From NCBI GenBank assembly GCA_022539475.1, contig VCMS01000038.1:62001-126000 (forward strand): a stretch of DNA of 64,000 bases, in the 5' to 3' direction. Shown here piece after piece: positions 1 to 64,000 of this stretch. The notes beneath the pieces were generated by a model. The model did no database searches, was not told where the DNA came from, and saw only the letters and a list, made by a program, of their open reading frames with translations. The DNA is from Gracilaria domingensis (Eukaryota > Rhodophyta > Florideophyceae > Gracilariales > Gracilariaceae). Every line of letters starts with the position of its first letter. Position 1 is the stretch's first letter. A program made the translations under genes and the position numbers.

Positions 1-89
1 GCGATATAGTCAGAGGTGAATGTGGCCAGAAGAGATCTTAAGTTGATGTTATTTCGACTTGGAAAGCGTTAGATTCTCGACGTACGGAT

Positions 90-1603
90 ATGAGCTATCC
101 CCGTCAGTTAATTTCATCCACCGGAATTAAGAGAGGATCATGTTTGCGGTGGCTTAGTCTGGACTGCTTATACTCCTTCCCTTACGATGTCATGCATAGG
201 CTGCTTCTCGGATGGGCAAAGCACATATTACGTCTGCTTACAGGGACCCATCCCCAGCATCAGAAGGGTCTGAACTCTCCAGAGTATTGTATTCCAAAAG
301 CAATCCTGCAGAAGATCAGATCAACAAATCTATTGAAGCATCAATGGAAGGAATCCCTTCATGCTGGGGAAGATCGTCTCTATCGCTTGATCATTTGTCA
401 AAGTTCAAAGCGGAAGATCTGAGGAAGCACGCCCAATTGTATTTGCTTCCATTGCTTTACCACTTCAAAGTTAACAAGAAGATTCTACATCTATGGAGCC
501 GGACGTCAGATATTATTGACTTGAGCTTCGGATATGACTGTGGTGCGAACGCCGTAGCCAACCTTGAAGCCGTTGTTGAAGAGGCCTATGCCCCGTTTTT
601 GAATTTGTTTGACAAACACGGTACTCACTTCTACTGTCTCACACCTACCACGTATGCAATTCTTCATCTCCCAGACCTTCTGCAGGAATGCGGTCCTCTT
701 CCTATTACATCACAATTTGTTGTAGAACGACTTCTGGGGGAGATAGGAAAAAGGGTGCAAAACACGTCTAACCTGACCGCACACATATTTCACAAGAACT
801 TCAAGCTTTTGGCATTGAAAGTTGCCAATGACTGGAAATCTCCTTCATCATGTGAGGTCAATTTGAAATTGTCTGAAGGTGATGATTTTGAGACACTTAA
901 CTCTTCAAATGCTTTAGGAGGGGCCGCCCCAAGCACTGAGTATCGAACAAATGTGGAATTTCTTGGAGCAGGAATTACTGACACCAACCTTAGTCAATCA
1001 CAAAAACGAGCTGTTGATACATTCATCAGAGCAAACTTTCAGGCTGAGTTCAATTCGTATCGCATCATATCGGCGCGGTCATTCAACGAAATGAGAGTTA
1101 TACAAGGATCTACGACATTCATGGTCGAAACCATCGGAAATCATAATTCTCGATCAAGATTCCAACAGCCTGGACGTCGGAAGCGACAGAAATTCTGCAT
1201 TGCGGCACATTTCATTCTCGACTCAGATTCAGCATGCTGGTCCCTATCGCAGGAAGCCAATGAGTCATCACAGAAACCAATGATTGAACCCCCAAAACAT
1301 CACTACTACGGCAAAATCAAAAGAATCATGAAGGTTCTCGTGGAAGTGAGATCCATTAGAATCGTGACAGCATTTGTAGATGTAAAATGGCAGTACAATC
1401 TTCGAGAGGACGAACGATTCGGGTTGGTGTACACAGACAGTAGAACGAATCGAGAGATTTCCACAGAATCTTCTGGTTGCATTCAAAGACTCGTAGGATT
1501 CTTTGATATTGACAACCGCCGTTATTACATTGACCAAGCGCCACGGACTGAAATCTCAGAGAAAAATGTAATTCTCCAGGGATTGGCGAGGCAGCGTCGT
1601 TAG
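90..1603 (+). pseudogene. Plavaka/CACTA-like transposase, 3' portion, frameshifted
   Basis: This is the C-terminal part of a CMC-superfamily (Plavaka/Tnp2-like) DNA transposase. The first piece (90-422) carries a SFPYDVMHRLLLGWAKHI segment, matching the conserved pre-catalytic block of these transposases in which a D-x-MH motif precedes a hydrophobic LG-x-AKH helix. The reading frame then shifts by two, and from about 212 to 1603 the other frame continues with FKAEDLRKHAQLYLLPLL and HLPDLLQECGPLP, the helical block that follows in the family. The last 150 residues have no recognisable domain. The N-terminal DDE half lies outside the window or is lost. The frame change means it cannot encode a working enzyme unless it is spliced. 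Family assignment is from motif pattern only; a CACTA versus Plavaka distinction cannot be made here. Confidence 0.6.
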
Positions 1604-3513
1604 CATATCCTACTGCAGAACTTCTTAGCGCGTGGTCAACGCGATCGATACCTGCAGAAGACGCGGCTGTGTGAGGCCAAAAGAAATCAATGATATCGTG
1701 GTGGAAGGAACAGATTAGTTCATGAACCCAAGTTACAAACGCCAGGTCGAAGCAGAGCTCGTTCTGTACCAATTCTGTTTTACTATAACAAATATATCGC
1801 GATATGTTAGTCATGCATTTAGAGTTACGCACTACTTGATGCAAATCTCACGTTCATAAACCCAAAGATATGCGGCTCCGGTCACTGGATGCAGTACGTA
1901 TCAGAAAAACGAGACGAAACACAGGTATGCAGAAATGAAAGGAGCAGTGCGTTGTTTCGTGAGCTGGAAGGCGGACTTCACAAATGAACTCTTGTAAGCA
2001 ACACAGGTTCATGAGTATAATACCAGGAGCGCACTGATACTTCGGCGGACATCAGCATTTTTCTACAACAGCGAGCGTTGAAATAAGATCAACATTACGC
2101 AAGAAGAACGAAGGAGATAATTGCCTATGTCGTCCTTACGATCACACTCATTGGGCGGTAGACTGCAGCCTTACTCCGTATATGATTGAAGCCATGTACA
2201 TGACGCGCTTAACACACGATGAAAGGTTGCTAGATAGTCTCCATTTCGATTGCTACATCGGATCCAACTCTGGGTCAAGTTTCACCAGGTAACGTTTCGG
2301 CTACCCTTCAATCTTCCTCTCACGTCTTCGATGGCCACGACAACAGATATTTTGCAAACAAACAGTATCCTGGGCGTTAGCATGGCCAATCCGGAAGACG
2401 GCGCTGTGAATACTTCTTGTAAACAATGGGCGCCAAGATGGGCAGGATGGTAATGACCGCCGCAATCATGTGAGGAAACGTGTGGGGAAACGTCTATTTT
2501 ACAAGCCATACAAAAGGGTATGATTTAGGCCCGCACCGCTACGATGATAAACGTGTACATTACTGTTACACGTTTGGGTTCCGTCACAAAGTTTGGGACG
2601 GGACCCAAGTGCATACAAACTCCCATCATGATATCATACTTGCCCGAATTCTTCGGTCGTGCTCGAATCACAGGAAACAAACAAGCTTCCTTTCACAACC
2701 CACATGAAGCCATTAACAGCACTTGCCGACTCATACACCTCTGGAGCTTGCGGGAAACTACGTTGGTTGTCATAAAACGGCCATGTTGGCAATAGAAATA
2801 ATAAATTCAATGTTTGTAAGTTTGTAAGTTTTGATAGAGTGACGTGACACGCGTGCGCGCACGTGGCATTACCGCTGCAAATTACAAACATCGTGTTCTA
2901 TTTCACACAACATCTTGCAAATGTTCGCGAATATTCGCGAACATTTCGAATATTCGCTAACATCCGGAAATGCAAATATTCGGAAACGAACAAAAAGAAT
3001 GTGCCGAATATTGACGTATACGTTTTTTCATATCGTAAGATCTCGCGTTCCGTAAACATCCTCGTTCATGCCGTCTAGAGCCTATAGAGAACGCAGACGT
3101 ACGTCACTTACTTTTGCTATATTCGCGTGCTAAACAGCCGAATATTTGCGAATATGGACGAAAATTAAGAAATGTAGAGAGCGAATACTCCGGCTACAGA
3201 GATGTTTGACGTAATTTAAGCTAGTAGTACATAAGACAATAGTTTAGGTTTCACATAACACATTTCGTTAGTTGGCGGGAGGACTAGCGTCTTTATATCA
3301 TTTCCTTTGGAATCGATCTTGCTGCCGAAAAATGCCGAAGTAGTGGTACTGGAACACACTAGTTCCAAGAAGAGCGACGAAGAACCCGAAATTGTTCACG
3401 TTTTGTCCGAACAGCCAGGAAATATTGCCCGAGTAACAAACAAGGGTCCCAGCGATGCTTTTCGGAAGGCCTGGTAGAGGAGCAAGAGATAAAATAGGGA
3501 ACGAGAGAACGTA
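1604..3513. other. gene-poor AT-rich stretch
   Basis: I see no convincing coding region. The short open frames here lack conserved motifs and overlap each other on both strands. The part from about 2,900 to 3,190 is dominated by AATATTCG-type motifs and is listed separately. Confidence 0.5.
2905..3190. repeat. AATATTCG-rich palindromic cluster
   Basis: At 2919-2946 there is a perfect 28-bp palindrome whose half is AAATGTTCGCGAAT. Around it the core AATATTCG or its inverse recurs at least six times up to about 3,160, in variants such as TCGAATATTCGC, CAAATATTCGG and GAATATTTGCGAATA. The density is far above the surrounding sequence. It could be a transposon terminus, a multi-copy binding site or a decayed satellite; nothing here decides between these. 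Confidence 0.6.
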
Positions 3514-4053
3514 TTGAGTCGGAAGAGGTACAAGCTTTCAAAACAGAAAAAGTCCCCTGATGCTCGTCAGAAACGATTGGGCAAGCGCAGGGATCGATAT
3601 GAGCGAGAAAAGGCCCTTACGAGCGTTGCGAGTGATCATACTGACAGCTTTAACAGCGATCAAACAGATATTTCATGGTCTTTGGGTGGGGGTAGCACAG
3701 CAAGTTCGTCTTGTGCAGCCATAAGTGATGGTGAATCCTCAAATGATTCACAAGCCCCAGAGAATCCTGAGTCTCATTCTTCGGATGCAAGCGTATTGGC
3801 CAGTTCTGGTTCTTCTCGTTCATTTTCAGAGGTATCTTCTGAGCGTAAAGAATTAGGCGACGGTGAGGGTGACATTGCAGCGACGCAGTACCTTTACAGA
3901 ATTCAGATGCAAAAAATGGTTCTGAAAACGTATACGCATCATTTGACGCCGATTACGACAGTCCCGACCAATGGTATGGTACTGGAGATCTTAGAGGAGA
4001 CAGAGGAAGTTAACGAATGTAACGAAGACAAAGTTAACTCCAACCGGGTGTAG
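3514..4053 (+). CDS. basic/serine-rich ORF of unknown function
   Basis: An open frame of about 179 codons. The N-terminus is lysine/arginine-rich (residues 1-35), followed by a long serine, aspartate and glutamate-rich disordered stretch (40-125) and a C-terminal segment with no known fold. The first codon is TTG and there is no ATG at the beginning of the frame, so either an upstream exon is missing or this is a fragment. The layout of a basic head followed by an acidic/serine tail resembles N-terminal regions of some transposon proteins, and it sits just downstream of a transposase remnant, but I cannot assign it. No gene is evident from 4,054 to 4,530. Confidence 0.25.
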   Translation: MSRKRYKLSKQKKSPDARQKRLGKRRDRYEREKALTSVASDHTDSFNSDQTDISWSLGGGSTASSSCAAISDGESSNDSQAPENPESHSSDASVLASSGSSRSFSEVSSERKELGDGEGDIAATQYLYRIQMQKMVLKTYTHHLTPITTVPTNGMVLEILEETEEVNECNEDKVNSNRV

Positions 4054-4530
4054 CCATCACTCTAGGTTGCGCAAGTTTAGTTCCGACCTTCTGCTTTCTC
4101 AGCTCAATGAGCACAGTTGGTGGGCGTTAGCTACAGTAATGCAACTCTTCAGCCATGACTTCAATATCATAACTCTCTGTTTGACGCATTACGATCAGTC
4201 CAGTAGTTACTTAAACGGTTTCGAAATATGCAAACGTCTCGATAGATGCTTTGAAATGTGTTGGATGGAGAGCAGTTTTAGTTTCTATACTGCTTCCAAC
4301 GTTACAAGCCGTAATGCCAGTGTCACGACCATAAGAGCAGATGAAACCCTGCGAATCACTTCATCAGCAACATGGGATTCGTCTATATCCAAGAAAATTT
4401 TTACCGTCTTGACTGTTTCGGATGTAATATAAGTCGCAGATGCAATGCGCAAATCTGTAGCGTCATCAAAACTTCCTTTCTGCAACTCAGCTCAATGACG
4501 TCTCCAATGCTTCTCTAAGCGAAGCAAGGT

Positions 4531-5739
4531 CTAACCCGGGCAAGCGAAACGTCTGTTGTCACCATCTTCCCACAAAATATTTCCCTTCCCATCCATATGC
4601 ACATATTTGTATTTAGTTTCCCCTCGTTCCACTAATACTTCGGCCAGCAGAATATCTTCTGCATTCACCAATCGCATTCCGTAATGAGCGTTCCATTCTC
4701 CCAATTCGGACCGATTGCCAACAACTCGCACACAAGTATCACTCAATGCAACACGCACCGCTTCAGACAGACTGCTTACAGAAAGCTCAAAGCTGACAAG
4801 GAACCATTCCCTTTCAGACTCCCGCGGCGGGGTATACTGTGGCGTTACCGTTGGGGTATGGGCTTCGACGCAACGCGCATGGCGTTCTTTCTTCTTGAGC
4901 AAAAAACGCGGCTTCTCATTCTGTGTGTCATCTACGCAGAACCTGGCATCAGCAACTAGTTACGGTACTCTATTTAGTGAAGACAACACCACAACCACGC
5001 TACAAGGAGCGCTAATCATTTCGAAGGCCTTGAGTTGTTGCAGCGTATCTGATTCCGAAGTGTGCTGCATACGCAATAGCCACACTGTGCTCTCTCTCCA
5101 GTCGAGTCCTGTCAGAACTAGGGCTACGGGCCATTCTTCCGGGCGGGGTTCACAACATACGTGCAAGCACTGTGGCGGCACATCAACGCGCGGTGATGCA
5201 ACGAAAACTTTTCCGCTGGAGAGCGCAATAGGCACGTCGCCTATCACTGCGGTTTGTCCATAACAGAAACCACGGAGCAACGCTGAAACCTTTGCTTCTA
5301 TAACCCGCTGCTTTTCGTTGGGTCGGTAGCGCCCGTAGCGTCTATCCGTACGTTGGGTGACGTTACAAGAACTCAAACGCACTATCTCAGAACCTCCTGG
5401 AGGCGCAGAGGTAAAGCGGACATTGGTCTGAAAACTGGGGTTGAGTTTTGTACCACAGGATTGTTTCGGGGAGCGAGAATCGCTTGCATCATGAACACAG
5501 TGTGGATGATCAGTTGAGGTCGAGAATACTGTTGCATTTGGGTTGGAAACATGAGCGGTGGGAACAGAAGTGAATGGCTGTGACCGGGATTGCGAAGGAG
5601 CTGTGGAGCTCTGTGATGAGGAGATTAGGCTCGTGGCGTTGGGAGCGATCTGATCGCAGCAAGCAGAAGCAGATGGTGGCGGCGTTCTGGATGTCCTCGC
5701 AAAGAGACGGAAAGTGGCAGTCCACAGTAAACTGCGCAT
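4531..5739 (-). CDS. CBM20 starch-binding protein with N-terminal extension, one in-frame stop
   Basis: Read on the minus strand from an ATG at 5739. The last 95 residues form a carbohydrate-binding module family 20: a hydrophobic first strand (FLVSFELSV), then VRVVGNRSELGEWN, then ETKYKYVHMDGKGNILWEDGDNRR. The aromatic residues that bind starch chains are present (W of GEWN, Y of KYKY, W of LWEDG). The N-terminal half (about residues 1-30) is arginine, serine and threonine-rich like an organelle targeting peptide or signal anchor; the middle (about 110-255) is an unrecognised globular region. A single TAA at 4960-4962 separates the middle from the CBM20 part in the same frame. Either a small intron removes it or the gene has one nonsense mutation. 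CBM20 proteins act on starch granules, which fits an alga that stores floridean starch, but no catalytic domain is visible. Confidence 0.6.
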
Positions 5740-6354
5740 TGCTGATTTTATACTGTTTCACAATGGCCGTGATTGAGTTCAAGGGCGTGGATAACCTGTG
5801 GTATGACAAGTGCGTCCATTTGCTAAGCGGCACAGAGCTCGGAGCTTGGCGCGCAAGGAGATATGTCAAGCGCTTGCAATACCAAGGGTAGGCAATGTTG
5901 CACACGGCTTTCCTTCCGGTGAAGGTGCGCGACAGTTGCGAGGGTAGAGCCCAAGGAGGCACGGACCCCGTCGACACGCTGCCTGAGGCCAAATGGGGCA
6001 CCGCAAACGAACAGCATGAGGCTCACACGCTGCACTTCAAGCGGGTTCCTGAGAGCGTTCCACGTGTGCGACGCACACGGCGCGCGGAAGATGATCACGT
6101 CAGATGTGTTCACCGACCTCCCCGTCACGTCGATCAGATCTTCGTCGTGGCGTATCGGCCTGCCCATCATGCACCTAACAGAGTGAAGCTATCGAGTCTA
6201 CCACGAAAGTGGCTTGATGCCAGCAGTCCAGTAAGATGGCGGTTGCCTTCCTGCGACCGCTGTCACTCCCGCAAAGATCCGCCTCATCATGCAAGTCACA
6301 CCTCTCAGTACACCGCCCGCCTCGCGTGGCGCACCGCTACAACCGCGTTGCCAG
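5740..6354. other. GC-rich stretch without a supported gene
   Basis: Several frames are open on both strands because the sequence is GC-rich, but none shows a known motif. It lies between the CBM20 gene (leftward) and the PIN-like pseudogene (rightward) and so could hold a divergent promoter. Confidence 0.35.
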
Positions 6355-7188
6355 AATGGCGCTGGGGGTGGCTGGTGGCAGCTTGTAGGGCGCCACTGTG
6401 GCGGGCGGTATCGTGTTGACAGCGCTGGCGAAGCTACTGAGCACGGTGGGCATCGGTGTACTCGCGGCAAAGCGCGGCATTTTGGATTCGGCCACGTTAG
6501 CAGCGTCATCTCGTCTGGTGTACAACGTCTTGTTACCGGCGCTTCTGTTCTCAAACGTGCTTACGACGTTTCGTAGCGGCGTTTCAAAGCAACTGGCGCT
6601 GATGCCTTTGGCGGCGGTGGACCGGATTGTGACGGGCTTGTTGTTCTCGCTGCTTATGGCGAGAGTTTTGAAGTTGACTCGTCGGGGAAGATCGCTGTTT
6701 TACGTGTGTGCGTAGTTTGCAAACTCCTCTGCCATGTCGTTGTTGTTGTGTTCATCGCTGTTTTCAAGTGCCAAACAGGTGGGGAGTATCTCTGCCGTGT
6801 CATTTTTTTGTTGGGCTGGTCACCGTTATTCTGGTCCATCGGCTTTCAGGTGCTAGATGCTATGCCATCCGCCTCTGCTCAGGCGCAAGATGAGAAGAAG
6901 AGCGCAATGTCCCTTACACAGTTCTTGAAGAAGTTGGTAACGCCGCCACTAGTCGCAAGTATGAGCGCATTGCTCATCGGGTTGAACCCGTTTCTGCGCG
7001 GACTTGTGTTGCGAACTCCAATTCCAGGCGCGTTACAAACATTGGGATCAGGCTATGGAGCCGCAGCCGTGCTGGTTCTAGCCGGCTCTCTAGCACGCAA
7101 GACTCCCAAAGAGTCGTCGACATCGTCGTCTGCTCTGCGCATCGGTCGTCTGTCGTTGGGGCTTTCGTCTGTCTCTTGCAGATGCTAG
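6355..7188 (+). pseudogene. PIN-like auxin efflux carrier, 5' portion, broken
   Basis: The frame from 6398 starts with a hydrophobic helix (VLTALAKLLSTVGIGVLAAKRG) followed by LVYNVLLPALLFSNVLTTF, the first two helices of the Mem_trans (PF03547) auxin efflux/PILS family. After a TAG at about 6714 the same frame continues with a family-like helix (FANSSAMSLLL). A further frame change near 6800 leads to FLLGWSPLFWSIGFQVL and then VTPPLVASMSALLIGLNPF, ending at 7188. There is no ATG in frame at the start; the nearest one (6355) is in another frame. The last family helices, with the MPSAQN-type motif, are missing here but occur as a separate fragment at 24.4 kb. At least two or three lesions, so non-functional. 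Confidence 0.65.
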
Positions 7189-7189
7189 T

Positions 7190-7740
7190 TTTTGGCGAGG
7201 GTCGTCCAGAAATTGGCAAGGGTCGTCCAGTAAATTTTTTGAAAAAATATCGAGATCAATTATTTCAAAATTTGCAGATAATTGCTTGGGTCGTCCAGAA
7301 TCGCTGTGCAGTAAATACTGGTGGGTTTTCCACTCGTGCCAGTTCTTTAGTCGAGGGCTACCTGAACTGTATTTCGCGAAGTCTAGGTTCAGTTTCCATT
7401 AAGGTGCACATTACACGATACCTTCTGCAGAATGATACCCTGCAACGCATGGAATACTAGTGCTAGTACAGATGATGCCCATTATGAAATCATACCGTTT
7501 TATTCGTATCTATTCTTCTATCGACCGCTTTTGCTAACCACTACTTCGCTATATTACATGTACCATTTCCCCATGATGGAGCGGATGTAGGCGCAATCTG
7601 CGGCAGATGCCGCAGAGGGCGGTATCGGTAGAAAAAATACGCACTCCGAGAGGATGAGGCGCGAAGCGCCTCATCCTCTCCGTTCCTCATGTAGGGAACC
7701 ATGCCCAGATGCATGGTTCCCTACTTGAGGAACCTGCACC
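7190..7740. repeat. GGGTCGTCCAG repeats and two strong hairpins
   Basis: Just after the truncated PIN-like pseudogene, GGGTCGTCCAG occurs three times between 7,198 and 7,300. At 7648-7680 there is a perfect hairpin (15-bp arms GAGAGGATGAGGCGC, 3-nt loop). At 7682-7733 a second one has 23-bp arms with one mismatch and a 6-nt loop. The hairpins stand back to back, immediately before the tandem array. They look like transposon end structures. No gene is visible in this stretch. Confidence 0.7.
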
Positions 7741-7773
7741 TACAACTCGTGAACTACGTCCGCATCAAAAGTC

Positions 7774-8664
7774 ATTTACCTGTATACGCAAGCAGAAAGT
7801 ATCCATAAGTTAGTCAATGATCCGTTGGATACATTTGAAATGCGATGGAACGTACCATTGATAAAGCAAAACAGAAACGTTGCGCTAGAAAAGTCGAGGG
7901 ACCTAGTAACTCGCAAAATGAAAAAGAAGAAGGAACGGGATTGGTTAGATTACCAGCCCACCATCATCGTAAAGCGCGAAAGGTGTCGAAGCCAGAACTC
8001 ACAAGCAAGGACACCAAGAATGCCCATGCAGCAGACATACCGCAAGATGCGATAAACGAGAGAGCAGCCTATGTCCCAACCAAGTACCAGAATCGCCTAT
8101 CCCGAACAGCCAGAGATCGATCTTGAGAGACGAAATGAAATTGGTCGTTTACCTGTATAAGAAAGCAGAAAGTATCCATAAGTTACTCAATGCTCCGTTG
8201 GATACAGTTGAAATGCGATGGAACGTACCATTGATAAGAGCAAAACAGAAACGTTGCGCTAGAAAAGTCGAGAGACCCAGTAACTCGCAAAATGAAAAAG
8301 AAGAAGGAACGGGATCGGTTAGATTACCAGCCCACCATCATCGTAAAGCGCGAAAGCTGTCAAAGCCAGAACTCACAAGCAAGGACACCAAGAATGCCCA
8401 TGGAGCAAACATACCGCAAGATGCGATAAACGAGAGAGCAGCCTATGTCCCAACCAAGTACCAGAATCGCCTATCCCGAACAGCCAGAGATCGATCTTGA
8501 GAGACGAAATGAAATTGGTCGTTTACCTGTATACGCAAGCAGAAAGTATCCATAAGTTAGTCAATGCTCCGTTGGATACATTTGAAACGCGATGGAACGT
8601 TCCATTGATAAACCAAAACAGAAATGTTGCGCTGGAAAAGTCGAGGGACCTAGTAACTCGCAAA
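7774..8664 (+). repeat. 373/374-bp tandem repeat, about 2.4 copies
   Basis: The same sequence recurs with starts near 7775, 8148 and 8522 (anchor TTTACCTGTATA). The second unit has one extra base, giving periods of 373 and 374. Copies 1 and 2 are nearly identical; the third stops at 8664 where unrelated sequence begins. Each unit contains an open frame of about 93-125 codons (7845-8126, 8123-8500, 8497-8724), rich in lysine, arginine and histidine, with a TTGAGAGACGAAATG junction linking one unit's stop to the next start. Because the unit length is not a multiple of three, the frame is not shared across all units, so I regard it as a DNA repeat rather than a gene. Confidence 0.8.
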
Positions 8665-8926
8665 AGTAACCCAAAGCCTTTTTCCTGCCGTTTACATGTC
8701 GCAGAGCGCGAAGAGACGTGGTGAGGATTGGTTAGTTTAGAACAAAGATACGTAGAAGGAAATGGAAGCACGTACGAAAAGACTGCACGGAAAGACTGCA
8801 CGGAATACATCCGTGAGATACGGATGCTGTCCGCTTTATGGAGGCGTCCGACGAGGGCGGAGAAAGAGAATGAGGTACGCTCCATGTCCGCTTAATGGAA
8901 TCCATTCTCAGCACGCTACTTCGTAA

Positions 8927-8992
8927 TCCGTCGTACTTTTTTCCGTCCTCGCACTTCGTAGCGAGTGCGAGGGCGGAAAAAAGTACGACGGA
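8927..8992. repeat. long hairpin, about 28-bp arms
   Basis: The left arm starts TCCGTCGTACTTTTTTCCG and the right arm ends with its reverse complement. The arms contain a matching CCTCGCACT/AGTGCGAGG block and differ at one position. The loop is about 10 nt. It sits between the tandem array and the transposase gene at 9.36 kb and could be a subterminal structure of that transposon. Confidence 0.7.
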
Positions 8993-9356
8993 GCGGAGTA
9001 GAACGCAAGGATGGCACGGATCACGACGGTAAGAAAAGGTCGGACGTCGGACGGGCGGCGGCGGCGGCGGAGGGAAGAGATTTATTTTTTTGTGCGAGAT
9101 TGGACAAGTGTACAGCGTACGACGTTGGGAAACCACAGGTTTATAACCAGTGGTAGATAATACGAGAAGTACAACTTTGTGTTGAGGTCGACGTGTACCT
9201 ACGTTCCTTTTTGAACGAAAGCACGTGATTTAAACTCAAAATATATTCTCCGTTCTGAGCAAGACGTCGATATTGACTGTCTCTCGACCTCCTTCTCCCT
9301 TCGGACGCCCTTCCTTTGCAGTCTTTGTCGTCGTTTCTCGTTCATTTCTTCTTCCC

Positions 9357-12300
9357 ATGGTCTACTACTGTACACATAAGAAGCGTGGGTGCCCCTTCGT
9401 TACTCGCCGAGGAGTCTTATCTCTTCAACAGCATGTCAACCATTGCCCGTTTCGTCTGAAAGCAGCGCTGGAAGACGACAATAGCCGGGCCATTCGGAGA
9501 AGCAAGCGTCTCAAGCTTTCCGCACCCGCGCCCGCATCTTCCGAAACGGTCACTGCCCCTTGTCGCCTTCCCGAGCCTCCGGTGTCCGAGGACATCGTCG
9601 ACCCCACTCCGTGCGCCCCTCCCATTCCGGACACTTCGCATTGTGTTTCTCCTTCCCCGGGTCCCGCGTCATTAGAGCGAGAACACGGAAGCAGTTCCCG
9701 CCCAGTGCCTTCTGGGGAGACCCTCGGTGATTTGCATATGGATTACCTCACGGTTTGTCTGGCTTCAGTAGCTTCCAACCTTGGTCATCGTGAGACAGAC
9801 GAGCTAATTAGGCTACTTCGGGACCTGCGATTCTCGCAAAAGCGATTCAACGAGACCATAACAAGTTCCAAGCGCTGTACAGAACTGAAGAACGCCATTT
9901 TCGAACGATACGCCTCAAAGGACGGTTTCAATCGAAGAACTGTCTCGCCAGAAGGATGTAAGTTCAGCGCCACCCTCTACACGAGAGACCCCGTTCAGAC
10001 ACTTGTGAAACAGCTCCAGTTGGCTAACAACGAAAACACATTCTTCTACTCTATACTTCAGACCCACTTCACGAAAATATCTCACCCCATGTCCGGCTTT
10101 CTCGCAAGAGACGCCACCTCAAAACTTAAGGAAATGGTCATGGGCTCTTTGGATAGTAGAATAGTGTGGTACTCCCAAGAAATAAGTTACAGTGAATCTT
10201 TCGTAGGTCTTCTGCAGGTATACACCGATAAGTCTTCAACAACTCTAAAGCAAACATCGGTTACCGCCTATCCTCTTCACCTCATATTTCTCAACTTCCC
10301 CGACGAGCTTCGCCGTAAGTGTATCCGTGATGACCTCACAGTAGTGGCATACTTCCCTACCACACTGATCGAGGTTTCCGCATCTGAAGCAGACGCAATG
10401 CCATTTGTTTCTAGCAAGTCTCTACGCGAGTCCAGGATGCAAATTCTTCAAGAATCTCTTCGTCAAGTCCTGGAGCCCATTCTAATTCTCACGCAGAAAG
10501 GTTTTCAGTTCATCGGCGAAGACAAACTAAGTCGAGTGTGCCATTCTCTGCTTGCAAGTTATTGTGCGGATATTCCTGAGGCTAAGGACATTCTGTCCAT
10601 TCTTCATGGGACCAAAACGGAAAGCCCGTGTCATAGATGCAAAGCCCCTCGCTCATCTTTATGCAGTCCTATTCCCACCTCATTCAACGGACGTTCTCAA
10701 AAGCACACAAAAAGCATCCGAAAGACATACACAGCTATCTTGCAACATGCACAAAAAGACGAGGCGGAAAGACGTCCACGTCGTGCGAGGGAGAGGAGAT
10801 CTCAAGCGGATACTCTGATGCGTTCAAATTCCATATCTCTCATTCCTTCGTTCCTCGAAACTTCCGTAAGCCTTGGAATGATCCCGAGATTGTCTCCATA
10901 CAGTCTGTTCTCATTCGAACCATTACACAACTTGCATCTCGGCATCTCAAAGTTGATAAAAACGGCCACAATCGAGAGACTGCAGTCAGACACCCTGTGC
11001 ACCACAATATGAACATCTGCATCGCGTTCATTTCAAACGATACGCACCCAACTTCTCAACCATGCAAACGCAATTCTAGCTGCCATAGAACGCGATTCTC
11101 CTGCCAAAGGTTTACATATCGATTTCTCCGCGCAGGAGAAAGGCAAATCTTTGAATGGTATCTTCACGAAAGACGGTCTCCGTGGAATGCTGGAGGCCAA
11201 AAACTACAAAGCACTTGACATGGTCTTTCCCTTCATAGGAGCATTCTTTGACATATGATGTGGAGAACAGGACGTTGCCCCAATCACAACCGTTTTCTCT
11301 CAGTACTCGGACTTGCTTTCGACCTTATTCAGATACAATCGTGACCCGTATTGGACTGAAAGCTCTCTCCTGTGTCTTAGTTCGGAGATTGAAGCCTTCA
11401 AGCGTTCCGCAACAAAGACTCTGGCGGATTTTCATCCCTCCAGACTGGGAACTCTGAAGTTTCATCTTCTCGATCATCTCGTGGACGATATTCGCCGTCT
11501 GGGAAGTATCAAGTACTACGACGCAGGCATATACGAACATGCACACCTGCTATTTAAGAGACACTACAAAAAGACGTCCAGAAGAACAGCAACGGCTGTG
11601 GAGGAGACTATTCGCTCCATTGAGCACGGACATGTTAGAAAGCAATGGAATGGCAATACTCCTTACCAGCGTTATCCAGGTTTACCAGGAACTTCCCCAC
11701 AGCTTCCTCGGTTTGCAATGAGAGGGCGTTCTTTCACTTTACGAGCTCTTCAACATTGTGTTTCAAGTATGTCCAGTTCAAAAACATGGACTGCTGTTAG
11801 AGAGATGTTCTCAAGTAGGGACAAAAGGTCGATTCTTGATCAAATTGGTGAACAGGCCCTTCCTTCTTTCCTCAGTCTCGTGAAAGAAACACTGGATGAG
11901 CACTCTATTACATACTTCCCAGAAAAGACAAGGATAACTCTGGTGAATTCGGCCCTCGTGAAAGGCGGTTTCGTTCCGACTCTTGAACACTTCGATTCGT
12001 CTTCTAAGTCACTTAAGCTGGGACGACCCAAATACCCCATCATCCAACGTGTCTTCGCTTCTCCAGCATTTGGTCCCAGTAGAAAGCCAAAGTTTTCCAC
12101 TGTATTGGTAAGCGGAGAAGATTCAGAGACTTGGGTTGCCCAGGTAGTCGCTCTGATTCGAATATCTCTCCTTGATTCTGCACTTACCGCACCAGAGGTG
12201 GCATTCTTCCGGTATTTCGAGGTTTTACCCCCCGCAACAAACATCGACCACATATTGAAATGCATATCTTTACGGTGGGCTACAAACGATGAAAAGAACC

Positions 12301-12710
12301 ACACTCTTCCGTTCCCTCGTCATTCCAAAGCGGAGACTATCGTAGAGTTAACTCCTTGGTACGGGATGGTTCCGGCTTCTGCACTACAGGGAACTGTCCA
12401 TGTCGTTCGATCAAACTACCCTGCTCCACCTTTTCGTCCTCCACTTCAATGGTTTCAACACCGATTCTACATCAATCGATTCTATCATGATTCAGATGAA
12501 GGACCAACTGTGGGTATGTACACAGATGGTGCATGGTTCACTTTTCCTTTCTTTTTCGGTTGTTTCTTCTTCATCATTCGGATGTTGTCGTTCTCTCCCA
12601 TTACGTGGCCGAGGTATGATAAGTATAGAACGACCTCAAATGGGTTCACAGCTGTTGGTGGGATGAACACTGTCGTCTTCAGAACCTGCTTTCTCCTGGT
12701 CATGAAATAA
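9357..12710 (+). mobile_element. Plavaka-like transposase with N-terminal zinc finger, in shifted frames
   Basis: The frame opens at ATG 9357 with a C-x5-C ... H-x3-C cluster (YCTHKKRGCPF ... HVNHCPF), a zinc-finger motif found at the start of Plavaka-type transposases. A second cysteine pair (SPCHRCKAP) and the block SFEPLHNLHLGISKLIK, equivalent to the LPFDxMHxLxLG region, lie at about residues 420-570. After 11,012 the coding signal moves to another frame (LRGMLEAKNYKALDMVFPFIGAFFDI, about 11,170-11,260), then to the frame of 11,313-12,710, which holds HLLDHLVDDIRRLG and YEHAHLLFKRHYKKTSRRT, the C-terminal helical block of the family. The changes may be introns or frameshifts; no clear GT-AG pairs were found, so decay is more likely. 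The last 300 codons have no recognised domain. Confidence 0.6.
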
Positions 12711-12832
12711 CCAACCAGGCATCGCACCGGTAGGTATATACCCATATCCATAGAGAGAAGGAAAAAATCGCGCAGTCTCTGGTCCTCATCCCCGTCCTTC
12801 TTGTCAAGAAGCTTCGTTACAAGATATCGTTG

Positions 12833-13132
12833 TTACACAGGTTTGTTATTCACAACACTCTTTCGCAGCTGTTGCAGTGTCAAGTTCTGCAGGTTCTTGG
12901 AGTTAGTGGCCTCCTCAAACATCTTCCTTGCCTCCGGAATATCCTTATAGTTCTCGGCGCAGAACTCAATTAACCCTCTAAACCCCACGTCCCGTGGCCG
13001 ATCAGGGCCTCCATCGCTGTTCGCCAAAGCATCGCGAAGAACCAAGAAAAGTCTGACATATGCATGGAACGCCGGAGGCGGAGCACTCATGTCGATAGAA
13101 TGTATCTCCTGTCCAACATCGGTGGAATCCAT
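12833..13132 (-). CDS. small divergent partner protein, 99 aa, unknown function
   Basis: A minus-strand frame with a true ATG at 13132, coding 99 residues. It is predicted mostly helical, with an alanine/proline-rich head (MSAPPPAFHAYVRLFLVLRD) and an acidic-then-basic C-terminal half. I do not recognise a family. It is notable for its position: it begins at the left arm of a mirror-image inverted repeat whose right arm lies 60 bases before the ATG of the large ParB/dioxygenase gene, so the two genes diverge from one symmetrical control region and are probably transcribed from matching promoters. A TTTAAA box lies about 30 bases upstream on its own strand. Coding status rests on the open frame, the ATG and this arrangement, not on similarity. 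Confidence 0.45.
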   Translation of the reverse strand: MDSTDVGQEIHSIDMSAPPPAFHAYVRLFLVLRDALANSDGGPDRPRDVGFRGLIEFCAENYKDIPEARKMFEEATNSKNLQNLTLQQLRKSVVNNKPV

Positions 13133-13144
13133 CGCTTCAGCGCA

Positions 13145-14046
13145 AACAACGGAGGCGAGCCTTTAAATGGCGACTTACGCTGGGCACCCCCGCTTTCGGC
13201 AGCTCCTCCCAGCGCACTGCCAGTCTCGTCCGTGTCCGTGTGCGCTCGGAGCGATAGCGTCGCATGTCGGAGCGATAGCGTCGCCTGTCGGCCACGTCGC
13301 GATTCGGAGCTATTGCAACGGTCCCGTATTGTGCTAAAAGTCGCGGATCAAGTGGGTGTGAAGCGCTAGTTTTCTCTAGTTTGATATATGTGCACGGCTT
13401 GTGCAGCGAAATCACTGCCGGAAGTGCCGGGAGGAGTGTTTTGGGAGGTCTCCGGAGGGTGTCAAAAAATCGTCCAAAACATGCCCGCGGGCGGGACGGG
13501 GGTCGGTCGTGTTAGGGTAGCTACCCTAACACGACCGGTCACCCCCGCCCGCGGGCATAAAATCGCACATTTTTCAAAAAATCGCCCAAAACGTGCCCGC
13601 AGGCGGGGGGGGGGGGGGGGGGGTCGGTCGTGTTAGGGTAGCTACCCTAACACGACCGACCCCCCCCCGCCGGCGGGCACGTTCTGGCCACATTCCGGTG
13701 CCTTCCCGGGATCTCGCAAAACACGCCGCCGCGCAGTGATTTCGCTACACCCGGCCGCCGGTACGTTGGCGCCGCTGTCCACGTGTATTTGCGGGAGTAG
13801 TCTGTACATGGAAGTGAATGAGTGTACTCTTGACTACTATGCAAAGCATTTGAAGAGCATGATTAGAGAACGCGACCATTGCTCGCGTGAGTCATCATTG
13901 CGCGAACTCCACGACTCTAAAGCGTACAATCAGTGTGCGAGCGGCCACGGACAGGACACGGAAGAGACTGGCAGTGCCCTGGGAGGAGCTGCCGAAAGCG
14001 GGGGTGCCCAGCGTAAGTCGCCATTTAAAGGCTCGCCTCCGTTGTT
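13145..14046. promoter_or_regulatory. mirror-image bidirectional promoter region with nested palindromes
   Basis: The outer arms, 13145-13240 and 13946-14046, are inverted copies at roughly 95% identity over about 95 bp; each carries CCATTTAAAGG (a TATA-like box facing outwards) and CAGCGTAAGTC. Inside lie less conserved inverted segments that share GCGAAATCACTG. In the middle are two hairpins, 13483-13556 and 13593-13680. Each is built on the same perfect 34-bp palindrome (13504-13537 and 13625-13658; half-site CGGTCGTGTTAGGGTAG), and each is flanked by G-rich and C-rich arms. The second contains an uninterrupted run of about 20 Gs. The whole region can fold as a large cruciform. It serves two divergent genes. 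Confidence 0.75.
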
Positions 14047-14105
14047 GTATCGTCCAGAGCGAGCGTATTGTTAATATACACCTTTCACTGCAATAGCTGT
14101 TCAAC

Positions 14106-17100
14106 ATGAAGCCAACTCGTGTTCGAAAGTGTACGCAAAGCGTGACTCCTTGCACTCGGCGGAGCACTCGATTATTGCAAGGTGGAATGCGGGTTTCTCT
14201 GCAGATGGATATTGAGGATGAAGGAAAGGTGATAGTCGGGGAAGCGTTGTTGCATGGAATTGGAAGTGTTCTACGCCGTGAGTTGCACGGGAAGCAATTG
14301 GACCTAGGTCTTGTGGTGGTTCATAATATTCTCATCAGTCGAAGCGGTCAGACGTTCTACACTTACCGGGCGGAGGGCCTGGATCTTCCACAATATATCC
14401 AGGATCTCCGGACGGCCGCTCCTTGGGATGAGAAAATGATGGAACCGGTGGCAGCCAGCATTCCGGCGTCGAAGCGAGGAACGGTGATCGCTATGAGTGA
14501 GGTGATGACGCCGACAAGCCGCACGGAGCCAATTCGAAGTTCATCAACACCGAGGGGTAGCGCATCAGTACCACCTCCGCGGGCAGGTCCGTCGTCTGTT
14601 ACGAAGCGGTCTATGGAGACGAGAGCATCCCCAGCTACGAAGCGGACAGGTCAAACAAAGTCTACCTCCGCTACGAAGCCCACTGCGTCGAAAAAGGCTT
14701 CTCCTGCGATGAATCAGACCGTCGACACAAGGGGATCTTCTGCGTCGAAACAGAAGGTTCAGCAGGGGACGGCTGTGCGAGAGGAGGAAGATGAGATCAT
14801 GAAAGGTCCCCTTCCAGACGCGGATGCGCAATCCGCGCAAGGAGCTGGTCCATCTGTACCCCAAACTGCACCAGAAACTGCGGAGCAGCAAGACGATGAC
14901 GTTGTGCTTCTGTCCGCAAGAATGGCAGGTTCAAGTGTTTCTGGCGAGCGGTCTGGAACACAAGGGACACCTACTCGGAGCAAGACGTACAGACGAATTC
15001 GTCAGAAGGTACCAAAGGTGAACCTCAATCAGTACCGGATGGTTGTTGTTACTGTTGACATCACTCTGATGGACACTCCGCCCAATTTACTCCGTGGAGT
15101 AAGTAAACGCCACGTTGAAGCCCTTGTGAAGAGTATGGAGGAGCGGGGGATATTGCAGTCGATGGGTTCTCCAGTGGTCGCCTTACAAGATGCTACTACG
15201 GGAGAGAGGGATACTGACAAGGGACGCCTAACGAAGAAGTGCTTCATTGTAGATGGTTTGCATCGTCTGAAAGCTATACAATATTTAGCAGCGACTGGTG
15301 CACCGAAGTGGAAGCGATTAGCCAAGTTTTGGCGTTGCAATCTGCTGATACGAAGAGATGGGAGGCCCATTGGGATGAAGGAATTGTTATGTGTTGCTTC
15401 GTACCTCAATAAGTCGACGAGTACCATGCGAAGGATGATGTTTGCAGACAAGATACACTCTATAGTTAGTGTGGTCGCCATTCTAATTGAAGATGTTGAG
15501 GGGGTGACGCCGGCAGACGTGGATCCTGCAGAAGTGACAGAAGTGTTGAAGGAGAGCCAACTGATTGGGACTGTACAAGAGCGTCAGTATCTGAGATATG
15601 CCAATGTCGCCCTGCAACTCATGTCTCGTGAGGGAATGCTGGCCCATTTTGAGGATATATGTAAGACTGTGAGTGACATAGGTCTCACACATCTGTCCCA
15701 TACTCCGCTATATGTTTTGGATGCCGAGGAGTTTTCCTTCATTCTTGATTGTCTTCAGATGTTTCTATTGAAGGGCAAGTCGACGAAGACAAAGCAATGG
15801 AAAAGCTTTGAGGAGGTTCGAGGTTTCTTTTATGATAGAGCAGTGTCTCTGTTCCGTGCGGCTAGAGCAGTGAGGAATGAACTAAACGAGGAAGAGTCCA
15901 TGGAAGTGTTCCTGAAACGCGAAGTCAGTCTTTCTGCTCCATCGAATGAAGATGACGTTGAAGACCCAGACAACAACGCAGCCGTGTATCAGTTCCTTTT
16001 GGGACAAGTTGTGAACTTCAACACATTGCCGCGTGTTCGGAGCAGGACGAACTCAATTAGAACTGCCACGACTTCCGTTCAGAATCGATTGCGGACGATG
16101 CTCAAGGTAATTCCGCCCCCCGTACCAGTGAAGCAGTCCGTGACGAAGAGGAGGACTCCCGCTGCTGCTGCTGCAACATCTGCCAGTGAAGAAGGGGAAC
16201 CGCGAAGAAGTGCACGAGAACGGGCGCAGGTGAGTTATAGAGAAATTGAGCACGGCCGAAATCGAGGTGTCATAGAAGTTCTGGATAGCTCTGAAGAAGA
16301 ACAGCGGGCTCCGCCGAGGAAGAAACGGAGAAAGACTTTCACACAACAGATGAGATCTACTCTGAACAGCATGACACCAGATGACCTGATGTCTCAACTA
16401 AATGAACATGTGCTGAGAGGAAGGTCGATGAAGGTTCAGTTCGTGGCATTGGGAGAGGGAGCGAATGCAGAGAACGCAGGCATTTCTGCATTTGTGGATG
16501 ACGATGAGCTTCTTTCTGTGACAGTTCCACGGGTTGTCACCGTCGAGAAAGATGCTGCGCCAGACGATCAGCAAGAGACAGGTGGGGGGTCATTTGATGA
16601 CGAGTTACCTACAGCTCTTCCGGAATCTGAGGAGCACGGACTTGTTCGAGGTGACCCATATGATGGCCCACCGAACCCATCATGGTGCGGGTATGCCAGG
16701 CTGAGACGGCAGGAATGGCAAGGGAAGAACGTAATTGAGCACAAGGACCCCTGGCTCAGAGTCATTCACTTGCCGAAGGGACATAGGTCGGAGCTGCTAA
16801 GTGTCTCGAATCTCAGAGATGTACACCATCTTGTCTTTTGGCACGCTGCAAGGGCTGAACATCGCCTACGGGCGGAGACATTTGGTATGCAGTATCCTCG
16901 TACTCGACCGACAGGTATGGATGATGAAGAGGTGCTGTGGGTTGCTGCGAAGGAGCATGAAGAATTTGGGCAAATGTTCTTCGCCCGAATGCAAGCTGAG
17001 CTAAGGCAGAATGGATATTGCGTGCTTGATGGCTTTGCGACGGATAATGGTGTCCCTAAATGGGAGGAGTTGGAAGAAGTTCGGGAGTTCGGAGATGTGT

Positions 17101-18022
17101 CGGGGAAGTTGGTGGACTTCTTCGAGAATGAGTATGGAGCGATGCCGGATATACGGAAAGGAGAGGAACAGAAGTCGTTTGTTCAAATAATCAACGATGA
17201 TGAAGGATGGAAGGACGGTAGCGATGGACCATTTGAGGGGAGAGTGATGTCGACACGTTGGGGTACGGTGGAGAAGCCGGAGGATAATGAGGAGCTCAGG
17301 TGGGTTGTAAGTCGCGTGCTTTACTTGATGTTCGAATGGGTACAATTGCTGTGGCTTTGGGACTATGGGACAATGAAAGGGAAGCTGTGAAGATGTACAC
17401 TCCGAAAACTGGTGGTCGATTTCTGGGGACGACGAGAAAGTGCAAGCGCCAGACGCTGCACACCGACTTCAGTGGTCTGGTTACGAAGGAAACAATGAAT
17501 ACTGGCAACCCCGGATACTTTGTAATGGCCTCTGGGAAAGAGGGCTTTCCTCTCTGGGTGAGCGCTGGAAGCCATCAACTGGTGGGGATGAACAACCAAC
17601 AGTTGCGAGTGATGTCGGAGGTGTATCCAGCGAAGAAGATAATCATCCCACCGTACTCTGTATTCGTGGGCCGTGGTGATGTGACACATGCTGGAGCAAG
17701 TGGGAAGGACAAAGTGGTTAGGCCCGAGTCTATGGATTTGCTGGTTAGATACCACATGTACATGGTACCAGAGGGCTACGCACTACCTGATGCTGTTCAT
17801 CGGGTGCGTGATTTCCGACCCACATTTGTCAATGGTGACGAGGAGGAGGAGGCGGAGGATGAACTGTTGTTCGATAAGGAGGGTGGGGCGGTTGACATGG
17901 ACGAGGACCAAGTGGTCGTGGAGATTGGTGTGGAAGCGGACGCCGGTAGAACCGAAGTGCTCGAGAGTAGTAGTGATGACGATTTGCCAATAATGAGGCT
18001 GCGAGCGCCTCGAAGTGGATGA
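14106..18022 (+). CDS. ParB-like domain and 2OG-Fe(II) dioxygenase fusion protein
   Basis: A frame of 1,094 codons opens at ATG 14106. Residues about 100-305 are low-complexity and serine/threonine-rich. Residues 305-430 resemble the ParB/sulfiredoxin-like N-terminal fold, with MVVVTVDITLMD, an SMEERGI helix and DGLHRLKAIQ in place of the ParB GERRxRA box. Residues 650-760 are basic and disordered. From about 969 (NGYCVLDGF) a double-stranded beta-helix dioxygenase begins. Its iron ligands are in another frame: the HxD pair in LHTDF (His codon 17459, Asp codon 17465), the distal His in VTHAGAS (17687) and a 2-oxoglutarate-type Arg in LVRYHMY (17747). The frame changes between 17,306 and 17,392. 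Either one base is lost near 17,350, or an 86-nt phase-0 intron starts with GTAAGT at 17307 and ends with AG at 17392. Substrate unknown; a nucleic-acid role is inferred from the ParB part. Confidence 0.65.
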
Positions 18023-18410
18023 GAATGAGATGATTAGTAAATTATGTGTGTCTTGCGAGTATTAAGAGTAGTATACTATTACAAGGCTATACATATGAAC
18101 ATAGAAAAGGTGCGGCAGGCTGGTAATTGAACAAATGTCAAACGTCTTTGGTCCAGTTGCGTCTAATTGCAACATGCCAAATGCTCAGTATCGTTAACAT
18201 CATTGGTGGCACCAGTCAATTCGCAATTGAACATGTAGCGTCCTAACATTTCTGAAACTGCACTTAAGGTTGCTTTTAAGAGAAGTATGAAACTGAGAAG
18301 TCTATACAGTTCCTGTCTATGCGGTACTTGTGGCAGTATGGTGACTGTATCAGGAAAACTGGCAGAGGAACAGAGAGACTTGGCGAAAATTTCACCAAAT
18401 ACCTTGTCTT
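18023..18410. other. intergenic, no gene seen
   Basis: AT-rich spacer between the dioxygenase gene and the HAD paralogue. A pyrimidine-rich tract ending CTTGTCTTAG at 18402-18411 looks like a 3' splice site and could feed the following frame from an upstream exon I cannot identify. Confidence 0.4.
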
Positions 18411-19198
18411 AGTTCATATATGCCAATGGTTATGGTATATTAAGTTCCGTTGATGGAACGTTGAGAAGAGAAGGAGAGTCAATTCCAGAAGAAGTTGTGA
18501 AGTGTATGAAGTTCATTGACGAACATGTTGGTTTCGGACTTGTCACAGGGGGTGATGTGGGCGACGTGGAGGGGAAAATGGAAGGACTCGGAGACTATAA
18601 GTTTGGTGTCTCGGCGAATCATGGAGCTTTCCTGCGTTTCTCTGACGAGAGGGAAATTAAGGGTGCATTCAATGATCAAACCCTTGACCACACTGTTGAC
18701 GGACTACTGTTCCTGGCAAGGGATTTGAATAGGAGGCATGGTATTGTGAATGATGATGACAAGGGGTTCGTGGAGACCAGAAGTGATAGTGGCCTTCCCA
18801 ATTTCGTGTACAACAAACTGTGGCAGTGGAAAGAAGAAGTGGATTCTGCTATTGGGGACCTGTTGCAGAAGATGGATGCGTTTGTTATCTATCCCGGCGA
18901 TAAAAGTTGCGAAAGTGTGGACAAGCGATACACAAAAGGAAGCGGAGGAGAAAATCTTGTGGATAATGAACCGAGATTTATTGATACGGATGACGTCGTG
19001 ACATTCGGAAGTGCTTTGAGCGACGGGCCTTTGCATGAGGTAGGCGTGTACGGCGTTCACGTCAAAGAAGATTGTATCCCGGGTGCAGTACACAACCTGT
19101 TCGAAAGCGTGGAGGATGTACATTCGACAATTATGTTGGTGGCTCTGTTGTACGGCTACGAGGAAAAGCAGCACGATAAAAACCACCATGAATCATAA
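18411..19198 (+). pseudogene. HAD-IIB phosphatase paralogue without catalytic aspartates
   Basis: The frame is open from just after a TAG at 18410 to 19198 (about 262 codons), with no ATG until the conserved fold has already begun. It aligns end to end with the minus-strand gene at 19,251-20,123 at roughly 40-50% identity. The active-site blocks are changed: motif I reads SVDGT where the partner has DVDGT (nucleophile lost), motif II reads VTGGD instead of ATGRD, and motif IV reads GSALSDGP instead of GDASNDGP (metal ligand lost). The motif III lysine (YTKGSG) is kept. With no stops or frameshifts over 245 codons it could be a maintained non-catalytic protein rather than a dying gene; the missing start favours a pseudogene or a 5' exon joined at the splice-like site before 18,411. 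Confidence 0.65.
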
Positions 19199-19250
19199 AA
19201 GGGTATTGAGATATATACGACACTTTTATTACTGAGATCTCATATCATAG

Positions 19251-20123
19251 CTAAGTATTACAGGCATCGTAGCACTTGAAACAAATTCCAAGAGCATTTC
19301 TAAACCATTGACACTTGCATTTTCTGTACCCGTACAGTTCTGCCACCCTTCTGATGGTCTCATGCACGTCCTCCACCCCATCAACAAGATATGTTACCGC
19401 TGCTGGATGGTCTTCTCTCTTCACATGAACTGCCAGAGTTGCCATTTCATATAGAGGGCCATCATTGGAAGCATCCCCGAAAGCAACGATTAAATGTGTG
19501 TCGAACTGGGGGTCGTTTTCAACCAAGGCTAGCGCCCCACTATTTTTCGTGAAACGAATGTCCCCTATGTCACAGTTTTCATCTTGAGGGTACGCAACCA
19601 GGTTCGGAAAGGATGTCAACACTTTTGAAATACCGGAGTTAACTTCTGTTTTCCACTTCGACAGTCCATTGTACGTGAAGTTAGGGAGTTCACTGTCTTT
19701 TCTAGTGCTCACAACTGCTTGTTGACGCTCTTCGTGAAGTCCGTGCGATTCATTTAAGGAGAGTGCAAGTCTCTCAAGTTCGGCTGCACATCTTTCGTAG
19801 CCTTCCCTGTCAAGGTCCTGATCAATTTCGGTACCATTGGATAATCTCACCCGTGCGCCTTGGTTTCCAGAGATGCCAAAAGTGTAGCCACCCAGGTGCT
19901 CCATGAAACTCTCGGCATCCTCTATATCTCGCCCAGTAGCAATTCCGAAACCAACGAGTGCGTTGATGTACTTCATGCATTTGAATGTTTCGGCAGGAAT
20001 GTTCTCCCCAGCTCTTTTCAGAGTACCGTCAACATCACTAATCACGGCGTAGCCATTTTCGAATATTTCGTTAGCCAGCTGCTGAGGAGTTACTTCTTGG
20101 GCTCTAACTTCTGAGTTACACAT
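19251..20123 (-). CDS. HAD-IIB (Cof-type) phosphatase
   Basis: A complete minus-strand gene of 290 residues starting at ATG 20123. Residues 27-40 carry motif I (VISDVDGTLKR: Asp nucleophile and acid/base Asp two residues later), then motif II (ATGRD), a cap domain of about 110 residues, motif III lysine (RFTKNSG) and motif IV (VAFGDASNDGPLYEMA) holding the magnesium-binding aspartates. This is the HAD superfamily IIB pattern shared by Cof, mannosylglycerate-phosphate phosphatase and trehalose/sucrose phosphatases. The substrate cannot be told from sequence; a phosphorylated sugar is the usual choice. The last 20 residues are cysteine-rich (CKCQWF ... CFKCYDACNT), an unusual tail. It converges with the inactive paralogue, the two stops lying only 52 bases apart. 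Confidence 0.85.
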   Translation of the reverse strand: MCNSEVRAQEVTPQQLANEIFENGYAVISDVDGTLKRAGENIPAETFKCMKYINALVGFGIATGRDIEDAESFMEHLGGYTFGISGNQGARVRLSNGTEIDQDLDREGYERCAAELERLALSLNESHGLHEERQQAVVSTRKDSELPNFTYNGLSKWKTEVNSGISKVLTSFPNLVAYPQDENCDIGDIRFTKNSGALALVENDPQFDTHLIVAFGDASNDGPLYEMATLAVHVKREDHPAAVTYLVDGVEDVHETIRRVAELYGYRKCKCQWFRNALGICFKCYDACNT

Positions 20124-20751
20124 GTTTTGAAAGCTTTCGAAAGGGTTCGTTTTGCAAAATGGGTGTGGGTATACGAATGAGAAGGATGTGATTGATGTTC
20201 ACAAGGTGTTTCGTAGTATAAAAAGAGTCTAAGAACGACCATATACGGGTATTGTAGTACTGTTTTAAAACGTTACTAGGAGGAGAAGTTTTTGCATCGA
20301 TTTGAAGTAAAGAAAGGATGATTTAGTTATAAATTATATGTACGGGTTCAAGTGGGTAAAGAAAACTGTAAATATCTTTAACATGAGCTTAGAAATCAAG
20401 AAGAGTAAAACAACCTCCATTACGGGTTGAAACCCATAAAAGGTTTACCTTACTTTATACGGGTGCCCCAAGTAATGCAAACGCTTAGTTCTTCAGAAAT
20501 ATCACAATTTTTGTACTTGTTTCGTTACTAGTATCGTGCACTTTAATGATATGGAATGACCATTTTCTATCTAGCAAAATCTAAGCGAAGTATTAGTGAT
20601 AACGGATGTAGGATTTAAAGGGGCATATTTGAACCACAGAAGGACGAACAATATAAGTAATGTAATAGGAACAGGTCATTTCGATAAAGTAACTTTTATG
20701 TTTAACTATCTCTAAAAGGTTTACAACACCGAAAAGTCATGTGTTCTAACC
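20124..20751. other. AT-rich spacer, no gene
   Basis: About 630 bases without a supported frame. A TATAAAAAG at 20217-20225 faces right, away from the HAD gene. Nothing else stands out. Confidence 0.45.
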
Positions 20752-21654
20752 TCAAAGCTGGGGGAATGGGGAGGGGGATAACTTTTCCTTAACAACGTTG
20801 ACGTAGTTTGCATGAAAAGGAGCGGGGTCAGCGCCTACAATGTTTCTTTCTTGGCGGGAAAAGAGGTAGAAGTACGCGCTCCTAAACTGAAAGTCGGAGA
20901 AAGAAGTAGGGAAGCCAACGAGAGTTTTCCCATATGCAAGAAGTCGCCCAACGGTCTCTTCCAGGTTGAAAGTAGTACCTGTCTTAAGCGAAACTATCTT
21001 CAACAGCTCTTTCATTATTGTGAGCACAACCGTACTGCACTCCGTAGCGACTTCGTTCATAGGAATGAAACCTCTTGAGGCCCCGACGATGTTGAACGCT
21101 GATAGCCACACGAGCTTCTCATAATAGCTTACGAGAAATGTGTCTTCGTCGACAACCCCGCAAGTGAGACCCATAGACCTAAACCTGTCTGCAACGTTGG
21201 AGGCCCACTTTCCTGTTGCGACAGTGAGACCATCCGGATTTTGAGGAGTGACACCATCCTGCGGAGCTGCGTTTCTTGAGGGGACACCAACGTATAGGAC
21301 AACTTTTGAACATTTGTCCACACCGAGCTTCGAAAGCAATGGTATGATGTCTCCATTCTGGAAGAAAACGAGATTCTCTCTGAGCGAATAAGGGCAAGCC
21401 TGAATTACGGTCTCCAGGGTGTTCGTTCTTCCACAAACTAGTATCGGTACATCAGAAAGATGAGAGGTAGCAGCCATGCTGCAGAATTCGTGTGCGGAAA
21501 TGACCGTATCTTCTTCGTTCGCCAGCATGGTACCTATACGCCCCCTTCCAACAATAACGGCCCGAGTCCTTCGGGCGGGAGATGAGGCCTGAGGGACGTC
21601 AGAGTATCTGGGACTCGGAGGCGGAGTGGGAGGCATGTCGGACTGGGAGTTCAT
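20752..21654 (-). CDS. ketopantoate reductase-like NAD(P)-binding protein
   Basis: The minus-strand frame is longer, but the first true ATG is at 21654 (MNSQSDMPP), giving 300 residues. After a proline/serine-rich leader of 25 residues comes a Rossmann start (AVIVGRGRIGTMLA) with the G-x-G-x-x-G pattern shifted to GRGRIG. Next is PILVCGRT at the end of the second strand, then ENLVFFQNG, the N-G block seen in ketopantoate reductases. A helical second domain follows, with YYEKLVWLSAFNIVGASRG (the family's K-x-x-x-N region with a catalytic-type Lys and Asn) and a long C-terminal helix set. The family reduces 2-oxo acids with NADPH; true pantothenate synthesis is not certain because eukaryotic relatives often have other substrates. 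Single exon, no lesions. Confidence 0.65.
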   Translation of the reverse strand: MNSQSDMPPTPPPSPRYSDVPQASSPARRTRAVIVGRGRIGTMLANEEDTVISAHEFCSMAATSHLSDVPILVCGRTNTLETVIQACPYSLRENLVFFQNGDIIPLLSKLGVDKCSKVVLYVGVPSRNAAPQDGVTPQNPDGLTVATGKWASNVADRFRSMGLTCGVVDEDTFLVSYYEKLVWLSAFNIVGASRGFIPMNEVATECSTVVLTIMKELLKIVSLKTGTTFNLEETVGRLLAYGKTLVGFPTSFSDFQFRSAYFYLFSRQERNIVGADPAPFHANYVNVVKEKLSPSPFPQL

Positions 21655-22055
21655 TGCAAGTGTTCGAATGTTTTTGTGTGACGATAGAAATGGAAGATGG
21701 GGCGGAGAACTGCTGGGGTAAAGAGTGATACTTAAGTAAAAACGGTTGGGAAGCGCAGAACGGGAACATGGTTCACTTTGTGAAAGTGAGCGAAATGTAT
21801 GATATGTGATTGTACTGAATGAATGATAGGGCTTGTATGAGACGACAAGCCACAAAGTGTGATGATTTTTTATGAAAGGTAGGTGGAAGAGTAGAAAGTG
21901 CGCAATGAATGAAACTGATTTCGAACCTGAGTTGTAAAGTAGTTGTAAAGTACGAGTTACGGGGAGCTTGAATACAGGATGAAAGGAGCCATTTTGGCTT
22001 CATAAATGACGTGAACGGGTTCTATACCTTCACTTGGATTGCCATAATTAAAACG

Positions 22056-22372
22056 ATGGAGTTGGATTGCGCCCGAATACGTCTATAAAGATCGTAGAAG
22101 CACTTATGAAGGAAGGAGTTGTAGACATGTTATTGTTGATGACGGTGGAGCCAGGGTTTGGAGGACAGGCGTTTATGGAGGCTGTTCTTGATAAGGTGCG
22201 ACATGCAAGGGAGTTGTACCCAAGAATAGGGATACAGGTGGATGGAGGTATTGGACTGAGTACTGTGAAAGCAGTAGTGAAGGCCGGTGCAAACATTTCA
22301 GTTGCAGGATCTGCCATCTTTGGCTCGAGTAACCCAGCTCATGTCATAGCTGGTTTTCGAAAGGTTGGTTAG
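22056..22372 (+). pseudogene. rpe: ribulose-phosphate 3-epimerase, C-terminal half only
   Basis: About 105 codons that match the second half of ribulose-phosphate 3-epimerase, a TIM-barrel enzyme of the pentose phosphate and Calvin cycles that converts ribulose 5-phosphate to xylulose 5-phosphate. The block VDMLLLMTVEPGFGGQAFM contains the family's M-x-V-x-PGFGGQ signature with its phosphate-binding glycines. IQVDGGIGLSTV holds the catalytic Asp and GGI-phosphate loop, and VAGSAIFGSSNP is the last phosphate-binding strand. The match begins abruptly near 22,056 and the first barrel strands with the metal-binding His residues are absent upstream. The rest of the frame is intact. The PGFGGQ region is preceded by unrelated AT-rich DNA, so this looks like a broken copy from a larger gene rather than an exon. 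Confidence 0.75.
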
Positions 22373-22419
22373 AGATAGTAGCATAAATTTATTGTTTATT
22401 ACATTTTTACCTTTACGTG

Positions 22420-22790
22420 TTATCACGACTATATTCTCCGTGTCCATTGGAGATGTACTTCTCTTGTATCACAACCGGGAAAGGATGTGAGAGAACATCA
22501 ATATATCCCCAGTGGACGCTGAGAGGGAGGATGAACTACTCTACGTGCTACCATTGTTACCCATCCGGTGTCGAGTGGTGACATATTCTTTTTTTGTCAC
22601 AACCCACAAAGGATGTGACGGAAGAAGAACATGCCCCCAGTCGAGACAGAGGGTGAGCAACTCTAAGGACAATCACTAGTCCCTAGCTTGCCTCCACTGG
22701 CAATATCTTCCTGTTTTGCTATAACCATCGAGTGGGGTTATGGTGGAAGAGAAAAATATCGCCGGTCGAGGCGAGGTGGGTGGGGACTAT
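22420..22790. repeat. three diverged stem-loop units in tandem
   Basis: Three imperfect hairpins sit at about 22459-22494, 22586-22627 and 22708-22749, spaced 122-127 bases apart. The middle one pairs GTCACA with TGTGAC around AACCCAC, with outer TTCTT/AAGAA; the first pairs around ACCGGGAAAGG; the third pairs TAACC with GGTTA. Between them similar C-C-x-C-C and GTCGAG blocks recur. The unit is too diverged to be a recent tandem duplication, while the pairing is kept. Confidence 0.6.
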
Positions 22791-23005
22791 GTGAAGAGGG
22801 GACAGAGAGATGGAGCTTAAATAGTGGAAGGTGCGGAGGTGTATAGTAGATGTTTTGGCGGGAAATGGGATGAGGGAAACAGGGACAATCATGGTGCTGG
22901 ATATAGCCCGTGTGGTTGGACAGTGGGGGTGGACAGCACAGTTTAGCTCGATTGCACTGTATCGCAGCGGAAACTTCGATCCAACTACTACTTCTTCTTC
23001 TGAAG

Positions 23006-23935
23006 ATGTCGAACGGATACGTGAAGAATGAGGAGCTGTTGGCGCTGTTGGAGGGGGAGAAGGTACCGCAGACGCCGTGACCAAAGCGGGAAGAGGACGT
23101 GATTACGGCGGCTGGTCGGATGTCGCAGAAGAAGGAAGTGGCTGATGAAGGAAAGAAGTGTGAGGCGAGGAGAGAGGATGGTGATGAGGTGGAGAAGAGG
23201 GTAGAATTGGAGGTGGAGGGGGTCGCAATGGAGAGAAGGGGTGCGGTGCATCTGAGTCAGTTAGAGGTTGGAGACCAGATAGAGAATGGGGGCGGAGAGG
23301 GTGACAGGGAGATGCGGTTTGTGGGGGAGATGAAGGCGAGAGTGGGGATGTTGGGGTTGGTGATGAAGGAGCAACTGGACGATGGAATTGTGGAGATTGT
23401 AACGGAAATGGGCGGTGTGGTGCTGAGTGGGGGTGGTAGTGGTGTTTCGGTTGAGGCGATTTCGAGCCTGCGGAATTCGTTGTCGGTATTGGGAGTGGAG
23501 ATGAGAAATCATGTGTATGGGATAGTGGAGTGTGCGGGAAGGGAGGTTGGAGAGTTGCGGGAGGAGAATAGGGTTCTGAACGAGAGGTTGGACGTGCTGG
23601 AGAAGGAGGTGAAGGAGCTGTGCAAGAGGCAAAGATTGGTGGAAGAGGAAACGGTGAAAGGAGGTGTGGAGGGAAAGACGGAGAAGGAAAGTGTGGGAAG
23701 GGTGGCGGTGCAGAAGGGGTCTCCTGTGACACCGAAGACAAAGGGTGGTGGGGTTGGGGATGGGAAGAGCCGTCTGAAGAAGAGGCGTAAGGAGATGAAA
23801 AAGGTGGTGGAGGAGGTGCCGCGGGAGGGAGTCGGAGCTCCGGTGGTGACTGGGTTTAGGAGTGCGGCGGAGGTAACGCGGACTGCTAAGGGGATTCTGA
23901 GGGGACAGGAGGAGAGAAGGATGGGAGGGATTTGA
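23006..23935 (+). CDS. acidic/glycine-rich coiled-coil protein of unknown function
   Basis: A frame of about 271 codons follows ATG 23120 (MSQKKEVADEG). It contains a clear heptad region (LREENRVLNERLDVLEKEVKEL) at about residues 155-185, then a lysine-rich segment (RLKKRRKEMKKVVEEV) near 220, and glutamate/glycine-rich DNA around both. A separate ATG at 23006 opens MSNGYVKNEELLALLEGEK and stops at 23,080. A 66-nt intron with GT at 23063 and CAG at 23126-23128 would join this 19-codon exon in frame to KKEVADEG, removing the first three codons of the longer frame. The donor is weak (GTACCG). No family recognised. The plus strand here is strongly G/A-rich, so open frames on the opposite strand are compositional shadows. 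Confidence 0.35.
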
Positions 23936-24384
23936 AGCCGTTTTGGGGCGAGGCGGGTATACGAGAAGGGGGAGGGTTGTCCACCTGACTTCTACAAAAT
24001 GACGTTTGCGGAGACGGAGAGAGAGGATGCGAACGCGTGATGGGCGAGAAATGGGTAAATAGCGGGGTTGGTGTGGACTGGGAAGAAGTGATGGGATGAT
24101 TGAGGTGGGATGAGTTGCGATTGGCATTGCAACATGGGAGAAAGTGGAAAGGCAAACCAGCACGAGTGCAGTTTTGAGAGAGGGTCGCGGAAAAGAGTGA
24201 ATGGGGTGGTGCGGCGAAGTAGAACCTCTACAAAAAGTAGGGACCCAAGAACTAAACTGCGCGAAATGGAATTTAATATTCCAAAATTTCTTAATTTTTT
24301 GAGTGCCAGCCTCTGTTACCCGCTCGCGCGCCCCAAATAGCCCCAAAACTAGCTTATTTTCCAAAGCGAACAGACTATATTCTA

Positions 24385-24664
24385 CTTTGCAGAACACAGA
24401 CGTTCGTTGTGTCGGTTTGTTTTGCTGCCTTTGGTTGTGTTCTTCAGCGTTCTGCGACTGCGAATTGATGACTCGTTCGTGAGATTTGCCATTCTGCTTC
24501 AGAGCGTCATGCCGTGCGCGCAGAACGTGACGGTGGTGCTGACGTTGCAGAATCGGCCGAATGCGGCGGCGGTGGCTGCTCGATTGCTGTTGGCGGTTTA
24601 TGTGATAGACGTCGTGCCCATTGCTTTGAGGCTGACGCTTTTTCTCGCCGCTTCGGGACTTTGA
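24385..24664 (+). pseudogene. PIN-like auxin carrier, C-terminal fragment
   Basis: About 85 codons, open without interruption, that match the final helices of PIN-like/auxin efflux carriers: RFVLLPLVVFFS (the helix after the cytosolic loop), then FAILLQSVMPCAQNVTVVLTL, which holds the family's MP-x-AQN motif, and a last hydrophobic pair (VAARLLLAVYVIDVVPIALRL). It lacks the N-terminal helices. The preceding TTCTACTTTGCAG at 24380-24392 resembles a splice acceptor. The 5' portion of a carrier of the same family, missing exactly this part, lies at 6.36-7.19 kb on the same strand. Confidence 0.6.
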
Positions 24665-24832
24665 GCGTGAGCCACATGCCACTGGTTGTAAACCAAGATA
24701 GGGAATAAGATTTTGGCCTCGCAGCGGCAGGCAGGCCGACTTTGGATGTGGCGGCGTTCATTTTGTACTCCAGATTGCAACGAACGACTTAGCGTAGGCA
24801 ATGTACAGACGAGCATTTCATGCTTGCTGCCT

Positions 24833-24863
24833 GCCGGTGGAGATGCTCTTAGAGCATCTCCAC
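24833..24863. repeat. near-perfect palindrome GGTGGAGATGCTCT
   Basis: Arms of 15 bases (CGGTGGAGATGCTCT) around a single base. GAGCATCTCCA-type ends are known from plant MITEs, so this may be a fused pair of MITE ends. No gene is supported between 24,665 and 25,110. Confidence 0.55.
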
Positions 24864-25114
24864 CGACGAGAGTGTCATGCGTTTAAATGCAGAAGCATGT
24901 AACGTCTGCCGTGAGGTAAAATGCATCTCGGAAGTCGAAGACGTAAAGACGGAAAGAACGAAACACGGCAGGACTTGTCAAGAACCGTCAAAACAAAAAT
25001 ACGCTCGACTCTTCATACACGTGGTGTAAAACCGGAAACGAGAGGAGCACCACCTTGCAGCTCTCGACACAACACGACGCGTCGTAGCACATCCAACACG
25101 CCGTAGAAGATAAG

Positions 25115-26219
25115 CGTGAGCCGTCAGCATTCAGATGCCCGCGCCAATCGACAGACCGCCCGCAAAGCTCCAGCTCCAAAAGTTATGGCGCTCGTGGCAG
25201 CGTCTCGTGCAAAAGGGCGTGCCATACAACAACCGGCGCATGTCACTCTCCCGCGTCTTCGCAATATGGGCACTCAAACTCGTCACAGTGCACGTAATCA
25301 ACGTCTTGCTCCGTGTATCAAGTCCGCAACGCGCCGCCCATTCATACAGAACCAGGGCTTCGTTCGCCACTGACACACACTTCTGACACGGCCGACACTT
25401 GATTTTCTGCGTTTCTCCCGGACGATCGAGGTCAAAGTACCTGCGAAACGTTCTTGATGTCGCGCAGAATGTCATTGCAAAACATGAACCGGAGCCTAAG
25501 ATGACTGGCTCCTATCTGCAACGGGTCATTCTACAAGGCATGAGAAAAGAAAGGTTTGAAGAACGAGCCAAGATAAAGCTCGCCGCCATTTGACAAGCTA
25601 TTGAGGCTACTGCGCCGAATGTTGCCTATGCGGAGACGAGTCATATGTTTGTCAAGACATTTGCAGACGTTGTTTTACATCACTTGGCAGATAGCGCCAA
25701 CATCACCGTCGTCATTCTGCACAGACCTGCCAGAGATTCAGTATAGTCGCAACTGCGTATATGATGGTTTTCACCTGCTCACTCGGGCAAGAACGTACGG
25801 TACTACGACCTCAACGACGTTCACGACAGTGATCGCCATGTCTCGTACTCCACGAATTCATCCATCCAATCGACTCCCTCATCGGATACAATTCCGATGT
25901 ACTACAACGCGGTCTCAAACTCAAGAGACTGATTGAGAATAAGCACCGGGAAGGAGTGTAGAACAACGTTCATGTCATTGAAACATGGCTCCAATCTGTT
26001 TCTGGAGCTGAAAATGGTGTCCAACGCTTTCTCTTCTCCTTGGGGGTGAAGACCGATCTGCATAGACTGGCGCAACTCAAGACGTTGGATATCAATGCCA
26101 GAGATGTCAAGAAGGACAAGTTCGTCAGAATAGCAACCATTGATGATGTAGATGCGTTAATTCAACACATGCTCAACAAGTTACCGTTGCCACGACAAGC
26201 CCTACAAGGGCCAGCGTAA
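25115..26219 (+). pseudogene. P-loop sulfotransferase-like pseudogene
   Basis: From 25,399 one frame reads FCVSPGRSRSKYLRNVLDVA, a 5'-phosphosulfate binding loop of the PAPS sulfotransferase fold, then KHEPEPKMTG and a helical stretch. It is cut by TGA at 25591-25593 and resumes with NVAYAETSHMFVKTFADVVL and ITVVILHRPARDSV, the second strand-loop where the 3'-phosphate is normally held. A TAG at 25744-25746 interrupts it again. Later pieces in changed frames (GKNVRYYDLNDVHDS, VLQRGLKLKRLIENKH, ARDVKKDKFVRIATIDDVDALI) continue the same protein to 26,219, with one more TAG near 25,959. Sulfotransferases of this kind modify polysaccharides or small molecules. A hydrophobic segment upstream (25,240-25,320) could be its membrane anchor. 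Three stops plus frame changes make it non-functional. Family placement is from motif pattern. Confidence 0.6.
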
Positions 26220-26361
26220 CATATAACGTATCGTTACTTTTCTAACAATTTACCTGCTTTCTTCACCGTAACTCCTCACACGCCAACTAACGGTACCTGC
26301 CGCAATGATACGAGAGTACATACTCAGTCCACCTCGACCTCGCACTTCGAGTGTGGAAGTA

Positions 26362-27524
26362 TCAGTCCTGCTTGGAAACGCTCTCAACGGCATCGTTGAT
26401 TGCATCAGCTACGTATTCAACCGTAACTCGTACATTACTGGTCATATAGATGTGATATTTCTCTCTCATGATCGCAACTTGCTGACTCTTCAGTCCCGTA
26501 AAACTGAACATACCAATTTGATTCACGATATGATCCCAGTTCCCCGGTGCCTCATTCTTGCTCAACGCGTCTCTCAGTCGAGTCCTCATCGTCTGAATAC
26601 GCGCCGACATCTTCTCCAGATCCATTTCCCACTGTCGGAACGATTCCTTGTCGGACATTATTGCAGCCGCGATACGAGCTCCGTGTAACTGAGGGTTGCT
26701 GTACATGGCCCGGATCAACTGCTTTAGTTGGCTTCTGACTGCAGTTAATGATTCTGATGATGACATTATTACGTTGAGTGCTCCAACGCGTTCGCCATAC
26801 ATTCCTATGTTCTTCGCGTACGATTGAGCGACAAAATGTCAATTCCAGACTCAACAAAAAATTCTAGTAGACCAGGCATCAGTGTCCCGGGTCCCGGAAA
26901 CAAAGCCTTGATAGGCGTTATCAAAGAATGGAACAAGTTTCTTCGATTTAACGACTTCAAGGATGCGTTGCCAGTCAGCTTTTGAATGGTCTGCACCCGC
27001 GAGATTATGAGCACATTCATGGAACACAGCGATGATCCTTCGATTGCAGTGCTCAAATCTTGTAACAGTCCTTCAATGTCATCTGCTCGCGTGTTGGGTT
27101 CAAAGTAGCGATATTTTTTGGTTGGAGGTAGTTCGGCCTGTGGAACCACCTTTCGATGATTCGACCACTTCGGGTTGGGAATAAACACGAGATGATTTCC
27201 GATAAAATTAGCTATGTACGCAAAGCCAACCCGAAGCGCCCCAGTACCTGAGAGAGCCTGTACGGTGACGACACGGTTCTCTTTGAGAGCGCTACTATTA
27301 TAACCGAGTATAAGCCGTGCGGAATGATAATTGAAATTTGTCAAACCGTCTTGCGGCAAGTATTCATGAGTAGTGGAAGGATCGTTTGCAAACTCTTGTT
27401 CAAAGCACTTAACGATTGGTAGCACGAAGGGCGATCTATCATCCGTACGGTGTGCACCCACTTCAACGTTTACCTAGTTTGGGAAGGGGTCTGCTAGATA
27501 TTCGGCAGATGTAGAGAGTGTCAT
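26362..27524 (-). pseudogene. aspartate aminotransferase pseudogene
   Basis: Minus-strand remnants cover the whole enzyme. ATG at 27524 opens MTLSTSAEYLADPFPN, then a TAG (27475-27477) replaces the expected lysine codon before VNVEVGAHRTDD. The frame 27,461-26,805 runs through LPQDGLTNFN and LSGTGALRVG. Near 27,045 the coding signal shifts to another frame (FHECAHNLAGADHSKADW, FFDNAYQGF with the PLP-contacting Asp and Tyr), shifts back near 26,865, and changes once more near 26,820, where SYAKNIG keeps the PLP-binding lysine. The frame 26,802-26,362 has MYSNPQLHGARI and WDHIVNQIGMFSFTG. About nine residues are missing near the C-terminus. The enzyme exchanges amino groups between aspartate and glutamate. 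At least five lesions, yet most active-site residues survive, so inactivation is fairly recent. Confidence 0.85.
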
Positions 27525-27555
27525 CAATCATCGTGCCAATGAACGAATTTTCTCT

Positions 27556-28850
27556 TCAAAACGAAATCATGTCTATTCCAAGAGCCCATCTCGCTGCCTT
27601 ATTACACGCAATAAGCCCTTGCGATGCAGCTTCCTCGTAACCAGTGGTACCGCACACACGCTGTCCTGCAAAGTATGAACCATCGACGTTCTTGCTCATC
27701 AAGGTAGTGTGCAACTGGGTCGCTGGGATATTAATCGTAGTCAACACTGTACGCCGGACGCATCATAGTAGCGTTCTCCAATTTCGTAATGGTGCGCGGT
27801 ACTTCAAGTTGGACATCTTCTGGTAGATCAGTGCTAAGCACTTGTATATAAAGCTCCGGAATGGTTCGACCTTCAGGTTCAATAAAGATCTGATGCGAAA
27901 GCTTATCGGAAAATCGAACAATCTTGTCCCCTATACTGGGACAATACCGAGGTACGGTAGATTCCATAAAGCCAACGTACTTGAGATGCAGACTTTGCTG
28001 CATCATGTGATATGTGCGGGGTGATGTTCGCGTGAGATAGTAGGGCATTGTTTCTCGTGGATTCCAGTCCGATGGGTCAAAACTGAACCAATGATCGTGT
28101 TAATCGTAGGCTCGGCTCCACTACAGAGTAGTTGACGGACCGAGAGTGAACTCGAGGTGGCGTACCAGTCTTCGATCTGCCGGTCTCAAAACTCAGGTCT
28201 GCTAAAGTTTGTGTGAGCCCAAGGGCCGGACGTTTGCCAGAGCGACCTGCAGGCATGCTGCGGGCGCCAACCCAAATGGTACACTACAAAAAGGTTCCTG
28301 TGGTAATGACAACACTTTTTGTTCGAAAGGCGTCACCGAAGAAGGTGGTCACGCCAACGATGTCATCGTTATCACCCATGACAAGGTCATGGACCATGCT
28401 TTCTTTGATGTCAAGGAAAGGAGTGAACGCACGCTGGTTTAGCACATGCGTCATCATCTGCGAGTACTCTTTCTTATCTGTCTGTGCGCGCAAGAGCCAC
28501 ACAGCAGGACACTTCCAACGGTTTAAAATGCGGCGTTGCAAACGTGTTCTTTCGGCAATGCGTCCAATCCCGCCGGCTAATGCATCGGTCTCATGTACCA
28601 AGTGAGACTTATCAGGACTAACTACGGCAGGGTTACAAGAGTGGCAGGGAATCTTATCGAAATGCATGGTAAGCAAGAGGGTTCTTGTGCAGAGCTTCGA
28701 AGCAGCTATAGCAGCTGCACAGCCACAATGTCTGGCACCTATAACAATCACATCGTAGCTGGTTGGATGCCAGTCTATCTGACGCGGTTCCCGGCGAAGC
28801 AGAGCTGTTGGTCGTGTCTCTCGCCTGCGCGGGGCAGCTCAGCCTGAGAT
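27556..28850 (-). pseudogene. mnmG: MnmG/GidA (MTO1-type) tRNA modification enzyme pseudogene
   Basis: Minus-strand remnants of the FAD-dependent enzyme that installs the 5-carboxymethylaminomethyl group on wobble uridine of organellar tRNAs. The N-terminus has YDVIVIGARHCGCAAA (dinucleotide-binding glycine motif with GAGHAGC altered to GARHCGC), CNPAVVSPDKSHLVHE, NRWKCPAVW and VITTGTFL. A TAG at 28284-28286 follows. The same frame then continues with GRSKTGTPPRVHSRSVNYS, and a frame change near 28,080 leads to YYLTRTSPRTYHMM, PRYCPSIGDKIVRF and LSTDLPEDVQLE. A further change before 27,747 gives YFAGQRVCGTTGYEEAASQGLIA. The C-terminal helical domain, some 200 residues, is absent. An arginine-rich stretch before the first strand could be a mitochondrial leader. 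It lies head to tail with the aspartate aminotransferase pseudogene, 32 bases apart. Confidence 0.85.
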
Positions 28851-28859
28851 TGGCTGACG

Positions 28860-29335
28860 GCGAGGGCGATCATCCCATCATTTGTCCATGAAGGTGGCTG
28901 GGGTAGTGTTCATAAGGGTGGCTATACAATGAAAGAGCTTTTGGGTGTAGGGCGATGCTAATGAGCTGTGCCAACGTAGACGGTTATTGCGGAGGCTGGG
29001 ATTCGAATGGTAGGAAGTTCAGATTGCGGGACGGTAGTCTGCTTGTGCAGGAGGCGAGTGAGGAAAGCGCCCAACGGGCGCCTGAACAGACAAAACACAG
29101 CGATAAATTTGATTCAAAGGTAGGGCATGGTTGTGGACTACACCGGGAAGTGGCCGAAGGTGTACTGCCGTGGACCAGGGTGGCCCCTTTCCGGACGGCC
29201 GTGAATCCGTTGACCGCCAGTCGAACATGTTCGGTACCAAATAAAAAATCTCAAAAAATCACTCGTTGGCACAAGGCCATCCCGAGGGTACTATTCGGCA
29301 CTCATTGCTTTTTTTTAACACTTTGAGGACGTTTT
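28860..29335. other. spacer between MnmG remnant and gypsy element
   Basis: No supported gene. A copy of the 5' end of the gypsy element may start here but I found no long terminal repeat or primer-binding site. Confidence 0.35.
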
Positions 29336-32300
29336 TTGAACCGATTTGGCCGAGAAACACTGTTCATAGGGTTGTCAGACGGAAGCGTCGATGAAAATGA
29401 CTCCTCTCCGGAGGAAGTAGACCTTGTTGGCTCACCACTTTACCGCGACCCTGTCCTCACTATCCCGATCAGAGACGAAGTAGTTCTGCTTCTTTTAGCC
29501 GAATGCCAGTCCGTTACTGACTTCTTGGACGTGCGGGTTCAATTGCGACATCCAGTACCATCACCCGCGCATCCCCCTCATCTAGAACCACAAAACCTAC
29601 CGCTCGACCGCGTAGGAATGCTGGAGGACGACGATTCCGGCAGTTATGTCATAGCATTTGAAGAAGAACTACCTCCGGACCACATCGACACCCAGACCCC
29701 GGGAGATGATGAACAATCACCAGGCCCAAGCCACGACAAAGAAATTGTAGCTGAGCCTACGTTCCCAGCACAGGACATTGAGTATTCTCTGCAAGATCCA
29801 ATTGCGCAAGATTCACTCGGTCGCACACTCGACCGACGTGACTAACCCCCCGACACCAAAAAGGAGGAGGGGATTCTAGAACGGATCTCTCATCTCCCAA
29901 AAGATAGACAGGTGGACCTCCTCGCTGTTCTGGATAACTTGAATGTCATAGCATGGTCCTTGTATGATCTTAGGCCCTCTGACGTGCCGGTAACGCACAG
30001 GTTTGACCTCAGTGTCGAGACCCCGATTCATTCGAAGGTCCGAAGGCTACTCCCAAAGCATGAAGACGTTGTTCGGAAAGAGGTTGACAAAAAGTTGACC
30101 GCCGGGATTATCAAGCCGTAAACCTCTCCTTAGTCCTTTCCAGTTGTCATCGCACATAAGAAGGATGGAAAGCCCCGGTTCTGTGTCGACTATCGGGGTC
30201 CGAACCAGGTCATGACGCCTGACAGGTGGCCCCTACAAAAAATGGGACAGATATTTGACGATTTGGGTGGTTGTTCGTTCTTCACGACCCTAGACCTTTT
30301 CTCCGGATACTGGCAGGTTCGCATGGCCCCTGACTGCAAAGAAATGACGACTTTTGTTTGTCGTCAAAGAACTTTCCAGTTTGAAGTCATGCCTTTTGGT
30401 CTCATGAATGCCCCAGCCACGTTTCAAAGGATGATGGACGCGGTCCTTCATGGGGTAGAGTTTGCTCGCGTCTATATAGACGACGTTGTCATCTTCTCGA
30501 GAAGCCTGGAAGAACATTTGTACCACCTTACCAGGATGCTCGAGATCCTTGCAAGTCATGTTCTGAAGATAAAAATATCCAAATGTGATTTCGCACAGCC
30601 CCGTATCAACTGCTTGGTCACGTCATCAACAAGGAAGGCACTTCGGTTGATCAAGACAAGATCGACGTCACCCAAAAGGCGCCCGAACCCTCGACGGTAA
30701 CCGAGCTCCGAAGTTTTCTCGCTCTAGCCAGTTATTATCGAAGGTTCATAAAGGATTTCGCGGATACGTCAGCAGTATTGCATGCTGCCACTACAAGGAA
30801 GGGAAAGCTGAGTTTCACCGATGAGATGAAGACCGCGTTTAATGATCTAAAGGGAAAGTTAGTATCCCCGCCGGTCTTGGCATTTCCCGACTTTGAGAAG
30901 CCTTTTAGAGTTGAAACCGATGCTTCTTCAGTCGCGCTTGGTGCCGTTCTGTCACTAAAGAAAGAGAACGGAATGTATCACCCAATTCAATTTGCCAGTC
31001 GCACGCTCAATGCCGCCGAGCGAAAGTATTCTACTTGAAAGGAGGCCCTAGCCGTGGTCTTTGCCTTGAAGAAGTTTCGCATGTATCTGCTCGGAGGTCT
31101 CCCCTTTGAGCTTGTTACGGACCACCAAGCTCTAAAGTACGCATTCCAAAAGAAGGACATTCACGGGGGCCTAGCCCGATAGATGGACCTGCTGGCGGAA
31201 TACGAGTTCGTCATAGTCTATATATCTGGCGACAAGAATCGGGCTGCCGACTATCTCTCTTGCTTTGCCGCTGGGGATCCGCCGGAGCCGGATGATGACG
31301 TGTCTGTTGTACGGAATGCAACGGACGAAGTCTATGACTTGGAGCCCTTCTGCGCACACATCAAGTTGTACCTTGCCGCCTTTTCTTTTCCTGAAGAAGA
31401 CCCTAAGATCCGCGCTTTAATTAAGAGGAATGCAAAGAAGTTCTTCCTTTGGGAAGGTCTCCTCTACCGCCGTACCAAGAAATAATTAAGAGTGGTACCC
31501 TCTGTAAGCAAGCGCCGTGGCATCCTCTCATCCTTTCATGATGACATAGGGCATTAGGACTTGGAGGCTACTAAGGATCTGGTCCAGTTCCGATTCTGGT
31601 GGCCTGGAATGTACCCCGACATCGTTTCATATGTTCGCAGTTGTGATGAGTGTCAGTTCACAACACCCCTGCTTAAGTACCAGCCAGGACAAAGAGCCCC
31701 ATTGACTGGACTATTTCATACATTCTCTGTGGACTTCGCCGGTCCTCTTCCGGCTACCAGAAATGGCAACCGTTTTGCTCTGATTGGCGTAGAACACATG
31801 ACAGGATGGCCTATTGCCGCGGCCTACGGTAATCAGACCTCTACCACCGTCATTCACTTTGTTCGATCTCAGATCGTTTCCCCGTTTGGTCCCCCACTGA
31901 CGATCGTGTCCGACAACTTCAGTTCTTTCAAAGCCAAGGCAGTCGAGGCATACATGGAGAGTAAGAAGATATCTCTCAAGCCCACCATGGCCTATGCCCC
32001 TATGTCTAATGGCCGTGCTGAAAGAATTATTGGCACCATCAAGAAATAAATTGCCAAAACGATCTTCAATAAGGGACAAGAATGGGATGACGCCCTCGAG
32101 CTGATACTTTACGGATACAGGAGGCGCCGGTTGGGTGGCGGGTTTTCTCCTTTTGAGATCATGTATGTCACAGTCTCACGGATGAGCTCAGACGACCTAC
32201 CCCCGCTCATCGTAGATTCAACCCCCACTAATCGTCATCATGAACTACTTTCAAATTCCGCAGGCAGAGCTTCCAGAGTGTTATCTCAACCCAATCGACA

Positions 32301-33059
32301 AGACGACCCCAAGTCCGTCACCGGTTCAACGTCGGTGATGAAGTCTTCGTGATACATGGGAAGGCTCTCAATAGTGGCCTGCCTTTCAGTCAAAATTCTA
32401 CGGACCCTGTAAGGTGGTTAAAGCCAGGCACCCCCGATATGTCCTAGTGTCCCCTCATAATCGCTACACTAGAGAAGGAGTCCACGCCCGCCGGCCGGCT
32501 CAAGGGTTATCACCGCCGACCAGTTCATCTGCAGGACGAGGTGGTAGCCACTATTACGGAAGGCGAAGACACCCCTGCCCCATATCCCACTCAGATCACT
32601 GTAATGCCACTCCGCGTTGACTACAATATCCTCACTGCACCTCATCTCTCGTGTCACTTTATCATTGGGGGGAAAAGCATACATTCATGGCTTAGCCCTT
32701 TGAACATCTCTATCCCAGAGGTGGAAAGGGTTACCTGGACGCTGACGCATGCCTCACTCGCCTTGTTCTCAATCTCTGGCCCTTTCTTGAGTCGTAGAGG
32801 AGGATCTATCCTAAGGACATTATTTCGACGTGTGCACCAGAACTACGGCAGTAATATCGAGCCAGAATTCGTGGTATACTTTTACCACCACGCAGTCTCC
32901 TTGCATGGGCATCTCCCAGAATCGCAACTCTACATACAAGAGACTCAGGACCATATTTCGCACTATGCTCGCACAGGAATCGCTCAGATACTCAGCTACA
33001 CCCCCGACCCAGAGAAGCTGGCAATACCCTTCCTCTTCCACTATACCACCGAGAATTAG
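29336..33059 (+). mobile_element. degenerate Ty3/gypsy retrotransposon, pol region
   Basis: Pieces in order: an acidic spacer of unknown function (29,336-29,845); the start of reverse transcriptase (29,912 on); palm motifs KDGKPRFCVDY, TTLDLFSGYWQV (first catalytic Asp) and YIDDVVIFS (YxDD box) in 30,170-30,590; connection/RNase H (FRVETDASSVALGAVL, 30,880-31,040); integrase with C-x-x-C (SCDECQ) and the DDE core (VDFAGPL, IVSDNFSSF, NGRAERIIG) up to 32,049; and a C-terminal tail to about 32,600 that overlaps a 172-codon frame of unknown nature. Stops interrupt the frame after GIIKP, before SFPVV, after KYST, before MDLL and after TIKK, and there is a one-base frame change near 30,600. No chromodomain and no flanking long terminal repeats were found. 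Non-functional. Confidence 0.85.
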
Positions 33060-34900
33060 CCCAGTACTTTCGACGCCCGGCGTAGCGTCGTTTGGGTTTT
33101 GTGGTGTGTGGCCCGTCAAACGGTACACGTGACAGGTGTACGTGTCTACACTGCTGCGTTGTGCCCAATGCAGCGGGAATACAGAATATAGTTTAAAAAT
33201 GCTTTATTGTAGTTAATCCTATCTTAGGTTTACTTAGTTTTCTACGCAGAATCTACCTTGCGTGTGGCCAGGAGGCGCCGCACTATAAGCAGCGCGACAT
33301 GAGATTGTCTACTTAAGTGGCAGAGAGCGCTCCGACGCTGATCACCCGACCCCAATGGCTGTCAATTGCCAAATTCGTGGTCATTCACGGGTTTGCATAC
33401 AGTACCCCGGGTCAATTTAAAAAATTATTTTACAGCTATGTTCTGTAAGAACTTGCGTTACGAAGAGGTAATATAAGCCTTATATTACCTCTTCAAAATA
33501 TAGGAGAAAGTACGCATTTTCGCAAAATTTGAAATACATGAGCACAGTAAGCAAACTCATTAAAGTCACTCTCGTCATCACCTTCGTCCCCACCAACGCC
33601 GTTTAGCAGCACGCCCACGCCCCCGGCGCTTCCGTCACCCCCATCACCAGCTTCTCCGATATCACTGTTACCTCTATCCTCACCATCCGCCCTATCCCCT
33701 TCAACCACGCTAGTCCCTGCACAACCGCAATCTCCGCCATCTTCCAATTCCACGTTCGCGCCCCTTTCTCTTCCATTCCCCTTCTTCCTCCTTCAATAAG
33801 CCTAAAGCCGCCAGATGCTCCTATGCCTCCCTTTCCGTCCACGCCGCTTATTCTACGCGGTCTGCTGCCGCGACCGAGAAAACTGTAGATCCTCTCACAG
33901 CCATCTCTTTTGTTTAATTTTGCGTAACCGTCGTCGCGAAGGTCTCTGATGACAGAGAACTACATTAAAACAGCTAGATGTAAATGTCCGAGCGATATTC
34001 CCGCTATAGTCGGTAGACTAGTCACTTTTTTCAACACTGTATTATGCCGGAAAGCTGGTCTGCCTCATGTTTAAGAGCACAATTACAATGGCTTGTCAAT
34101 CAAGAACATACTTACGCCGTCTGCTAGACGCTAGGCTGGTGCGGTCTGTTCGTTTAAGGAACGCATTGGCGGGGTGATATTACTAAAGGCAAGCGAGGCA
34201 AGTTGGGGCGTTCACCATGTGTACCAAAACATGCGGCGCATAATAGCAATAAATACATGGCAATACATATTGATAAAATGGATAGGTTTAACTCACTTTG
34301 ATGCAGGGGAAATGTTAAGCTCCACGTGGCCGTTTTGGCAATGAATGTAGCATTGGAGATACGTTGGTACTCGAAAAAAGTTTGTACAGAGAGCACTGCG
34401 CTTCGACCATTATCGGATGTTTGGTGTTGAAACGGTCAGAACCAAACGTTGAAGACCTCAGAGCACAATCTGCGCGCGCCGTTGCTTGAAACAGCTCTTT
34501 CCCCAGTGGATTAACAGCGATACACTTGATGCACAGAATGTTCTCTAAAAAAACTCTAAATTTAGTTTTCGGAGAGGTAATATAAGGCTTAAAGTGCAGC
34601 GCTGCACTTTAGGCGTCATCTTACTTGTCTGTAAACTACCGCTTACTGTAACACGGGCAACTGTATGCGTACCCGGTCACTCACGGGAGGCGCCTGCGCT
34701 TGCGCAAGTACACGTGCATTCCACGCTGTGTAACGAGTTGCGTAGGCGCCCCCTGTGGCGGCATATGCGCTAAAAGTATCTACCATCTAAGCCTTTTATA
34801 GGCTAGTACGGTAGATACAACGCAGCCATTGGCGAAGCCAACCTTACGTCGATTTTCGCCTGGAATCGACGGTGCATAGTGCATAAAAGGACCGGAGCAG
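33060..34900. repeat. non-coding stretch with palindromes
   Basis: A perfect inverted repeat stands at 33463-33498 (GAAGAGGTAATATAAG facing CTTATATTACCTCTTC). At 34,572-34,590 the same GAGAGGTAATATAAGGC recurs once, followed by an AAAGTGCAGCGCTGCACTTT palindrome (34598-34617). At 34,773-34,815 GTATCTACC pairs with GGTAGATAC across TAGCC/GGCTA. No open frame here carries a known motif; the glycine/aspartate-rich minus-strand frame near 33.5-33.8 kb is compositional. These hairpins are typical of small inverted-repeat transposons. Confidence 0.6.
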
Positions 34901-35570
34901 TCGCCTCTCACTAAACTCCGGCCAGACCACTTCCCCTTCGACGACCTTCCCCCACCCCCACTCCTCATCTCTTTTCCCCTTTGTCGTCTCAACCTTCTTC
35001 CCCCCATCCTAAACCTCTCTCACTCTCCCCCTTTGGCGGCTTGGTCTCACCGCACACAACGTTCCCTGCTACTCACACAGCCCTTCGTCTGGGCTCGTCT
35101 CGTGTCAGTCGGCAAAGCGTCCGTACTACCTACCGTTGGGTTAGCCTTGTGCGGGCGTGCCTCTCTCTCCCGAAGTCCGTTCTTCCTGGTTCCTCGTCCT
35201 TCCGTCTTTTCCGTGGTTGTCTCTATTGCTTTCGTTGTTGTCGTTATTCTACATTTCCCATTGTGCCACCCGCGGTTGTCTCCGTTGTTGCCTTTTTCCG
35301 TTTTTTCGTCATTTTGCGGGCCTTACTTACCTGCATCTGTTCTCTTGTCTCTCGTCTCGGCCCTGGACTCTGGCTTCACTGGTTTCTTGCGTTGCGATTC
35401 CATTCCTCACAAAGTGTTGCTTTGCACCTGTTGTTGCTAGACAAAATGTGTGATACGGCGTAATGTTCTTACTTACCTACGGCTCTGAGGCAATCGTTCA
35501 AAAGTTAGTTGTTCCGAGCTGCTCTTTTGGCATTTTGTGTGACTACTAACTATTTGTTTGTTTGACATCA
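34900..35570 (+). other. pyrimidine-rich leader-like stretch
   Basis: The plus strand from about 34,910 to 35,440 is strongly C/T-rich (runs such as CTTCTTCCCCCC and CTCTCACTCTCCCCC). Several overlapping frames are open because of this composition and none looks like protein. It may be a promoter and 5' leader for the zinc-finger frame at 35,572; a TTTGTTTGACATCAAG at 35,556-35,571 resembles a splice acceptor. Confidence 0.3.
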
Positions 35571-35571
35571 A

Positions 35572-36003
35572 GTGCCAAGGTCTTTGATTCTATTCAGCGA
35601 GTATTTGTCCGTGGTTGACCAGAACGAGCGTCTAGAAGAAGTCTCCGATCCCGTTACGCAGATAAAAAAGTCGGCTGTGCAGCCTCTTGACGGGCCTTGC
35701 GAGCGCTATATCTTTAGTATAGCCACTGAGAAGAAAAAGCGCCGTCGTGGCCCTCCGCCGCGTAAGCGAATCTACAAGCACTGTCGTGTCTGTGACATCA
35801 AGGTCTAAAGCCAGCTACAGTTTGAAGTGCATCAAACCGACCGTCGCTATCGCCGAGCTTTGCTTCGTGCAAACTATACCGAGCTGAACATTTCTTGCAA
35901 GGCTTGCTCTATCCGGTTTGATGAAGCCCACGATCTGCGCGTCCTTTACAGAAGCCGCTGTCATCGTGCGACACTGAGAAAGAAGAACGATACTTTTTCA
36001 TAG
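35572..36003 (+). pseudogene. U1-like C2H2 zinc-finger protein, decayed
   Basis: An open frame of 78 codons ends in HCRVCDIKV then TAA (35806-35808), and the same frame continues SQLQFEVHQTDRRYRRAL and then NISCKACSIRF ... DLRVLYRSRCHRATLRKK to a TAG at 36003. Together they resemble two copies of the U1/matrin-type C2H2 finger (C-x2-C, hydrophobic helix, H-x5-H). In the first finger the second histidine is tyrosine, and in the second the first histidine is lost. The leading part is basic with KKKRRRGPPPRKR, a nuclear-localisation-like run. No ATG opens the frame. Such fingers bind double-stranded RNA or DNA. Broken by one stop and missing zinc ligands. Confidence 0.5.
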
Positions 36004-36760
36004 AACACAAAGTTTTTTTTCATTTTCCAGTTGTGACACATTTTTATCTATATCTCATTACATATATATAATTTTTGTGTTTTTTCCTTTATCTTTTTGT
36101 CTATTGTTTGGTATCTCTCCTTTGTTCTTGTGTTGGTGTTTTTGTTGTTTGGTTTCTGCCGTACTTTATCTACATAAGCTTATATTTAGCTCGTTCTTCT
36201 TTTTCTAATTGAACTAGTACTCTACGAGAACAAACTTTATTTTTATGGTTTTCCATCTTTTTGCTGTCATCGCCGACGCCATCATTAAAATGGCGTTTTC
36301 AGACATCGAACAATGTATGGTCTGTCTTATAAGGATTCAAAAACTTTTCGTCCCATGCCAAATATATTTCGTCTCAGTATGTGTCGGTTCTTGTGAAGAA
36401 AAACGCGGGCGCTTTATGGGCAGTAATTTTGAACACGTTTGCAAAAGAGGCTGTGTCTTGTCAAGGAGAAGAGCATTTGATTGTCCTTATATTCTGGTTC
36501 TGGAGGACCACTACCACGTGTCAATGCTTTCCGCCCCCAGCAAGATGAACAGAAAAGCACTGGTTTAGTGATGTGCAAATGTTTGCCATAGTGAGTGACT
36601 CCAGTGATTGAACAACTGCATTTCCGAAAATCTGAATTGCTCTCTGTAGACAGGGAGCTCTAGAGAGCTCTCTCTCTTCATCCCACATGCTGATCGCAAG
36701 GAATAGCCACTGGATCATTCTAGAATGTTGTTTTCAGGACAGTAAATCATCATGTGCCTT
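36004..36760. other. AT-rich, no supported gene
   Basis: T-rich plus strand. The 107-codon plus frame at 36,245-36,568 is rich in cysteine and valine but shows no motif, and I do not consider it a gene. Confidence 0.4.
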
Positions 36761-38481
36761 TTAACCCTTGTCGAATACATGGAAGAGATCTCTTCCATGT
36801 AGGGTTTTTCCTGGAAGAGCTACATGGATGAGCTCTTCCAGCGGCTGAAATAGCTTTTCCATGCTTGAAATCTTCATACAAATTAACAAAATTCTATTTT
36901 GTGCTACATTGCTGTTAACCGTATTTCGCACCGGAAAATGTTCTAAGCTGAGCTTTCTTGCTGACTGAGAACCATGCAGAGATGTATCGCTTGCCAATAT
37001 TGAGGTAGCGAAGTCAGCATATACGTCAATAGTTGTAAGTTTTCAAGAAATTAGAAGAGAATTGCTTCAAAAACGCAGCTCACGGGTGATTTCGTTGTTA
37101 TAGATAAAGATATATTTAATGATAAAACTCTATACAAGCCTTCTACATACAGCACGGGACAAAAAAGCTTTAATCCTTTGAAGATGCATAGTGTTTGCGG
37201 ACGCTATTTAAAGCAAAAGATGTCGTGAGGGATATAAAACGGTGGTTTCCGCCAAATAAAGATGATGGTCGATTTTCTATTCAAAAAGAAGAGTTATAGT
37301 AATAAGCATCCAACACTGAAGCTTTATTGACGTCTTGAAAATCAACGACCCTACTAAAGTAAATGTAGAGTTTAAACTAGCATACTTTATCATTATCGTT
37401 ATTCTGGAAGTATCGGAAGCAACTATTGACCAAATTTCTGTTCATTGATCAAAAATGTTTTTGCAAGGTTGAAACAGAAGGTCAAACATGGCCATAATCG
37501 AAAAACAGCAGAACCGAAAGCTTCATAGTAGGTCTCCAAGAATGCGATTTAAGTATAGAATGGAACCAAAGAATAAAACTTGCATATAGATACGAAGGTA
37601 ATAAATTAAAGCCTCAGGCTTTACTCATTTACAAACTTTTAATTTACTCTTTTTTGTTAGATGCAAGTTGAGATCGTTTGAGCAGTACGTAAGAATAGTT
37701 AAAAGAGACATAATCTGTGTTGTTCTAGATGGGAATGACGCAAACAATTGTCGCGAACTACGAGGGCGTTCGTGAAACACTGTAAGAGTTCGATGCCTCT
37801 ATTTTACTCATAGGGCAGAGAATGACTGCTTAAGGGCAGTCGAGTGACTCTCAATTGGAAAAGAACTCGCTATTCGAGTGTTTTCCAATCGGAAATTCTA
37901 CCCACGAGTGTGGCTTACAATGCTTTCCAACTTGTGGGGTTGTAGGCGGCCCTTCTGGCCGGCAACCTACGCAGACTTGGGGCTCTACTGAAGGCCGAAC
38001 TTGCTAAAACAATGTAAAATCACGTTTGAGCTTTCTCTGTCGACGGCAACGGCAGCTTTCTTGTTTGTCATGATGTTCTACTTCTACAGTCATGATCACG
38101 TAGAACATCTACTGAGTGCATAGTAAAAACCCTTAATTTTGAAGTAAAAAATGCCTACAGCAGTGCAAAAACTCCTATATTGTGCACATGGAAGAGCACC
38201 TCTTCCAGTTGGAATAGGTGCTATTCCAAAAAATTGGAAGAGAATGGGTTCCAAAAGCCGTTTGACTGGCGCGTTTGGATGGTTCTTTGAAAGCGCGCAT
38301 AACTTTATAACTATTTACTTCTCATTAGCAACAAGAACAGCGATTGAAAGAGGGAAGAAAGCGCTACAAGATGCATTGGTTTTCTTGTTGCTGCGTAAAA
38401 CAGCAAAAGAATGGCGCGAGGTATAAAGTAGCGCTTTTTAGGAATTTTCTATCTATTTCATGTCCTTCTGACAAGGGTTAA
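36761..38481. mobile_element. non-autonomous piggyBac-type element, 1,721 bp
   Basis: The left end is TTAACCCTTGTC (36761-36772) and the right end GACAAGGGTTAA (38470-38481). These are perfect inverted copies, including the TTAA target duplication and the CCCT start typical of piggyBac ends. Both ends carry subterminal hairpins built on the same GGAAGAG theme: TGGAAGAGATCTCTTCCA and CTGGAAGAG ... CTCTTCCAG on the left, GGAAGAGCACCTCTTCC and TTGGAATAG ... CTATTCCAA on the right. Further hairpins lie at 37825-37842, 37855-37891 and around 38,070-38,110. The interior is AT-rich and has no transposase; a 91-codon frame at 38,151-38,426 overlaps the right hairpins and is unlikely to be a gene. It would depend on a transposase from elsewhere. 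Confidence 0.85.
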
Positions 38482-39106
38482 CGTAATTGTTGACAGTACA
38501 CCATTTTCATCATTCTTGCAATGAGCCAAAAGTGCATACATCGGTGAATTTCCTGTGGTCATTCCAAGTCCTTTCTTTTCTGTTCGGTTCTGTATACCCT
38601 CGTACCATCGAGGACAGAGCGTTCCCGTCGTGGAAAGACCTTGGACATCATGTGCATCTTGGATATAGTGGACTGCCCAACTATGTAATTTCATACGTGT
38701 CCACGTATTTCCCGGATTACAAATTTGTATGAAGCTTCGGAGTTGTGCCGGAACAATGCACCTCTCTTACAAACACTTCTTGCAGCCGCCGACAGGGTTT
38801 GCCGTTGCGGGCTCGACATCTTGTTGCAGTTGCAGAGTATGATACTGCTATCACGCATGCGAAGGTACATTTCACCAGTTACGTTCGTTTTTCTGGCAAA
38901 GCGCTCATGTGTGCTGGAGTGCACTGCAGGTTTTCGAGGTTCTCCTCTTGCAGAGATTAGTAATACCAAACAGCAGCCAATATATGATGAATGATATTGA
39001 GAGGTGGCTGATTACTCCCCATGTATTTCACGTTGTTACATCAAGACATCGGAAATAATATACCGAGGATCCGGGAATAGGAGTCTCTTGTCTACGGTGC
39101 GGAACG
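38482..39106. other. spacer, no supported gene
   Basis: Frames of 71-92 codons overlap on both strands around 38,690-38,990 with no motif in any of them. Confidence 0.35.
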
Positions 39107-39118
39107 ATATAAAAGACT
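39107..39118 (+). promoter_or_regulatory. TATA box of the vWA gene
   Basis: GATATAAAAGAC lies 61-72 bases before the ATG at 39179, the usual distance for a core promoter with a short leader. Confidence 0.6.
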
Positions 39119-39178
39119 TCCTCTGCTTTATCTTGTGCACATGTTCTCCCCGTAACCAGTCAAACACATATTCCAAAG

Positions 39179-40483
39179 ATGACATCCTCAAATCTTCTTG
39201 CGCTTTCCGCTCTTCTCCTTGCTTCGCTCTCCTCGGCCTATGTCCATCTCATTCATGAGGGCGCTGGTCCCAATGGACCCAAATGTCACAACATGAGAAC
39301 CTTTCCCTTCGTCTCCTGCGAGCCGCAGTGCGCCGCCTACTCCTTAGACGTGCACAAGCAATGTCAGAGCAAAGGTCAATTTGGATGTTTGTATAGGAGA
39401 TGTTCTACGGAGAACTTCCAATGTGCATTGAATCCACAGGCTGCTTCGTCAAACAGTTGCCCCAATGGAGATGTTTTAGTCCAAGAGGTCAGGCTCAGAC
39501 CTAACTTTCCCGTCGAGTTCAATATCGCTTGGAATCTCAAGGGTGTCGATCTGGATGTAGTTCTTCTCATCGACGCAAGCGAGTCAACCAAACCCCGTCT
39601 AGATGCCGTCAAGAACGAGTTGAGCTCATTCGTCACACAGCTTAACGGCACAGCTAAAGTTGCTGTTGCCGCATATGGTGGAGAGGATTCATTTGACGAA
39701 AAGGGCCTTCAGGTTCTTTCGCCGGCCGAGGAAGATGTGCAACCGGCCCTCGATGCTCTGGAGAACATTCCTACCTTCCCCGATGGAGTCCGCACAACGT
39801 TGACAGCCCTTAGCTCCATCCAGCGATATCGAAGTGATCTTTCCCTTCAAGGGTGGAGAACAATTGTTGTGCTCATTGGTGATACACCTGGACGAGAGCC
39901 GGAATGCTCTCTTGAGTTCGATCGGGACGAAGTCGCCAGATCCTTATTCGGATTCACGAGTGGTATTTCGGTGATACCGGCTAGCTTAGGTGGTCCAGGA
40001 CTGGATGGCGATCTTGCCCCAGTCCAGCCTTGCGCTAACGGTTTGGGTCCGACCGAGCCGCAGGAAGTAGCGGCTGGTCAGGCGAGTAAGATTGCGGAGC
40101 GAACGGAAGGTGAGGTCGTCAGCTCTATCACTGCCACTAATCTTTGGGAAGCAGTTGATCGTGTGCGAAGGAAGCCCAACAGATCTCACCAATCGAGGCC
40201 TGGATCAGTCTTCTCCATTGCCGATACGCAAAATGTCCTTCCATCTTATATGCTGCAGACATGCACCTCGAAGATGAATGTGATAACAACAAATATTCCA
40301 GACTTTGTGAGCGCACCTTCGCAAATTACCGGCAAAGTGAGATTGGAACTGAAGCCTGGTATTTGTCAGCGCGGTCCTTTCAATTGCTCGCTCACCATCG
40401 GAGATCGTGTTACTGGAAACGAGGGTGTGAGTCATTACTTCCATATCAGGTACTATAAGAATATTCAAGTTCGAGGTTGCTAA
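39179..40483 (+). CDS. secreted von Willebrand factor A / integrin-beta-like protein
   Basis: A complete 434-residue frame starting MTSSNLLALSALLLASLSS, a signal peptide with predicted cleavage near residue 20 (SSA-Y). Residues 30-95 are cysteine-rich (CHNM, CEPQCAAY, CQSKGQFGCLYRRC, C, C). The vWA domain follows: VDLDVVLLIDASEST (about 124-138) holds the D-x-S-x-S metal-ion-dependent adhesion site, then the helix DAVKNELSSFVTQL, VAVAAYGG and TIVVLIGDTPG (the third MIDAS loop Asp). This layout resembles the beta-I domain of integrin beta subunits, without the membrane segment. The C-terminal 100 residues are beta-rich with two cysteine pairs (CTSK, CQRGPFNC). Likely an extracellular matrix or adhesion protein. 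No lesions. Confidence 0.85.
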   Translation: MTSSNLLALSALLLASLSSAYVHLIHEGAGPNGPKCHNMRTFPFVSCEPQCAAYSLDVHKQCQSKGQFGCLYRRCSTENFQCALNPQAASSNSCPNGDVLVQEVRLRPNFPVEFNIAWNLKGVDLDVVLLIDASESTKPRLDAVKNELSSFVTQLNGTAKVAVAAYGGEDSFDEKGLQVLSPAEEDVQPALDALENIPTFPDGVRTTLTALSSIQRYRSDLSLQGWRTIVVLIGDTPGREPECSLEFDRDEVARSLFGFTSGISVIPASLGGPGLDGDLAPVQPCANGLGPTEPQEVAAGQASKIAERTEGEVVSSITATNLWEAVDRVRRKPNRSHQSRPGSVFSIADTQNVLPSYMLQTCTSKMNVITTNIPDFVSAPSQITGKVRLELKPGICQRGPFNCSLTIGDRVTGNEGVSHYFHIRYYKNIQVRGC

Positions 40484-42126
40484 TCAAGGTTAAGTCACTT
40501 TGGCCCGAAGGCTGTACGTTGTGCGTAACGACATCATACCTGATAATTTAGTTTCTCTAATAACATGCGGTGCAAGTAAAGAATCATTGATTGCTGATGA
40601 CAAATGTCTGGCTAGTGAGACCCATCTCAATCGCCATTCCTCCGGTGCCTGAGCGCTCGACTATGCGAATATTGTTTCAGTAGTGTTCATTCATCTTTTT
40701 TCTCTTACGCATCTGTGCGAGTTGAGGAGTCGTGGACCGGACGCAAAAGTGCAGCTGGTTGTGACACTCAGAGCGAATGAGGAATCCAGGTACATCATAG
40801 GATTGTACCCTGGATCTATGGATAGAAACATCAGGATGTTTTTCATTTAACAGAGGGCTGAGATTATGGTGAGTCGAAGAAGCGGAAAGTCTGAGATTGA
40901 CTGGCGACGGCGATGCACCCCGGCATGATCGCAAAGCTTTTAGAGCTTTGCTCTCACACACTGGGAAACTGGCAATTAGATCAGTTTTTAGAGCTACTTC
41001 AAGTAAACTCTTTTTAAAGATATTTAAAAATAGATGAGCTAAAACTAAGATTTTGGTGATCTCCAACGTTTTTGGAGCATCAGCAAACCCTTCCCGCTTA
41101 TATATAGACAGCACCTATTCCTTTCAATAGCACACTGAAATTGATATATTATTTTTTAAAAAAATGCGCCGTTTCACACGGCGCATTTTTGTTCGATTTT
41201 GGAGACACACCCTGATTTGGATCAGTAATTCTTCAGCAAATTGAAACGAAGTAAAAAAAAATGCATCGTATGCAGTATATCTGGAGATAAAGCACAAACC
41301 AGAACCAAATTCACTCAATGAATGTAATCCGTCTCTACATTTGTGAGCTTAGAACACTACCAAAAAGCTAATCCTAGAGAGGAGTTCAAAAACACAGTAC
41401 AGCTCTGCTAATTTTGAACAACTTCCTAAAACATTCGTCAAAAATCTATTTTTATAACAAAGCTTGCACAAAAGAATATTGTTTTACTTTTAGGTTTTTA
41501 AAAAAGGCTTAACAAGTTTGGTCAGTTACTTTGTAGATAAAAAGCGTCCAAGCTTTTCTTTTTTCGAAAGGTTGTAAAACGCTGTGGTAATCTCGTTTCT
41601 TATATGCAGAACACGAAAATATTTGTAGTTGTAAATTCGATACTATGAGTAGACATTATTATAAGTGACAATAGAGCTGTTCTTTCCATACCATAAACTT
41701 ATAAAGCATTAAGCAATAAGAAATCCACTTCTTATGAAACATTGCTGCTCAATAGAACTTTACATTTTTTTTAAAATGCTTGGGGTGTATAAAACATTAG
41801 TCAGTTTGATAACTTCCTTGCAATGTATCAGAGCACATTGCTAAATTGAGTTTAACTGTTTTTAAAATGAATGTCCGAACCAAACAAAAGTTTTGAAAAA
41901 ACGAAGCGTTCTAGAGTGAGAACTCATTTTGCTTGAGTCAAAAATGTTTGTGCTCATATCGAGCAGAAAAATTTAAAATGAGTGCATAAGAGCGCTTCTG
42001 AAGCCTAATTAAAACTGTTATGTGTTTAGGAAGAAAAAGTTTTAGTTACTCTTTAGATTGTTTTATTCAAAACGAGCACTCCACTACGGACTAATGCCTC
42101 CAAGTTGGCATAAAATAATATGAATC
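40484..42126. other. AT-rich stretch with one hairpin, no gene
   Basis: No supported coding region in about 1.6 kb. At 41160-41190 AAAAATGCGCCG and CGGCGCATTTTT form a 12-bp hairpin with a 7-nt loop, like an intrinsic terminator in shape. A related, less perfect copy is at 51,269-51,300, suggesting that both belong to one dispersed repeat. Confidence 0.5.
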
Positions 42127-42308
42127 TTAAAGCTTGCTTCTCAAAACACTGATATGATTAGGTAAGTTCCTTGGGGCGTGCCTCCGAGGCGCTTGGCTCA
42201 GATTATTCGCTGTCATAATCTTGTTGCCGGCTTCCTGTTGGCCATCATCGCGTGTCGATATGAGCTGTTCTACCTTCGCACGTCGCGCTTTCCCGTCGCC
42301 AAAAGCAT

Positions 42309-43214
42309 CTACCACACACACGCAGCGCAGCCGACCTTCCCACCGCGCCGGTGCTGCACGAAGGCGCCGACGGCGCCCACCAGCGCCACCACCGTGCCCA
42401 CCACGCCGGCCACGACGCCCACCAGCTCCACCGCGTCGAGAGCGGCGCCGCCACCGCCCTCCTTCGCGCCGTCTCCGACTGCGCCTTGCGAGATCCACCC
42501 CCTCGCGCGCCACTCCGCCTGCCCGACGTACACCAGCCGCTTCGAGCGCGCCTCCACGCGCACGGGCGTGCCGCCCGCATACACCGCGCCCAGCGCGCAC
42601 GCCGCCTCAGTGCTCGGGCCGCGGTACGCGCGCCACATGCCGTCGGAAAGCGTGGTTTCAAACGGCGATACCCGCTGCGAGCGCGTGGGATCCGTCCATC
42701 GCGAGCAGTCCACGTCGGCCGTGCTCGCCACCGGCGCCGCGCTGCTCTCCGGTTGCGCGTCCGGCGATGCACTGCTTTCTGGCTGCGCGTCCGGCGAGGA
42801 ACTGCTTTCCAGCTGCGAAGCAGCTTGCTCGGGGGCGGCGTCGTTTGAAACCGCTCCGTCCGGAGTGCTTGGGGCGGAGTCTGTGCACAGGATAGCCCAT
42901 GTTTGACTTCCAACGATGCCGTCTTCGAGTAGATGGTGATCATTTTGCAGTTGCAGTACCGACGCTTCGGTCATGGGCCCGAACAGGCCGTCGACGTCGG
43001 TGGGGTAGCCGTGCTGGGTGAGTAGTTGTTGCAGCTCACGTACCTCATCGCGCAGACCCTCGCTGCCGGTCGACACGAAGCCGTCCTCGAGCTTGAGCAG
43101 CGGGCGGGCGTCGCACACCGTTCGCACGCACTCCGTCCCCACAGCGAGTAGCAGTAGCAGTAGTATTTGGAGCAGTGGTACGCGGAAGACACTCCAGACT
43201 TGCGGGAGGCGCAT
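42309..43214 (-). CDS. membrane-anchored peptidoglycan-binding and SH3-like protein
   Basis: A complete 301-residue minus-strand gene starting at ATG 43214. Residues 8-30 are a hydrophobic signal peptide or anchor (VFRVPLLQILLLLLLAVG). Residues 50-108 form a peptidoglycan-binding-1 three-helix domain, with LRDEVRELQQLLTQHGY, DGLFGPMTEASV and DGIVGSQTWAIL. A linker with repeated SSSPDAQPES units follows, then an SH3-like beta domain (MWRAYRGPSTEAACALGAVYAG ... GWISQG, about 192-248). A C-terminal hydrophobic helix (VELVGVVAGVVGTVVALVGAVGAF) precedes a short cytosolic tail. The peptidoglycan-binding fold usually binds bacterial wall muropeptides, so a surface role in contact with bacteria or in cell-wall organisation is inferred. 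GC content is far above the flanks, so other frames are also open here. Confidence 0.75.
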   Translation of the reverse strand: MRLPQVWSVFRVPLLQILLLLLLAVGTECVRTVCDARPLLKLEDGFVSTGSEGLRDEVRELQQLLTQHGYPTDVDGLFGPMTEASVLQLQNDHHLLEDGIVGSQTWAILCTDSAPSTPDGAVSNDAAPEQAASQLESSSSPDAQPESSASPDAQPESSAAPVASTADVDCSRWTDPTRSQRVSPFETTLSDGMWRAYRGPSTEAACALGAVYAGGTPVRVEARSKRLVYVGQAEWRARGWISQGAVGDGAKEGGGGAALDAVELVGVVAGVVGTVVALVGAVGAFVQHRRGGKVGCAACVW

Positions 43215-43690
43215 GGCGCAGTGTATGACCGTTTGTTATGTACCTGGTGCTGCGCTCCTCGCTGATGACTACTTTACTTGCCCAAATGACATTCCTATTC
43301 TCTCGTGTACATCATGCACGCCAGTTGGCATTGACTTGTCACTATTACAAAACTGGACGAAGTGTCTCTGCTGCTACCTCTGTCTTCGGACAGGATGTCA
43401 TCGGTATCAAAAAAGTATCGCGATGGCCATTATGCTTTACCAAAAATATCTGAGGAGCCACAACTTCACGATCGATGGTGACACATTTCTTTCTTCCACG
43501 CTGGAGCTGCACGTCAACTAAATGTCCCTCAACAAGCATTGCGGAAAACCCGTTTCAAACGGAACAACTGAAAAGCTATAGAGTGATACATCTTTTCGGT
43601 AGCTTTAGTATCAGAACAATGCAACTGTTCGTCTGGACCTTTAGTCAGGGACGTGCGGGAAAGAACAATTTTAGTAATTGCGGCTTCGTG

Positions 43691-43701
43691 TATATAAAAC
43701 G
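43691..43701 (+). promoter_or_regulatory. TATA box upstream of the WD40 pseudogene
   Basis: TATATAAAACG lies about 110 bases before the ATG at 43808. Confidence 0.45.
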
Positions 43702-43807
43702 TCGTGCGTGTTTTGGTTGGTCACAGTTTCGTGGGGACAAGAAAAGATTCGGTGTTTAAATTAGCTGTTGTCTGAAGACCTCAGGAGATATTCTCAAAGC
43801 ACTAGAG

Positions 43808-44798
43808 ATGGTGGAGAAAGTCATCAATAGCTTCTACGAGCGTAGGGATTTGATCGCTGACAATAAGGATCAGCTTGAACGGGTGCAACGCCGATATCGT
43901 CAAGCAGTTGAGATCATAACGCATCTGCGAGAGCAGAGGGGAATTGATTTCGTTTCGAACGTGATAGTGCATGGGTTCACGGAAACACTTGGCGAAATCG
44001 AAACTGCAGGATTGGCACAAGAGTATCGAAGATGCGAAAGCGTGGGATCGTGAAAGCCTTGCAAAAGAAATACTTGAGTTCAAACCCAACAACTCTTTGC
44101 AAGTGCAGAACCAATCAGAGGAGCCTGGTGCCGATGTATATGTGGTGGGAATGAATAACGTTGCAAGAAATTCACCTCGTCTAGCATTCGACTTCACCTC
44201 TGAAGCCTCTCCTGATAGTAAGCTAAAAGCCCCAGTAATATCGGAAGAGAGCAGCAAGAGCATTGCTGTGATTGCATCTGGGATGGTGCGTTGCGTTCAG
44301 TGCTGACGGAAGACGAGTGGTTTCGGGGTCGTGCGACAACGATGCGGGTATGGGACGTTGAGAGCGGAGAGATGGTTGGACGGCCTGTGGCAGGCTGCTC
44401 TTCTCCTGTGGTTTGCGCTGCATTCAACAATGACGGGAGACGAGTGGCGTTCGGGACCCTCGATGGAACGTTGCGGATATGGAATGTTGAGAGAGAACCG
44501 CTGGTGGGACAGCCCTTGGTAGGCCATTCTGCTGTTTTTACGGTGGGCTGTGTTCAGCAATGACGGAAGGCGAGTAGTGTCCGCGTCTTCCGAATCAACG
44601 CTGCGGATATGGAATTTGGAGAGCGTCGAGAAGGTGGAACCGCCGCTAATAGGCTACGTTTCTGGTGTGCGATGCGCTGCGTTCGGCGGAGACGGAAGGC
44701 GAGTGTTGCTGGGGTCTTACGACGCAACGCTGCGGATTTGGGATGTTGAGAACGGAGAGACCAGTAAGATGGTGGGAAAGCATGGCTTAAGTGTATGA
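43808..44798 (+). pseudogene. WD40-repeat protein with coiled N-terminal domain, frameshifted
   Basis: ATG 43808 opens MVEKVINSFYERRDLIADN, a helical N-terminal domain. Near 44,000 the coding signal moves frame (LQDWHKSIEDAKAWDRESLA ...). Four WD40 units follow, with D-G-x-x-V and RVWDVE / RIWNVE blades: about 44,290-44,400, 44,400-44,500, 44,550-44,640 and 44,650-44,770, ending TSKMVGKHGLSV. The frame changes between units 1 and 2 and between 2 and 3, so the propeller could not be made. WD repeats of this sort are common in NACHT/STAND-type and signalling proteins; no nucleotide-binding domain is visible here. Confidence 0.65.
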
Positions 44799-47392
44799 AT
44801 CATTCCTCTACGTCGTCAAGCCGTCATCTGGGGCTTTTCTACGGGGCACCACGGCCGGCGGTACGCCGTTCCGTGCGGTGGCGGTCTACGAGGCACATGC
44901 CGGGCTGGCACATCCCGTGGACCGAACAGACGGTGCTGCCGTCACAGATTCTGCGCCAAATGGCGGGGATCACGTTGCATTGCATCGTTGCCACGACGCA
45001 GACGCTGTCCAGGCGCACACCATGCACACGCGTACACAACGTAACTGCTCTTCTGCGCGTTGATGTGTACACGGTTACCTCTCACACACGTCTTGCGACG
45101 CTCGGGAGTGATGAAAGGACACCCTTCTGCCGGCCTAGTTTCGTCGCGGGAACACAACGTGGCTCATGTGTCCATGTGTGCGCCGAGAAAGTCGTGTGCC
45201 CGGGATCGACGGCACTTCGGCGCGCGATCTGGCGAGCTCCCGCGCGCAGCGCCTTGTCGATGATTTGAACGACTTCGTCGGGGCTCCCTAGATAATTAAA
45301 TCAATTATAAGTATATTTGGTGAGTGGCAATGTGTCGTGGAACGTTCCATCGTGGTTTATTGAGATAAAAGGCCTTAATGTTATGGAACACGTAAACGTT
45401 CTTGTTTTGTGAGAATAGAGATTGTCACTGCAATGATAAGGAAGTAAGTAGGTATAGACCTATTTTGCACCTGTACAGCAAGACTGTATTGTTGAGTGTG
45501 CCTTACTTATTTTACACGTGTATGTTTGGCTTCAAGTAACACCTAGAACTACCGTCTAAGAACACGTTCTCGATGCTTGTGTGTGCGTGTTGGTCACTAC
45601 GGCGCAAACGCCAACGAAAGAAAAGATGCTTGCCAGACGATTCCGGTCGCTCATGCTTTTCGTTTTCATTCTCATCCCGTTCCTAAACATTCTTTTCCCA
45701 CAGTGATGGACGCCAAAACAAACGACACGTCAACGTGTATATTGTGTCAACGTCTCTTTGCTCTAAACGATGAAAAGCTCCATTTGAATGCAGTCCACCC
45801 GCGGCGCTCTTCTTGAGGCCGCCTTTAGAGCTCGTCGCTCTAGTGCATGACGACTCCGTTTTCTGCAGCCTTCTCCGCCTCGTTCATGCCTCCAAGTGCT
45901 CTGCCTCTTCAGATGCACCCATCACGCCGCATTAAATCACCTCCTTCCCGCTCGTGGCGTAAAATTCTCCTTGTAACAGGCCACTGCCATCAAAATACGT
46001 GTCAACGATGTTAGATTGACTAGCCCTCTGAAAGTAAAACCACAACACCCATAGATGTGAGAAAAAAATTCCTTCGAAGATTCACGGCTTTTTGCTCCTC
46101 ATAGGAGCCCCAGTTACCGGGACCTGGATAAAACATCGGCCGAAGCGGCATGGCGGAAAGGCACCAGTTTCACTGTTGTATCGGCGGCTGGTGATACTGT
46201 GTTGATTCGAGATACTCAGCTTGGGGAAACGGAGCGGGACGAAAGCCGGAGAAGTGACCGTGCGAAGCAAGTTCATGAACCACCGCAGCTTACAGAGGTG
46301 CATTCCCGATGTTCAATTGACTAGGCTCAGCTCTCCCTGGTTGGTTTGGTTCTGTTGATTGTATTGGTTGTTCATCTTTTTCGTGGCGGGAGTTCGTAAC
46401 GAAGGTGCGGATATAACTCGGAGTGTTGGAGAAGACCAACGATTCGCGTGAGTGTGTCTCGAGGTCGAAGGGGAGGAGACTAGGGGTATCGCTGGAGGGG
46501 AGTAAGGAACGCGCGCAAGTGCTGTACGAACACGAGAAGTCAGTGTCGTCCCGCTCATGGCGGTTGGTATTTATACTCTCGCGAATCGAGGTGGAAGATT
46601 GCTCTCGCGGTTCGTTTGCTGCTTAAGGAGAGAGATATGTATAGCAACGCCTTTCGCGGAACTTTTTTGCTTATGCGATTCATACCAATCGCTCTCTTAC
46701 GGAGGTGAGGTATGGCCCTTAATGAGTTGTACGTAGATGGGCCAATTACTTCGGGATGGTCACAATTGGAATTGGTCAGGGTCATGTACACAGCCATGCT
46801 GGATTTTTCACAGACTTGTACTGCTTGCCACGCCTATTCATAGGGAGAACTATTATTATTTCTAACGTTCTAGATATTTAGAACATTCTGCTAATTTTCA
46901 CCCTGACAGTCGGGTCGGCCACCCTACTTACGTAGGTGAGCTCGACCCACACTGGGCTAGTAAACGCAACAAGCAAGTGTTGGCTCTGACTCAGGAACCC
47001 CTGGTGCGTGATAGCCTCCTCGCGGAGAGTCACTACCTGGTGAGGGATTAGTCATCCACCTCGTGGAGCTTTCCGCCACTACTGTGTGTATTGTTTTACT
47101 TTTTTCTTTTGTTTGTGTCACTGTTTAACAGGTACGCACGACCCGTGTGCAGATGTTTCTGTCTGTCCCGTCTTGTTGATCTGGTGGCTCGCCCCGCTCG
47201 TCGCGGCCCGTGCCACGTCAGTGTGTGTGTGTCTGTCACGTGACATCTCACGCCCGGCATCGCCGTTGTCTACACAACATCCCGCGACTTCTAGGCCGAC
47301 TATCTTGAACTCCCTACGCCTGTCGTGACGGTTTGGTCTCGGCTTACACCCGACTCGTTGCACCATTTCTGGGAGCGCTCTATCTGCTGTGC
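44799..47392. other. no clear gene; weak finger-like ORF at 45.7 kb
   Basis: GC-rich part (44,800-45,280) with several open frames and no motif. A minus-strand segment SPDEVVQIIDKALRAGARQ (about 45,215-45,280) looks protein-like but has no start. At 45,706 ATG opens 36 codons holding CILCQRLFALNDEKLHLNAVH, a single C2H2 finger of the kind broken at 35.6 kb. From 46,080 to 47,390 the frames on both strands are short and unrelated to any family I know. Confidence 0.3.
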
Positions 47393-47958
47393 TCATCGCT
47401 TCGATGGAAGGTCCCGAACGCCTTTCGTGTCTTCTCCTTTTGCAGGGATTTTGCACCTCATTCTGTACTTTGCGGATATCTGACGTCGAGTCGATCCGAA
47501 CTTCAACGACTGCGCACAAACAAAATGTTCTTCCAGATACTGAACCAAGAACTCGGTCACGCGCGATCGCAATTCAGTCTCTTCATCCTGTGAAACGAAA
47601 ATGAACTGACTCCATTCGTTTTCCATTTCGATCATTGCCGTCTGCGAACTGCAGGCGCTTACCGCTGCTTCATTGCCATCCTGCTCTGCATATTCATGCA
47701 CAAACTGCACCATACTTAACGTCAATCCGATTTTCATCTCGCTTGGATGCATTTCACTCTGTACAAATCGTCTCGCCTTGTTCGTGAATCTGAAAATCTG
47801 GATAATGTCCCATTGGTCAGAGTGCGTGGTGACACCTTCTCGCGCTGCAGCAGGTGATTCAAGCACTCATTCCAACCACCAAACAATTGTTCCTTGTCCT
47901 TGGCACCCGCCAAAACAAAGTGCGTCCAACTCTTTGCAAACTCGGTCGACGCCCACAT
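47393..47958 (-). CDS. helical protein fragment of unknown function, frameshifted
   Basis: Minus strand. ATG 47958 opens MWASTEFAKSWTHFVLAGAKDK, which reads on as GGWNECLNHLLQRE. Near 47,830 the signal moves to another frame (TTHSDQWDIIQIFRFTNKARR ... MENEWSQFIFVSQDEETE ... FLVQYLEEHFV) that ends at 47,393. Both parts are amphipathic-helical with normal amino-acid composition, so a real protein is likely behind them. I do not recognise it. The frame change means either a short intron or a broken copy. Confidence 0.35.
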
Positions 47959-47999
47959 TGAATCGTATCGGTTGATGATCGGTTGTTCTTGTTGTTAAC

Positions 48000-48820
48000 C
48001 ATCATTCTCTTTGCAATCCGAAAAAGAATCTACTTCATGGCAACCATTCTCATCTTGATCAATTTCACAGCAATCAGTTCCACTTTCCTTCCGATCGCCC
48101 TCAACAAAATCCTTTTTATCCGAAGCATCTTGATGAGTGCATTCACTGTAGACCAAAACCCCAGCGGTGGGATGGTCTCTCAAGGCGTTCGAGTCCTTGC
48201 CTTCTAGACGAGATGAACTCAGTGGTGAGCCCTCCGAACACGGATATTGCGGGTGTAAGACCGCCCGTGGAACGAGATATACCTACGGAGGTTGAGGGGC
48301 GAGCGGGCCTGAACCAGGAATCCGGCGAAAAGTGACGGAATGGTCGGGAGGAAAGGTACCGTAGAGCGGTGTAAGCCCTAGTTAAAAGGGGAAAAGAAAG
48401 AGAAAATTAAAGGAGGAACCCTCGGCGGGGCGTGCGACAAGCGGCAACAGACCCGGCGACGTGAGACGGGGGTTGTGTATTAAGTTCACGTGGCAGTAAC
48501 TCTGTACAGAGACGGAAAAGCCACCTGACACAGGTAAACAGTAATCTGCAAGAAAAGATAAATAGAACAACGGTCCGAAGACAGAAATAAGCTCGAGGGC
48601 AACAGCTGTGTAGGTCAGTAGTTCTTGAATGATCCCAAGGGATGAAGCCAGTTTGTACCGTACGCGGTGACCCTTCTGAGGGAGTTGTGCACTTCGCGCA
48701 GGCGAACTTGGTTCAGAACCTAACTCGGTTACCCTTTACTGAAAGATGAGGTGACCGGGAGGTCACCTCTTATATCGTAACCGATAAATTAGTTAAACTA
48801 AATTAAACAATCTAATGCAC
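48000..48820. other. no supported gene; short ORF at 48.2 kb
   Basis: ATG 48213 opens a 39-codon frame (AGVRPPVERDIPTEVEGRAG) of uncertain status. A hairpin GAGGTGACC/GGTCACCTC sits at about 48,749-48,769. Confidence 0.3.
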
Positions 48821-48823
48821 ACC

Positions 48824-49745
48824 TCAGCAGGTCCATGCACGTGGAGCAGGTGATAACCCGCTGTCCAACATTTGAAAGCTTGGGAATAGAAGACGAGACC
48901 CCGTTTTCTCACCAGAACGAAGAGAAGCTGCTGATAAGTCAATTGCTCTGGCCCACTCCACATGATCCATAAAATAGTGGTTTAACGCTCTAGGAGGCCC
49001 GAAAAGCTTTTGACACTTCGTCCAACACACGGATTAACTCAACTAAGCAGTGCCTCAGACGGGTATCGTTTCTTTGGGCGACGGAATTCTGCGCACGAGT
49101 TAGCATGCCAGGCAATGGCCCGGCCACCCTTTCAACGACAAACCGAGAGATAAAATGTCGTGCCTCCGAAATGCTCCCGGAAAACGTTACAAACGGCCGT
49201 AAGTCAGATATCTTGGAAGAATAACGTCGAGAACCACGAAGCTTAAAGCTGCAAAGGTCAATTCTTCTGTCCGGATCTAGTTTGACTGCTTGCTGCTCTG
49301 CTTTGATGTTATACATCGTAACATCAACTGCCGAGGGACTGGGAATTGGGCGTCCAAGGCGATTAGAGATTTGATCCCATGTTCTCATTATTGATTCTGG
49401 AACTTGAAGATTTGCGGCATTGCGAAAGGCATCAGCAATAGAACCAACGCATATATTGGCGCGGAGCAAGTGTTCATCGGCAAGTTCTTCGACAGGAAGA
49501 TTGGTGGGGAATTGAGCAATCAAAGAATTCCAGTTACTAGAGTTGCAAAACTCTTGAAGCCGTTGGGCGAGGTTTGCCCAAGCAATAAAAGGCTCCGGCA
49601 ACTCAGGTAGCGGTTGAGGGGGAATAAACCCCAATTCGGCAGATAGAAAGGCATATCCATTCTCAGATGAATGTGGAGAATCGTAGTCATTGTTCTGGAA
49701 TAGATACCGATAACTCGGAACCGTTCGATTATGTGAGGGTGACAT
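48824..49745 (-). CDS. indoleamine 2,3-dioxygenase-like protein, N-terminal part
   Basis: ATG 49745 opens 251 codons. From about residue 35 the order of helices fits the indoleamine 2,3-dioxygenase small domain and the start of the heme domain: ELGFIPPQPLPELPEPFIAW, then LAQRLQEF, LLRANICVGSIADAF, ISNRLGRPIPSPS, the V-x-x-N-x-K-x-E region, then FVTFSGSISEARHFISRFVVE and a final helix VELIRVLDEVSKAF. The family is heme-dependent and opens the indole ring of tryptophan to give N-formylkynurenine. The frame stops at 48990, before the proximal heme histidine and the GGSA-type loop. A following minus frame (RALNHYFMDHVEWARAI, to 48,824) may be an extension after a one-base shift but does not restore the heme site. 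It is therefore truncated, or an intron hides the rest. A TATATATAC lies about 100 bases upstream. Confidence 0.55.
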
Positions 49746-49839
49746 GATTACGTAAGGAAGGGATGGTTGAGTGAAGTGTGGCTTTCTCCGATAGAAGGGA
49801 AGGTTGACTGACGCTCTTCTAATACTTGCTGAAGACTAG

Positions 49840-51410
49840 AGTTATATATACGACTATAGTACATGCAACTTAATGTCTTGTACTGGCTCAGCACAGCACT
49901 GCCACTCGGGATAATCAGGCGTCACGATGCTTGTAGGCAATTTTCTGCATCACATATTAGACGCAAAACAGTTTGGTGATGCAAGTATTGCAGTGACATG
50001 AGAAACGTGGTCCACGCTCTCGTTTTGCTTCGGAGGCGTGCTTCGGAGGCGGACGTAGCATATACTGGGCTTTCTTTACGCTTTTGAAAAACTCTATAAA
50101 TCTGAGCAATGAAAGCACTTGCGAGTTGCGGCATTATATAGCGCTCTTCATTGGCTGCCTTTCTCTGATTGTGATTACTAATCAAACGTATAATTTGTGT
50201 TTATACGTATGGATTACTACAAATCGGATAGACGTTGGCGACGCGCGGAAGTGCAAGGCGGCGCGGTTGAAAGCCACATTGTGGGCTACAGAATCGCTCT
50301 CTGGAGACGAAGCAGCGTAACCTGACAAGGTTAGGCGCGTGGTACCAAAAGTATCGTGTCCGCCATTCTCTACAAGGACACGACAGAAGTCATTTCAATT
50401 GGTCGGACTAGTCGGACACCCCGATGCTGGTCCAAGCAAAACCGACGAAGTGGAGGATGTGGACAGTTGGACAGCGTATCAAACAGTGCTTCGAGAAGCA
50501 AGCTTCCACAAGGAAAAACCTCGCAAAGCTCCTTTGCAATAAAAATTAGATCGAGTATGCTTTAAGAAAAAGTAAGAACTAAATCGTTCACGGGACTATG
50601 ACGATTGAAAAGTTGGTATGTGATGATTTTGGCCCTGGCAGTAATAACGAGGTATGCAAGTGCTTCAAAGATTAAAAACACCAACGATGTCGTACACGTT
50701 ATTTTAATAGTAGTTTAATCAATGCTTTTACGAACGAGCTATGATGAATTACGAATAAAACGTTATGAACAGTATACAAAGTTGAGCAAGAGTTATACTT
50801 CTTTTCATAAAGCAGAGCGTTACATTTTTAACGCGTATATCTATTTGTGAGTTTTATTTGTTGGAAAGAGTGGTAGAACCTGTTGTTGTTTATGTGATCT
50901 TTTAAAAGTGAAGAACGTTTGCTCGAATAGATCCAAAGAGAAGTAAGTTGGTTTGGAAGTTTTTCGAGAACTAAACATTCTTTTGAAAACAATACTAATA
51001 TTAAACAAACAGTACTTTAAACGAATGTGTAAAACCTTTCAGAGTTTTAAAAATATTTTTCTTGCTTTTAGAATCCTATTTTAGTTAGTACCAAAGTTTT
51101 GGGAGAAGTGATGACAAAGTTTTTCAAAGGATGTTGATATGCTACCATTTAGGATATTTATGTACAGACATTGTCTACAAAATCATGTGATGACAGAACG
51201 TTTTTTTGCTGAATTTTAATGTGTTGGCATTAGTTGATCTAATGTAAGGAAGTGCTCTAAAATTGGATGAAAATGCGCCGTGTGAATCGGGGCATTTTTT
51301 TAAAGTTTTTTCTTGTCTAATGATACTGTTCGTGAAGAAATATGACTTTTTATAATTATAAGCGGAAAAGTTTGATGGTGTGCCGAAGAGAAGGTTTATA
51401 TTACCTAACT
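49840..51410. other. AT-rich stretch, no supported gene
   Basis: About 1.5 kb without a credible gene. Overlapping short frames at 50.3-50.6 kb carry no motif. Near 51,269-51,300 an AAATGCGCC hairpin resembles that at 41,160. Confidence 0.4.
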
Positions 51411-54309
51411 CTAGTGTCTATCGGACCGACCCCTTGGCCTCATATGAGGTCGCTTTGGCCTCATATGAGGCCAGGCAGCCGAATTAAATTTGTGTAAAAT
51501 TTTGTTTATTTTAGGGGTACAATTCACAAATTCAATAGTTTAAACAGCGATTTGAACTACTCTTTTGGTTTTAGCATTCAAATACTTAAACGTGACGCCT
51601 TGGTAGTTAGTGTAAACGTGCGTGAGTGGTCAACAGACTACAAAAGAGCATTAAAAACCCAAGTTCGAACCTCGCTGAGTTCAAATTTAAACTCAAAAAC
51701 TGCTTCGGCAGCTCGACTTATTCAAAATCGCTTTACTCTAAGAACGCGTAAGCGCCCACCTGAAAGGCAGACAGAACAAGGTGACATTTGTCAAGGGGGT
51801 AGTTTCGTCACAGAGTAAAAGTGCATCTTGCAAGTTAAAGACGCGGAGTGAATAAGTAGGGGGCTATAGGAAGTCGAACTTATGCATCTTTTACTTTTAA
51901 AAACCTTCATAAACTAACTCTAATCGAATGTTGACATCCATGTTCAAACCTTGTTGACTAATTTATGTCCACAATAGAGTGACAGTCACGCAAATGATCT
52001 AAAAAGCAGGAGCGACCAGTCGAACTGTGGCATAAATAAAAAGACACATCGCGATTCTTAAGACATCCAGAGCACAAGAACTTCGACTTAATATTGCTCT
52101 TGCATACTCTGCATCTTCCTTGATAAACAGCAGCTGTTAAAGTTCCATCTTTTTTCATTCGCTTCCGAGTGGTTTGCGCCAGATGAATACCAGTTCCAGC
52201 CACTGGCAAGCTAGAATTAACCTCTTCTTCAGAATGTCTTCTGATTCGACCAATAGAATCCCAGTTGTTACCAATCAGCTGATCCGCCAGTTCTCAGTAG
52301 AAGGAATGAGGTGATAGATTTCTTAGATTTCCCGTGGAGCTTTTGTAAAGATTCCAGGCATCCACAACACACATTGCAAATAGTGTTGTATTAACTCGGA
52401 AAGACCATTCCTTGACTTCAAATTTTCTCTCCAGTTTGAGGTCATCTTGCCTACAACGATTGTGACGGTCGATTTTGGAGCACACATCGTAATATTTTTC
52501 GCAAACTTCTGGAATGGATATCGAGAAAGAGAGCTTTTCAGCGGTCCCGTTCACGTTTCTCCAGCGAGTACGATTGATTGGAGTCCCAGGATTGGTCGAA
52601 CCGTATGTGCTGATAAAATATCTTCTTTCTCGATCCACCCAAAGAACAGCCATCATTTCTTTTTCGATTTCACTTAGCTTCGAAACCATTGATACATGCT
52701 CTCCACGATTCGTAATAGTGATTTCTGACAATCGCTTCATTGGAAACCGTCTGGTAGCGTTTTTGATAACGCCAATAAATCGCATTCCCTTTTTCAAGAG
52801 AGATTCTGCTGTTTCGACGGAAGCAAAATAGGAATCAGCGCATACCAGACGATCACTCCCAAACCAGTCTTGAACCAATCTCAATAGAACAGATGTGCCA
52901 TGCTGGAATTCTTCTGAGTAATCCATTGTCTCCGTGCTGGTACTTCCCATTGTTATCTCGACTTTTAGAAGTATACCACTTTGACCACAGCAAACGGTTT
53001 TCAGTTCACAGCCATTCTCTGGCTTCCGGTCAAGAGCAATGTAGTTTGGAAGTCCAATGTTTATCCAATGTCCACCCAGTCCATACCAGCGTGACATACT
53101 TTCATCCACACACAACGTACTTGACGGCGTGACAAAAGTTCTTCGATGATTATTGATTGCTGAAACGAAGTCGGACACACGTGACCATCGTGCCTCGCTT
53201 TCCACCTCTTCCTCAGGTTTGCCACTGAAAACGATGCATCTCCGGAGAGCCTCAAATCGATTACGGGCCATAGCTTTACCCAATCCAGGTGCCTGTATAT
53301 ACTTTGACGAAGACTCGCAGCTCCATAAAGTTCGTCGATCAGTGAATTCAAACCGAGTTATTAATATCATCACTACAAAGAATCTGAGAATCTCTCCAGC
53401 AGTTGTTTCTTTGAATCCCATACTTCCTAGTCTGATGTTCGTCTTCTGGACCATAATGTTTAAATGGGACGCAGGAAACATCCACATGAAATAATCAAAA
53501 GGTTTAAGATCCCGAGGAGCATGACATGCCGTGATAAACTCTCCCGTTGGACCAATTACTTTCCACTGATGCATTCGGATCTGACCATTTAGCAATAACG
53601 GTACACTTTGCATCTTCCAAATTGTCGAATGAGCGTCAACTTCTGAACGCGCTTCAACAATGCTCTCTTCCGTGATTGGTGCGGTCGCTGTTTCCTCATT
53701 CGGAGTGCCTGAAGTCATATGATGTTCTCCAGGAGGCATTTCCTGGCTTTGTTCGTTCGGTTGCGCGCCGTTTGTCTCCAACTGCTGCTGACGGCCAATA
53801 GTGGCCGCTTCTTCAGTTGTGACATAGTCACCCTTCTTTACGCTGCAAAGTTTCATGTCACACTCTTTGGATCGACCGGGTAACTCAAAATTGATTCGCA
53901 CGATTGTTTGACGACGGCCGTTGTTCAGATTGAAGGATGTGGACACGACAGTTCCACTGATCATTTTGGTTTTCCATTGGCTGCCAAAGAATCGCTTGCA
54001 ATCAGTGTCTGATGCTACCAATCGTGCACGGCTGTGCACACGATTTCCAACAACTGTACGGGGATCATTAGCTCGTGGCATGGTTGGGTATATATGTCGA
54101 GTGCTGTGGTGTAAACCGAGGTTGTTGTCGTTTATGTCCTACGAACTCGTGAGTGTGGTTGACGCCAAGGAAGAGGAGATCAAAGAGGGCTGTGTACATG
54201 GGTTTGGGCTGCGATGGAATAAAGTGAACTAAAATAATGAGTGTTTTAATTTCGGCCTCATATGAGGCCAATTGACCTCATATGAGGTCAATTGTCGAAT
54301 AGACACTAG
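51411..54309 (-). mobile_element. piggyBac element, near-complete
   Basis: The ends are CTAGTGTCTAT (51411-51421) and its exact inverse ATAGACACTAG (54299-54309). Inside each end lie two copies of a 16-bp palindrome-like motif: 51436-51451 and 51457-51472 on the left, 54254-54269 and 54274-54289 on the right, all centred on CCTCATATGAGG. No clear TTAA duplication is next to the 11-bp ends, which differs from classic piggyBac. The element holds one minus-strand transposase gene filling most of it. Confidence 0.75.
51958..54081 (-). pseudogene. piggyBac transposase with one in-frame stop
   Basis: ATG 54081 opens 595 codons, with TATATA 10-15 bases upstream. After an acidic and linker region, a DDE_Tnp_1_7 core begins at about residue 185 (FDYFMWMFPASHLNIMV). 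The three catalytic aspartates are in TLCVDESMSRW, LVCADSYFAS and VCSKIDRHNR. A TGA at 52294-52296 ends the frame after PHSFY. The same frame reads on as ELADQLIGNNWDSIG and reaches a cysteine-rich C-terminal domain (CRVCKSNIKSKFLCSGC ... YLCHSSTGRSCFLDHL), the family's cross-brace zinc finger that binds the transposon ends, stopping at 51,958. So one nonsense codon separates the catalytic part from its DNA-end-binding finger; everything else is intact. Confidence 0.85.
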
Positions 54310-54366
54310 CTTTTTGCTGCTTTGAATTATGTTTTACTTTGAGCAAAGTGCTCGATTAGCTCAACT

Positions 54367-54717
54367 TTAGCTCTGCCCGTTTGTTAGTAGGAGCTTTGCT
54401 ATAATATCTGGTAATAGCGGAGCTTTCTCAGAACTTGCGACGATGTCCAACGCGCACACGTAGCAGTCTCTGTCGCCAAAAGTGTCAACAACGTGTGTCA
54501 CTGTAATTAGACTTTCTGAGGAAATCCATTTCTCCGCAATCGGAATGGGATCAACGAAGAGCCAGTGGCTCACGCCGCCCACGCAAACAAGTGGAGGAGT
54601 GTGGGACGAGCGAATTATCGGGCCGTTGGCAGACGCATCGAGAGTGCGTCGGGCGGATCGGTGCGGGGAACAGCGGTAAATTCGCCTTTTTCGAATTAAA
54701 ATGCTTTTAGGGCTCAT
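54367..54717 (-). CDS. hypothetical protein, 116 aa
   Basis: A minus-strand frame with a true ATG at 54717. The first 25 residues are arginine-rich; the rest is a mix of hydrophobic and polar residues (WLFVDPIPIAEKWISSESLITV, HVVDTFGDRD) with the look of a folded domain. I do not recognise it. No neighbour suggests a role. Confidence 0.3.
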   Translation of the reverse strand: MSPKSILIRKRRIYRCSPHRSARRTLDASANGPIIRSSHTPPLVCVGGVSHWLFVDPIPIAEKWISSESLITVTHVVDTFGDRDCYVCALDIVASSEKAPLLPDIIAKLLLTNGQS

Positions 54718-55499
54718 TATAAGGCATTGCCATTAAAAAGCCAGGCGCATAAAGTCCAGCAATGCGTGCCTATAATCAAAGAAAGGCATCCAGTTCGAAA
54801 ATTGAAAATATTTGAGGAATAGCTGTAAGTTGTAACTTTCGTCATCTTCATCAGTTCAAAAAATTTTAAGAAATCGAGTTACACTAATAGAGCTTCACTA
54901 CACATTCATAAAACCTAATTACATCTCTGAGATGATACGAAAGGGATAAGCTTGTTTGAAATTGACTAGTTTTCATGTACCCTCTGCAGAGAGCAACTAC
55001 ATGTAAACAGTTCTATCTACAACACAAAACCATAGTTTCTACAACGAAGTGTAAGTAGCAACTTTCCTTTAAATTGGCCTACTTTTGCCATTTTGCTTTG
55101 CCTGTGCTTTCTATGGAGTCACTTAATTTACAGAATGACTCGAATGCTAATGTAGTAGTTATGAATACTGATAAAGTTCATAATTGTTTTCACCGCAAGA
55201 CCCAAGCATATCTTCAGTTATTTGAATCGAAGATTGAATCCAGTTCATAGCAGGGCCGTATTTGTGACTATCAAAATTGTAAATTGAGTAGTCACTAGTC
55301 AACAAAAATGACAAATCGACTAGTCACAACGATCTAAAAATAAGGAAAAAATAGCATAAGGACTCGTCGTTCTGCTAAAGTAGTCAGTCAAACTCTATTA
55401 TTTGGAAAAATAGTCAGTCACAAATACGGGCCTGGTTCATAGTGCAAGCGTCTAGTTTGAGCATGACGTCAACATATTGTTGTTAAATGAAGGTTCTCT
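54718..55499. other. AT-rich, no gene
   Basis: No supported frame. A CACTAGT/ACTAGTC pair and repeated AGTAGTCAGTCA near 55,260-55,430 suggest old repeat sequence. Confidence 0.4.
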
Positions 55500-55501
55500 T
55501 A

Positions 55502-55715
55502 GGCCTTTTCTACACCGGGACATGGACACGCAAATCTGGCACACGTGTACCATAAAAATTAAAAGCAAATCAACCTTGCCGGCAGAAAAATTAAAAACAA
55601 ATCTGACAGAACGATTTTTGAAGTGTCTCTTCAGTGGGGTCGCTCAAGAAGCGACCCCAAAACTGTGGACAATAGACAGCTGCAAATCTGTCCATGTCCC
55701 GGTGTAGAAAGGGCC
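55502..55715. mobile_element. PIF/Harbinger (Tourist-like) MITE, 214 bp
   Basis: The left end begins GGCCTTTTCTACACCGGGAC and the right end is its inverse with one extra C (GGCCC). The matched terminal repeat runs about 28 bp, to CATGGACA. The element is flanked on both sides by TTA (55499-55501 and 55716-55718), the target duplication of PIF/Harbinger elements. It is far too short to encode a transposase. Inside, GGGGTCGCT pairs with AGCGACCCC at 55635-55657. Confidence 0.85.
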
Positions 55716-55890
55716 TTACAGTAAGGTGTGACATTGCCCAAAACTTTGCATGAAAATGCCAACTAAATTTTTTCATATATTCGCTGCAACTGTATTTAAG
55801 GCATCCTGCACCTTACATAGATTCTCGAAATGCTTTTGTCACATGGTAACGTCACTGTTTATTACTCATATGTGAATTTACCGCTGTTCC

Positions 55891-55928
55891 CGGGTCTTGT
55901 GCGGAGCACAAGACATGCACAAGACCCG
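55891..55928. repeat. hairpin upstream of the trehalose-phosphatase-like gene
   Basis: CGGGTCTTGTGC (55891-55902) pairs with GCACAAGACCCG (55917-55928); an inner CTTGTGC/GCACAAG can pair instead, so two alternative stems are possible. Confidence 0.6.
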
Positions 55929-56056
55929 AACAAGAAGACCGGGTGACGCGTATTGAAGAAAATAGACATTAGATCCAAGAAAAGGAAAATGGACAAAAAG
56001 AATCGCTGCGCGTCAATCAATTTCGCTCAAGCCGCTTCGAACCTCTGCGGCCCAAG

Positions 56057-56875
56057 ATGCAGCCGACGGCGCCTACCGCCCCCGCCGCCGCCGCCGCAAG
56101 CAGCCCACCTCGGCCCCAGGCCGCGCCGTCCACGCTTCTTCCGTCGCTGGCGGCGCGCCACGGCGCGCTGGCGCTGCTCTTCGACGTGGACAAAACCACG
56201 TGCGACACCCGTCAGTTCCAGGGCGGCAGCCCGAAGATCCGCGCCGCCATCCACACCGCCTGCCTCGCGCTGTACGCCGCCGGGCACGCCGTTGCGTTTC
56301 TCTCCGGACGCACGTTGCCGCGCCTGCGAAACGCTACCGGCGATGCATTCCCGCTCGCGGCGCGCCACGGCCGCACGCTCGTGCTGTCGTCGCGCCGCCT
56401 GCAGCGCGTGGGACCGCCCGTCGACATGGGCGCTGAGATCAGCGCCGCGGGGCAGTTTGCGCGGTCGCTCGGGCTTCCGTGCTGGGATGACGGCGAGAGC
56501 GTGGAGGTTGGCTTTCAGGGCCGCGAGGAGTTGAAGCCGGCGGTGGAGAGCTTCATGCGCGGGGTGGTGCAACGGCGGCCGGGGGAGCTGCAGCTGCTGG
56601 CTTTGAAGAAGGTGACGGAGATCATCCCTCGCGGCGTCGGGAAGGGCGTGGCGTTGGATTTCTTCATGGACAATGATGCTAGCTTTTGCGGCAAGTTTGT
56701 GGTGTACTTTGGGGATGATGCGAATGACATTCCGGCGGGGAGGGCCGCTCAGAGGCGCGCAGGGCTGCTGGTGTGGGTGGGCGATTATGCAGCGGCTGTT
56801 GATGCTGCGGCGGACTATTACGTAGCCGACCCTGCTGCAGTAGAGCATTTGTTGCTGCAGTTGTGCACATCTTGA
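56057..56875 (+). CDS. trehalose-phosphatase-like HAD-IIB phosphatase
   Basis: A complete 272-residue frame from ATG 56057. Residues 1-35 are alanine/proline-rich, possibly a targeting peptide. Motif I is LALLFDVDKTTCD (Asp nucleophile, Asp acid/base, then KTT as in trehalose-6-phosphate phosphatases). Motif II is VAFLSGRT, followed by LAARHG. The motif III Lys region is ALKKVTEIIPRGVGKGVALDFF, the P-x-G-x-x-KG-x-x-L pattern, and motif IV is VYFGDDANDIPAG with the Mg-binding aspartates. These blocks place it near trehalose-6-phosphate phosphatase, which releases trehalose, but sucrose- and glycosylglycerate-phosphatases share them. GC-rich, single exon, no lesions. The next gene on the same strand starts 477 bases on. 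Confidence 0.75.
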   Translation: MQPTAPTAPAAAAASSPPRPQAAPSTLLPSLAARHGALALLFDVDKTTCDTRQFQGGSPKIRAAIHTACLALYAAGHAVAFLSGRTLPRLRNATGDAFPLAARHGRTLVLSSRRLQRVGPPVDMGAEISAAGQFARSLGLPCWDDGESVEVGFQGREELKPAVESFMRGVVQRRPGELQLLALKKVTEIIPRGVGKGVALDFFMDNDASFCGKFVVYFGDDANDIPAGRAAQRRAGLLVWVGDYAAAVDAAADYYVADPAAVEHLLLQLCTS

Positions 56876-56960
56876 ACTTGATAAGGCTTGAATTCTAGAC
56901 GCACGGTGTTGTGCGTTTCCGCTCTTCCTTCGCGACCTGACGCAGTCGACGTAGTTCGCC

Positions 56961-56998
56961 ACAGAGCGACTCATGGGCATGCTCATGAGTCCCTCTGT
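56961..56998. repeat. imperfect hairpin between two metabolic genes
   Basis: ACAGAGCGACTCATG pairs with CATGAGTCCCTCTGT. It lies 85 bases after the phosphatase stop and could affect transcript ends or be a repeat remnant. Confidence 0.5.
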
Positions 56999-57351
56999 AG
57001 CGAGCTACGGAGGTGTTCGGCGTCTGCAAACAGCCACAAATGGCGGCCAGCGCTCGATGACGTCACCGCACTGCGCCAGATGGAGTCGCAGCCGCACAAC
57101 CTCCGACGCTCCTCTCGCAGCTGGCGCGCGCCCCCTGGACGTTGCATCGTTTTCGTCACGTGAGCCCTGTCCACCTGCACAGCGCGAACACGCGTACAGA
57201 ACGACACGCGGTAGGCCTTGGCACGTTTTGAATGGACATTCGCACATAAAAACGCGCCTGTCACTTTCAAAATCGCCAAGCTATCTTCTTCCGCACATCG
57301 CGCCGCGTCTCCGTCGCAGACCTTCGCGTCAGAAACGCGCCAACGTCCGCC

Positions 57352-58770
57352 ATGCCCTTCGTCGTCAACGTCGCACGCGGCTGTCGCTGCGCCCCCACCA
57401 CGCGATCGCTAACGCAGCTGTGCCCGACTGCGTCGCGCCGCAACCAGCCGGCCTTCCGTTCCTCGTCTTCGCCATTTCCGCCCCCCGCCCACCGCCGTCA
57501 CGCCGTTGCAACCGCTTCCATGTCGCGTGCAGGTCAAATCAATCAGATCTGCGTTGTGGGCGGCGGCAACGGCGCACATCTTCTGTCCGCGTTGTTGGCG
57601 CACGCCCACGCCCAAGATGCGTTTCGCGCGCGAGTGACGCTGCTGGCTCCGTTCCGCGACGAAGGCGAGCTGCTGCGGCGAAACGCCACCAGCAACGGCG
57701 GAATCACCGTGGAGAATCACGACGGCTCCACCTTTACGGGCATGCCTCACCTCATCACCGCCGACCCGAAGAGCGCGCTGCAAAATACTCAGATCGTGCT
57801 GCTACCGCTGCCAACTTATGCCATCCCGCCCATTCTGCAGCTCATTGCGCCGTACTTGGAGAACGGTTGCTGGGTGGGCGCTTTGCCGGCTCAAGGGGGT
57901 TTCCAATGGATTGCTGCCAACTACCTCGATACCAGGGAGCAAGGCAAGAGTATCAAGTTGTTCGGGCTCGATAAGCTGCCTTTCAGCTGCCGTATACTGG
58001 AGTACGGCAAGCGCGTCAAGGCATTTGGTTACAAGCAGAATCTTGCGTTGGCTTGTGTTCCCAATAAGCCAGATATCGCCAACATTATGGCCGCTACGCT
58101 TTCAGACTTCATTCCCCGATCAAAGCTCTACACCGTACCCAACTTTCTGGTACTCACGTTAGCAACCAGCAATCAGTGTCTTAACCCCCCCAGAATGTAC
58201 GGATTGTTCTCCGAGCGAACAGTCATCGACCACAACCCTTTATTTTACGAGGAAATGGACGACTTATCAGCCGATGTGATGGAACGATTATCGGATGAGA
58301 TGCTGACCATTGCACGTGCGATACAGAAAAAATCAGAGGACATGGGACAAACCATGGACCTGTCATGCGTTTTGTCCATAGCGGAATCGACCACCAGGGC
58401 CAACCAAGTAGCAGATTCATCGTCGTTGAAGAGAATCTTCCAGACATGTGCTGGATTTGCGGGCATAAAAACTCCACTGAAGAAAGCCGGCATCAAGGAC
58501 GGCGTGCAGATGTATGAAGTGGACTGGGAGTGTCGTTATTTCACCGAAGATATTCCAGCTTTGTGTGTGGTGCGAGGATTGGGCCAATTGCTCGCCGTTG
58601 ACACGCCCACTATCGATATGCTCATCAGATGGGCACAAAAGGGAATGGATGGAGGCTACGAGTTTCTAACAAAGGACAACAAACTCAACACTGATCGCAG
58701 GAAAATGATGTACAATCCTCAGTACTGGGGTATTTTGAACGCAGAAGCGCTGGTGCGCTTCCATTCTTGA
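57352..58770 (+). CDS. opine dehydrogenase (NAD(P)-dependent)
   Basis: ATG 57352 gives 472 residues; an internal ATG (57520, MSRAGQINQ) would give 416. The first 56 residues are rich in Arg, Ser and Ala with few acids, like an organelle transit peptide, so the longer start is plausible. From about 60 the Rossmann strand NQICVVGGGNGAHLL shows the G-x-G-x-x-A pattern for NAD(P). The middle has QIVLLPLPTYA and GALPAQGGFQW. The C-terminal opine dehydrogenase domain contains PNFLVLTLATSNQCLNPPRM, ERTVIDHNPLFYEEM and, near residue 395, ECRYFTEDIPALCVVR, the family's R-Y-x-x-EDIP block. These enzymes condense an amino acid with pyruvate and reduce the imine, consuming NADH; in marine organisms this can regenerate NAD under low oxygen. 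Intact. Confidence 0.85.
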   Translation: MPFVVNVARGCRCAPTTRSLTQLCPTASRRNQPAFRSSSSPFPPPAHRRHAVATASMSRAGQINQICVVGGGNGAHLLSALLAHAHAQDAFRARVTLLAPFRDEGELLRRNATSNGGITVENHDGSTFTGMPHLITADPKSALQNTQIVLLPLPTYAIPPILQLIAPYLENGCWVGALPAQGGFQWIAANYLDTREQGKSIKLFGLDKLPFSCRILEYGKRVKAFGYKQNLALACVPNKPDIANIMAATLSDFIPRSKLYTVPNFLVLTLATSNQCLNPPRMYGLFSERTVIDHNPLFYEEMDDLSADVMERLSDEMLTIARAIQKKSEDMGQTMDLSCVLSIAESTTRANQVADSSSLKRIFQTCAGFAGIKTPLKKAGIKDGVQMYEVDWECRYFTEDIPALCVVRGLGQLLAVDTPTIDMLIRWAQKGMDGGYEFLTKDNKLNTDRRKMMYNPQYWGILNAEALVRFHS

Positions 58771-59850
58771 GTAGTGTAGATTGTGAGGACACGAATTGTT
58801 GAAGATCCTGGCTCCGATCTCGTCGCGTTTGGGACCCGGGAGGATTCGTATCTGTCTTGTGTGGTGTCGTGCTGTGCCTTGCGTGAGGTATATTGACAGT
58901 GCGCATTTGCGTGTCCAGTGTATCTTAGAGAGAAAAGCTTTAATTGAGTTGGCTTGGAGTTCGCCATGCAAACAAGAGCACCCTGGGTCTTATATAGCCA
59001 CAGGTCCAAGTCTACAGACTCTATGTAAACCAAGTGTTGCAACATAATGCAAACTAGAGCGGGCGCCGAGTAAACAAAGATACAAACTTAAATGAGCCCC
59101 ACGAATACATAAACACAAACCGTCAAATACAAACCAAGTACAAACATTCAAATACAATTCACGAACGCAGCACGTCAGCCGCTCATTTCTCTTTCTGAGA
59201 TTCTCCCTCGAACAGTAAAGAAGTCACTTTCCTGATTTGCCTTTCCTTTCAGTAAAACACAGTTCTAAGAAACAGCGAAACTGTGCGCTACTAAAATTAT
59301 TTGCTTTCTGAATACAGCAAAAAGATTTGCTTTAGTTGCTCTTTCTTCATCGTATTCAATTTTTTCATCGACAAACCAAAGAAATTTATAAGAGTAGAAA
59401 TCATCAAAATATAGCACAATTTTATTATTTTGTTAACAAATTGCAATACCTGTATTTATGTTCGTTAATGAGATTAGATTTGAAATAAACGTAGCCACAA
59501 TGTGAGCCGCGTAAAAAAATGTTTGTAGACCATTGTCATTAATCTGCTCAATAGCTTGGAACAAACGTCAGCACAGTTTGACTCATGTTGAAGAACGCAC
59601 GCAAAGTAGACGCTTTTGTTCAATTCGATTAGTGTAACGGGGTAAACGTCAGCAAAATATCTACAGGATTAAAATAAAACCTAACTGTAGACCATTTGTT
59701 TAAAGTTGTTTAGTGTGATGGCATATTTGTCATAAAAGTATCAGCCAATGTAAAGCGAAGACGCATTGTATGCGATTTTGTTAACTTTGTTAAGTATAAC
59801 GCCTTGTATGTGGAGACTGTCAATCAGCCTTACAGTAGATGCCACACTAG
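58771..59850. repeat. AT-rich spacer with diverged repeats before the copia element
   Basis: No gene. Between 59,500 and 59,800 the phrases TGTAGACCAT (59,525 and 59,688), AAACGTCAGCA (59,563 and 59,645) and TTAGTGTAACGG/TTAGTGTGATGG recur, marking a decayed short tandem repeat. I could not identify a long terminal repeat in this stretch. Confidence 0.45.
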
Positions 59851-62800
59851 ATAAGACAGCGAGATGAGCGAGCTCGCGACAGTGAAGTGGAGGCAGAGCT
59901 CTCCCTTCTCACAGGTTATGGGCCACACGCAAAACAAAACATAACCCCCACCCCCAACAACACTTCGTTCACCAACACGGAGGCCTACAACCGTCTTGCC
60001 CGTCGTCTTCGACGGAAAACAACAAAAGAACTCGAGCAACTCACCCAAGACCTATACGCCAACGCAGTAACCGCAGCAGAAGACCAACATACGCCTCAAG
60101 ACACTACTCAACTCACGATGCAAAACAATCACACAACACCCGTCCATCCCTCGCTCCCCCGCCTCAATCCCAATAACTATACGTACTGGGAGTTTTCCAT
60201 ACGGAACTACGCCAAAAACCTACAAGCTACAGCTCACCTTACCTCCAACCCATCCCCACCGATAGACCCAGCGGAGTTACCACAGTTTGAAGGCAAACAA
60301 GCCACGCTAAACAATGCCATCTTATGCACCGTCCCGCCCTCCATCCTAGGGCAAATCTTTAACCCGAACGACGACCCGACCCCATTCGATCTGTACCAAA
60401 GAGTACTAGCACAAGTCAACCGTCACACAAAGGAGGACAATAAATTTCTCAAGACGGAAGCAGAAAGCATCACGTTCGATGAAGACACCAAAATCGATGA
60501 CTATGTCAAAGCACATCGCGAAGTCAGAGAACGAATGCTAGCCTCCAGGTACCCGGAAATCAACGACGAAGAAACCACAGTAGACTTCCTCATCGAAGGC
60601 CTGCAGACCAACCCCAACTTCACCAACATCGTATTCCAGTTCCTATCCAACAAACCAACCACCATCTCAGAATTCACCCGCCGATTGAAGGAAATGCACA
60701 AGTTCGCACAACGTATGAACAGAATGGCAGCCTACAACACGTCCCAACTCCGTTTCACCGGGGACTATGGCACAGCCGGTCCTTCCAACATACGTTCCAA
60801 TCCCCAAACACGCATACGCACCCCCTTCAAAGGCAAACCATGCCAACATCATCTAAGCAAGGGCATCCGCCCTCAGCACACCGATGCGCAATGCCGTGAC
60901 CCCGCCCATCCCAAGAATCGACAGCCACAAGCCAATCTCGCACAGTGGTATTATCACAACCCCCAACCGGCACTACCCGCCCCACCAGGTTTTGCTGCAC
61001 ATCAGCTACCGCCCCCCCCCCCTCCAGTCGACGTAACATCAGAAGCAGAAACCGACACAATGGGTAAGTTTCTCTTGGACAGTGGCGCCACACCCTCCCA
61101 CATCATCACGCCAACTACAAACATGAAACCCCTGACCAACTCCACATTTACGCAATCTGCGACGCAACAGCTGAGCAGGTGCTCCCACCATGGAACCCTG
61201 CGCATCCTACCCAGCAAGACTAATAAGACAATCAGCACATATGCGGTAGCCAACAAAAACCTGAAGCACAACCTCCTATCGGTGCACGAATTAGCACAAC
61301 GATACGGGAAAGTCAACTTCACAGCCAACAAGGGCCACATCATCAACACAAACACCAAGCCCTCACAGCTCATGGCTACAGCTCACTGGAATGGATCGCA
61401 GTACGTGCTCAACGGCACTATAGTCAACCAGACAACAGCCTACGCTTCAAGAACAATATCTCGTAAACATCATATCACTCCCAAGACATCCACACCACCC
61501 AAAACCTCCCCACAGCGCACACAACCTATCACCAAACCACAAGCACCCCCAGTCACCACATCAACACGAACCACCACAAAAACACCGCATCTATCCACGC
61601 TACACAACCCAGTGCATCCGCCCAAGCCCTCCAACATCCAACTGCACACTCAAGCCTGGCACATCAAGCTAAACCACGCACACCCAGGCAAATTAGCCCT
61701 CACGGCCAAACATCGCTTGATACCGACCATGCCAGCAGCCCTATCTCCCAACACAACACTCACCTGCACCGCGTGCAATGCCGCGAAACTCCACCCCGAG
61801 CCACACAAACCCAAACATCACGATTATCCGGTAGGAGCTTACATCAGCTCCGACACATGCGGGCCAGTGAAACCTACTTCAACACACGGCAACAACCATA
61901 TACTCACACTCATATGCGCGACAAGTAGATTCGCATTTGCCCATTTCCTTCCGCAACGCAAAGACATCCCATACTACATCGATCAAACACTCCACCACAT
62001 CGCCCACAAGATGCACCACCCGCTTACGCACTTTAGAACCGACAACGCTAAAGAATACACCTCGCAGCGTATGAAAACAGTGTACGACCAATACCATCTC
62101 AAACATCATCTCAGGACCCCACACCAGCCACAAGAAAACTCTATCGCCGAGCGATTTAACCGCACGGTCATGGAATCCGTACGAGCATTACTTCAAGCAG
62201 CCCAACTCCCGGACAGCTACTGGGAAGATGCCGCCAGAGACACCATTTTCAAGTACAATCTCTTGCATCATCAAAGCATCAACACCTCGCCATACCACAA
62301 ATGGTACGGGGTTAAACCCGAACTAACCTACCTTTTCACTTTCGGCGAACTCGGGACAATCCCCAACTATGCTCCCAAAACAAAAATGGACACCAGGTCG
62401 CAAGCCGTAAGATATATGTATGCAACCTCACTCACCCACATCACCGTGCAAAACGTGGAAACAAAACAATACCATCACGTAAGAGTCCAAGACTTCCACC
62501 CCTATCACAAGACCACAGACCCAACCATCAGCTTGCATCATGCCTTCAAAGCAAGAGCCGGTACACACCAACATATCCCAGAGGATGTCAACCTTAACAC
62601 GCCGCCCCCCGTCTCTCTGAAGCAAGCCCGACTTTATCCAGACGCAGACCAATGGCGACAAGCCCACGACGCAGAACTAGCGAATCTCGATCAACACCAA
62701 AGCATCAAATGGCTTCCCCCCAGCTTCCAACCCCCAGCAGACAGTGTCATCCCATTGATGATGCTGTACAGATACAAACGTTCAGCCGAGGGACACATAA

Positions 62801-64000
62801 CGCAACGCAAGGCACGCTGCAACCTCAGGGGCGACCTGATGAAACCAGGTCTGCACTACGACCCTCAACACACCACCACATATACTGCGGACCGCACTAC
62901 GCAAAGACTTCTTCTTGCATTACATGCAGCAAGAAATTACCCCTTAGAACACTTCGATATCAAATCGGCGTACTTGCACGAAACATACCAGTACAGCAAA
63001 CCAGTCTATGTACGACAGATGCCCAAATTCGACGGCAAGTACAGACACACAGGCAAGTACGGCCAGCTGCAAGGAAATCTCTATGGCTCACCACCAGCAG
63101 CCTACTACTACAACCACGGACTCAAACAGTACCTCACCAAACTAGACTTCCATCCATCGGAACACGACCCATGCCTCTACACAAAGACCACGGAAGAAGG
63201 CTTTACTCTTATCAGCACAACCATCGATGACTTCTTCGTACTGGCAACAAACAGTAACCTCATAGATCAACTACACACACAATTGCTGCGCAAATACAAA
63301 GTCAAACGACTCGGACCACCTACCCGATTTCTCAACTGGACCATTCGGAGATCCAACGATGGAATTCATATATCTCAGCCGGACACCATAGATGCACTAC
63401 TAGTGCAGACGCACATGGACCAGTGCAATCCAGCGTTAACTCCATATAACAACGTACAACCCCTCGATCAGCAACAGGACAGTGCACCATTAACACCAAC
63501 CCAAGCACATCACTATCGCACCATCTTAGGAGAAGTGCGATATATAACGGATAGCACACGACCTGACATTCTATACGCAACAAACAGGTTAGCACAATAT
63601 ATGAACAAGCCGCAACAGCATCATTGGAAGGCGCTTAAAACCTTACTGCGATACCTCAAAGGGACAAGAAAGCACGGCCTCCTGTACAGACACAATAACA
63701 AAGACCAAACCTCGCAACTCGAAGCGTACAGCGATGCCGATTATGCCAATGCCAAGAACCGAAAATCAATCACAGGAAACATCCACATACTCCACGCCAC
63801 ACCAGTATCATGGGCTTCACAAAAGCAAAATGTGGTAGCTCTTTCCACAACAGAAGCGGAGTATATTGCGGCAACAAACGCAACTAGGCATACCAACTGG
63901 CTCAGAAACCTTCTTCGATCTTGTCAAACAAAACAACACCAACCCACTCCGCACTACATTGACAACCAATCCGCAGTCCTCATAGCTACCAACCAAGCAC
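59851..64000 (+). mobile_element. Ty1/copia retrotransposon, intact gag-pol frame, 3' end beyond window
   Basis: One plus-strand frame stays open from 59,851 to the window end (4,150 bases, no stop). The first ATG in frame is 60118, giving at least 1,294 codons. Domains in order: gag helices with YTYWEFSIRNYAKNLQ and a zinc-knuckle-like C-x2-H ... H-x4-C (60,841-60,900); aspartic protease FLLDSGATPSH (about 61,070); integrase HH-CC (WHIKLNHAHPGK, TCTACN) and its DDE core (SSDTCGPV, FRTDNAKEY, QENSIAERFNRT); reverse transcriptase (HFDIKSAYLHE, TTIDDFFVLAT); RNase H (AYSDADYAN, LSTTEAEYIAATN). Every catalytic residue I checked is present. The coding strand is strikingly C/A-rich. It may be a recent, competent copy. 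The 3' part and the long terminal repeats fall outside the window. Confidence 0.9.

Follow-up and report, generated by a model that had tools for sequence, protein, structure and literature searches.

The gene that joins a ParB/Srx-like domain to a 2OG-Fe(II) dioxygenase-like domain (ParB-2OG) almost certainly belongs to a large DNA transposon of the Plavaka type that resides in the genome of a red alga. We analysed one copy of this element in a window of 64,000 nt (C38:62001-126000), and we searched the 77.9-Mb, 680-contig assembly that contains it for related copies. The phycobilisome linker domain PF00427 is matched 14 times in this assembly, four times on contig C680 and ten times on eight further contigs, which points to a red algal host. 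In addition to its transposase, the element encodes a DNA methyltransferase, whose gene is paired divergently with ParB-2OG, and a SET-domain protein. As the likeliest explanation, held tentatively, we read this gene set as a self-directed epigenetic module, possibly a 6mA writer together with an eraser. A sequence-only reading of the window had proposed that the gene is carried by a repeat or transposon, a proposal now strongly supported by 150 scored copies, by defined ends, and by a Plavaka transposase and a methyltransferase at characteristic positions.

The left end of the element is common to four copies (window, C165, C100 and C22) and the right end to three (C22, C18 and window), the flanks differing in each set. 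The termini CGTCTG..CAGACG are found at all four left and all three right ends (Table 1). A copy on C6 was considered as a further sharer of the left end and was rejected because its homology starts at window position 7454, 288 bp further in. The window copy, the only one with both ends read, is flanked by TTT and TTC, which have at most TT in common; a target site duplication of 2–3 bp is expected of Plavaka elements. Alignment to the C165 copy reveals a gap of ~5.2 kb in the window copy, a deletion that removed the coiled-coil and SET parts along with the catalytic portion of the methyltransferase. L026 was considered as a third copy with the 12508 breakpoint and was discarded, as it continues there like the full element. 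We estimate a full length of ~22.5 kb from the left half of C165 joined to the right half of the window copy. The Plavaka transposase domain PF18759 is matched in a fuller copy (E 8e-19) as in the window. By its transposase the element is thus Plavaka, yet it stands outside the two fungal lineages, since its termini match neither PlavakaA (TGT..ACA) nor PlavakaB (CATCA..TGATG) as published for fungal families.

Table 1 Features of the Plavaka-type element in the window (window coordinates)
Feature	Position	Strand	Basis or remark
Plavaka-type DNA transposon	7166..24402		Ends common to several copies; ~5.2 kb lost inside at 12508/12510
Left terminal inverted repeat CGTCTGTCTCTTGCA	7166..7180	+	Matches right end at 12/15 positions
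Plavaka transposase, N-terminal and central part	9273..11012	+	PF18759, E 9e-19
Remaining Plavaka transposase frame, cut at deletion junction	11313..12508	+	Alignment to C165 copy
DNA methyltransferase, N-terminal remnant	12833..13132	-	Homology to C22/C165, where coding runs on into PF01555
Mirrored intergenic region with palindromes	13145..14046		93-nt inverted arms 13145-13237 and 13954-14046
Palindrome around CGTGTTAGGGTAGCTACCCTAACACG	13503..13538		Exact-match genome count
Second palindrome copy with G/C-run extensions	13612..13671		Sequence repeat
ParB-2OG gene	14106..18022	+	Frameshifted near 17.3 kb in window copy; 1305-aa ORFs open elsewhere
ParB/Srx-like domain, DGLHRLKAIQ at 15252-15281	15006..15440	+	PHROGs ParB families, with control
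2OG-Fe(II) dioxygenase-like domain, limits approximate	16980..17842	+	Spans frameshift
Dioxygenase motifs	LHTDF 17456-17470; VTHAGAS 17681-17701; LVRYHMY 17741-17761	+	In sequence
HAD-like ORF fragment	18461..19198	+	SVDGT where neighbour has DVDGT; no Pfam match itself
HAD-type hydrolase	19251..20123	-	PF08282, E 8e-14
ORF with GxGxxG-like start, dehydrogenase-like by eye only	20752..21855	-	No Pfam family
Lys/Glu-rich ORF near right end	23099..23935	+	No Pfam family above cut-off
Right terminal inverted repeat CGTCTGTGTTCTGCA	24388..24402	-	Inverted match to left end

Read from the left, the fuller copies C165 and C100 carry the genes for a Plavaka transposase (+), a coiled-coil ORF (-), a SET ORF (-) and the DNA methyltransferase (-), followed by the mirrored intergenic region, ParB-2OG (+), and HAD-type ORFs together with others. 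Each of these two copies is itself interrupted by frame breaks. The methyltransferase matches PF01555 (N6_N4_Mtase) with an E of 1e-16, and its DPP[FY] motif stands before an FxGxG-type motif, an order that we take to indicate the beta class and an N6-adenine enzyme. Its best PDB matches are adenine-specific (DpnA, E 4e-9; CcrM, E 5e-7), and its phage matches are less than 30% identical among the matches listed (20 of 88). The SET domain (PF00856) is matched at E 2e-6 in a second family of the element, represented by C22, and at only 0.07 by the first-family fragment in L033. A fuller copy of the HAD-like ORF (L025:6232-7179) matches PF08282 at E 5e-5.

The arrangement of these genes recurs across the genome. 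A divergent methyltransferase lies 3–9 kb upstream in 35 of the 150 scored ParB-2OG copies and in 0 of 150 for each of three control arrangements. This number is a lower bound, because scoring covered 150 of the 328 methyltransferase candidates and contigs are often interrupted between the two genes; the remaining 115 copies have no scored methyltransferase upstream, where contigs often end. For the Plavaka matches, of which 123 out of 672 candidates were scored, a convergent methyltransferase is found 2–9 kb downstream in 31 (controls: 1, 2 and 0 of 123), and 27 of these 31 pairs are spaced by 5.3–5.9 kb. The ParB-2OG copies that start less than 5.2 kb from contig starts are unevenly distributed, 17 on the plus and 3 on the minus strand, which led us to consider a subtelomeric element. 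We rejected this location, as assembly breaks at the foldback region would fit the bias better. Several methyltransferase matches likewise begin contigs.

The sequence-only reading had described a single gene. The coding stretch is present, but in the window copy it is split into two overlapping frames, 14106-17390 (1094 aa) and 17300-18022 (240 aa). A single, intron-free ParB-2OG ORF of 1305 aa is found twice in the same genome, at L009:2095-6012 and L010:4075-7992. Since both read through the place in question, we attribute the split to a frameshift or an assembly indel, and we dismissed a spliced gene, for which a GT...AG pair near 17.3 kb fits by eye. The motifs named in that reading, DGLHRLKAIQ (residue 383), NGYCVLDGF (residue 969), LHTDF, VTHAGAS and LVRYHMY, are all present. 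It had also proposed a count of genomic copies: with the C-terminal 240 aa as query we obtained at least 150, at 91–100% identity (150 scored of 547 first-look candidates). Many of the copies are broken. Stretches around 20 of them, 19 of 10 kb and one of 7.1 kb, were compared.

The N-terminal part of the protein may be related to ParB, as indicated by weak but specific profile matches. For the 145-aa ParB piece the best four PHROGs matches are all ParB families (E 3e-4, 5e-3, 5e-3 and 0.1), and the whole 1094-aa frame yields one PHROGs ParB match (E 0.0037). In a diverged homologue, L038, phrog_3264 ranks third (E 0.11), after two families of unknown function. A control scan with eight of ten control sequences, one reversed and seven shuffled versions of the piece, returned ParB matches in 0 of 8 and four chance matches to unknown families. 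These results point weakly to the ParB relationship that had been claimed; against it, PF02195 does not match the ParB piece and a PDB profile search with the ParB alignment gave chance matches only. The two ParB-2OG frames have no match in Pfam (E up to 10) or NCBIfam (E up to 1). Single-sequence AlphaFold models, computed without an alignment, have a mean pLDDT of 38 for the ParB part and of 31 for the dioxygenase part, too low to be of use.

The assignment of the C-terminal part as a putative dioxygenase stands on motif order and conservation. One diverged homologue, at C157, shows 44% identity across 140 aa, and in it every Fe(II)/2OG residue (HxD...H...R) is conserved, with LHTDF, RGDVxHAGA and RYHMYMVPE retained. 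These residues support the claim of a complete iron/2OG site. The dioxygenase part has no match in Pfam or NCBIfam, and a PDB profile search gave chance matches only. A region at C84:17500-18399 was taken up as a second diverged 2OG domain and was ruled out. Searches of viral contigs with P0001, one methyltransferase and the 2OG alignment confirmed no relative, and in GTDB genomes no relative was obtained with the 2OG alignment, the only query used there.

Comparison of diverged copies shows that the gene set predates the recent burst. Methyltransferases of the window type (L033) and of the C22 type (L029:3072-5564) share 37% identity across 364 aa, and both types are convergent to a Plavaka match at near-constant spacing, as are those of C157 and C132. 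A search with the C22 type retrieves further methyltransferase places at 55–69% identity, among them C157 at 64%. C157 contains transposase, methyltransferase and a diverged ParB-2OG (L038, L039), so that ParB-2OG is read in two families, the window type and C157. The C157 ParB part keeps GxHRL, with the Asp of DGxHR replaced by Gly. Stop codons, changes of frame and a run of Ns interrupt the C157 copy of ParB-2OG. Over 20 copies the pooled pN/pS is 0.56 at a synonymous difference of ~2%, the pairs not being independent, and the nonsynonymous/synonymous ratio between the open copies L009 and L010 is 0.86, so that constraint is hardly evident during the recent burst.

ParB-2OG and the methyltransferase gene are separated by the mirrored region, whose arms come to within 13 and 60 nt of the respective start codons and are 98% complementary in the window and 100% in L027. 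With an arm next to each start codon, the region may serve the two genes as a single mirrored promoter. The CGTGTTAGGGTAGCTACCCTAACACG palindrome occurs at 317 exact places genome-wide against 0 for the reversed control, with proximity to ParB-2OG checked for part of them. At up to two mismatches, its 24-base core is present in 2–6 copies in 12 of 40 fetched loci, many of which do not cover the region, and in two copies in the window; L022, L025 and other loci that span the region have no core copy at this threshold. In the C157 element, the ParB gene is preceded by a distinct inverted repeat of 95 nt (86%). By analogy with bacteria, one may imagine the palindromes as parS-like sites for ParB.

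In the mechanism that we tentatively favour, the methyltransferase and the SET protein would act as writers of permissive marks on the element's DNA and histones; PMC12695648 ties 6mA to permissive chromatin. The ParB domain would bring the dioxygenase to the element, one candidate target being the palindrome arrays in the presumed promoter of its own gene, and the dioxygenase would oxidise a methylated base or a histone and in this way reset or tune the marks. The purpose would be escape from silencing. The earlier suggestion of a nucleic-acid-modifying, possibly self-directed enzyme is strengthened by two further genes of the element, a divergent one for an N6-adenine-type DNA methyltransferase and one with a SET domain. 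The dioxygenase itself may act on nucleic acid, and ParB may target it to the element. A more specific version, which we regard as distinctly unlikely, is a self-addressing switch: the element would methylate itself, SET would mark histones, and loading of ParB on the palindromes in the shared promoter, modelled on bacterial ParB at parS, would deliver an eraser or converter and time the element's activity.

Among the alternatives to this module, a dioxygenase that acts on protein, by histone lysine demethylation or transposase hydroxylation, with ParB as no more than a DNA tether, is unlikely but the strongest. The SET gene in the same element speaks for it, as does a GSH motif that stands after HxD and before the second H and is reminiscent of PhyH-like enzymes. 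However, the direct divergent partner of ParB-2OG is the DNA methyltransferase and not the SET gene, and neither JmjC nor another protein-hydroxylase family is matched in Pfam.

Improbable, in our judgement, is a distant TET/JBP enzyme that would oxidise 5-methylcytosine to escape silencing, as proposed for fungal Plavaka. According to Kojima 2025 (PMC12730594), fungal Plavaka elements carry TET/JBP genes, and a PE type with HxE was recognised by structure-based comparison. Against this, the motif here is HxD and lacks the HxE hallmark of the PE type, and the Tet_JBP profile of Pfam gives no match at E up to 10. In the host, a six-frame search detected no C5-methyltransferase (PF00145), a result that could miss many-intron genes, while the same search was positive in 10 of 14 control genomes.

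We consider it very improbable that the ParB domain is a nuclease or a partition-type factor for transposition or copy maintenance and that the dioxygenase repairs alkylated DNA. ParB-superfamily domains include nucleases, and the sole Pfam echo of the ParB piece, a weak one, is GmrSD_N (E 0.079); no AlkB-type family is matched in Pfam, though, and the second-Arg pattern that we take to be typical of AlkB is not seen by eye. Least credible is the view that captured genes ride along as passive cargo, of no use to the element: the HAD-type genes of the right half look like cargo, and the broken copies and substitution ratios point the same way, but the transposase-methyltransferase layout is kept between families as diverged as 37% identity and ParB-2OG retains its catalytic residues in a second family.

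Transposons that carry a single epigenetic enzyme are already known. If the self-directed module is real, one element would unite writers of DNA methylation and of histone marks with a putative eraser directed to DNA. Whether mobile elements can run a methylation cycle of their own could then be tested directly, and bacterial-type adenine methylation would enter red algae via a mobile element. The genome concerned holds at least 150 related copies and has no C5-methyltransferase detected in it.

Each of the single ingredients has a precedent; for the combination and for the ParB-dioxygenase fusion we found none in the literature. Among titles and abstract openings, with few subscription journals covered, we found no account of this element and no report that joins writers of DNA methylation and of histone marks with a ParB-dioxygenase. 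The word ParB is absent from the main text of PMC12730594, and Plavaka from the part of PMC6431247 used here. Like the fungal TET-bearing Plavaka elements (PMC12730594), the red algal element combines a Plavaka transposase with a gene for a putative Fe/2OG dioxygenase; unlike them, it has its own termini, a ParB-fused dioxygenase that does not match TET/JBP, and methyltransferase and SET genes. CcTET (PMC12730594), a transposon-related, true TET/JBP enzyme that oxidises 6mA in duplex DNA, likewise ties a dioxygenase to a transposon, but differs in its family, as the enzyme described here has no Tet_JBP match. DIRS retrotransposons with Dam-like adenine methyltransferases and DNMT retrotransposons (PMC5890265) share a DNA methyltransferase encoded by a transposon; they are, however, retroelements for which no dioxygenase is named in that text, whereas PF01555 here belongs to a DNA transposon. 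HarbingerS and MuDR elements (cited in PMC12730594) share a SET domain encoded by a transposon and, unlike the red algal element, are named with neither a DNA methyltransferase nor a dioxygenase in the passage that cites them. Finally, bdelloid N4CMT (PMC8885841), found in animals lacking C5-methyltransferases, is similarly a captured bacterial-type PF01555 enzyme in a eukaryote without detected C5-methyltransferases. N4CMT is a chromodomain host gene that silences transposons, whereas in the red alga the transposon itself owns the gene, with the motif DPPF/DPPY.

Immediately left of the first methyltransferase-SET-coiled-coil module of contig C22 lies a second, diverged module of the same composition (C22:690200-695763; 1-5564 of L029, the genomic stretch fetched around it), accompanied by a Plavaka match at C22:687175. 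The methyltransferase types of the second and first modules share 37% identity, and the second module belongs to another element family, which is nested or fused at the C22 locus. Three further, partial matches to PF01555, the methyltransferase profile, are found on contig C382 (at 10484, 36683 and 110684), covering profile positions 80-217 and falling within open frames of ~1170 aa, which appear different from the transposon-type methyltransferase.

Within the left subterminal part of the Plavaka-type element, a tandem repeat (unit 374 bp, 2.4 copies) occupies window positions 7771-8665, and the copies on C165, C100, C6 and C22 likewise give repeated matches to it. The element also carries two HAD-like genes arranged tail-to-tail (18461-19198 and 19251-20123), in one of which SVDGT replaces DVDGT. 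Other transposon reading frames of the window are tabulated below.

Other transposon open reading frames in the window
Feature	Position	Length	Remarks
DDE_Tnp_1_7 (piggyBac-type) transposase ORF	52294-54081	595 aa	
Copia-type retrotransposon ORF (RVT_2, rve)	59887-63999		runs open into the window edge

Two copies of the element, that of the window (12508) and that of fetched stretch L018 (L018:2963), have the left breakpoint GGACCAAC in common; the right positions joined to it differ, 12510 for the window copy and 14976 for the L018 copy. Among scored copies of the ParB-2OG gene (ParB-like with a putative 2OG-Fe(II) dioxygenase) that start at most 5.2 kb from a contig start in the genome assembly, 17 of 20 lie on the plus strand, a bias that would fit contigs being interrupted in the foldback region, the mirrored intergenic region between the methyltransferase and ParB-2OG gene starts.
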